A DNA stretch of 36,571 bases, taken from positions 1 to 36,571 of the IMG/VR virus record IMGVR_UViG_3300017719_000056; one strand, written 5' to 3'. Each line of letters begins with the position of its first letter. Positions within the stretch are counted from its first letter, which is position 1. Below are positions 1 to 36,571 of this stretch, in pieces. The translations under genes and the position numbers were made by a program. Source of the stretch: a virus. The notes beneath the pieces are model-generated. The model saw only the letters and a program-made list of their open reading frames with translations, searched no databases and was not told the origin of the DNA.

Positions 1-69
1 CTTATGGGTGAGATATATAAAGGCGGTTCCACTGCTGAAGCTACAGCTGTTTGGGTCAGAATATCATAA
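1..69 (+). CDS. C-terminal end of a fibre-like structural protein (partial)
   Basis: Frame 1 is open from the window edge to the TAA at 67-69 and encodes the last 22 residues of a protein that starts outside the window. The visible end reads GEIYKGGSTAEATAVWVRIS. It is too short to assign a family. It directly precedes a tail-fibre assembly chaperone gene, and in phages such chaperones usually follow the fibre or adhesin they fold, so a tail-fibre or short-fibre C-terminus is the likely identity. This is inference from position. Confidence 0.55.
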   Translation, partial: LMGEIYKGGSTAEATAVWVRIS

Positions 70-78
70 AGGATTAAT

Positions 79-486
79 ATGTCTATACCAATTACAAATA
101 TAAGAAATGTAGTATCACAAAATGATGACGATACAGAGTTTGATTTAGAGATTGAGCATCCTGTTTATGGATGGATACCTTACTCATTAAGATCTAACGA
201 TACGGATACTACCATAAATAATGATGAACTTTTAGATCTGGCATTATTACAATTTACAAGGATTACTCAGGAAGAAAAAGATGCTAGACAATCCGCTCTA
301 GTTCGTGCACAAAGAGATATACTTCTTGAAACACAGGTAGATCCAATTGTAACTAATCCTTTACGTTGGGCAGAATTAACAACCGAACAACAAAATGCTT
401 GGACTCAATATAGAACAAACTTACTTAATATTCCAGAACAAGAAGGTTTTCCAAATACGGTAACCTTTCCAACAAAACCAGAATAG
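79..486 (+). CDS. Tail-fibre assembly chaperone-like protein
   Basis: This is a 135-aa protein. Its second half (about residues 75-135) has the pattern of phage tail-fibre/tail assembly chaperones: an arginine-rich helix, RDILLETQVDPIV, then W..L....QNAWTQYR, then NIPEQEGFPNTVTFPTKP at the very end. Family members help the neighbouring fibre trimerise and are generally not in the mature virion. The N-terminal half (an acidic segment, then HPVYGWIPYSLR) resembles the part that binds the cognate fibre. It follows a fibre-like gene end by 9 bases. An ATG start gives the full domain. The family match is from recognised sequence pattern, not a search. Confidence 0.75.
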   Translation: MSIPITNIRNVVSQNDDDTEFDLEIEHPVYGWIPYSLRSNDTDTTINNDELLDLALLQFTRITQEEKDARQSALVRAQRDILLETQVDPIVTNPLRWAELTTEQQNAWTQYRTNLLNIPEQEGFPNTVTFPTKPE

Positions 487-495
487 GCACGGGGT

Positions 496-726
496 ATGGC
501 AAAACAAAGAATAACAAAAGGATCTGCTTTAACATATGATGAATTAGACGAAGCAGCGACACAATTGGATTTAATACATAATACTATGTTTTTTAGTAGT
601 AGTAAAACAATTGATAAAGATTTAACTATCCCAACTGATAGGAATTATATGAGTGTTGGGCCCATTACAATTGCCGAAGGCAAAACTGTTACAGTACCTG
701 ATAATGCAGATTGGACTATAGTATGA
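496..726 (+). CDS. Short fibre-type protein with a terminal beta motif
   Basis: This is a 76-aa protein. The first 30 residues are a predicted helix (TYDELDEAATQLDLIHNTMF). The second half ends in PITIAEGKTVTVPDNADWTIV, a strand-rich ending common at the C-termini of marine phage fibre and adhesin proteins. A purine-rich CACGGGG lies just before the ATG. Its stop codon overlaps the next gene's start as ATGA, implying translational coupling. It is probably a small virion or fibre-tip component. The exact role is unknown. Confidence 0.6.
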   Translation: MAKQRITKGSALTYDELDEAATQLDLIHNTMFFSSSKTIDKDLTIPTDRNYMSVGPITIAEGKTVTVPDNADWTIV

Positions 727-1235
727 GTACATTAAAAGTTGACGCTATAACATCATCTGAAGGTATTGTGATAACAACCGGTGGAGACAATGGAGTTACA
801 TTCAATGAAAAATTAAATGTATCAGAATTAAATGTTACCACTTCAGATGGAAGTTTCATACTTAAAGGTAATGATGGTGGTTCTATTATAACTGCTCTTA
901 CTGTTAATATGGCTGCGGCTGGTGCGGCAACATTTAATAATGATGTAACTGCTTTCTCTGATAAAAGACTTAAAACAGATATTTCTAATATAGAAAATGG
1001 TCTTGACAAAGTAATGCAAATGCAAGGTGTGCAATATAAAAGAAACGATGTGGAAAATGCACAACAACAAATAGGTGTATTAGCACAAGATATGGAAGCT
1101 ATTTTACCAGAAGTTGTTCTTACTGCAGATGATGAAATGCAAACCAAATCAGTAGATTATGGTAAAATAACGGCAGTATTGATTGAGGCTATAAAAGAAT
1201 TAAAAGCTGAAATAGACGAGCTTAAAAGGAAATAA
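723..1235 (+). CDS. Short fibre protein with S74 intramolecular chaperone domain
   Basis: This is a 170-aa protein. The ATG at 723 is preferred over an upstream TTG because it makes a 4-base ATGA overlap with the preceding stop. Residues 1-15 carry the leader MSTLKVDAITSSEG, which is shared with two genes downstream. The C-terminal part (about 77-170) is a peptidase S74/endosialidase-type intramolecular chaperone. It has S79-D-K-R-L-K84 (the Ser-Lys dyad of the self-cleaving family), followed by IGVLAQDME, the LPEVV segment, VDYGKITAVLIEAIKEL and a charged terminal coiled coil. In this family the domain trimerises the fibre and then cuts itself off before the Ser. The part left after cleavage would be only about 78 residues, which is unusually small. 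Confidence 0.85.
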   Translation: MSTLKVDAITSSEGIVITTGGDNGVTFNEKLNVSELNVTTSDGSFILKGNDGGSIITALTVNMAAAGAATFNNDVTAFSDKRLKTDISNIENGLDKVMQMQGVQYKRNDVENAQQQIGVLAQDMEAILPEVVLTADDEMQTKSVDYGKITAVLIEAIKELKAEIDELKRK

Positions 1236-1238
1236 TTA

Positions 1239-2084
1239 ATGGCACTTCCACTTAGAGGTTTTCCAAATTATACAATTAGTTTATCCGAAATACAGGCCGA
1301 GTTTGGTGGTTCTAATCCTATATCCCTTAGTGAATACTATGGAAATGGTGAAGCTCCAAATTCTGGTGCAATTTCAATGGGTGCATTTTATGAGGATTAT
1401 GTTCCTCCGCCATCTCCTGTAACATATACATCGGCTGGTACAACTGCCTTAACTATTGCAAGTCAGGTTCGAGCCGTTGGTGTTCAAATCGTTGGTGCTG
1501 GTGGAGGTGGAGCAGCAGGAGGTGGTATGTTTAACTTTGCTGGTGCTGGTGGAGGTGCTGGTGGTAACATCATTGCATATTATAATGTTAACGGTGGAGA
1601 AACTTTAACTGCTATTCGTGGCTCAGGAGGCGGTGGAGGTATGAATAGTGGACAGCAAGGTGGATTTGGTGCTCAATCCGGGTCAGCAGGTTCAAGTAGC
1701 TATGTTCGAGTTGGAAGTACAACTATAGCCACTGGTAATGGTGGTTCTGGTGGAACAATCGCGCAAAGTACTGGTGTTGGAGGTGCTGGCGGAAGTACAA
1801 GTAACAATGCCAGTGCTTATAACGTAACTGGAAATACAGGTAATAGTGGTACTAATGGTGCCGCTAGTATGAGTACAATGGTAGGTGGTCCTGGTGGCTC
1901 ATCACCAGTTGGCTCAGGAGGTTCAGGTGGTACAAATGCCAATGGAGGAGCTGGTGGAAATGGTGCTGGTGGAGGTGGAGCAGGCTCCAATATGGGTTAT
2001 CAATATGGTGGTGCTGGTGGTTCAGGATATGCCAAAGTTACTTTTTATACTTCACCTTATCCCGACCCAAATCTTAGTTTTTAG
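1239..2084 (+). CDS. Glycine-rich adhesin-like tail protein
   Basis: This is a 281-aa protein. Residues 1-55 contain the phage-typical segments ISLSEIQAEFGGSNPISLSEYY and SGAISMGAFYEDY. A short proline patch (VPPPSPV) follows. From about residue 80 to 270 it is extremely glycine-rich, with runs such as GAGGGGAAGGG and GSGGGGG separated by short Asn/Ser/Ala spacers. It ends in a non-glycine tail, YPDPNLSF. Similar polyglycine domains form the receptor-binding part of gp38-type adhesins in some T-even-like phages, and glycine-rich domains are common in marine phage tail proteins. It lies in a cluster of fibre-type genes and is followed by an oxygenase gene 8 bases later. Role as host-binding adhesin is inferred from composition and position. 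Confidence 0.7.
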   Translation: MALPLRGFPNYTISLSEIQAEFGGSNPISLSEYYGNGEAPNSGAISMGAFYEDYVPPPSPVTYTSAGTTALTIASQVRAVGVQIVGAGGGGAAGGGMFNFAGAGGGAGGNIIAYYNVNGGETLTAIRGSGGGGGMNSGQQGGFGAQSGSAGSSSYVRVGSTTIATGNGGSGGTIAQSTGVGGAGGSTSNNASAYNVTGNTGNSGTNGAASMSTMVGGPGGSSPVGSGGSGGTNANGGAGGNGAGGGGAGSNMGYQYGGAGGSGYAKVTFYTSPYPDPNLSF

Positions 2085-2092
2085 GTAAATAT

Positions 2093-2803
2093 ATGAACAA
2101 TTTAATAAACAACATTCAATCTGAATCTTCTATAAATAGGACCATGGAACCTCCTCAACAAAATTGGGAAATAAAAGTTTTAAAGGAAGGCAAAACACCC
2201 TTTGTAGTTTTTGATAATTGGTATACATCTAATGAAGAAAAAAATATTTGGAAAGAATTAGATTGGTATTCATCCCAGGAAAATGTAGAAAGAGCAGAGA
2301 ATACTTATGTTGCATCATATGATAATGGTAAACCTAAGGCTAAAGCATCTCGTTTTCATATAGAAGAATTTTATACACAAAAAGGTAGGCAAAGAAGTCA
2401 TGTTTATAACTATATGTATAAACAAAGAACGCAGGATTTTCACAATATTATAGGAGAAATAAAACCATATTGTCGTAGCTTTTTTTCCACAAATGCTGAT
2501 AGTACATTGATTTCATATTACGAAGATAATGAATTCTATGATGCACATTACGATAATTATGCATGGACTATGCTTATATGGTTTGTAAGAGAGCCAAGAT
2601 TATTTGATGGTGGTAATTTTGAATTTACTGACTCTGGGAATAAAGTAGAATTAAAACACAATAGGGCATTGTTTTTTCCTTCTATGTTTGAACATAGGGT
2701 AACTCCAGTTAAGATGCATACAGAACCAAAAGAAGTGGGTTATGGTAGATATACAATAACACATTTTTATATTTCTATGCCACAAGGTAATATTGGATGT
2801 TAA
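2093..2803 (+). CDS. 2OG-Fe(II) oxygenase, prolyl 4-hydroxylase type
   Basis: This is a 236-aa protein with the double-stranded beta-helix signature of Fe(II)/2-oxoglutarate dioxygenases. The visible ligands are H152-x-D154 (FYDAHYDNYAW), H201 (MFEHRVTPV) and R219 (GYGRYTITHFYI) for 2-oxoglutarate. G173-G174-N-F-E-F and the ALFFPS strand are typical of the prolyl-4-hydroxylase branch, which hydroxylates proline in proteins. It is embedded in a fibre/adhesin gene group directly after a glycine-rich protein, so a virion-protein substrate is possible, but the sequence does not show the substrate. The ATG at 2093 has only a weak ribosome site. An in-frame ATG at 2144 would remove 17 residues without touching the domain. 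Confidence 0.82.
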   Translation: MNNLINNIQSESSINRTMEPPQQNWEIKVLKEGKTPFVVFDNWYTSNEEKNIWKELDWYSSQENVERAENTYVASYDNGKPKAKASRFHIEEFYTQKGRQRSHVYNYMYKQRTQDFHNIIGEIKPYCRSFFSTNADSTLISYYEDNEFYDAHYDNYAWTMLIWFVREPRLFDGGNFEFTDSGNKVELKHNRALFFPSMFEHRVTPVKMHTEPKEVGYGRYTITHFYISMPQGNIGC

Positions 2804-2822
2804 AAATAAAAAGAGGTAAAAT

Positions 2823-3455
2823 ATGGCAAGTAATTTAACGGTTGACACGATTCGAAATAGTTCAGGTACTGCAATATTAATGGAAAATGGAGTTCGTAAA
2901 TATGCTCCTGGTCAAGTTGTTCAGCAATTTTATTATCGATATGATGGTGTAGAAAGTTTTACAACAAGCACTGGTTGGTCAGCTAGAGCATCTGATGCTG
3001 ATTTTGGTCGGGCGGTTCATGTCACTCCCTTCAATACCTCAATAACTCCCACGTTTGCAAATAGTTTAATTGTATGGGAATTACAAATATATGGCGAACC
3101 AACTAATCATAATTCGGGTTGGATAATAGGCGAGCGAAATACTGTACTTGATCAAAATCAAGTTATCAATAGGTCAGGATACGAAGGATATAATAACACC
3201 AGAACCATTGACCAACAAAATACTTTTGTATCAGATCACTATGATGGAGACAACAATTCCACCAATAGATTAACAAGAATTATGTATTTTGATGCCCCTG
3301 GATCCACAGAACTTAAAACATATATTATGTTCTTTACTAGTACTGCAAATAACACCAATTACACATATAGAATTAACAGAACGTCGGGTGGGTTGGGAGT
3401 AGATGGTTATGAGATTGGTGTAAGTACTTGGTGTATTAAGGAGATTGCACAATGA
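2823..3455 (+). CDS. Short tail-fibre-type virion protein
   Basis: This is a 210-aa protein with a strong ribosome site (AGAGG at 2812-2816). The N-terminus MASNLTVDTIRNSSGTAIL is a variant of the leader seen in the neighbouring genes at 723 and 3452. After a linker (RKYAPGQVVQQFYYRYDG) the body is beta-rich and Asn/Thr-rich. It contains many aromatic residues and ends in YEIGVSTWCIKEIAQ. This form, a common anchor followed by a variable globular tip, is usual for short distal fibre proteins of marine T4-like phages. No enzymatic motif is visible. The exact receptor-binding role is inferred. Confidence 0.6.
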   Translation: MASNLTVDTIRNSSGTAILMENGVRKYAPGQVVQQFYYRYDGVESFTTSTGWSARASDADFGRAVHVTPFNTSITPTFANSLIVWELQIYGEPTNHNSGWIIGERNTVLDQNQVINRSGYEGYNNTRTIDQQNTFVSDHYDGDNNSTNRLTRIMYFDAPGSTELKTYIMFFTSTANNTNYTYRINRTSGGLGVDGYEIGVSTWCIKEIAQ

Positions 3456-4093
3456 CTAGTATTTTAAAAGTAGATAAAATTATTCCATCCTCAGGAACCC
3501 GAGTACAATTTGGAACACAGGTACAGTTTTCTAATGGAGATGTTGGTGGTACTCAGTATGTTTTAGGTAAAGTTATTGCTGAATCAGATACTGCAAACTG
3601 GACACATAATTCAAATACTACATGGAAAGAATGGCCTACTGCTGGTTTTACCAATCACACCGGTTTTACTGGTGGCAGTACCTTACATATAGAATATTGG
3701 ATTCCTATCCGAAATGGTAATACTTCATGGGGTGGTGCTTATATTGATACAAATATCACATTTGATAATGGTGTATCATGGAGAAGCTTAGGTAATCCTG
3801 GTATGGATGGTGGTGTCATGGCGGACGACGCAAGCATGATACATGGGCAAAATATTACAATGTTGGTCACTAATACACCATCAACAGATTATTCTGTAAA
3901 ACTTAGAATGATGGTTAAAGCATATACCGGCAGTACTGCTTTTTATATAAATCAATCACATGATATTAATAGAACCGCCACGGCAGGATTTTGTCCTGCA
4001 GGTACAGATGGTGTTGCTGATACAAGAGCATCAGGATTAGATAGTACTCAAGTTTACGGATCGTACAGAATTTATGAGTATATTCCAAGTTAA
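3452..4093 (+). CDS. Short tail-fibre-type virion protein
   Basis: This is a 213-aa protein whose ATG overlaps the preceding stop (ATGA). The leader MTSILKVDKIIPSSGTRVQF is homologous to the leaders of the genes at 723 and 2823. The rest is a beta-rich domain with conserved-looking stretches (STLHIEYWIPIRN, GASMIHGQ-like DDASMIHGQNITM, ending SYRIYEYIPS), and it is similar in style to its upstream neighbour. It is probably a paralogous fibre tip carried on the same anchor. It closes the adhesin module, and a late promoter and gp25 follow. Confidence 0.6.
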   Translation: MTSILKVDKIIPSSGTRVQFGTQVQFSNGDVGGTQYVLGKVIAESDTANWTHNSNTTWKEWPTAGFTNHTGFTGGSTLHIEYWIPIRNGNTSWGGAYIDTNITFDNGVSWRSLGNPGMDGGVMADDASMIHGQNITMLVTNTPSTDYSVKLRMMVKAYTGSTAFYINQSHDINRTATAGFCPAGTDGVADTRASGLDSTQVYGSYRIYEYIPS

Positions 4094-4110
4094 TTATTGC
4101 GTAAAAAGAT

Positions 4111-4118
4111 TATAAATA
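4111..4118 (+). promoter_or_regulatory. T4-type late promoter (TATAAATA)
   Basis: A perfect TATAAATA lies in the 43-base gap before gp25, in the context TTATAAATAAAACAAAA. The same context recurs at 24303. T4 late promoters consist essentially of this one -10 element, read with a phage sigma factor and the sliding clamp. The distance to the gp25 ATG (19 bases) leaves room for the AAGG ribosome site at 4126-4129. Confidence 0.75.
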
Positions 4119-4136
4119 AAACAAAAAGGTTTTCAA

Positions 4137-4622
4137 ATGGCTAGAGTATTTTCGCAAGAGGATGGTAATTTAGATACACGAAGTATTATTACTTCTCGTA
4201 ATGCATCTTATAGCGACATAGATCTCACATTTCAAAATAAACCTGGAGCAAGTTCAACTACTATTCTTGGTCAATTTGTGTCTATAAGAAGAACAGACAT
4301 TTTTAAAAAAACTGATGCAGCTGCCGTAAGACAATCAGTTAAAAATTTATTAATGACTAATTCCACAGAAAAACCATTTGACCCATATTTTGGTGGGGAT
4401 TTAAATTCGTTTTTATTTTCACTTTCTGAAGAATTTGATGAAATAGAAATACAAGAAACAATAGCACATGCAATAACAAATTTTGAACCAAGAGCAATTG
4501 TGCGAGGTGTTGATGTAAAACTGTCTCCTGATTACAATTCAGTTTACGTTACGGTTAAGTTTCAAGTCGTAAATACAGGACAACAAGAAGAAATCACGGT
4601 ATCACTTACAAGGTTAAGATAA
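4137..4622 (+). CDS. 25: Baseplate wedge subunit gp25
   Basis: This is a 161-aa protein matching the T4 gp25 family (gpW/gp25-like, lysozyme-related fold), which forms the inner wedge core of the contractile-tail baseplate. Recognisable parts are RTDIFKKTDAAAVRQSVKNLLMTNSTEKPF-type sequence in the middle, then FDPYFGGDLNSFLF, the EIQETIAHAITNFEPRAIV segment, and a C-terminal strand that meets the sheath-initiation region. T4 gp25 is 132 residues, so this one has a longer N-terminus. It is followed at once by gp6 (TAATG junction), the same order as in other T4-like phages. A late promoter lies upstream. Confidence 0.92.
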   Translation: MARVFSQEDGNLDTRSIITSRNASYSDIDLTFQNKPGASSTTILGQFVSIRRTDIFKKTDAAAVRQSVKNLLMTNSTEKPFDPYFGGDLNSFLFSLSEEFDEIEIQETIAHAITNFEPRAIVRGVDVKLSPDYNSVYVTVKFQVVNTGQQEEITVSLTRLR

Positions 4623-6481
4623 TGACTATTATTCAATCAACAGAATTAGATTTTACAAATATAAAGGAAAGTTTAAAAACATACCTTCAAAGACAAACAG
4701 AATTTCAAGATTATAATTTTGAAGCAAGTGGTCTTTCTAATATCCTGGATGTACTGGCATACAATACTCATATAAATGGTTTAATTGCAAATTTTGGATT
4801 AAATGAGTCATTTTTAGGTTCGGCACAATTAAGATCATCGGTTGTATCACATGCCGAAACATTAGGTTACTATCCAAGATCAAAAACGGCCTCTAATGCA
4901 ACTGTTAAATTGCAAATTAATGGTACTGGCGATACCACAACCTCATCATTAGATTTAGAAAAAGGTACTACATTTACAACATCGGTTAATGAAGTAAGCT
5001 ACACATTTCAGACAACAGAAAAGGTTATTGCCTTAAATGACGGTTCAGGTAATTTTACATTTACAACCTCTGAAGGTAGTGATAATATTACCATCAAGGA
5101 AGGGACTGAAAAAACAAAAACATTTTTGGTAGGAGATGCTGGTGATGATCAGGTTTATGTAATACCAGATGAAACAATGGATACATCAACAATTACAATA
5201 GAGGTTTTTGATTCGCCTACCTCTACTTCAGGAACTTCATATACTGATATAAACAATCAGGTTAGAATCAATGACGATTCAACAATTTTCATAGTTAGGG
5301 AGGTTCCAAATGGCTATTACGAAATTACATTTAGTGATGGTAATGTTTTAGGAAAATCACCTGTTGCTGGTAACAGAATTGTAATTACATATTTAAGTGT
5401 TGTGGGTGCAGAAGCAAATACTGCTAGTCTTTTTACGGCAGTAAACCCTGTTAGTGTTGGTGGTTCAAGCAGAACTTTAACTACAACAACCTTAGCAACT
5501 TCTGCTTCTGGTGCCGAAAAGGAATCTATTTCATCAATAAAAACAAACGCTCCTGTTGCATTTGCTACACAACAGAGATTGGTTACTGCCGAGGATTATA
5601 AGGCCTTAATTAATCAAAGATATTCCTCAATTATTGAGGACGTTATTGCCTGGGGCGGGAATGATAATGTGCCACCTATTTACGGTAGAGTTTATTTGGG
5701 ATTAAAATATAAAGATGGCACTACTGAAGATGTAAAAAGTGCAACGCAAGCTTCAATTTCCTCAGAATTATCAGACAATCTTGGTATTATGTCAATTGAT
5801 ACAATTTTTACCGAACCAGAGGAAACATTTTTAGAGGTTATATTATCATTTAATTTTGATCCAGATTTAACCGGTACAACATTGCAAACAACTCAAACAA
5901 CGATCGAAAATACAATAAAACAATATTTTACTGATAATTTAAATGCATTTGGTAAAATATTTAGATCCTCAGCATTATTAACAATAATTGATGCACTATC
6001 ACCGGCAATTTTAAATTCATCATTGGAAACAAAAATACAACAAAGACTGGAAGTGAATAGTATAACACCAGCTAATGGGTTACAATTAAATGTTCAAAGG
6101 GATTATTCAATAAATTTTCCTGTTGCATTAGCAACACCCGACGACATTAATCATACTGTTTCATCTACACCTTTTACTGTTGGTGGTACATCTGTATTTC
6201 TCAGAAATTTATTGGAATCAACAAAATTACAATTAATAAGCAGTAACGATGGTAGTGTGTTTATAGATAATGTTGGTTCATATAATACCTCAACTGGTGT
6301 TATAACAATCAGTGGACAAAATATTACGGCAATAAACGGTGATGCAATAAAAATAACTGCTACTCCGAAAGATCCAAATACCATTAAACCACTCAGAAAT
6401 TATATTTTAAAAAATGATACTGTTAGATCAAGAGCTTCCGGAACATTTGATTTTCAGAATACAGCGGTAACAATTAGCTAA
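4622..6481 (+). CDS. 6: Baseplate wedge subunit gp6
   Basis: This is a 619-aa protein (T4 gp6 is 660 aa). The N-terminal region has the family pattern: LDFTNIKESLKTYLQ, FQDYNFEASGLSNILDVLAY, NTHINGLIANFGLNESFLGS and AETLGYYPRSKTASNA. gp6 dimers with gp7 make the wedge heterotrimer that forms the baseplate's inner ring and iris. The middle contains the beta-rich insert, and the part from about 300 to 480 (APVAFATQQRLVTAEDYKALI...) is the gp6/J-like core. The start overlaps the gp25 stop, and the end overlaps the next wedge gene (CTAATG). Confidence 0.93.
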   Translation: MTIIQSTELDFTNIKESLKTYLQRQTEFQDYNFEASGLSNILDVLAYNTHINGLIANFGLNESFLGSAQLRSSVVSHAETLGYYPRSKTASNATVKLQINGTGDTTTSSLDLEKGTTFTTSVNEVSYTFQTTEKVIALNDGSGNFTFTTSEGSDNITIKEGTEKTKTFLVGDAGDDQVYVIPDETMDTSTITIEVFDSPTSTSGTSYTDINNQVRINDDSTIFIVREVPNGYYEITFSDGNVLGKSPVAGNRIVITYLSVVGAEANTASLFTAVNPVSVGGSSRTLTTTTLATSASGAEKESISSIKTNAPVAFATQQRLVTAEDYKALINQRYSSIIEDVIAWGGNDNVPPIYGRVYLGLKYKDGTTEDVKSATQASISSELSDNLGIMSIDTIFTEPEETFLEVILSFNFDPDLTGTTLQTTQTTIENTIKQYFTDNLNAFGKIFRSSALLTIIDALSPAILNSSLETKIQQRLEVNSITPANGLQLNVQRDYSINFPVALATPDDINHTVSSTPFTVGGTSVFLRNLLESTKLQLISSNDGSVFIDNVGSYNTSTGVITISGQNITAINGDAIKITATPKDPNTIKPLRNYILKNDTVRSRASGTFDFQNTAVTIS

Positions 6482-7449
6482 TGACATTCACTACTGATAA
6501 AAATAGAAAAGCTGAAAAATTAGTACAGTCACGTATAAAGGAATCACTGCCTGCATATTTTACAGAAGATAATCCTAATTTAATAACATTTTTGGAAAAA
6601 TATTATGAGTTTTTGGATAGTGATGGGCAATATTCGTTTAATTCATCAGTACGTGAAATTATTTCTGCAAGAGACACACAAGAAAATAGCACTGAGTTAT
6701 TAAATGAGGTTATAAAGGAAATAGGCGACGGTTTACAGTCTGCTTCATTTTTCCACCAACCTAGATTAATGGCCAAACTTCTTGGTGCATTTTATAGATC
6801 CAAAGGAACCTTGGTTTCTGCCGAAGGATTTTTTAGAGGATTTTTTAATGAGTCCTTGGAAGTTGAATACCCTAAGGATCAAATTTTTATTGTGGGTGAA
6901 TCTAATATAGGATTTGAGGATAGAAAGTTTATTCAAAATAATGAGTTATATCAAATATTTTCTATATTACTTAAAACTGGTATATCAACTAGCGATTATG
7001 AATCATTGTATAAAAAGTTTGTACACCCTGCTGGTTGGTATTTTCAAGGCGAGGTTATTACCACAAATGAAATAAATTTAAATATTAATCAACTTGCAAG
7101 CGGTGATAGTATTAGACCAGATCTTATAGAAACATCAACAAAAGTATTTGGACCAGAAACACTTATCACACCTACATTACCATTTCACGAACTTACATTA
7201 CTCCTTGATAGTAATGGACAAAATGTAAGAGCAACATTATCAAGTTTGATCTCTGCCTATCAGGATCTTACTGCAGCAGAAATTAATAAATTTTATAATT
7301 CTATTATAGAAATAATAACTCCAAATTCATTTACATTTGACGATAGCAATGTAGGTGATAGCGGAAGAGCAAGGCCAGACTTCTCAATTGCAATTGAGAC
7401 TATGGATAATGATATGTTTACAAGATATTCTTCAGATTCCACCTTTTAA
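6481..7449 (+). CDS. Baseplate wedge protein, gp7-like candidate
   Basis: This is a 322-aa structural protein directly after gp6. The N-terminal third has a pattern seen in marine T4-like wedge proteins in this position: LPAYFTEDNPNLITFLEKYY, ISARDTQENS, then LLGAFYRSKGTLVSAEGFFR and FFNESLEVEYPKDQI. A later segment (SLYKKFVHPAGWYFQGEV) is also typical of the group. T4 gp7 occupies this genomic position but is far larger (1032 aa), so equivalence would be by position and possible N-terminal similarity only. It likely joins gp6 in the wedge. A late promoter follows its stop codon. Confidence 0.65.
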   Translation: MTFTTDKNRKAEKLVQSRIKESLPAYFTEDNPNLITFLEKYYEFLDSDGQYSFNSSVREIISARDTQENSTELLNEVIKEIGDGLQSASFFHQPRLMAKLLGAFYRSKGTLVSAEGFFRGFFNESLEVEYPKDQIFIVGESNIGFEDRKFIQNNELYQIFSILLKTGISTSDYESLYKKFVHPAGWYFQGEVITTNEINLNINQLASGDSIRPDLIETSTKVFGPETLITPTLPFHELTLLLDSNGQNVRATLSSLISAYQDLTAAEINKFYNSIIEIITPNSFTFDDSNVGDSGRARPDFSIAIETMDNDMFTRYSSDSTF

Positions 7450-7453
7450 CAGA

Positions 7454-7461
7454 TATAAATA
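7454..7461 (+). promoter_or_regulatory. T4-type late promoter (TATAAATA)
   Basis: A perfect TATAAATA lies in the 35-base gap between the gp7-like gene and the gp10-like gene, 23 bases before the next ATG. A purine-rich AAAAGAG sits in between as ribosome site. It would start a late transcript covering gp10-like, gp8 and the 1733-aa gene. Confidence 0.75.
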
Positions 7462-7484
7462 GAATAAACACAAAAGAGTAAAAA

Positions 7485-8309
7485 ATGACAAGACAAATTA
7501 TTAGTACAGGAACCGCGGCAAATGATGGTACCGGTGATACTTTACGAAGTGCTGGTGTTAAGATAAACGAAAATTTTAAATCAATATATACTCTATTGGG
7601 TGATAGTAATAGTTTTTCTACTCAAATATCGCTTGAAGATAGTGCAGTAGTATTTGAAGGTGCTACACCAGACGGCAATGAAATGAGATTGACAACTGTT
7701 GAACCTTCAGCAGATCGTCAAATTCAATTACCAAATGCAAGTGGTATTGTAACCCTTAATAATGCAACTCAAACTTTAACGAATAAGACACTTACAAGCC
7801 CCGCAATTACTACGCCATCTATTACCACAGCTATTAATGATGCAAATGATAATGAGATTATTAAGTTTACTGCAACAGGATCGGCAGTTAACGAAATTAC
7901 GGTTGTTAACTCAACTAGTACTGACGCGGTTCAGATTAATGCAACAGGAACAGCCACGAACCTTAATTTAAATTTAAATGCAAAAGGCACTGGTTCAGTT
8001 AACTTGAGTAAAGCTGCTTTTAGTTCTACAACTGTTGATACTAATGCTGCGTCAATAGTAAGTGGCACATTAATTATAGGAAATAAAAGTGTAGGTAGTA
8101 CTTTAACACTAAGTTTACTTAATGGAACTACTGTAGGCGAATATAAAATTTTTACAAATAAAGGTTCAGACGCAATGGAAGTTACACCAGTTACTTTTAG
8201 AGGTTCTCAAACTAAATTCACATTAGCACAATTTGACGGTTGTACCTGTATATGGGATGGAAGCGCTTGGTTCTTAGTAGGAAACCAAGGCGAAGTAACG
8301 GTAGCATAA
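7485..8309 (+). CDS. gp9/gp10-like baseplate structural protein
   Basis: This is a 274-aa protein. The N-terminus (IISTGTAANDGTGDTLRSAG, then VKINENFKSIYTLLGD) matches the short baseplate-attachment domain at the start of T4 gp10 and gp9 (DDGTGD.LR..G.KINENF). The centre contains NATQTLTNKTLTSPAITTPS, a repeat-like linker common in phage fibres, followed by beta-rich sequence. The C-terminal part (FTLAQFDGCTCIWDGSAWFL) looks like a compact tip. It is much shorter than T4 gp10 (602 aa). It probably docks on the wedge and carries a small peripheral domain. Assignment rests on the N-terminal motif and on position between wedge genes. Confidence 0.65.
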   Translation: MTRQIISTGTAANDGTGDTLRSAGVKINENFKSIYTLLGDSNSFSTQISLEDSAVVFEGATPDGNEMRLTTVEPSADRQIQLPNASGIVTLNNATQTLTNKTLTSPAITTPSITTAINDANDNEIIKFTATGSAVNEITVVNSTSTDAVQINATGTATNLNLNLNAKGTGSVNLSKAAFSSTTVDTNAASIVSGTLIIGNKSVGSTLTLSLLNGTTVGEYKIFTNKGSDAMEVTPVTFRGSQTKFTLAQFDGCTCIWDGSAWFLVGNQGEVTVA

Positions 8310-8319
8310 GGAATAGAAT

Positions 8320-9690
8320 ATGTCAGCAATAGTAACAGATGATTTAAAACACACAATTTCAGAATTTTTGCTAGAGGATTCTGCCGCGACATATTATGTT
8401 GGAATCGGTAAGGTTGATCAATATGATTCCTCGGATATAGTGGCAACTCCTTTAAGAACAAATTTTGAAGAGGCAGAGGCTAGAGCAAATTTAATTTCGA
8501 TTAAAAAGGTTCCAAACGGAAATATGTCTTTCGTTATTCCCAGATATAACTGGGTTTCTGGTACAACATACTCTGCGTTTTCGGATACATCTGTTGGCAT
8601 ACCTACAAATAGTTATTACGTTCTTACAGAGGATAATGAAGTATATATCTGTATACAACAAGGTAAAACTGCTACTGGAGCATCAAACGTTTCTATTGTT
8701 AAACCATCACATACTGCGGCCGGTGTACCTGATACGGCAATATTTCAAACCGCAGATGGTTATAGATGGAAATTTGCATATTCATTATCTGCCTCCAGAG
8801 CAAATACATTTTTAACATCAGGTTTTATTCCAATTGAGTATGTTAAAAATATTGGTTCTCCAAATTCGTTTCAAACCCAACAAAAAAACATCGAGGCAAG
8901 TGCTGATAGTGGAGCAATTGTTGGCGTAAGAATTGTTGAAGGTGGAAGTGGATATACTGGCTCAACTCTTTCGATTAAATTTAGAGGGGATGGTCAAGAA
9001 GCCTCGGCAACTGCAACAATATCAAGTGGGGCAATTGTAAAAGTTGAAATGGATGATTCTGCCAGTGCTGTTGGTAATGGCGGTGGTAGGGATTACACTT
9101 ATGCAAGTGCATCATTTACAGGTAACGCAACATTAAAACCGATTTTAAGTTCAAAAAATGGATTAGGTAGTGATCTTGTCAGAGATTTAAAATGTAATTC
9201 AATTATGTTTAATGCAAAACTTACTGGTTCTGAAAATGGTACCATTAATACTGATAATGATTTTAGACAAATAACCTTAATGAGAAATTTAACCGATAAT
9301 ATTTCTGGTGCCAGAATAAATGCTACCAGTTATAAGGTAGGTAGGTCCATTCATATGGATGCCACTGTTGCAGGAATTGGTGCAGATGCTACCATAACGG
9401 ATGAAACGTCTGGTGTTACGGCAACTGTGGTTGAGGTCGATAGTGATGGTTCTGCTCTTCCAGCTGCGGGTAAAACCATCTTCAGATTTATTCAAAATCA
9501 AAATAATATAATTGGACCATTTACTGCAGGTGGAGACATTAATGGTGGAGCAGGTACAATTGAATCAACGGGTGATTCCGATGGTCTTGTAGATATTAAC
9601 TCCGGCGAGATGTTATACATAGAAAATAGATCAAAAGTGCAGAGAAGCACATCACAATCAGAAGATATAAAAATTATTTTAACGGTGTAA
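8320..9690 (+). CDS. 8: Baseplate wedge subunit gp8
   Basis: This is a 456-aa protein of the T4 gp8 family. Matching parts are the N-terminal YYVGIGKVDQYD region, MSFVIPRYNW, TADGYRWKFAYSLS, DFRQITLMRNL and the C-terminal SGEMLYIENRSKVQRSTSQS (T4 has GEMIYMENR...). gp8 dimers sit on the outer wedge and contact gp10 and gp7. T4 gp8 has 334 residues. The extra length includes an insert near residues 205-280 beginning VEGGSGYTGSTLSIKFRGDG, a small beta repeat seen in marine relatives, and another beta insert around 345-430. A ribosome site AAGGA precedes the ATG. Confidence 0.9.
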   Translation: MSAIVTDDLKHTISEFLLEDSAATYYVGIGKVDQYDSSDIVATPLRTNFEEAEARANLISIKKVPNGNMSFVIPRYNWVSGTTYSAFSDTSVGIPTNSYYVLTEDNEVYICIQQGKTATGASNVSIVKPSHTAAGVPDTAIFQTADGYRWKFAYSLSASRANTFLTSGFIPIEYVKNIGSPNSFQTQQKNIEASADSGAIVGVRIVEGGSGYTGSTLSIKFRGDGQEASATATISSGAIVKVEMDDSASAVGNGGGRDYTYASASFTGNATLKPILSSKNGLGSDLVRDLKCNSIMFNAKLTGSENGTINTDNDFRQITLMRNLTDNISGARINATSYKVGRSIHMDATVAGIGADATITDETSGVTATVVEVDSDGSALPAAGKTIFRFIQNQNNIIGPFTAGGDINGGAGTIESTGDSDGLVDINSGEMLYIENRSKVQRSTSQSEDIKIILTV

Positions 9691-9694
9691 ACAA

Positions 9695-12600
9695 ATGACA
9701 ACCTCAGTAACAAATACCACATTTCCAATAACTTATAAAGATGATTTTGTAGATTCTGATAATTTTCACAGAGTTTTATTTAATTCAGGAAAAGCATTAC
9801 AATCCAGAGAATTGACCCAAATGCAGACAATTATCCAGGAGGAAATTGCTAGATTTGGTTCAAATATTTTTGTAGAAGGTGGTGTTGTTAATGGTTCCGG
9901 TTTCACGGTTAATAATAAATACGAATATATTAGACTTGCTGATGGTACACTTACAGGTGATGGTTCAAATCTTATAGGTATTGAATTTACTGAGGATGGT
10001 ACTGGTGTAAAATTTAAAATTTTAGAAGTTGTTAAAAGTGAGATCACTGGAGGCGATGATACACTATATGTTAGATATACAAATACTTCTGGTGGCACGA
10101 GTGGTTCCACTCCAGTAAGAGTTCAAAATAACGCGACTTTAACAGCGCCCACATTTGCTAATTTATTAGTTACTAATGAAAGCGCAACTGGTTCTGGTAC
10201 TCAAATTTCAATTGGTGCTGGCAGTTTTTTTGTTCAAGGTCATTTTGTATTTGCTACAGCCCAAACAGTTCTTGCATCATACTATTCATCAACTCCTACA
10301 CTAACTATGGGATTTAAAATTGATGAGGAAGTCATATCTGTTAACGATGATGCTACATTATATGATAATCAAGGTGCCGTACCTAATACTGCAGCGCCTG
10401 GTGCAGATAGATATAGAATTAAATTAACTCTTATTGACCAGGCAAATATTACCTCTGGTCAAAATTTCATATACCTATTTAAATTATTTAATGGTAACAT
10501 TTCCGATGAGGTCAGAAAAGATAATTCATATTCAACGATTAATGACGTTATGGCTCTTAGAACAAAAGAGGAATCAGGTAATTATATTGTAAAGGACTTT
10601 ACTGCCAATTTTGAAATTAATGACAGCGCTACTAGTCCAAATCTTACATTAAAAGTTTCCGACGGTACGGCCTATGTCGATGGATATAGAATTGAGTCAA
10701 GTGCAAAAGATATTATTGTAGAAAAAGCCCAGGATACCACAACAATTAATAGTGAAATTATTAGGGCATCATATGGTAATTTTATTGATGTACAGGGTGG
10801 TACAGATAATAAAGGTTTACCAAATATTAATAATTTTCAGAAAATAAATTTATCATCTGACTCTTCAGCAAATACTGCAGAAGTAATTGGTACTGCAAGA
10901 GTTAGGGCACTTTATAAACAAGGTACAGATACATATAGGGCATATTTATTTGATATCCAAATGAATTCGGGTGTAGCATTTTCAACTGCAAAATCAATAG
11001 GTGTAGATTCTAATGATTATATGAATTTTGTATTGGACGGTAGTCAGGCAATTTTAAAAAATACATCTCAAAATGATTTACTATTTCCATTACCTAACCC
11101 TAGACCGAGTGCAATAGATTATTCCAGTAGTGATATTCAGGTGCAAAGAAAAATTACATTTAGTACCGGTGGTGGTCAAACCAGTGTAACCAACATAACA
11201 GGAGCATTACCAGAAGGTGGCGCTGGCCCAGGAACAGGTTATGTCTATGAAGGAGCAAGTTCATGGATTCTTTCAGAGTCCGGTGGTGAGATTATAGAGC
11301 AAACACCTACCTTTCCATCTAATACCACTTTTACTTATGCTACCGGATTAACACAAAATACAAATTATGAGATTTTGGCGCAGGTTGAAAAAACACCATC
11401 TGCTAGAACAAAAACTCTTAACGAAACAACTCACGTTCATGCAGCAGACTGGCCTGCCGAAGCAGAATCGGATGGGACTGGAAGTCTTTATTTTAGTTTA
11501 AATAAGCCTGACATTTTTGAGGTTACCAGAATTCGACAAACCGATTCTAATGGTGTTGATCTTTCTGATAATTTTACACTTGATAATGGACAAAAAGATA
11601 ATTTTTATGGAATTGGTAGGTTGGCATTAAAACCTGGCAGATCTATTACAGGAAAAGTTTTTGCAAGATATAAATATTTTACACATACGGATGGTGACTT
11701 TTTTGATGTAAGTTCATATAATGCTATTCCATATGAAAAAATACCAAATCACACATTGGCCGATGGAACTACAATTAATTTAAGAGATTATGTTGATCTT
11801 AGACCAGTGGCAACAAAAGGACCAGGTAACGGATCCAAATTGGCTAGTTCGTATGCAACCTTTGATTCCAATGGTGCTGGTGGTAATCCAATAGTCAATT
11901 TTTTACCAGAAAATGGTAGCACATTTAGAGGTAATGTAACATATTATTTACCAAGAATTGACCGATTGGTCGCCTCAACCAAAACAGATGGTGGTGCAAA
12001 AAATAGACGTGGTGATATAAAAATTGTAAAAGGAACTCCGGATTTAAATCCACAACCACCTGTTATACCAAATGGTTCAATGCCTCTTTATAATTTAAGA
12101 TTAAATCCATATACTCTTAATGATTCCGATACCGAAGAAACAATTATTCCTGCTAAAGGTTTTACAATGGCAGATATTGCAACCTTGGAAAAACGAGTTG
12201 ACAATCTTGCTGAGTTAACAACATTAAGTTTACTTGAACTTGACACATCATCACTTACTGTATTGGATTCTGCAGGTTTAACAAGAACAAAGGCTGGATT
12301 CCTTGTTGATAATTTTAAAACCTCTGATTTTGCTGCCATTGATAGGGATGAATATAGGGCAGTTGCAGATATTTCTGAAGGAATTTTAACTCCAATTACA
12401 ATAGGTAAATCCACATCACTATACGTTGATTCATCCTACACATCGGTTGGCAATGAATATGTGATTAAAGGCGATACTGTAATGATGGAAATTGATTCCA
12501 ACCCAGTTGAAATTAATCAAATTCTTGCTACTGAATTTGAAAATATTAATCCATTTGCAGTTATTGTTTCCAGAGGTAGCACTACATTATCACCAGAAAC

Positions 12601-14896
12601 AGATGAATGGGTTGAAACAAAATGGTTGCCAAATAGAATTCAAAGTTCATCTTTAGGAACAATTTCACGAGCTCGAGCTCGAAACATTGCCAGACGTAAT
12701 TTTTCTGCTGCAGGTTTTAGAGATACCTGGTTTGGTAGAACTTCTGGTGCTGCTGTAGCAATTCGTGGTAATACAGGAACCATATCAAGAGTAGTTGGTA
12801 ATAGGGTTATTGACATTAGTGTCATACCATTTATGAGATCTAGAATTTTATTTTTTAAAACTCAAGGCTTAAGACCTAATACACAACACTTCCTAAGTTT
12901 TGGTGGCCAGGATATGACAAATTATGTTAGATCCGAATCCGCCTTTAAAAGAATTGCTGGTCTTACTGCTGGTAGAACTCAAACATATACGAATGCAGCT
13001 GCTCACCCAAATGGTGCATCAACAATAACAAGTGATAGTGCAGGGCAATTAATAGGATCATTCTTAATACCATCAACAAATAACTTAAGATTTAGAACTG
13101 GTATTCAGGAATTCTTACTAATGGATGTTACAGGTGGGCCAACAAATAGACCAAATTCAATATCAACATCAAGAGCATCATTTCAATCATCCGGTCAACT
13201 TGAAACAAGACAACGTGATGTAAACATTACAACATTTAGAATTGCACCACCTCCACCTCCACCACAGAATGAAGATAACGGTGATGGTAACGGTGATGGT
13301 ACTGATCCTCTTGCTCAATCTTTTCAGGTAGATCCAGTAGATAATCCTAATGGATATTTTATTACACAGATTGATGCATTTTTTAGAACAAAAGATGATG
13401 AAGGGGTGCCAGTTGAATGTCAAATCCGTGGTATGGAACAGGGGTCTCCAAATTCCAACGCACTACCTGGAGCAAGTGTATTCCTACCACCAGCATCGGT
13501 CAATATCCCAAGCGATTTAAATGATATGGCAACGGTTCAGGCTACGCCAACTACATTTACTTTTGAAGAACCAGTTTATGTACAACCAGGTAGAAGTTAT
13601 GCCGTTGTTCTTAAAGCAGAATCAACCAAATATAATGTTTATGTTGGAAAAACATATGATTTCGTATTAGGTTCAACAGAGGCTAGAATTAATAAGCAAC
13701 CTACATTAGGTTCACTATTCATGTCACAAAATGGTATTACCTGGACTGCAGATCAAACTAGAGATCTAATGTTTAGATTAAAAATTGCAAAATTCCAAAC
13801 TGCATCAAGTTCAGTTAAATTTAGAACTGCATTTCCACCGGATCTTGAATTAAACAATAACCCTATTTTAAGTGATTCCGGATCAACTTCACTAAAAATA
13901 TTACAAGAAGGTCACGGTCTTAATACTGGAAACAAAGTTACAATAACCGGTTTAGATTCTGCTATATCATATGCTGGTTTTAGGGGATTAAGTATTAATG
14001 GAACCCATACTGTTACCCGTGTTGATCATACAGGATTTATGATTGATCTAGGTGGATCTGCTGCAATTGCTTCATTGCAAACTGGTGGTGATGGTATTAT
14101 TATAACAAATAATATGCAATATGACCAATACGTACCTAGATTAAATGCATTTTTACCTGATGGCACATCATTAACAGGTGCTGAAATGGTTCACCAAGCA
14201 TCAAATTCATTTGGTAGTTTAAGGAATAATATTGGTGCCGGCAGTGGAGCTACTGGTAATACTGGTGGTGCTACTAGTGCGATAAAAATTGCCTTAAATG
14301 AATTTAACTTTACCGATGTACCATATGCAGTTTATGGGCCCGGTAATTTGGCAGAAGGTCAAACCACGCTTACACTTAATCTAGAAAATGGTGGTGATAC
14401 CAAGGTTTCGCCTGTAATTAATTTACAAAGGGCGTCACTGGTCGGATTTGAAACAGTTATTGATACTCAGGATTCTGGAGACCTGTTGCTTACTCCTAAT
14501 GTGCCTTTGGCCCGAATTGCTGAAACAGATGCCACAGGTGGCACATCTGCGGCAAAACATATTACAACACCGGTTGTGTTAGAGGAACCAGCTAAAGGTT
14601 TAAAAATTCTATTTGCTGGAAATAGACCTTCGGAATCTAAATTTAAGGTATATTTTAAAACTGCATCTGGTGATGAAGCACTTGATGATATATCATATAC
14701 CGTAATATCTGAATTTACAAATAATCCTTCTGATGAGGATAAAACCATTTTTAGACAATATGAATATTTGCCTGGTGGTATTGGTGGTAGACTTAGTGAT
14801 TTTACAAAATTTCAAGTAAAAATTGAAATGATAGGTACTAATATTGCAAAGGCTCCGTCGTTAAAAGATTTAAGAATACTTGCGTTGGTGACATAA
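9695..14896 (+). CDS. Giant virion structural protein with DUF4815 N-terminal domain
   Basis: This is a 1733-aa protein. The N-terminus (YKDDFVDSDNFHRVLFNSGK, then ALQSRELTQMQTIIQEEIAR, then FGSNIFVEGGVV) is the DUF4815 pattern found in the large structural proteins of marine T4-like phages. Residues 1185-1205 form a linker of six prolines followed by an Asp/Gly-rich NGDGNGDG stretch. After it comes a module (ADPLAQSF-like TDPLAQSFQVD, FITQIDAFFRTKDD, VYVQPGRSYAVVLKAES) that resembles a carbohydrate-binding beta-sandwich. A later repeat-type segment (HGLNTGNKVTITGL, about 1407) is like those in the 1805-aa gene. Position after gp8 suggests a baseplate-peripheral or fibre-proximal role. The precise function is not known. 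Confidence 0.8.
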   Translation: MTTSVTNTTFPITYKDDFVDSDNFHRVLFNSGKALQSRELTQMQTIIQEEIARFGSNIFVEGGVVNGSGFTVNNKYEYIRLADGTLTGDGSNLIGIEFTEDGTGVKFKILEVVKSEITGGDDTLYVRYTNTSGGTSGSTPVRVQNNATLTAPTFANLLVTNESATGSGTQISIGAGSFFVQGHFVFATAQTVLASYYSSTPTLTMGFKIDEEVISVNDDATLYDNQGAVPNTAAPGADRYRIKLTLIDQANITSGQNFIYLFKLFNGNISDEVRKDNSYSTINDVMALRTKEESGNYIVKDFTANFEINDSATSPNLTLKVSDGTAYVDGYRIESSAKDIIVEKAQDTTTINSEIIRASYGNFIDVQGGTDNKGLPNINNFQKINLSSDSSANTAEVIGTARVRALYKQGTDTYRAYLFDIQMNSGVAFSTAKSIGVDSNDYMNFVLDGSQAILKNTSQNDLLFPLPNPRPSAIDYSSSDIQVQRKITFSTGGGQTSVTNITGALPEGGAGPGTGYVYEGASSWILSESGGEIIEQTPTFPSNTTFTYATGLTQNTNYEILAQVEKTPSARTKTLNETTHVHAADWPAEAESDGTGSLYFSLNKPDIFEVTRIRQTDSNGVDLSDNFTLDNGQKDNFYGIGRLALKPGRSITGKVFARYKYFTHTDGDFFDVSSYNAIPYEKIPNHTLADGTTINLRDYVDLRPVATKGPGNGSKLASSYATFDSNGAGGNPIVNFLPENGSTFRGNVTYYLPRIDRLVASTKTDGGAKNRRGDIKIVKGTPDLNPQPPVIPNGSMPLYNLRLNPYTLNDSDTEETIIPAKGFTMADIATLEKRVDNLAELTTLSLLELDTSSLTVLDSAGLTRTKAGFLVDNFKTSDFAAIDRDEYRAVADISEGILTPITIGKSTSLYVDSSYTSVGNEYVIKGDTVMMEIDSNPVEINQILATEFENINPFAVIVSRGSTTLSPETDEWVETKWLPNRIQSSSLGTISRARARNIARRNFSAAGFRDTWFGRTSGAAVAIRGNTGTISRVVGNRVIDISVIPFMRSRILFFKTQGLRPNTQHFLSFGGQDMTNYVRSESAFKRIAGLTAGRTQTYTNAAAHPNGASTITSDSAGQLIGSFLIPSTNNLRFRTGIQEFLLMDVTGGPTNRPNSISTSRASFQSSGQLETRQRDVNITTFRIAPPPPPPQNEDNGDGNGDGTDPLAQSFQVDPVDNPNGYFITQIDAFFRTKDDEGVPVECQIRGMEQGSPNSNALPGASVFLPPASVNIPSDLNDMATVQATPTTFTFEEPVYVQPGRSYAVVLKAESTKYNVYVGKTYDFVLGSTEARINKQPTLGSLFMSQNGITWTADQTRDLMFRLKIAKFQTASSSVKFRTAFPPDLELNNNPILSDSGSTSLKILQEGHGLNTGNKVTITGLDSAISYAGFRGLSINGTHTVTRVDHTGFMIDLGGSAAIASLQTGGDGIIITNNMQYDQYVPRLNAFLPDGTSLTGAEMVHQASNSFGSLRNNIGAGSGATGNTGGATSAIKIALNEFNFTDVPYAVYGPGNLAEGQTTLTLNLENGGDTKVSPVINLQRASLVGFETVIDTQDSGDLLLTPNVPLARIAETDATGGTSAAKHITTPVVLEEPAKGLKILFAGNRPSESKFKVYFKTASGDEALDDISYTVISEFTNNPSDEDKTIFRQYEYLPGGIGGRLSDFTKFQVKIEMIGTNIAKAPSLKDLRILALVT
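13277..13300 (+). repeat. Tandem 12-base repeat, two copies, in a structural gene linker
   Basis: AACGGTGATGGT occurs twice back to back and encodes NGDGNGDG. It lies just after codons for six consecutive prolines (13247-13264). It marks a flexible, acidic hinge in the 1733-aa protein. Confidence 0.85.
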
Positions 14897-15112
14897 ATGA
14901 GATATACACCTGTTGAAGGACATCCTGGATTGGCAAGAAATTCAACTTCTGGGGCGATAATAAATATTAATAGTTCAGAGATGTCACAAGCCAGAAATCG
15001 TAAAAAAATTTGGCAGAAACAACAAAATGAAATAACAGATTTAAAAAATGATGTTACTGAAATGAAATTAATGTTACAAAAATTAATAGAGGGAAAAGAT
15101 GGCAGTCACTAA
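14897..15112 (+). CDS. Small coiled-coil virion-associated protein
   Basis: This is a 71-aa protein. The N-terminus RYTPVEGHPGLARNSTSGAI is a recurring motif in small proteins of marine T4-like phages. Residues 33-65 form a charged heptad-like coiled coil (KIWQKQQNEITDLKNDVTEM...). The gene starts one base after the preceding stop and overlaps the next gene by 14 bases. It is probably a virion-associated or assembly factor. Function is unknown. Confidence 0.6.
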   Translation: MRYTPVEGHPGLARNSTSGAIININSSEMSQARNRKKIWQKQQNEITDLKNDVTEMKLMLQKLIEGKDGSH

Positions 15113-15560
15113 TATAGATTTATCGGATCCGATATCCACACTCGTAACCAAAACAAATACTATATCTGCATCCGTTGGTGATATTGGAACATTAGGTACA
15201 ACTGCAACAAGTAGTCTTGTTGCGGCAATCAATGAAATTAATACAAAAATTGTTGCAATTGATACGGACCAGGAAGTATCCGAAAAGGTTGAAGCTTATT
15301 TTAATACTACGGCATCATTTGATATTCAAAATATGTCAGCAGATTCTGCCACATTTACAAATATTACCGTTAACGGTGAAGCACAACTTGACTCAGCCAG
15401 GTTTACAAATTTTGCATTAAAATCAAATTCCGGTGCTAGTTCAGGCACAACTATCGGTAATTTAAGTTTTGCAAAACCATTACAGATTAAAAATTCATCA
15501 GGAACCGTTTTATTAGCAGGATATATAGTATCAACAGATTCTGATAACGGAACAATCTAA
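15099..15560 (+). CDS. Fibre-type structural protein with helical N-terminus
   Basis: This is a 153-aa protein. Residues 1-70 are predicted helical, with the motif TSSLVAAINEINTK (38-50), which is common before coiled coils in phage fibres. Residues 81-88 are ADSATFTN, followed by a second partial copy (LDSARFTN). The same phrase occurs twice in the 1023-aa fibre at 24723. The C-terminal half is beta-rich. It ends in a TAATG junction with the next structural gene. It is likely a small trimeric fibre or whisker-like protein. Confidence 0.6.
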   Translation: MAVTNIDLSDPISTLVTKTNTISASVGDIGTLGTTATSSLVAAINEINTKIVAIDTDQEVSEKVEAYFNTTASFDIQNMSADSATFTNITVNGEAQLDSARFTNFALKSNSGASSGTTIGNLSFAKPLQIKNSSGTVLLAGYIVSTDSDNGTI

Positions 15561-16570
15561 TGGCGGTTAGAACACCTGTATATTGGGATGGCACATCCAT
15601 AGTAGAGATGACTGCTAACCAAATACAAAAAATAAAAGACAGATGTGTTTATTTACACGGTGATGCAACCTATCGTTCAATTGATTTATTAGTTGATGGA
15701 GTAGGTACTTCCATTAGACGCATGATAGATTCACGTGATATTGCTGGAGCAGCAACATCTAATACAACTTCATTTGCCAATAATAATACACATATTAGTT
15801 CCAACCCGGCAATTGATGCCGGTGCAACAACAACATACGATAAAATTAGTTTAAGTGCTGTTGTGCCATCAGATCCGGGTGACCCAAATAATATCAATTA
15901 TCCTTTATTTTATGATGGTAATGGTGTTTTACAGACCATGACTCAAAATGACATGTATGATACATTTATAAATGATGCCACAGATGTTATTATTGATGGC
16001 ACTGATAGAGGTGGTACATATAGAATTTATACTGATACATCTGGTTTGGCCAATCATACCTTGGTTAATGGAACTGCAGTTTTTACTGATCAACAATTTA
16101 ATAAAGCTATCCATGGTAGCGTTACAACGACTTCAAATCAAGATATTTTACCATTGGCCAGTACCGATTTACCTGTTACCGAACAGAATTATTACCTTTG
16201 GAGAACAGATCAAACTGCAAGTGGTGATTATACATTACCGTTATTTTTCAATACGGATAATCAATTTGAAACAAAGGATTCAGCAACTGTTGATACTCTT
16301 TTAGGAACTCTTTTAGGTTTTTCAACGGCAAGTAGATCAAGTTATAGAATTGGATATGACATCGAAGGTGTTGGTACTGATTCAGCATCAATATCACCTT
16401 TACTAGCGGCAAATACCCCGGCTGGTCGTGGATCATCAATAACCGATACTACTTTAAATTCTTCAGTTAGGATTAATAATCAAGATGCTGATAATTACAG
16501 ATCACAAAGTTTACCAACTGGTGGAAACGAAACAGAAACAACATATACGTTAAAAATTTATAGGTATTAA
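15560..16570 (+). CDS. Virion structural protein, unknown role
   Basis: This is a 336-aa protein rich in Thr, Asn, Ser and Asp, without enzymatic motifs. The start MAVRTPVYWDGTSIVEMTANQIQ, then IKDRCVYLHG, resembles N-termini of conserved structural proteins in marine T4-like phages. The C-terminus is SLPTGGNETETTYTLKIYRY. The body has a repeated theme of Y-x-Y/W strands (YPLFYDGNGV, YYLWRTDQTA, YTLPLFFNTDNQ) with ligand-like loops. It starts in the stop of the gene before (TAATG) and is the last structural gene before the accessory block. Confidence 0.65.
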   Translation: MAVRTPVYWDGTSIVEMTANQIQKIKDRCVYLHGDATYRSIDLLVDGVGTSIRRMIDSRDIAGAATSNTTSFANNNTHISSNPAIDAGATTTYDKISLSAVVPSDPGDPNNINYPLFYDGNGVLQTMTQNDMYDTFINDATDVIIDGTDRGGTYRIYTDTSGLANHTLVNGTAVFTDQQFNKAIHGSVTTTSNQDILPLASTDLPVTEQNYYLWRTDQTASGDYTLPLFFNTDNQFETKDSATVDTLLGTLLGFSTASRSSYRIGYDIEGVGTDSASISPLLAANTPAGRGSSITDTTLNSSVRINNQDADNYRSQSLPTGGNETETTYTLKIYRY

Positions 16571-16571
16571 A

Positions 16572-17057
16572 ATGGAAAATCATAATTTTGTAACCGCAAG
16601 ATTTACAAACAATGACAGAACAACTGTCATGGCAAGATGGGTATCAAAAACTGAAAAAGATGCAAATGGAGATCCGATATATCGTAATGAAAATATGTTG
16701 GCAGACGATAATAATGTTTTATTTCAGAATATTTTAAAACATATTTCTATTGACGGGTTGCACGAGAATACGGTTAATTGGGCTAGAGCTGAAAAAGAAG
16801 AGTACGATAAAATTATAGAAGATTTAGCCGTAAAGAGAGGTGAAATTGTAGATTATAAAGATGAAACTACTTTTATTAAAAAACTAACAGAAGTAATGGA
16901 TATAGATTATGAGACTGATAATGAATCATTATTTAAATGTAAATTATCGATATTTGAACTACCGCAGATTAAGAATTCCAAGAACAGATCGTTAAAAACA
17001 AAATTACGTAAAGCTAAATCCTTCCGTGAAGTAATAGAAGTGGTATTAAAATTCTAA
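16572..17057 (+). CDS. Uncharacterised 161-aa protein at the start of the accessory block
   Basis: I do not recognise this protein. It begins MENHNFVTARFTNNDRTTVM, a strand-like start, and is then charged and helical (WARAEKEEYDKIIEDLAVKR; LTEVMDIDYETDNESLFKCK). It ends with a basic helix (NRSLKTKLRKAKSFREVIEV). It has no signal peptide, membrane segment or catalytic motif. It follows the structural gene by one base, and the next gene's ATG comes directly after its stop, so it is co-transcribed with both. It could be a small virion or assembly protein that belongs to the upstream structural set rather than to the enzyme block. Confidence 0.5.
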   Translation: MENHNFVTARFTNNDRTTVMARWVSKTEKDANGDPIYRNENMLADDNNVLFQNILKHISIDGLHENTVNWARAEKEEYDKIIEDLAVKRGEIVDYKDETTFIKKLTEVMDIDYETDNESLFKCKLSIFELPQIKNSKNRSLKTKLRKAKSFREVIEVVLKF

Positions 17058-17798
17058 ATGAAAAATATATTATGTGTTAAGTGGGGCGATAAATATACCT
17101 CCGACCATGTGGAAAAATTAAAACAACAAGTGGAAAAACACTGCTCATACGATTTTAATTTTTACTGTCTTACCGATAGACCAGAAAAAGAATATGACGT
17201 TCAATTACCAACTTGGATGGATGATCATTACATTCCGGAAAAGAATTTTTTTTGGGCATATCGAAAATGTTATATGTTTGATCAAACAAAAATATTTGAT
17301 GATAAATCAGCCGATGACGAATTTTTATTTTTTGATATAGATGTATTACTACATAATACAATAGATCCATTATGGGAACTACCTATGGATAAACCTTATA
17401 TCGTAAGAGGATGGTGGAATGATATTAAGAACTGTCAAAAAAATTATGGTAAATTAAAATCAACTCCGTTAAATTCTTCAGTCATTAGATGGAATGGGTT
17501 GCAATTACATAGAGTATATAATCATATAAGAAAAAATGCACCCATGATTTTTTTTACATATAGAACTATTGATAATTATTTTAATCACTTTTTTTATAAT
17601 ATACATGATGAAGAGGAATCATTTTTCCGTGGCTATCCAAAAGGTATGATATATTCCTGGTATAAAGGTAATATATTTGATGAGGATATGGAATTAAAAA
17701 AAATAAGAAAAGACCATATGATATGCTTATTTAACAATAGCGCATCTGGAATTGATGAAGATATGAATGATATAAGTGAAATAAATGAATTATATTAA
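17058..17798 (+). CDS. GT-A-type glycosyltransferase with DxD motif
   Basis: This is a 246-aa protein. The N-terminal strand KNILCVKWGDKYTSDHV and the segment FNFYCLTDRPEKEYDV look like the nucleotide-sugar half of GT-A glycosyltransferases. The metal-binding motif is D93-I-D95 in FFDIDVLLHN. Further conserved-looking parts are PYIVRGWWND (about 113-122) and NSSVIRWNG (139-147). It is a paralogue of the gene at 22895, sharing start, DIDVLL and GWW elements. The predicted reaction is transfer of a sugar from a nucleotide sugar. Donor and acceptor are unknown. It overlaps the next gene by 14 bases. Confidence 0.75.
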   Translation: MKNILCVKWGDKYTSDHVEKLKQQVEKHCSYDFNFYCLTDRPEKEYDVQLPTWMDDHYIPEKNFFWAYRKCYMFDQTKIFDDKSADDEFLFFDIDVLLHNTIDPLWELPMDKPYIVRGWWNDIKNCQKNYGKLKSTPLNSSVIRWNGLQLHRVYNHIRKNAPMIFFTYRTIDNYFNHFFYNIHDEEESFFRGYPKGMIYSWYKGNIFDEDMELKKIRKDHMICLFNNSASGIDEDMNDISEINELY

Positions 17799-18435
17799 AT
17801 ATACTCCTTTTATTAGCAATAACTGGATGAGATCATTAAACTATGTGCATAAGGAAAAACCTCACTTATTTCAACGAGTATTAGATTCCTTCACAGAATC
17901 TCAACTTGAAAGTAAGCTATGGCTAAACAGCGAATTAAATAAAATTCAAAATGAATTTAATAATATAGCAGTAGTTGGTGGTTGGTATTGTCATATATTA
18001 AGTAATATATTAATAGAAAATTTTAATGCTAAGTTTGTTTGCAATTATGATATAGATAAGGATTCTAAAATATTAAGCTATAAATTTAATAAAAGATATA
18101 AAGACGAAAAAAAGTATTTTTGTAGCAACCGTAATTTATATTCAGTGTATGAATTTTTAGAAGGTAGACACCAATTGCATGGCCCTATTGATTTATTGAT
18201 AAATCCATCATGTGAACATATGTATTATATGAAAGATTTATTATCAAGGCAGTTTGAACGTGAAAAGCCTTTATGTGTTCTACAATCTACAGATAATGAT
18301 GAATATGACGATCATATAAATAGTGTAAAGGACCCAGAAGAATTAGCTGATCAAGCTAATTTAATAGATATAAAATTCATGGGTACTAAGAAACTAAGTA
18401 ATGGAATGAATAGGTTTATGGTTATAGGAAGATGA
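17785..18435 (+). CDS. SAM-dependent methyltransferase-like protein
   Basis: This is a 216-aa protein with a Rossmann-like pattern seen in a phage methyltransferase-like family. It has a strand plus glycine motif IAVVGGWYCHILSNILIENF, an acidic strand end NYDIDKDSK (second beta strand, probable ribose contact), INPSCEHMYYM, and the later VLQSTDNDEYDDHINSVKD. The C-terminal strand is GMNRFMVIGR. The likely reaction is methyl transfer from S-adenosylmethionine. The acceptor cannot be read from the sequence. It overlaps both neighbours (14 bases upstream, ATGA downstream), so it is part of one translation unit with the glycosyltransferase and radical SAM genes. Confidence 0.65.
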   Translation: MNYIKYTPFISNNWMRSLNYVHKEKPHLFQRVLDSFTESQLESKLWLNSELNKIQNEFNNIAVVGGWYCHILSNILIENFNAKFVCNYDIDKDSKILSYKFNKRYKDEKKYFCSNRNLYSVYEFLEGRHQLHGPIDLLINPSCEHMYYMKDLLSRQFEREKPLCVLQSTDNDEYDDHINSVKDPEELADQANLIDIKFMGTKKLSNGMNRFMVIGR

Positions 18436-19430
18436 TCGATAAAAATAAAATAACAGAAGTATATTCCGAAACTTTTAAAAATAATAATATTGCAAATTGT
18501 TCTTGGATAATGAACAGATATTGTAATTATAGCTGTAGCTACTGTTGGCCACATGCACATCAAAAACAAAAGGACTTCCTAACTGAAAATCAATACCTAA
18601 TGGCAATTAATGAAATTATAAACCAATTCCATGAAAATGGTTATAAAAAAATAAATTGGGGATTTAGTGGAGGAGAAATTACTTTTAATCCACACTTTTT
18701 AACCATTTTAAATGAGATACAATCATACATTGATGATTATACGCATATGTATACAAACTTAACCACGAATATGTCACAGTCCATGAAATGGTGGTCTAAA
18801 TTTGTAGAAAACACAAAATATTTTAAAAAGGTAAAAATAAACGGCTCATGGCACTCTGAATATCTTACAGATGAAAAAAAGAAAGAAGCTTTTAGTGATA
18901 AAATTTTATTTCTTGAATCATCAGGAATTACAACTGATGTAAACTATGTTATGATTCCAGGAAAGCTTGATTATGCCAAACACCTAATTGATTTTTTTAA
19001 GGAAAAAAACATTTTTATTTTAATAAAATCATGTAGATTAGGCAATAACTTAATTGATGGTTATACAAACGAGGAACTTAAATTTTTATCTAATAGCTCG
19101 AAAAATCAAATAAATCGCAAACTTGAAACCAAACTTGGAACTTCAAGAGCTAACGTTGTTATAAAAACTAAGGATGAAGAATTACGGTTTAAATCATTTG
19201 AAGAAACTTTTGCAGAATACACGATGTCCTATGAAGGATTTAATTGCACTGCAGGTCATCAAGCAATAACTATATATGAAAATGGAAATGTAACTCGAGG
19301 AAGGCGTTGCCGTAACGAAATTTTAGGTAACATTAAAACTGGTTTTAATTTACATACTAAAATAGAAAAATGTTACTCTAAAGGCAATTGTACTTGCTCG
19401 ACGGATTTAAAACTACCAAAATGGAAATAA
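18432..19430 (+). CDS. Radical SAM enzyme with C-terminal cysteine-rich (SPASM/twitch-like) region
   Basis: This is a 332-aa protein. The radical SAM [4Fe-4S] motif is C31-x3-C35-x2-C38 (CNYSCSYCW), followed by the GGE motif at G80-G81-E82 (GFSGGEITFNP). The C-terminal region has five further cysteines, C272, C293, C314, C320 and C322. This fits an auxiliary Fe-S cluster domain of SPASM/twitch type, which in known families occurs in enzymes acting on peptides, proteins or sugars. The short sequence ITIYENGNVTRGRRCRN is the usual SPASM start (a strand, a G-N/D-V turn, then a Cys). The ATG overlaps the previous stop (ATGA). The substrate is unknown. Confidence 0.85.
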   Translation: MIDKNKITEVYSETFKNNNIANCSWIMNRYCNYSCSYCWPHAHQKQKDFLTENQYLMAINEIINQFHENGYKKINWGFSGGEITFNPHFLTILNEIQSYIDDYTHMYTNLTTNMSQSMKWWSKFVENTKYFKKVKINGSWHSEYLTDEKKKEAFSDKILFLESSGITTDVNYVMIPGKLDYAKHLIDFFKEKNIFILIKSCRLGNNLIDGYTNEELKFLSNSSKNQINRKLETKLGTSRANVVIKTKDEELRFKSFEETFAEYTMSYEGFNCTAGHQAITIYENGNVTRGRRCRNEILGNIKTGFNLHTKIEKCYSKGNCTCSTDLKLPKWK

Positions 19431-19466
19431 ATAATAAAGAAATTTAAAACCAAACGGTATGAATAA

Positions 19467-19784
19467 ATGACTGATAAGGAAAATGATTTACACCAAGCCG
19501 TAGTTTACTCGCTGCAAAATGTTTTTGATCCTGAAATGCCTAGTGTTAGTATATACGATTTAGGTTTAATATATAAACTTGAAATCACAGGAGATAAGTG
19601 TTATGTTGAACACACACTTACCAGCATGGCTTGTCCTTTTGCAGACGAAATATGCAACGATATAGAACAGGCAATAATTAATACTCCTGGAATACGAGCA
19701 ATAGATAGACAATTGGTTTTTGAACCTATGTTTACCATGGAAATGGTACCTGAAGAAACAAAACTGATAATGGGTTGGTATTAA
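19467..19784 (+). CDS. MIP18/DUF59-family Fe-S cluster assembly protein (SufT/PaaD-like)
   Basis: This is a 105-aa protein with the family landmarks. DPEMPSVSIYDLGLIY (21-36) corresponds to the DPE(I/L)xxSI-DLGLI motif, and LTSMACPFADEI (51-62) contains the conserved Cys56. Members help load Fe-S clusters into target proteins. It is set between two radical SAM genes, both of which need [4Fe-4S] clusters, so supplying them is the simplest role. An in-frame stop at 19464-19466 excludes an earlier start. The 36-base gap before it is the widest inside the enzyme block. The stop and the next ATG overlap as TAATG. Confidence 0.85.
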   Translation: MTDKENDLHQAVVYSLQNVFDPEMPSVSIYDLGLIYKLEITGDKCYVEHTLTSMACPFADEICNDIEQAIINTPGIRAIDRQLVFEPMFTMEMVPEETKLIMGWY

Positions 19785-20479
19785 TGGATATAGTAGAATG
19801 GTGTAGAAAAAATGATATATGGTATTTAAAAATAGATTTACAAATACCTGAAGTCTGCATTAAAGAAGCTCAAAGAGTTTATGATGAAGGATTTTTTGTA
19901 GAACATCGTTATGGTGATGGAGATGGTTGGAAGTCCTCAGCCTTACATAGTTTTGTGCATAAAGATGAGAATAATACTAGTATGGGATGGCATCATACAA
20001 AAAATCCTTCTGGTCATGGTATAGCTGAAAATAATGTAAAGTGGGGATGGACAGAAGTTGCAGAAATAGCACCAGAGACTAAAAGGTGGTTGGAAGATTT
20101 TCCACACAAATATTACAGAAGGTGTAGGTTTATGTTATTAGAGCCTGGAGGTCATATAGTAAAACACAATGATTCCAATGAAAAAAGAAACTCTGAAGGA
20201 AGAAAGAGAAATATATCTGCTGCTATTAATCTTGCATTTTATCAACCAAAAAATTGTTATCTAAGAAGAGCATCAACAAAGGAAGAGCTACCTTTTAAAA
20301 ACTGTAGTGGGTTTTGGTTTGATAATGGAGTGGAACATGAAGCTTTAAATAATTCTAATGAAAATCGGTTTCATTTTATTATACATGGTGGTAGCAATAA
20401 GGAACGAAAACAACTAATGATGAAATCCTTAGTTAAACAATTTGGTAAAAATGTGTTAAAGGAAATAGATGATCAATGA
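19784..20479 (+). CDS. 2OG-Fe(II) oxygenase, aspartyl/asparaginyl beta-hydroxylase type
   Basis: This is a 231-aa protein. Chosen start: the ATG at 19784, in the TAATG overlap, rather than an upstream TTG. The iron ligands are H128-x-D130 (PGGHIVKHNDSN) and H185 (GVEHEALNN). R195 (NENRFHFIIHG) would bind 2-oxoglutarate. This arrangement and the RCRFMLLEPGG lead-in match the aspartyl/asparaginyl beta-hydroxylase fold, whose known members hydroxylate side chains in proteins or small amino-acid units. It differs in sequence from the prolyl-hydroxylase-type enzyme at 2093, so the window holds two oxygenases of different branches. The substrate is not shown. Confidence 0.82.
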   Translation: MDIVEWCRKNDIWYLKIDLQIPEVCIKEAQRVYDEGFFVEHRYGDGDGWKSSALHSFVHKDENNTSMGWHHTKNPSGHGIAENNVKWGWTEVAEIAPETKRWLEDFPHKYYRRCRFMLLEPGGHIVKHNDSNEKRNSEGRKRNISAAINLAFYQPKNCYLRRASTKEELPFKNCSGFWFDNGVEHEALNNSNENRFHFIIHGGSNKERKQLMMKSLVKQFGKNVLKEIDDQ

Positions 20480-21750
20480 TTTCAAACTTTGAAGAATTTG
20501 TTTTATTGTGGAATAATGATAGTGTAAAATATAAAAAAAAGTTAAAACATCTTTTATTTTTGGTAACATATCCAGATAATTTAAAATGGGATTTTTCTAT
20601 AGAAAAACAAACACAAACTACAACTCTAATGCTTTCTGGTGGTGATACTGGTGCTGGTTCCGGACACTATATAAAATTTTGTAGGCAAAGTAAGGCTAAT
20701 GAAATTTTAAAAGAGGAAATTAATTGCACTCATGCAATGATTTGTTCTGTAGGTTGGGTTGCAGATATGGTAAATTTACCAACGCCCATTACGAATTTTA
20801 ATGTTTTTTCTCAAAGTGATATGTATTGTAAAGCTCATATAATTGCAAGACCAGATAAAAATGCATATCTTCATCATCAACACATTGAATTAAATTTAAC
20901 AAAATGGAGAGAATTAGGTTGTCCAGATATATATGAAAAATGGAGTAGTTACACACGTTCTCAGGAAAATTATCACGATGACTATACGCCATATTGGATA
21001 ATACCAGAAGGTTTACCAAAGGTAGATAATTTTACACATAAGGAAAGAGAAAAAAAAGCATTTTCTTATTCACATAAAGATTATAATAAAGTATGGAAAG
21101 ATTTAAGTACAGTAGATAAACACGATTATTATTTTAGTAAATATATGTCAAGAATGAAGTTCACGTATTATGTATATAATACGGAAAAATATCTAGAGTT
21201 ACCAGATAAAAAATTTGATTTATATTTAGCCCCTACATCTGGGTATTTAACAGAGGAATATTGTTATAATAATAATTTTAAAGGAGATATAATACTTTAT
21301 GATTATGTCCAAAAAAATATAGATATAAAAAGAAAAATTATAGAAATGAACATGTCCTTTGACGAAATTAAAAAAATTAAATTTTTACTAAAAAGCAACA
21401 AGCATTCATTTTTTATAAAACAAAGTAATTCCGAGCATCCAGAAAAAAGTGATAATATACACAGTGAATATCAAAAAATGCAAGATGAAATGTTTAATAA
21501 TTGTAATATAGAATATTGGTTACTGAATTTAATAAAACCTGATTATGATAAAATTATTGAAAAAGTTAAGGGAAAAACAGTTTTCTTTAGAGCTACTAAT
21601 ATTTTTAGTTATCATCTATCTCATGCATATTATACCCTAGATGAACTTTTTGATTCATATTACGCACTTATAAATGCACTACAATATGCTGATGGTTGTT
21701 GGTTTATTGGAACAACACCAACGAAACAAAGAGTCAAGTTTTGGGTGTGA
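20476..21750 (+). CDS. Two-part protein, possible transferase plus Rossmann-like domain, function unknown
   Basis: This is a 424-aa protein. The N-terminal half starts with a strand (KHLLFLVTYPD), contains a glycine patch (SGGDTGAGSGH) and the segment HHQHIELNLTKWRELGCPDI. That segment resembles the acceptor-side region of some glycosyltransferase-like proteins, but no DxD motif is visible. The second half has FDLYLAPTSGYLTEEYCYNN and DIILYDYVQKNIDIKRKIIE, a pattern like a methyltransferase-type Rossmann fold (glycine turn, then an acidic strand end). It is very Lys/Asn/Tyr-rich and its DNA is visibly more A/T-rich than the structural genes. It overlaps both neighbours (ATGA and GTGA). No function is claimed. 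Confidence 0.6.
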   Translation: MISNFEEFVLLWNNDSVKYKKKLKHLLFLVTYPDNLKWDFSIEKQTQTTTLMLSGGDTGAGSGHYIKFCRQSKANEILKEEINCTHAMICSVGWVADMVNLPTPITNFNVFSQSDMYCKAHIIARPDKNAYLHHQHIELNLTKWRELGCPDIYEKWSSYTRSQENYHDDYTPYWIIPEGLPKVDNFTHKEREKKAFSYSHKDYNKVWKDLSTVDKHDYYFSKYMSRMKFTYYVYNTEKYLELPDKKFDLYLAPTSGYLTEEYCYNNNFKGDIILYDYVQKNIDIKRKIIEMNMSFDEIKKIKFLLKSNKHSFFIKQSNSEHPEKSDNIHSEYQKMQDEMFNNCNIEYWLLNLIKPDYDKIIEKVKGKTVFFRATNIFSYHLSHAYYTLDELFDSYYALINALQYADGCWFIGTTPTKQRVKFWV

Positions 21751-22898
21751 GTAAAATTACAATTAAAAATGCATATTGTGATGCTTTGTTTAATGAAATT
21801 TATACCAATCCTAATGGTAATTATAGATTTTGTTGTTTTGCACAAATGGTGCCAGATGAGTATAATATGAACTCTAAAACACACACTCCTTTTGAGTGGT
21901 TTAAATCTGATTATATGGAAGAGGTACGTAATGGCGCGCTTCAAGGTGTAAAACATCCTGCTTGTATTGCCTGTTGGAAAATGGAAGAGGCTGGTGGTGA
22001 ATCCTTTCGTACTATGAGGTATAATCAACACTCCTATACAGATATTACAGATGTTAAGTTAAATCTTGCATTAAGTAATGCTTGTAATTTATCTTGTTAT
22101 ATGTGTGGCCCAGAAAATTCCACCACAAAGCATAAAGAAATGGTAGAAGTATTTGGCAAAAATTCAAAATACTCTAGCGCATTTTTTGGTTTAGGATTTG
22201 CACTAAAACAAGATAATTATAAAAGATTAAAGAAAGATATCCTAAATCATATAACATATGTTAAGGCAATAAATCTTATAGGTGGAGAACCTATGATGAT
22301 TCCAGAAGTTTGGGATTTATTGGATTCTATAAGTAATGCTGATGCAAAAAATATAAGGTTATGTTGGATTACCAATATGACTAAAGTAGGATATAAAAAT
22401 TATAGTTTAGAGGATATAATTAAAAAGTTTAAAGAAGTTTCCTTTAATGTTTCATGTGATCATTATGGAATAAAAGAATCTTGGATTAGGTATCCAATTG
22501 ATATACAATCATTTGAGGCTAATTTAAGAAAGTATAAAAAATATATCTCTCAGATTCAAGTGACTGTAGGTATGCTTAATGCAACCGATCTTATAGAGAT
22601 AAGGGATTATTATAACTCTAATTTTAAATTAAATGTGGATTTTACTAATATAGTGTATTCAGTAACGTCAGGTGATCGTGGTGGTGTGACTATTATGAAT
22701 TTTCCCAAAGAACATAAATTATTATTAATTGATAAATATAAAAATGATAGCGATTTTAAATTAGTAGTGGAAATGTTGTCATCTAGTTTAGATGATGATT
22801 GTGAGGAATTATATAAAGACGCAATGGACTTTTGCCAAAAATTATCTGATCATAGAAAATTTCAGTTTAAGGATATATGGGATAACATACCATTATGA
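21747..22898 (+). CDS. Radical SAM enzyme with N-terminal cysteine (twitch-like) domain
   Basis: This is a 383-aa protein. Chosen start: the GTG at 21747, forming a GTGA overlap with the previous stop; an upstream TTG would add 17 unlikely residues. Residues 1-90 hold C11, C29, C30, C73 and C76 in the pattern of a SPASM/twitch Fe-S domain (YRFCCFAQ ... W..SDYMEEVR ... GVKHPACIACWKMEEAGGES). Next comes the radical SAM motif C113-x3-C117-x2-C120 (NACNLSCYMC) and GGEP at 179-182. The auxiliary-type domain is thus placed before the catalytic barrel, the reverse of the usual order, as in the 'twitch-domain' radical SAM proteins found in phages. The substrate is unknown. Confidence 0.82.
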   Translation: MSKITIKNAYCDALFNEIYTNPNGNYRFCCFAQMVPDEYNMNSKTHTPFEWFKSDYMEEVRNGALQGVKHPACIACWKMEEAGGESFRTMRYNQHSYTDITDVKLNLALSNACNLSCYMCGPENSTTKHKEMVEVFGKNSKYSSAFFGLGFALKQDNYKRLKKDILNHITYVKAINLIGGEPMMIPEVWDLLDSISNADAKNIRLCWITNMTKVGYKNYSLEDIIKKFKEVSFNVSCDHYGIKESWIRYPIDIQSFEANLRKYKKYISQIQVTVGMLNATDLIEIRDYYNSNFKLNVDFTNIVYSVTSGDRGGVTIMNFPKEHKLLLIDKYKNDSDFKLVVEMLSSSLDDDCEELYKDAMDFCQKLSDHRKFQFKDIWDNIPL

Positions 22899-23596
22899 AA
22901 ATAATTGCAGTTAGAATTGGTGATAGGTACGGTCCTGAGTATGAAACATATTTAGAGTCCAAATTACCAGAATATGAATTTATTTGGATTCGAGAACCGA
23001 TCCGTAGTGACGTCGTTTTACAATGGAATAAAATGTATGGAATGAATCTTGATATTGATGAACCAGTTTGTGTGATGGATATAGATGTTTTACTGGTTGG
23101 TGAATACAAAAAAGTATTTAAATATCCAATAAAACAAGGTGAGTTTTTAGCCATGCCTGGTTGGTGGAGAGATACTAATAAGGAAAAATATAAAATTAAT
23201 GGTGGTTTCTTTAAATATTACCCAAAAGATTGTAAATACATATATGATGAGTTTATGAGTAATACTGATAAATGGCAAAGGTATTATATTGATAATGGAA
23301 TAACAAATGGTCCGGTTAACGGTGAGCAATATTTTGTTGAGGATCATGTAAGACAAAAATTAAAATTAAAACTATTACCAAATGCATGGTTCACAAGATG
23401 GATGTCATCTGAAAATAATGGCATGACTGAAAAACAATATAGAACCTGGCAGTATAATATTACTAAAAAATACTGCGATTTAACTGGTAACGATTATTTG
23501 TTTATGGGCGATTTTCATTCAGATATAAAATTTATACATTTTACACATATGTTAAATAAACCTCATAGTTGGAAGCATTATTCTGAGTATACATAA
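22895..23596 (+). CDS. GT-A-type glycosyltransferase with DxD motif (paralogue)
   Basis: This is a 233-aa protein related to the gene at 17058. It has the N-terminal strand MKIIAVRIGDRYGPEYETYL, the metal motif D62-I-D64 in MDIDVLLVGE, FLAMPGWWRDT (about 84-94) and NGGFFKYYP (102-110), which matches the NSSVIRWNG position of the paralogue. Near the C-terminus IKFIHFTHMLNKPHSW has the histidine typical of metal or diphosphate binding in GT-A enzymes. It probably transfers a sugar from a nucleotide sugar. Acceptor is unknown. The ATG overlaps the radical SAM stop (ATGA). Confidence 0.75.
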   Translation: MKIIAVRIGDRYGPEYETYLESKLPEYEFIWIREPIRSDVVLQWNKMYGMNLDIDEPVCVMDIDVLLVGEYKKVFKYPIKQGEFLAMPGWWRDTNKEKYKINGGFFKYYPKDCKYIYDEFMSNTDKWQRYYIDNGITNGPVNGEQYFVEDHVRQKLKLKLLPNAWFTRWMSSENNGMTEKQYRTWQYNITKKYCDLTGNDYLFMGDFHSDIKFIHFTHMLNKPHSWKHYSEYT

Positions 23597-23600
23597 TACC

Positions 23601-24296
23601 ATGAAACACTTTATTATTACCATTGAAAATCATATTGATTCTGAATTTGCCTCTGAAACTTGTATAGAGTCCTCAAAGAAAGTAGGTAACAATTTTAGCA
23701 TTGATATCCGAAAGGCCATAGTTCCTGAGCAAGTAAATTCTCTTTTAATTAAAGAAAATATTCAATGGACGTATCCTGATATCCATAAAATAGATTTTAA
23801 ATCCGGTTTAACTCTACACCCTTATGTGACAAAAAATAAAAATGCAAGAATTGCTTGTGGATTAAGTCACTATTTACTATGGAAAGAGTGTGCGGAATCC
23901 AACGAACCATATTTAATTTTGGAACATGATTCTATGTTTATAAAAAAATTAAATTATGATTATATTTTGGACAGTAAATATGATATAATAGGTATTAATG
24001 ATCCACGTCATGCTACTCGTAAATCAAATATTTTTTATAGCAAAATTATGGATTCAAAGGTGGATATTTTACCACCACCAAAAGTTGATGATATGGCAGT
24101 ACCACAAGGACTGGCCGGTAATTCTGCATATATCATAAAACCAACAGGAGCACGAAAAGTTATTAATGCTGTAAAGGATTATGGCTTATGGCCTAATGAT
24201 GCTATTATGTGCCAACAATTGATAAAAGGTATGGGTGTAACAAGAAATTTTTACACAAAAGTACAAAATATGGCATCTTCCACGACTCGAGATTGA
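23601..24296 (+). CDS. GT25-type glycosyltransferase
   Basis: This is a 231-aa protein resembling family GT25, which includes LPS/LOS galactosyltransferases of bacteria and the collagen galactosyltransferases of animals. Landmarks are ARIACGLSHYLLWKECAESN (82-101), the acidic motif LILEHDSMF with E108 and D110, LAGNSAYIIKPTGARKVI (161-178) and the later NDAIM. The expected reaction is transfer of a sugar onto a glycan or hydroxylated residue; the exact one is unknown. It is the last gene of the enzyme block. A late promoter and a virion gene follow within 70 bases. Confidence 0.78.
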   Translation: MKHFIITIENHIDSEFASETCIESSKKVGNNFSIDIRKAIVPEQVNSLLIKENIQWTYPDIHKIDFKSGLTLHPYVTKNKNARIACGLSHYLLWKECAESNEPYLILEHDSMFIKKLNYDYILDSKYDIIGINDPRHATRKSNIFYSKIMDSKVDILPPPKVDDMAVPQGLAGNSAYIIKPTGARKVINAVKDYGLWPNDAIMCQQLIKGMGVTRNFYTKVQNMASSTTRD

Positions 24297-24302
24297 TTTT
24301 AT

Positions 24303-24310
24303 TATAAATA
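24303..24310 (+). promoter_or_regulatory. T4-type late promoter (TATAAATA)
   Basis: A perfect TATAAATA lies in the 68-base gap between the GT25 gene and the next virion gene, in the same TTATAAATAAAACAAAA context as at 4111. It restarts late transcription after the enzyme block. The leader it would produce is about 50 bases and includes a short hairpin. Confidence 0.78.
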
Positions 24311-24323
24311 AAACAAAAGGCAG

Positions 24324-24340
24324 GGGCGTTAAAATCGTCC
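24324..24340 (+). other. Small GC-rich hairpin in the leader of the next gene
   Basis: GGGCG (24324-24328) can pair with CGTCC (24336-24340), with one G-U pair, around a 7-base loop TTAAAAT. It stands out because the surrounding sequence is A/T-rich. It lies between the late promoter and a strong ribosome site GGAAGG (24354-24359). No T-run follows, so it is not a clear terminator. It may affect translation or mRNA stability, or be chance. Confidence 0.35.
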
Positions 24341-24364
24341 GACAAAGAATCACGGAAGGTATTC

Positions 24365-24715
24365 ATGGCCCAGTACGAAGAATTTACGATAGATCAAGGT
24401 AGTGATGTAGCAATAGAAGTCCATTGTATTGACGGACAAGGCGCTGCAAAAAGTTTAGGTAATTATACACCATCAGCAAAAATGAAAAAGACTTACACTA
24501 GTAGCGATAGTGATACTACTAGTTTTACTTCTATAGTATCCGATCCTGCCAATGGCATAATTACACTATCTCTTACAAATACTCAAACTGATGCTCTCGC
24601 AAAAGGCCGATATGTTTATGATGTTGAACTCTCATTTTTAGACAGTGCTAGTAATACTATTATTGAAAGAATACTGGAAGGTAGAATCCAAGTAATGCCT
24701 TCGGTTACTAAATGA
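24365..24715 (+). CDS. Virion protein with BppU-like N-terminal-type domain
   Basis: This is a 116-aa protein forming one small beta domain. The pattern FTIDQGSDVAIEVHCIDGQG, then SIVSDPANGIITLSLTNTQT, then LAKGRYVYDVEL and RILEGRIQVMP is like the N-terminal domain of baseplate upper protein BppU and its many marine phage relatives, which attach fibres to the virion. It precedes a 1023-aa fibre gene and probably forms its connector or a decoration. It has a strong ribosome site (GGAAGG) and a late promoter upstream. The BppU relation is judged from pattern only. Confidence 0.65.
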   Translation: MAQYEEFTIDQGSDVAIEVHCIDGQGAAKSLGNYTPSAKMKKTYTSSDSDTTSFTSIVSDPANGIITLSLTNTQTDALAKGRYVYDVELSFLDSASNTIIERILEGRIQVMPSVTK

Positions 24716-24722
24716 GGTAAAG

Positions 24723-27700
24723 ATGGCTGGTACAACATTTATAAAAAAGGTCGTAATTGGTACTCCAATAAAACGAGTGCAAGAAACCCTAAACATAGGC
24801 GATTTCAGGAATTTCGATACTACTGGAAGGCAAGATGGTTATATACTTGTTTGGGATTCTGCCAATGCAAATTTTGTTCCTCGTGATTCTGCCTCATTAG
24901 AAATTTTAAAAGTTACAGATAGAATTACATCAGATTCTGGTGCAAATTTAGTATTGGATCCAGGTGGCGATAATGCCATTACTGGTAAAGTTATAATCCG
25001 TGGTGATTTACAGATTGATGGTACTGAAACCATTGTTAATTCCACCACACTTTCCATCAATGATAAAAATATTATTTTGGCAGATAGTGCTGTAGATAGT
25101 GCTGCTGCAAATGGTGCTGGGTTAACAATTGAAGGTGCTAATGCCACAATAACCTACGATGCAACCAGCGATCAATTTAAATCAAATAAAGGATTTGATA
25201 TTCACCATAGCAGTGATTTTAATACACTGACCGCAAGAAACATTAATGTCACAAAAAAAATTAATGTCCCAGATGGTGGCCCTACATATGCTATCGGCGA
25301 TAGTGCAAGCTTAACAATTGGTTCTAACGATGATTTAGTTTTTTATCATGATGGCGAAACATCACCATCTACTAAGCGTGGTTCTTATATTAAAAACACA
25401 AAAGATGATTTGTACATTTATAATAGCCCAGGTTTTGAGGGTGGTGGGTTTTCAAGTATATTTATGCAAAATCATTCTGTTAATGGTTATGTCATAATAA
25501 GGGCTACTGCTTACCGGCCCGACGATCCGTTCGGAGAGCCAACAACTAGTAATTTCTTTGTAGCAGATCCGTATAATGGTGAAGCTTCTTTATTTTATGG
25601 TAAAGACGGTGTAATTGGTGGTATAAAACTTCAAACAAAAAACTATGGCATAAATATAACTGGTAAGCTTGACGTTGATTCAGCTGTAATAAGCGGTAAT
25701 TTAGATGTAGGTGGTGCATTTACTACAATAACTACTACCGGTTTAACTGAAGGTAATAATCTTTATTATACAACTGCAAGAGCCGATTCAGATGCAAGGC
25801 ATGCAATCAGTGCAGCAGGAGATTTATCATATAACTCTTCCACTGGTGTATTTAGTTTTGATGTAGAACAAGTTTATACAAAAGCAAATTTTGATTCTGA
25901 TTTTAATATGTCCATTGATGAAGCTTCACTTGGTGGTATAGGTATTGCTTATGATGCCACTACCAATACATTAAGCATTGATTCTGCTGAATTGGAGTCA
26001 AATTATAAACAAGATATTCGTGGATATTTTACTGCAGGTGGCGATTTAAGTTATGATGCTGCAACTGGTAATTTTAGTTTTGATGTAGAACAAGTTTATA
26101 CCAAGTCTAATTTTGATAGTGATTTGGGTGCTGCCTTAGATGGTGGTACTGGTATTACATATGATTCATCAAACGACACGATTAGTATTACAAATACTGG
26201 TGTTACTGCAGCAACTTATGGTTCTACTACTCAAATTCCTAAATTTACAGTTAATGCTCAAGGACAAATAGATTCAGCAGGTTTTGTGACTCCTGCCACT
26301 GTTACAGGGTTTACATGGGATTCAGCAACTTCAGTTGCCACAATTTCTACAGCAGATAATCAAACATTCCCATTACCAATCCGAGGTTTTGGAGATGATC
26401 AAAAATTAAATTTTGGTGATGCTAATGAAGCATCTATAAAACACACAACCTCAGGCACAACCGTATTTGAAGCTGGTGCTATGGAATTTGATATTGATGG
26501 TGCCAAGCAATTACTCATAAAGAACAATGCCGGTGGTTCAAAAATAGCAGAATTCCATACCTTTGGTGCAGTTGATCTTTACCACGGCAGTATTCAGAGA
26601 TTTGCAACTGACTCGTATGGTTCTACTATTTTTGGTAGACTTATTGCTGATTCAGCAACATTTACTAATGTAACCGGAACACTTCAAACTGCAGCACAAC
26701 CAAATATGACATCATTAGGTACGTTAACAGGATTAACATCGAGTGGTGATGTAATATTTGATTCTGCTGGCGCTATAATGTTTGACAAATCAGACAAATC
26801 ACTTAAATTTGCCGACGAATTTGTAGCAAAATTTGGAAGTGCCAACGATTTTACAATATCACATGATGAATTAGGTATTTCAGCTTTTACAAGACTTACT
26901 AACAATACCGGTGATCTTGTCATTCTAAACAATGCCGATAACGGAGGCATTTATCTTAGAACCGATAATGGATCAGGTTCTAGTGCAACCTACGTTCATG
27001 TAGATGGTTCTACTGGGCAAGTAAACCTTAATCATTATGGTTCACTAAGATTTAATACTGATTCAATGGGTGCCACAGTTACTGGAAGATTAAGTGCTGA
27101 TTCTGCTACTACTGACATTTTTACAAATACCGGAATTATTAAACTTCATAATGCTTCAAATTCTCATATAGAATATAAATCATCAAATGGATTAAACGGT
27201 TATAAATTAATTTCTGGTGGAATGGATTTAAATGATTCTGGATTTTCGATTAAAGATCTTCAAGTAAGAAAGATTGCCACCTTTCAAAGTGGTGGAGGCG
27301 CTAACTTATTTCATGCTGCTACTGGTAGCAATAGTCTTTTAAAACTTGCCACTACCAAATACGGTATTCAGGTTCACAACACAAGTGGTGGTGATGGTAA
27401 TTTAATTGCTGATTCCGCAACATTTACTAACACAACTGCTGTAACTGCTAAGGCAAATACATTTAGTGATGGATCAATATATAATACAAGTTCAGCTGAT
27501 AGTTCGATTTCCGGCACAACAACCACATTTATAGATACATTTGCCGTGGCCTCGATTTCAACTAGAAAATATATAGCAACAGTAACAAATGGTACTAAAT
27601 TACAAAGTTCAGAAATGTTGTTAATTGGAAATGCAACAAATGCATATTTAACTACGTACGCAATTGTTAATACAGATTCCGATTTAGGAACATTTACAGC

Positions 27701-27794
27701 AGATTTAAATTCTGGTTCGGCAAGGTTAAAATTTACACCAACACTAGCTGGTACAAACACAATTAAGTTAATGTTTACGGACATTTCCGTATAA
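24723..27794 (+). CDS. Large tail-fibre or whisker-type structural protein
   Basis: This is a 1023-aa protein with a ribosome site GAGGT overlapping the preceding stop. About residues 95-155 contain the phrase GDLQIDGTETIVNSTTLSIN, then DKNIILADSAVDSAAANGAG, very common in marine T4-like fibres. A 29-residue unit (DLSY....G.FSFDVEQVYTKxNFDSD) occurs twice 74 residues apart. ADSATFTN recurs at residues 642 and 896. The sequence is Ser/Asp/Gly/Thr-rich with a regular beta pattern that would suit a long trimeric shaft. It ends in a compact C-terminal domain (FTPTLAGTNTIKLMFTD). It could be a neck whisker (fibritin-like) or a tail fibre. The neck genes nearby allow either. Confidence 0.75.
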   Translation: MAGTTFIKKVVIGTPIKRVQETLNIGDFRNFDTTGRQDGYILVWDSANANFVPRDSASLEILKVTDRITSDSGANLVLDPGGDNAITGKVIIRGDLQIDGTETIVNSTTLSINDKNIILADSAVDSAAANGAGLTIEGANATITYDATSDQFKSNKGFDIHHSSDFNTLTARNINVTKKINVPDGGPTYAIGDSASLTIGSNDDLVFYHDGETSPSTKRGSYIKNTKDDLYIYNSPGFEGGGFSSIFMQNHSVNGYVIIRATAYRPDDPFGEPTTSNFFVADPYNGEASLFYGKDGVIGGIKLQTKNYGINITGKLDVDSAVISGNLDVGGAFTTITTTGLTEGNNLYYTTARADSDARHAISAAGDLSYNSSTGVFSFDVEQVYTKANFDSDFNMSIDEASLGGIGIAYDATTNTLSIDSAELESNYKQDIRGYFTAGGDLSYDAATGNFSFDVEQVYTKSNFDSDLGAALDGGTGITYDSSNDTISITNTGVTAATYGSTTQIPKFTVNAQGQIDSAGFVTPATVTGFTWDSATSVATISTADNQTFPLPIRGFGDDQKLNFGDANEASIKHTTSGTTVFEAGAMEFDIDGAKQLLIKNNAGGSKIAEFHTFGAVDLYHGSIQRFATDSYGSTIFGRLIADSATFTNVTGTLQTAAQPNMTSLGTLTGLTSSGDVIFDSAGAIMFDKSDKSLKFADEFVAKFGSANDFTISHDELGISAFTRLTNNTGDLVILNNADNGGIYLRTDNGSGSSATYVHVDGSTGQVNLNHYGSLRFNTDSMGATVTGRLSADSATTDIFTNTGIIKLHNASNSHIEYKSSNGLNGYKLISGGMDLNDSGFSIKDLQVRKIATFQSGGGANLFHAATGSNSLLKLATTKYGIQVHNTSGGDGNLIADSATFTNTTAVTAKANTFSDGSIYNTSSADSSISGTTTTFIDTFAVASISTRKYIATVTNGTKLQSSEMLLIGNATNAYLTTYAIVNTDSDLGTFTADLNSGSARLKFTPTLAGTNTIKLMFTDISV
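25818..25903 (+). repeat. Fibre repeat unit, copy 1
   Basis: This stretch encodes the first copy of the unit containing SFDVEQVYTKANFDSDF. It shares long identical runs with copy 2 at 26040, including TTTTGATGTAGAACAAGTTT. It is a within-gene duplication typical of fibre shafts. Confidence 0.8.
26040..26126 (+). repeat. Fibre repeat unit, copy 2
   Basis: This is the second copy (SFDVEQVYTKSNFDSDL), starting 222 bases after copy 1 starts. Synonymous differences between the copies show that protein sequence is being kept while DNA drifts. Confidence 0.8.
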
Positions 27795-27797
27795 ATA
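27790..27797 (+). promoter_or_regulatory. T4-type late promoter (TATAAATA) overlapping a stop codon
   Basis: A perfect TATAAATA overlaps the end of the 1023-aa gene, whose TAA stop (27792-27794) is inside the element. The next ATG is at 27814 with ribosome site AAGAGG in between. It would give a separate late start for the 58-aa gene and the 1805-aa gene. Confidence 0.72.
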
Positions 27798-27813
27798 GTG
27801 ATAAGAGGAAAAT

Positions 27814-27990
27814 ATGCCAAATAATAATTTCAAGGTTGAAAGTGCAATCGAAATGAGAGATTCTGATGGGTCCTCAATGGTATTACATCATGATGGGCAG
27901 ATGCAAAAAACGGATACGGCAGGAAATACAATTGACACAAAGGTTGCTTCTCAACAAGATGCAGTTGCTTTGGCTATAGCTTTAGGGTAG
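27814..27990 (+). CDS. Small 58-aa protein between two giant structural genes
   Basis: The protein begins MPNNNFKVESAIEMRDSDGS and ends QDAVALAIALG. It has a good ribosome site (AAGAGG) and a late promoter in front, and the next gene starts 4 bases after its stop. These signs support a real gene although it is short. The sequence has a strand-turn-strand pattern (MVLHHDGQMQKTDTAGN) and a short helix at the end, like a fragment of a fibre protein. It may be a small fibre cap, a connector or an assembly factor. The family is not recognised. Confidence 0.65.
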   Translation: MPNNNFKVESAIEMRDSDGSSMVLHHDGQMQKTDTAGNTIDTKVASQQDAVALAIALG

Positions 27991-27994
27991 AAAA

Positions 27995-30900
27995 ATGGCA
28001 AAAAGATTAGTACATGATTACACATTTACAAGAGATTCCAGCGATGGTACAAAGGGTAGTCTTGTACTACATGAAATTGTACCACAGGATAGATTGTTAT
28101 TAATTACAAATGTCACAGATGGCGAAAACATTTTTACTTTTAACGATCCTACTAATAAAATAAACACAATTAATTTTGATTATGATTTAAATACAACCAC
28201 GATTCAATTGGCAAAAAATACTTCTACCATGACCGATTATCTAGATGATAGTGCTGCATTTGATAAATTGCAAGTTTTTATTGAGGACCAATTTCAAACC
28301 GTAGAATTTGCTGAAACATACATTGATCCCGTTGCCAAAATTAGAGTATCAAATCCAGAAAACTTAATTGATACTGACTTTGAATATGGTTTGCAATCTT
28401 CAAAATGGGAAACATTAGAATTAGTTAAAAATATTCCAACATTCTTTAGTAGAAGTGGTGATCTTGCCCTTGCCGTAACAGGTATGGATGTTAGACCAGG
28501 CAGTGATACTGTAACCGTTACGTGTAATGAAGACCATAATGTTGCTAGAGGTACACCAATTCTTATTCAAGGAACAAAAAATATATTAGCAGATGGTGGT
28601 TTTGTTGTTACTGCAAGACAAAGTTCCAAGATATTTGAATATAAAGCCAAATCAACATTTAGTGATACAACCAGTATATTAGATACATATACTCAGGTTT
28701 TTGTAGGTAGCCTATATCAGTCCACAGAATTTTCCCTTGAAGGTATTGCTGGTGTTACATCTGATGAAGCTCCTAATGCAAGCGCACTTACTGTTCAAAC
28801 AAAATATCCAACATTATTTACTGAAGGAACCAGTTTCTTTATGTCAAATAGTTTTGCAAAATCCAAAGCAGTTTTTCAAGGCGATAGTAGTGGCATAGAT
28901 CATAGAGGATTTTCTATTAAAACTGGTTCTGTTGATAATGATGTTGCAACTGGTGAGACATCAGGTTTTGCAATAGGTGCAACATATCCTTATGCATATC
29001 AACCAGCAAATATTAGTGAATGTGGCCTTTTAACTCCGGTATATTTTGATGCAACGGCAATTACAGTTGATACAACAAATAATAGGCTTGATTTTACTGT
29101 TGATCACGAACTTGCCGATGGATGCGTTGTTAGATATTTTATTGGTGAAGGTAATACAGCAATTGGTGGATTATCTGAAATTAATTATTATGTTAATGTT
29201 GTTAATAGTACCACTATTGAGCTAAAAACCTCAAACCGAAATGATACTGCGGATAGGGTAAATTTAACCAGTGCTGGAACGAATGGTGGAATTTCAAAAA
29301 GTTGTCTTGCATCCGGTCTTGTAACATACGCTGGCCGTAATGATGGTTACCTTTATCATGATTATGCTACTCGAGGGCATTTCAGTTATAACAATTCAAT
29401 TGCAATTCAACATTTATCTCCAGTAACAAGATGGGGAGTATATTCGACTGACCCAAATTTTACTCCATACTGGGATTATGGATTCAACGGTGGCGAAAAT
29501 CCTAATCCTGCAGATTTACCTGAAGGTGGTCAAGGTGGTGCTAACAACCATTTATACTATCCATACGGCAGTACTTCTAGAACTAATAATACCTTCTATG
29601 GTGCTTACAACATAAGGTTATCAAGGACCTCGGATGGAGGAACTAATGCCGGAAGGGTACGATATACTTATTATGGACAATATAACAATATTGGTGGAAC
29701 TGGTCTTGCCACTACAAAAAGATTACTTGTAGCATTTGAAGAATCACCAATCGGTAATTCAATTTACTTTGCCGACCATGGATTAAATACAGGAGATACC
29801 GCAGTACTGTCTGTGTCTGGTGGATCATTACCAACCGGTTTAACTGCAGGATCAAATGTAGAGATAACAAAGGTTGATGATAATAGAATTAAATTTTCCT
29901 CTAGTGGTACAGCTATAAATATAAGAGATACCGGATCGGCAGCTGCAGTATTTGGTTTTACTGCAAGATCAATGAATTTAAACAATGATACCATAGTAAT
30001 TACCGGTAATACCTTAAATAATGGCGATACCGTAACCTATAGTAATAATGGTGCATCAAATATTCCAGGATTAGTTGACGGAACAGATTATTTTGTATTT
30101 GAAAAAACAACAGATAGAATTAAATTAGCAACATCAATTACGGGATTTGATCCTGCACTTGATATTAGTATTGATACTAATGCAACCTCTGGAACCAATA
30201 ATCGGATTTACAATTTTTCAGGCAATTCGTTCATATTCTCGCCGACAAATGCTTTCTCGGGCTTGGCAGATGGAGATATAGTTAAGGCAATTCAAACATC
30301 TGGTGCAATTACTCATGGTATGACATCTGGTGCATTTTATTTTGTTGATCAGGTCGGCCCCGCTTATATTAGGTTATTCCCAACAGATTCTGATAGAGTT
30401 GCTAACACAAATATGATTACTTTAAATACTACAACTCAGGCAGGTTCTGTAAGATTAAGAAAATCGACATTGGTTGATTTTACAGGATATGATTCCGGTG
30501 TACACTCACTTCTTGCTAATTTTGTTGGTGCTGCTGACGGTGTATTTTCATTAGATTCAAATCTTGGTGATTCTGGAACTAGGTTTACAATAAAAAGTAA
30601 TCAGCAGGTTTTAAGAAGAGATTTACAGTTAACAAACTTAAATGCTGTTGATCCTAATTTTAATGCATTAAAAATTAATAATCATGGATTTATTACTGGA
30701 AATAAAGTATTATATCAAAAAACAGGTTCTGTTATTGGTGGATTAACAGATTCAAGTGAACTTTTTGTTAAAAGAGTTAACAATGACTGGTTTAGACTGG
30801 CAACCACAGAATTAAATGCCCAGGATTCAATTAATGGTAGTTTTATTTCACTCGATAGTGTCGGTGATGGTACATCCAAATTTACAGGTACATCAATTGT

Positions 30901-33412
30901 CGGCGAAACAGAAGGTGTGGGTATTATTGTTCCTGTAAGTGGCTCAAATGTAATTGAAGGCGAACAAACACTATTTACATCCAACTTTAATAAAGGCGAT
31001 GAATTTAAGATTTATTTTCCGGAAGAAATATCAAATTTTAGTGGCACTGCCAATGCCTCTACAAATAGAGTAAATGTCACTGCTACTGCTGGCTATGCAA
31101 CTGGAGCGGCCGTGGTATTGACTGACGTTGCCTCTACTGATTATGTTGCAGAACAAAGATATTATGCAAGAATTGTAAGTGGTACTGAGGTTACTTTACA
31201 CCCAACACCTGCAAACGCAACAGCAAACTCAAATATTGTAAATAATACCACAAGTGCAACTGTGGTAGGATATCTACAAAAATCCATTGGTAAAACATTT
31301 GAATCAACCATTACTTATGTAAATTCAAATTCTAGATTAACACTTGCCGATAACTTAGATTCAAGCGCTGATTCTGCAAACTATGCTGTAAATTCACAAT
31401 TATTGGTTCGTGCCGATGGATTTGCTTTACACAGACCATATGATGGTGGTGTTGAACTAATACCATCTACAAATCCAGATGGTAGAATGATTCGTCAAAC
31501 TCGTAAATATTTCCGTTATCAATCTGGTAAAGGTATTCAAGTTTCATACGCTGTTAACTTTAAACCTTCGGTTGATATTGAATCATTTACTAGAAGTGGT
31601 ACAACAGGAACCATTAAAACAAGATATCCACATAGAATTAATATTACTGATTCAGCTGATGGTATTGATGTGGTAGTTGCAAACGCTACAAATGGTGCTA
31701 ATTTCTGGAATGGAACACATCGTGTGATATCAAAGGTTGATGATTATTCATTTAATGTGGCCTTAGATGGAACACCAACAGATCCATTTGCAACTGGTAT
31801 TGCTACATTTAATGTAAATGCATGGAATAATTGTTCACTACGTTGTGGATTATATGATGATCAAAATGGTTTACTCTTTGATTACAATGGCCAGGATTTA
31901 GGTTGTGTTATTAGAAGTTCAGTACAACAATTAAGTGGCGTGGTATCAGTAACTTTTAACGCGGGTGATGTTATTGGTACAGGAACTAAATTTCTTTCAC
32001 AGATAAATGTAAATGAAGATATTGTTATTAAAGGTCAGACATATACCGTAGTTAAAATCGCATCTGATACTTTATGTCATATATTACCTTCATATAGAGG
32101 TAATACACAAACCGATGTAATTGTAACAAAAATAATAGATAATAGAGTTCCACAGGCTCAATGGAATATTGATAAATGTGATGGTACAGGTATTACCGGA
32201 TTTAAATTAGAACTTAACAGAATTCAAATGGCATATATTGATTATTCATGGTATGGCGCTGGTAAAGTTCGATTTGGATTTAAAGATCAAAATGGTGTTG
32301 TAAGATATGTGCACCAATTCGTTCACGGTAATAAAAATACAGAAGCTTATATGAGATCTGGTAATGTACCTGCTCGATATGAATTAATAAATATTGGCAA
32401 ACCAACATATGTTCCGGCATTAGCACACTGGGGTACATCGGTTATTATGGATGGTACGTTTGATGATGATAAGGCTTACGTTTTCACAGCTAATTCACTA
32501 AACAATTCTGTTACGGTTGGAACAAGTATTACCGCAAGTGGTAGAATTGAAGATGCAGGCGATGATTGGCAAGCCCAGGTCGGCAGTTATAATTACTACC
32601 GTGATCTTACAGGGCCTGGTCAAGGTGCTATAACATTGGCAACTGGTACAACAGAATTGGCTACAGTTTCAGGAGGTATGACTATTACAGGTCCTAACAT
32701 ACCTGCAGGTACAACTTTAACAAATCCATTCTCACAATTTATTTATCCAACCCAGCCATATCAACCATCAATTTCTTCTAGACATAGTTATAGCAAAACA
32801 ACTCTTTCAACTAGAACATTATTGTTAATTGATAATGCTCCAACAGGAACATCATTATTTGATTCAGATTATACAATTACACTTTCTGATACCGGTGGTG
32901 GTACAAACGTGTCTAGAGATTTCCCACTTATTAGTGTTAGATTGGCACCATCTGTTGATACAAATACTCCAGGATTCTTAGGTGAAAGGGAAATTATCAA
33001 TAGAATGCAATTAATTTTAAATGAGACCGATGTTCTTACATCACACGGTATTGTTGTTGAATTAAGATTAAATGGTAGATTGGATAATAATGATTGGCAG
33101 CGAGTGTCAAATCCATCATTAAGTCAATTAATTTTCCATAATGTCACGGATACAGTTCAAGGTGGCACAATCGTGTTCTCATTCAATGCTGAAGGATCTC
33201 CTAGTGCTACCAGGGTACCGGTATTGACATCCAGACTTCTTGGAGAGGTTGCAACATTAGGTAACTCTATACTTGGTGGTGATAATACTTTCCCTGATGG
33301 ACCAGATGTTCTTACAGTGGTTGCAAGGCTAAGAGAAGACGTATCAACGGTTACAGCTAGTAACCCATTACAGTTACAAGGTAGAATATCCTGGTCAGAG
33401 TCACAGGCATAA
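27995..33412 (+). CDS. Giant repeat-containing virion structural protein
   Basis: This is a 1805-aa protein, the largest in the window. The first 170 residues form an N-terminal domain (HDYTFTRDSSDGTKGSLVLH, QLAKNTSTMTDYLDD). From about residue 175 to 1100 a loosely conserved module recurs: a phrase like HxLxxGxxVxY, then G-L-x-x-G-x-x-Y-F-V, then a strand ending (L/I)xT(S/A). Copies begin near 28530, 29100, 29776, 30010, 30255, 30680 and 31090. The remaining part holds globular segments (GFKLELNRIQMAYIDYSWYG, YVHQFVHGNKNTEAYMRSGN, about residues 1400-1470) and a conserved-looking C-terminus (LEGRISW-type LQGRISWSESQA). Similar large proteins lie before gp13 in marine T4-like phages. The location in the virion is unknown. 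Confidence 0.75.
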   Translation: MAKRLVHDYTFTRDSSDGTKGSLVLHEIVPQDRLLLITNVTDGENIFTFNDPTNKINTINFDYDLNTTTIQLAKNTSTMTDYLDDSAAFDKLQVFIEDQFQTVEFAETYIDPVAKIRVSNPENLIDTDFEYGLQSSKWETLELVKNIPTFFSRSGDLALAVTGMDVRPGSDTVTVTCNEDHNVARGTPILIQGTKNILADGGFVVTARQSSKIFEYKAKSTFSDTTSILDTYTQVFVGSLYQSTEFSLEGIAGVTSDEAPNASALTVQTKYPTLFTEGTSFFMSNSFAKSKAVFQGDSSGIDHRGFSIKTGSVDNDVATGETSGFAIGATYPYAYQPANISECGLLTPVYFDATAITVDTTNNRLDFTVDHELADGCVVRYFIGEGNTAIGGLSEINYYVNVVNSTTIELKTSNRNDTADRVNLTSAGTNGGISKSCLASGLVTYAGRNDGYLYHDYATRGHFSYNNSIAIQHLSPVTRWGVYSTDPNFTPYWDYGFNGGENPNPADLPEGGQGGANNHLYYPYGSTSRTNNTFYGAYNIRLSRTSDGGTNAGRVRYTYYGQYNNIGGTGLATTKRLLVAFEESPIGNSIYFADHGLNTGDTAVLSVSGGSLPTGLTAGSNVEITKVDDNRIKFSSSGTAINIRDTGSAAAVFGFTARSMNLNNDTIVITGNTLNNGDTVTYSNNGASNIPGLVDGTDYFVFEKTTDRIKLATSITGFDPALDISIDTNATSGTNNRIYNFSGNSFIFSPTNAFSGLADGDIVKAIQTSGAITHGMTSGAFYFVDQVGPAYIRLFPTDSDRVANTNMITLNTTTQAGSVRLRKSTLVDFTGYDSGVHSLLANFVGAADGVFSLDSNLGDSGTRFTIKSNQQVLRRDLQLTNLNAVDPNFNALKINNHGFITGNKVLYQKTGSVIGGLTDSSELFVKRVNNDWFRLATTELNAQDSINGSFISLDSVGDGTSKFTGTSIVGETEGVGIIVPVSGSNVIEGEQTLFTSNFNKGDEFKIYFPEEISNFSGTANASTNRVNVTATAGYATGAAVVLTDVASTDYVAEQRYYARIVSGTEVTLHPTPANATANSNIVNNTTSATVVGYLQKSIGKTFESTITYVNSNSRLTLADNLDSSADSANYAVNSQLLVRADGFALHRPYDGGVELIPSTNPDGRMIRQTRKYFRYQSGKGIQVSYAVNFKPSVDIESFTRSGTTGTIKTRYPHRINITDSADGIDVVVANATNGANFWNGTHRVISKVDDYSFNVALDGTPTDPFATGIATFNVNAWNNCSLRCGLYDDQNGLLFDYNGQDLGCVIRSSVQQLSGVVSVTFNAGDVIGTGTKFLSQINVNEDIVIKGQTYTVVKIASDTLCHILPSYRGNTQTDVIVTKIIDNRVPQAQWNIDKCDGTGITGFKLELNRIQMAYIDYSWYGAGKVRFGFKDQNGVVRYVHQFVHGNKNTEAYMRSGNVPARYELINIGKPTYVPALAHWGTSVIMDGTFDDDKAYVFTANSLNNSVTVGTSITASGRIEDAGDDWQAQVGSYNYYRDLTGPGQGAITLATGTTELATVSGGMTITGPNIPAGTTLTNPFSQFIYPTQPYQPSISSRHSYSKTTLSTRTLLLIDNAPTGTSLFDSDYTITLSDTGGGTNVSRDFPLISVRLAPSVDTNTPGFLGEREIINRMQLILNETDVLTSHGIVVELRLNGRLDNNDWQRVSNPSLSQLIFHNVTDTVQGGTIVFSFNAEGSPSATRVPVLTSRLLGEVATLGNSILGGDNTFPDGPDVLTVVARLREDVSTVTASNPLQLQGRISWSESQA

Positions 33413-33415
33413 AAC

Positions 33416-34171
33416 ATGGCAAATCCAACAAATAGAGATACATTAATTGATTACTGCAAAAGGAAACTGGGTGAACCTGTTCTTGAAATCAATGTAGACG
33501 ATGATCAAATTGAAGATAGAATTGATGAGGCAATACAATATTGGCAAGAATATAATTCAGATGCCGTATATAAAACCTATGTTTCATATCAAGTTACTGA
33601 TGCGGACGTAACAAATAAGTATATTACCTTAGACAATGATGTATTATATGTCACAAGATTGATACCTATAGGACATTCTGAAGGTTCAAATACTAATATG
33701 TTTGACATTAGATATCAAATGATGTTAAATGATATTACTGATATGCAGAATTATGCTGGAGACCTAGCGTATTATCATCAATTACAACAATACATTTCCT
33801 TGTTAGATATGGAATTAAGTGGTGTTCCACAAACAACCTTTGTAAGACATCAGAACAGATTGTATATACATGGAGAATTTCAAAATCAAGATATTAAGGC
33901 CGATGAATATATTATTTACGAGGCTTACAAAACAATTGATTCAACAGCCTTTACAAGAGTTTGGAATGATCGATGGTTAAAGGCTTATTCTACAGCTCTT
34001 ATTAAAGAACAATGGGGAATAAACCTAATTAAATTTGAAGGTATGCAATTACCAGGTGGCATTGTAATGAATGGTAGACAATATTATGAAGATGCTCAAG
34101 CAGAGAAAAATGAACTAGAGGAAAAAATTAGACTAGAACACGAATTGCCCGCCGACTTTTTTATAGGATAA
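33416..34171 (+). CDS. 13: Neck protein gp13 (head completion)
   Basis: This is a 251-aa protein of the T4 gp13 family. Matching parts are the N-terminal helix region LIDYCKRKLGEPVLEINVDD, then QIEDRIDEAIQYWQEYNSDA, YVTRLIPIG, YYHQLQQYISLLDMEL, and the C-terminal WNDRWLKAYSTALIKEQWG with LPGGIVMNGRQYYEDA (T4 has LPGGVTIDGQRLIEEA). gp13 forms the ring between portal and gp14 after DNA packaging. T4 gp13 is 309 residues, and the loss is in the middle. It directly follows the 1805-aa gene by 3 bases and precedes gp14. Confidence 0.93.
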   Translation: MANPTNRDTLIDYCKRKLGEPVLEINVDDDQIEDRIDEAIQYWQEYNSDAVYKTYVSYQVTDADVTNKYITLDNDVLYVTRLIPIGHSEGSNTNMFDIRYQMMLNDITDMQNYAGDLAYYHQLQQYISLLDMELSGVPQTTFVRHQNRLYIHGEFQNQDIKADEYIIYEAYKTIDSTAFTRVWNDRWLKAYSTALIKEQWGINLIKFEGMQLPGGIVMNGRQYYEDAQAEKNELEEKIRLEHELPADFFIG

Positions 34172-34174
34172 ATT

Positions 34175-35050
34175 ATGAGGAATTTTGCATTTTCCGAAAA
34201 AGTTAGATCAGAACAAAATTTGTTCGAAGATATTATTATTGAATCATTAAAAATTTATGGTCAGGATATATATTATCTTCCTCGTGATATAGTTAACGAA
34301 GATACCATTTTTGGCCAGGATGTTCCCTCCTCGTTTAATTCATCTTACCGTATAGAAATGTATATTGATAATATTGAAGGATTTGAAGGCGAGGGTGATT
34401 TATTTAGTCGATTTGGCGTAGAAATTCGTGATGAAGCCACATTTGTTGTTTCACGTAGAAGATGGAAACAAACCGTAGATAAATATGATAATGACATCAC
34501 AGGCGACAGGCCACGTGAAGGCGATTTAATCTTTTCAAGGTTAACAAATAAACTATTTGAAATCACTCACGTAGAACACGAACAACCGTTTTATCAATTA
34601 AATAATTTACCTGTTTTTAAACTTAGAGCTCAACTTTTTGAATATAATGATGAGAATTTGGATACTGGTGTTACAGCAATTGACAAAATTGAAAAAGATT
34701 ATGCATATACATATTTAGTTACATTAGGCGAAGGAGGTGATGTGGTAATAGGTAATACTGCCACACAAACACTTTCAAGCGGTGTTAAAATAACCGGTGA
34801 GGTATCAAAATATTCAGATACCGACAAAATATTACATTTAATACATGTTGGTGCTGATGATGGTGAATATCATACATTTGTTACTGGTATAAATATTTTT
34901 GTTAATGGTCTTAGTAGAACAGTTATTGCAGTATCAGAAGAGAATAAAATTTCACAAAATGAACAGAATGATGGATTTTCTGATTTTGGCGGTTCTGATT
35001 TCTTAGATTTTACAGAGTCTAATCCATTTGGCGACCCGGAGAATAATTAA
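34175..35050 (+). CDS. 14: Neck protein gp14 (head-tail connector)
   Basis: This is a 291-aa protein of the T4 gp14 family. Shared parts include LFEDIIIESLKIYGQDIYYL with PRDIVNEDTIFGQDV (T4 has YYLPREYVNIDLIFGEDL), the FEGEGDLFSRFGVEIRDE region, PREGDLIFSRLTNKLFEITH and PFYQLNNLPVFKL. gp14 makes the lower neck ring that binds the tail terminator gp15. It is longer than T4 gp14 (256 aa). The extra C-terminal part (about 195-291) contains a strand-rich segment and an acidic, Asp/Phe-rich tail ending DFTESNPFGDPENN. The ribosome site AGGATA precedes the ATG. Confidence 0.93.
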   Translation: MRNFAFSEKVRSEQNLFEDIIIESLKIYGQDIYYLPRDIVNEDTIFGQDVPSSFNSSYRIEMYIDNIEGFEGEGDLFSRFGVEIRDEATFVVSRRRWKQTVDKYDNDITGDRPREGDLIFSRLTNKLFEITHVEHEQPFYQLNNLPVFKLRAQLFEYNDENLDTGVTAIDKIEKDYAYTYLVTLGEGGDVVIGNTATQTLSSGVKITGEVSKYSDTDKILHLIHVGADDGEYHTFVTGINIFVNGLSRTVIAVSEENKISQNEQNDGFSDFGGSDFLDFTESNPFGDPENN

Positions 35051-35313
35051 TGAGTACTGATATTTTTGATTTTGGTTTTACAGCAGTTGATGAGCAAGAA
35101 TTAGAATCTGTTCAAAAAGCGACAACACAATTAGACAAGGCAGCGTCTACAGCATCATCAACCCAAGAAAAATTAGATAAATTGTATAACGCAATTGTGC
35201 CACTTTTAAATAATTTAAAAAAGAATCCAGAAAAGGACTATATATTGTGGCCGGACAGATTAACAAAGGTAGAGGCCTTCGAAGATCACTTACAGAACAT
35301 TTATAAAGGTTAA
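35050..35313 (+). CDS. Small conserved protein between gp14 and gp15
   Basis: This is an 87-aa protein. The N-terminus IFDFGFTAVDEQELESVQKA, a coiled-coil middle (TASSTQEKLDKLYNAIVPLL), and the ending NPEKDYILWPDRLTKVEAFE form a pattern I recognise from marine T4-like phages, where a small gene occurs near the neck genes. T4 itself has no gene between 14 and 15. It starts in the stop of gp14 (TAATG) and ends 2 bases before gp15. A neck or tail assembly role is likely from position. Biochemical function is unknown. Confidence 0.7.
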   Translation: MSTDIFDFGFTAVDEQELESVQKATTQLDKAASTASSTQEKLDKLYNAIVPLLNNLKKNPEKDYILWPDRLTKVEAFEDHLQNIYKG

Positions 35314-35315
35314 TT

Positions 35316-36110
35316 ATGTTTGGAACCTATTTTTACCATGAAAAAACACGTAAATGTGTTGCTGCATTTGGAAGAATGTTTAACAACATATATGTGCTGA
35401 GAAAAAATAGTTCCGGGAAAGTAATATCTCAAGTTAAAGTTCCATTATCATATGCACCCAAGGATAAATATTTAGATCGTATTAGAGAAAATGAAAGTTT
35501 AACAGACAATACACAAGTTGCAATTAAACTACCTAGAATGTCTTTTGAAATAACAAGTATTACTTATGACACAACGAGACAATTATCAAAATTAAATAGC
35601 GTTGCGACGACCGGATCTTTAAATAATAATAGAAGTAAATTGTTTACCGGTGTACCGTATATTATATCATTTCAGTTAAATATATATGCAAAAACGCAAG
35701 ATGATTCATTGCAAATTGTTGAGCAAATATTGCCAACCTTTAACCCGCAATATTCATTAACACTTATTCCATTTCCAGAAAAGTTTCCAAATTATAGAGA
35801 AGATTTGCCTATAGCAATTCAAGGCGTTGGTTTTCAGGATGACTTTGAAAATGAAATTGGTGCTAGAAGAACAATAATTTACACCTTGGATTTTGAAATG
35901 CGTACACAGTTTTACAGTGGTATTGCGTTAGCCGAGGTTATCAGACAGGCAAATGCAAGACTTCATGAAATTGGTGGTGGTACTGCAGATTCAGATATTA
36001 GACTTGAAACAATTCAAATTAATCCGAATCCAATAACTACTGTTGGATTATCCGATAGTGATTTTGGATTTACAACTACATTTTATGGTGCAGATAGTGA
36101 CTACAGATAA
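35316..36110 (+). CDS. 15: Tail completion and sheath stabiliser gp15
   Basis: This is a 264-aa protein of the T4 gp15 family (T4: 272 aa). Matches are the N-terminal MFGTYFYHEKTRKCVAAFGR with MFNNIYVLRKN, KVPLSYAPKDKYLDRIREN, the KLPRMSFEITSITYDTTRQL segment, and DDSLQIVEQILPTFNPQYSL with RRTIIYTLDFEMRTQFYSG. gp15 hexamers cap the tail tube and sheath and join the neck ring gp14. The ribosome site AAAGG is in place. The end overlaps the next gene by 26 bases. Confidence 0.94.
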   Translation: MFGTYFYHEKTRKCVAAFGRMFNNIYVLRKNSSGKVISQVKVPLSYAPKDKYLDRIRENESLTDNTQVAIKLPRMSFEITSITYDTTRQLSKLNSVATTGSLNNNRSKLFTGVPYIISFQLNIYAKTQDDSLQIVEQILPTFNPQYSLTLIPFPEKFPNYREDLPIAIQGVGFQDDFENEIGARRTIIYTLDFEMRTQFYSGIALAEVIRQANARLHEIGGGTADSDIRLETIQINPNPITTVGLSDSDFGFTTTFYGADSDYR

Positions 36111-36444
36111 TAAAAAAAATGATTATGATTATTCCCGTGAAACATATTATGAACTTTTAGAAAAAGGTAAAGGTGCCTTAGACACAATGGTAGAAGTGGC
36201 CCGTGAATCCGAGCATCCAAGAGCTTATGAGGTTTTATCTGGCATGATTAAAAATTTATCAGATGTTAATGATAAATTAATGGACCTAAATAAAAAGGTA
36301 AAAGATTTAGAAGATGAACCTAAAAAAATTGAAAATCAACAAAATAACATTTTCCTTGGATCTACTGCTGAAATCCAAAAATTATTACAGCAGGGTGAAG
36401 TAATTGATTCCGAACCAAATACAAAGTTACTTAGGGAATCCTAA
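36085..36444 (+). CDS. 16: Small terminase subunit gp16
   Basis: This is a 119-aa protein matching T4 gp16 (164 aa), the small subunit that regulates DNA packaging by gp17. Shared features are the helix pair AREHPRAYEV-like ARESEHPRAYEVLSGMIKNL with DVNDKLMDLNKKVKDLED, then IENQQNNIFLGSTAEIQKLL (T4 has [21 protein letters not shown]). The start is uncertain. The ATG at 36085 overlaps gp15 by 26 bases, and a GTG at 36097 is an alternative. A further upstream ATG at 36043 would add an unlike, hydrophobic stretch and is disfavoured. Confidence 0.88.
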   Translation: MVQIVTTDNKKNDYDYSRETYYELLEKGKGALDTMVEVARESEHPRAYEVLSGMIKNLSDVNDKLMDLNKKVKDLEDEPKKIENQQNNIFLGSTAEIQKLLQQGEVIDSEPNTKLLRES

Positions 36445-36571
36445 TGTTAAAAGAGATGGTGTACTTCAAGAATGGACATCTGATCTTTTAAAAGAGTATA
36501 AAAAATGTATGGATGATCCCGTATATTTTTCTGAAACTTATTGTAAGGTTATATCACTTGATAAAGGTTTA
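36404..36571 (+). CDS. 17: Large terminase subunit gp17, N-terminal part (runs off the window)
   Basis: Frame open from the TAA at 36401-36403 to the window edge. It encodes SYLGNPNVKRDGVLQEWTSD, LLKEYKKCMDDPVYFSETYC and a following KVISLDKGL. This corresponds to T4 gp17 [36 protein letters not shown], just ahead of the ATPase Walker A region, which lies outside the window. gp17 is the packaging motor and nuclease. There is no in-frame ATG or GTG at the start. The only usual start codon is TTG at 36404, with GAAG just upstream. The gene overlaps gp16 by 41 bases if that is right. Confidence 0.85.
   Translation, partial: MIPNQIQSYLGNPNVKRDGVLQEWTSDLLKEYKKCMDDPVYFSETYCKVISLDKGL

Follow-up and report, generated by a model that had tools for sequence, protein, structure and literature searches.

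Introduction

The closest described counterpart of the locus analyzed here is the hypervariable pelagimyophage island between VrlC and gp14, already known as the 'host recognition cluster' (PMC7029224). In the passages of that paper considered here, the island encodes glycosyltransferases, amongst which the LPS-associated GT8 family is the commonest, as well as radical SAM cassettes; an Asp/Asn hydroxylase is reported as a core protein, and modification of the O-chain (host LPS) against coinfection is the proposed function. Virion proteins can likewise be the target of phage-encoded glycosyltransferases (GTs), as mycobacteriophages Che8, Corndog and Myrna use enzymes of their own to attach sugars to capsid and tail tube proteins (PMC12363180, citing Freeman 2023), and a hydroxylate-then-glycosylate logic is found in the collagen lysyl hydroxylase/glycosyltransferase LH3 and in mimivirus L230/R699 (PMC9546862).

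The current study concerns a cassette of nine enzyme genes at 17058-24296 (+) of IMGVR_UViG_3300017719_000056, a 36.6 kb virus fragment (the window, meaning the whole stretch of DNA analyzed) from an uncultured T4-like (Kyanoviridae-type) marine phage. Its island sits between a VrlC-like gene and gp13/gp14, the same position as the host recognition cluster, and the likeness extends to the T4-like marine background, glycosyltransferases, radical SAM enzymes and Asp/Asn hydroxylase. However, the passages on the cluster (PMC7029224) describe its variability, with no mention of a fixed GT/MTase/2OG/GT-MTase/GT core, of a fusion protein such as c6 or of an association of rSAM1, c2 and MIP18, and we found these features described in none of the literature passages considered. 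A preliminary description of the cassette had stated that no described phage pathway has this set, which holds for the exact combination, whereas its glycosyltransferases, radical SAM cassettes and Asp/Asn hydroxylase already appear in those same passages. The island of SAR11 phage Mosig EXVC030M (MT647606) shares F7 (30%), a c2-like gene (28%) and a GTb-like gene (28%), which neighbor a carbamoyltransferase, MoaA-like radical SAMs, nitroreductases, an epimerase and an aminotransferase; it differs in that c5 and c6 homologues were undetected in the stretch examined and in that the island genes are inverted relative to the tail genes. We propose that five core enzymes probably hydroxylate, glycosylate and methylate some target, most likely a phage tail protein. 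Such a target would parallel the mycobacteriophage system, although the latter is GT-dependent, its host and phage type are unrelated, and no hydroxylase, radical SAM or methyltransferase core is mentioned in the passages considered (PMC12363180). No paper on virion glycosylation in marine phages was found in the literature searched.

Results

The cassette and its surroundings are organized as follows:

7454..7461 (+): T4-type late promoter motif, the closest exact match in intergenic sequence ahead of the cassette
9695-14896: VrlC/DUF4815-like gene, 31% to Mosig VrlC
15560..16570 (+): F7, structural-type protein immediately ahead of the island; used as anchor gene, and one candidate substrate
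16572..17057 (+): F8, small conserved protein separating F7 from the island
17058..17798 (+): c1 (GTa), glycosyltransferase of GT-A type with DxD at residues 93-95; core
17785..18435 (+): c2, predicted class I SAM methyltransferase-like protein (AF2 model); core and rSAM1/c2/MIP18 set
18432..19430 (+): c3 (rSAM1), radical SAM enzyme with the motif CNYSCSYC and, at the C-terminus, SPASM/twitch-like cysteines, PF04055
19467..19784 (+): c4, MIP18/DUF59 Fe-S assembly-type protein, PF01883
19775..20479 (+): c5, Asp/Asn-hydroxylase-type 2OG-Fe(II) oxygenase, PF05118; H131, D133, H188, R198; core
20476..21750 (+): c6, predicted GT-A-like (about 20-227) and methyltransferase-like (228-424) domains (AF2 model); core
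21747..22898 (+): c7 (rSAM2), twitch-domain radical SAM (CNLSCYMC), GTG start, NF033640; variable cargo
22895..23596 (+): c8 (GTb), glycosyltransferase of GT-A type with DxD at 62-64; core
23601..24296 (+): c9, GT25-family glycosyltransferase, PF01755; variable cargo
24303..24310 (+): T4-type late promoter motif TATAAATA, exact match just past the cassette, upstream of 24365

All nine adjacent, same-strand reading frames of the preliminary description were found at these coordinates, and the structural genes it placed on both sides are present as well, with tail/baseplate genes upstream (gp25, gp6, gp8 and the VrlC/DUF4815-like gene) and gp13, gp14 and gp15 downstream, gp13/gp14 beginning from 33416. 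The junctions are, in order, 0 (entry), -14, -4, +36, -10, -4, -4, -4 and +4, with seven of the eight internal ones being overlaps or gaps under 5 nt, as had been described. The -4 junction before rSAM2 assumes a GTG start at 21747, which shares the sequence GTGA with the stop codon of c6 and is likelier than the TTG at 21696 given in the mechanical ORF list.

The enzyme families named beforehand were borne out, as the matches of c3, c4, c5, c7 and c9 all exceed the Pfam cut-offs: rSAM1 (35.0 bits, cut-off 29.5) and rSAM2 (39.8 bits) to PF04055, c4 to PF01883 (54.0, cut-off 23.5), c5 to PF05118 (39.5, cut-off 22.6) and c9 to PF01755 (51.5, cut-off 24). Furthermore, rSAM2 scores 234 bits against the twitch-domain family NF033640 (cut-off 170), and c4, with relatives in phages at 68-87%, reaches 89.9 bits against the SUF-associated equivalog TIGR02945, below its cut-off of 143.4. 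The c5 iron and 2OG ligands are invariant in 25 sequences. PF05118 also includes LpxO-type lipid hydroxylases; the c5 hydroxylase could act on a lipid instead of a protein, which would count against a virion target.

Neither c1 nor c8 has a Pfam match. The two cluster together, and their DxD motifs are invariant across 31 aligned sequences; c1 weakly matches the PHROG 1962 glycosyltransferase (E 1.2e-4). Their resemblance to GT8 is weak as well (LgtC, E 0.066; hhalign to a GT8 family, probability 19). It nevertheless speaks against a virion target, GT8 being LPS-associated in the passages of PMC7029224 considered.

PHROG holds no family for c2, c5 or c6, c2 has no family match at all, and sequence comparison of all three with solved structures yielded nothing significant. 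The AF2 model of c2 (pLDDT 82) is predicted to adopt a class I SAM methyltransferase fold: of its 837 PDB matches at E <= 0.001, those inspected are methyltransferase-fold proteins throughout, and NodS aligns over 173 residues (Z 15.8, rmsd 2.8). The two-part protein of the preliminary description, c6, for which a structure prediction had been suggested, is modeled (pLDDT 90.8) as a fusion in which a GT-A-like domain is followed by a methyltransferase-like one. Residues 20-227 match LARGE1 at the level of fold (Z 8.8) and residues 228-424 match OvoA, OvsM and NNMT (Z 8.5-10.7), VIA-align comparisons covering the candidates from Foldseek, whose top matches include LH3 and R699 at 5-12% identity, likewise at fold level only. 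The parallel to LH3 and L230/R699 also includes the hydroxylate-then-glycosylate logic, whereas c5 is AspH-type rather than a lysyl hydroxylase. A collagen-like substrate, prompted by the LH3/R699 matches, was rejected, as window proteins contain no run of at least six Gly-X-Y triplets. We also rejected sequence kinship of the c6 C-terminal half to c2, and of its N-terminal half to GTa/GTb or GT8, in the absence of significant profile matches. A DxD is missing from the GT-A half of c6, which makes the catalysis of this half doubtful and is a point against the pathway proposed below; its HxQH and HDD motifs are invariant. A single-sequence scan returned no c6 relatives, and an alignment-based scan returned 273.

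The preliminary description had suggested testing whether the cassette genes co-occur as a unit, and co-occurrence was upheld for two sets. The first is a core comprised of c1, c2, c5, c6 and c8, which is complete and in the same order in all 25 loci found with c5 that span F7 to gp13. Its order is also kept in 32 of 33 c6-found loci with flanks, a sample that partly overlaps the contigs of the c5-found set. Core gene distances correlate with one another (r 0.42-0.69) and with gp13 distances (r 0.43-0.55). As dozens of relatives show such conservation, chance can be ruled out as the source of the cassette. What did not survive is a fixed nine-gene block, as rSAM2, GT25, rSAM1 and MIP18 are not constant with the core: rSAM2 changes position and strand among relatives, and GT25 was seen in none of their islands. 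The second set is rSAM1/c2/MIP18, which is recurrent and overlaps the core through c2. rSAM1 lies within 300 nt of c2 on the same strand in 22 of 79 c2-found loci, MIP18 adjoins c2 in three loci (L342, L349 and L363), and the three genes are adjacent in distant phages, rejoined in differing order.

The relatives come from metagenomes, including one from a Flavobacteriales MAG contig (weak host evidence). Amongst 50,697 catalogued phage records there are no core relatives save the distant c2 and GT homologues of Mosig, and catalogued phages include no relatives at the DNA level. Core genes occur in none of the 12 gp13-found loci with 9.9 kb upstream, most of which represent other T4-like lineages, and this result therefore indicates that the core is lineage-bound, but no more. 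The closest gp13 relative (L134, 92%) has 7.4 kb visible upstream, short of the cassette position. Genes flanking the core or F7 include carbamoyltransferases, GDSL proteins, a GT8 family, NAD epimerases, DegT aminotransferases, a GNAT acetyltransferase and radical SAMs, which is a glycan-building repertoire.

In the 7 kb downstream of F7 (no Pfam or PHROG match), 45 of 47 F7-found loci carry c2 and 43 of 47 a GT. Homologues of F8, which has no family match, occur in 29 loci of the initial set and in 72 of 80 F7 loci. F7 does not require the core, since it is present in L201 with almost no island and in L118 with GT8-type genes and an epimerase only; similarly, a c5-type 2OG gene occurs without the remaining core genes in L007-L009. 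Both observations weigh against the pathway proposed below.

The late promoter motif is enriched in intergenic sequence (P about 5e-5), and within the window its exact intergenic sites bracket the tail genes and cassette. Across loci, TATAAATA precedes gp13 in 36 of 37 cases and is found at none of 183 core-gene junctions, from which the core appears to be co-transcribed with the late tail genes. A -35/-10 promoter scan gave no excess over shuffles.

Discussion

The island is commonly catalogued as cargo for host recognition or LPS, but a fixed five-enzyme core makes it a testable pathway with named enzymes. We infer every reaction, the reaction order and the substrate as follows. The c5 oxygenase would hydroxylate the target, c1 and c8, together with the GT-A-like half of c6, would build a short glycan on it, and methyl caps might be added to the sugars or the target by c2 together with the methyltransferase-like part of c6. 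In this genome, rSAM1 with MIP18 as its Fe-S helper, the twitch-domain rSAM2 and GT25 could provide extra tailoring of the product. It is plausible that all of the enzymes act on one substrate, which may be a tail, baseplate or fiber protein from the same operon; if so, cargo-enzyme swaps would chemically diversify the adhesion apparatus. Late co-transcription with tail genes, the lack of membrane or export genes and the precedent of other phages argue for a virion protein. On balance, we see an even chance that the core specifies a cytoplasmic, late-expressed glycan modification pathway that most likely acts on a protein of the tail, baseplate or fibers. The fuller scenario, in which a virion protein is hydroxylated, given a methylated glycan and diversified by radical SAM and cargo enzymes to yield a combinatorial tail surface chemistry in this marine lineage, is put forward only tentatively. 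If virions are indeed the target, receptor binding would hinge upon post-translational chemistry that sequence-based host prediction overlooks.

Alternatively, the enzymes could change host LPS or a surface glycan, blocking superinfection or the re-adsorption of progeny to debris, which we consider unlikely. The pelagimyophage island has been interpreted in this way in print: the passages considered propose O-chain modification and note GT8 as the commonest GT family (PMC7029224). Epimerase, DegT aminotransferase, carbamoyltransferase and acetyltransferase genes would suit surface-polysaccharide loci, and LpxO-type enzymes within PF05118 would fit as well. However, there is no flippase, polymerase, ligase or GtrA/GtrB-like membrane protein; none of the nine cassette proteins has a membrane-type segment, and nearly all island proteins are likewise devoid of one (only 6 of 697 reach KD 1.8). 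The nine proteins thus do not include the membrane flippase and membrane glycosyltransferases of Gtr-type serotype conversion, and their chemistry would be cytoplasmic, where virions assemble. Peripheral LPS-core enzymes would equally be without membrane segments, a point against a virion target. Furthermore, the core lacks its own promoter and apparently belongs to the late tail transcript, which is late for superinfection exclusion. A core in step with late tail transcription offers a route to deciding between tail decoration and host modification in ocean phages.

Another scenario, which seems improbable, is that metabolic genes simply pile up downstream of F7 and that the nine enzymes have no common product. 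The island is known to be hypervariable (from the passages of PMC7029224 considered), and many accessory genes, like rSAM2 and GT25, are inconstant in their presence, position and strand, yet five genes retain their order and identity and evolve together, and rSAM1, c2 and MIP18 are rejoined in other orders in distant phages. A diffusible or peptide-derived product of natural-product type, for which the substrate of the radical SAM and 2OG enzymes would be a small molecule or a precursor peptide, is more improbable still, for although SPASM/twitch radical SAMs often mature peptides (the NCBIfam similarities being sub-threshold) and radical SAM genes are strung together in L002 and L310, no transporter or conserved small precursor ORF was found in the core, the constant set consists of GT, methyltransferase and hydroxylase, and the accessory genes are sugar-type. 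Finally, the recurrence of rSAM1/c2/MIP18 in distant viruses points to a new radical SAM-methyltransferase partnership.

Layout and identity of the cassette

17058-24296, + strand: nine enzyme genes, from the open reading frames of the window
Elsewhere in the window: the T4-like tail and neck genes gp25, gp6, gp8, a VrlC/DUF4815-like giant protein, gp13, gp14 and gp15
2093-2803: a second 2OG-Fe(II) oxygenase (PF13640), among tail-fibre genes at the far end of the window
35050-35313: gene for a protein of 87 aa, located between gp14 and gp15

The preliminary description of nine adjacent same-strand enzyme genes set among structural genes proved accurate, as seven of the eight internal junctions are overlaps or gaps below 5 nt and the T4-like tail genes and gp13, gp14 and gp15 lie on either side. 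G+C is 27-31% within the cassette versus about 32-37% on both flanks, and for the radical SAM gene rSAM2, GTG 21747 is a likelier start than TTG 21696, the one called mechanically. The gp6 of this 36,571-base virus record has its closest relative in the Kyanoviridae phage C48C1 (46%), the remaining near matches being marine T4-like phages. C48C1 also encodes a counterpart of the 87 aa protein (64% match), which lies at another genome position and on the opposite strand, indicating that this gene has moved.

The protein families initially proposed were likewise upheld. The radical SAM enzymes rSAM1 and rSAM2, MIP18, the 2OG oxygenase c5 and GT25 all passed Pfam cut-offs in a profile search, rSAM2 exceeding that of NF033640 as well, while the DxD motifs of the glycosyltransferases GTa and GTb are invariant among aligned relatives. 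The family search returned no family for c2 or c6, and structure models of both were built from alignments of their relatives. The methyltransferase-like c2 is predicted to adopt a class I methyltransferase fold (pLDDT 82), with the Nod-factor N-methyltransferase NodS as best structural match (Z 15.8). The supposed two-part protein, c6, is indeed modeled as two domains (pLDDT 91): residues 20-227 resemble GT-A glycosyltransferases (LARGE1, Z 8.8; LH3 and R699 by Foldseek) and residues 228-424 resemble methyltransferases (Z 8.5-10.7). Activity of the GT-A half is uncertain because it lacks a DxD, though its HxQH and HDD motifs are invariant.

A fixed core within a variable island

Searching IMG/VR with c5 yielded 42 loci, of which 25, the window included, span the interval from F7, the structural-type protein just upstream, to gp13. 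All 25 encode GTa, c2, c5, c6 and GTb in that order, with entries missing from the gene-picking list supplied by tblastn. Since c5 had been the bait, the search was repeated with a c6 alignment, and all four core partners were in place at 32 of 33 loci having 4.5 kb on both sides, some of these contigs also belonging to the c5-found set. Core gene distances correlate among themselves (r 0.42-0.69) and with gp13. The exceptions are L007-L009, where the 2OG gene sits beside gp13 and the other core genes are absent, and L284, which lacks the 2OG gene. The expectation that the nine genes co-occur as a unit thus stands for these five and fails for rSAM2, whose relatives shift in position and strand between loci, and for GT25, which did not turn up in the islands of the relatives. 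Binning placed one contig with the full core and gp13-15 (L214) in a Flavobacteriales MAG, which hints weakly at the host unless it reflects a binning error.

With F7 as bait, 80 loci were kept, some near-identical, and 47 have 7 kb downstream. This interval contains c2 in 45/47, a glycosyltransferase in 43/47 and either in 46/47, versus 2OG in 5/47 and c6 in 3/47; the more widespread pairing is therefore c2 with a glycosyltransferase, the 2OG/c6 core being found in a subset. The orientation of c2 and the glycosyltransferases differs among these loci, so their linkage to F7 survives rearrangement. F7 is itself independent of the core, as the interval at L201 is no more than a short one holding a GNAT-like gene, and the island at L118 is confined to GT8-type genes plus an epimerase. 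The islands further contain GT8 enzymes, NAD epimerases, DegT aminotransferases, carbamoyltransferases and radical SAMs.

The island is the host recognition cluster of pelagimyophages (PMC7029224), and that of SAR11 phage Mosig EXVC030M is a related yet different version. Among 50,697 phage records, a collection possibly omitting those very near the window, c5, c6 and rSAM1 had no match, and c2, GTb and F7 had a single distant one, in Mosig. What appears new, having found no description in the literature searched, is the fixed five-gene core, the fusion enzyme c6 and the rSAM1/c2/MIP18 association.

Transcription and putative target

The motif TATAAATA, the T4 late promoter core, has nine exact sites in the window, all on the + (coding) strand and none on the other. 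Its overall count does not exceed chance, and three of the nine sites are wholly intergenic (P about 5e-5). The closest intergenic sites to the cassette are at 7454, ahead of the gp8/VrlC/F7 stretch, and at 24303, just after the cassette. Among relatives, it precedes gp13 in 36/37 cases and none of 183 junctions preceding glycosyltransferase, c2, 2OG or c6 genes. Most simply, this layout would have the core transcribed together with the late tail genes.

Conserved glycosyltransferases, methyltransferases and a hydroxylase, surrounded by sugar-making and sugar-capping genes, would mean that the core performs glycan or glycoconjugate chemistry, which the lack of membrane-type proteins in the cassette places, putatively, in the cytoplasm. 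Such co-transcription favors a virion protein as target, as does the mycobacteriophage precedent for virion-protein glycosylation (a passage of PMC12363180 citing Freeman 2023), and we give this reading about an even chance. Modification of the host surface, in line with the published view of the island as serving host O-chain modification (PMC7029224), seems less likely given the same link to tail genes. The remaining probability is shared by a small product and the absence of any joint function, the latter sitting poorly with the constancy of the core.

The rSAM1, c2 and MIP18 association

The search with c2 extended to distant viruses, at about 30% identity, and at 22 of 79 such loci rSAM1 lies within 300 nt on the same strand. 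The order is rSAM1, c2, MIP18 at L342, L349 and L363, and c2, rSAM1, MIP18 in the window; rejoining of the same three genes in a different order argues for a functional link among them. MIP18 relatives (68-87%) occur on five other viral contigs, one of these relatives lying next to genes for a carbamoyltransferase, a GDSL protein, a radical SAM enzyme, an epimerase and an aminotransferase (functions judged by eye); in catalogued phages the matches did not go beyond about 40% and were all to unannotated records. At L050:4504-10785, from a marine virus, a MIP18 gene accompanies carbamoyltransferase, epimerase, DegT-like aminotransferase and deacetylase-like genes, a putative sugar-building cluster, its gene functions read by eye. 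On a viral contig of 382 kb (L002), positions 5726-14888 hold seven or more radical SAM genes in a row, one of which encodes a B12-binding domain, next to genes for a UDP-sugar dehydrogenase and a methyltransferase resembling c2. Distant c2 loci such as L310:1060-12472 hold dense arrays of SPASM/twitch radical SAM, 2OG oxygenase and GDSL genes, which suggests a widespread virus modification repertoire.
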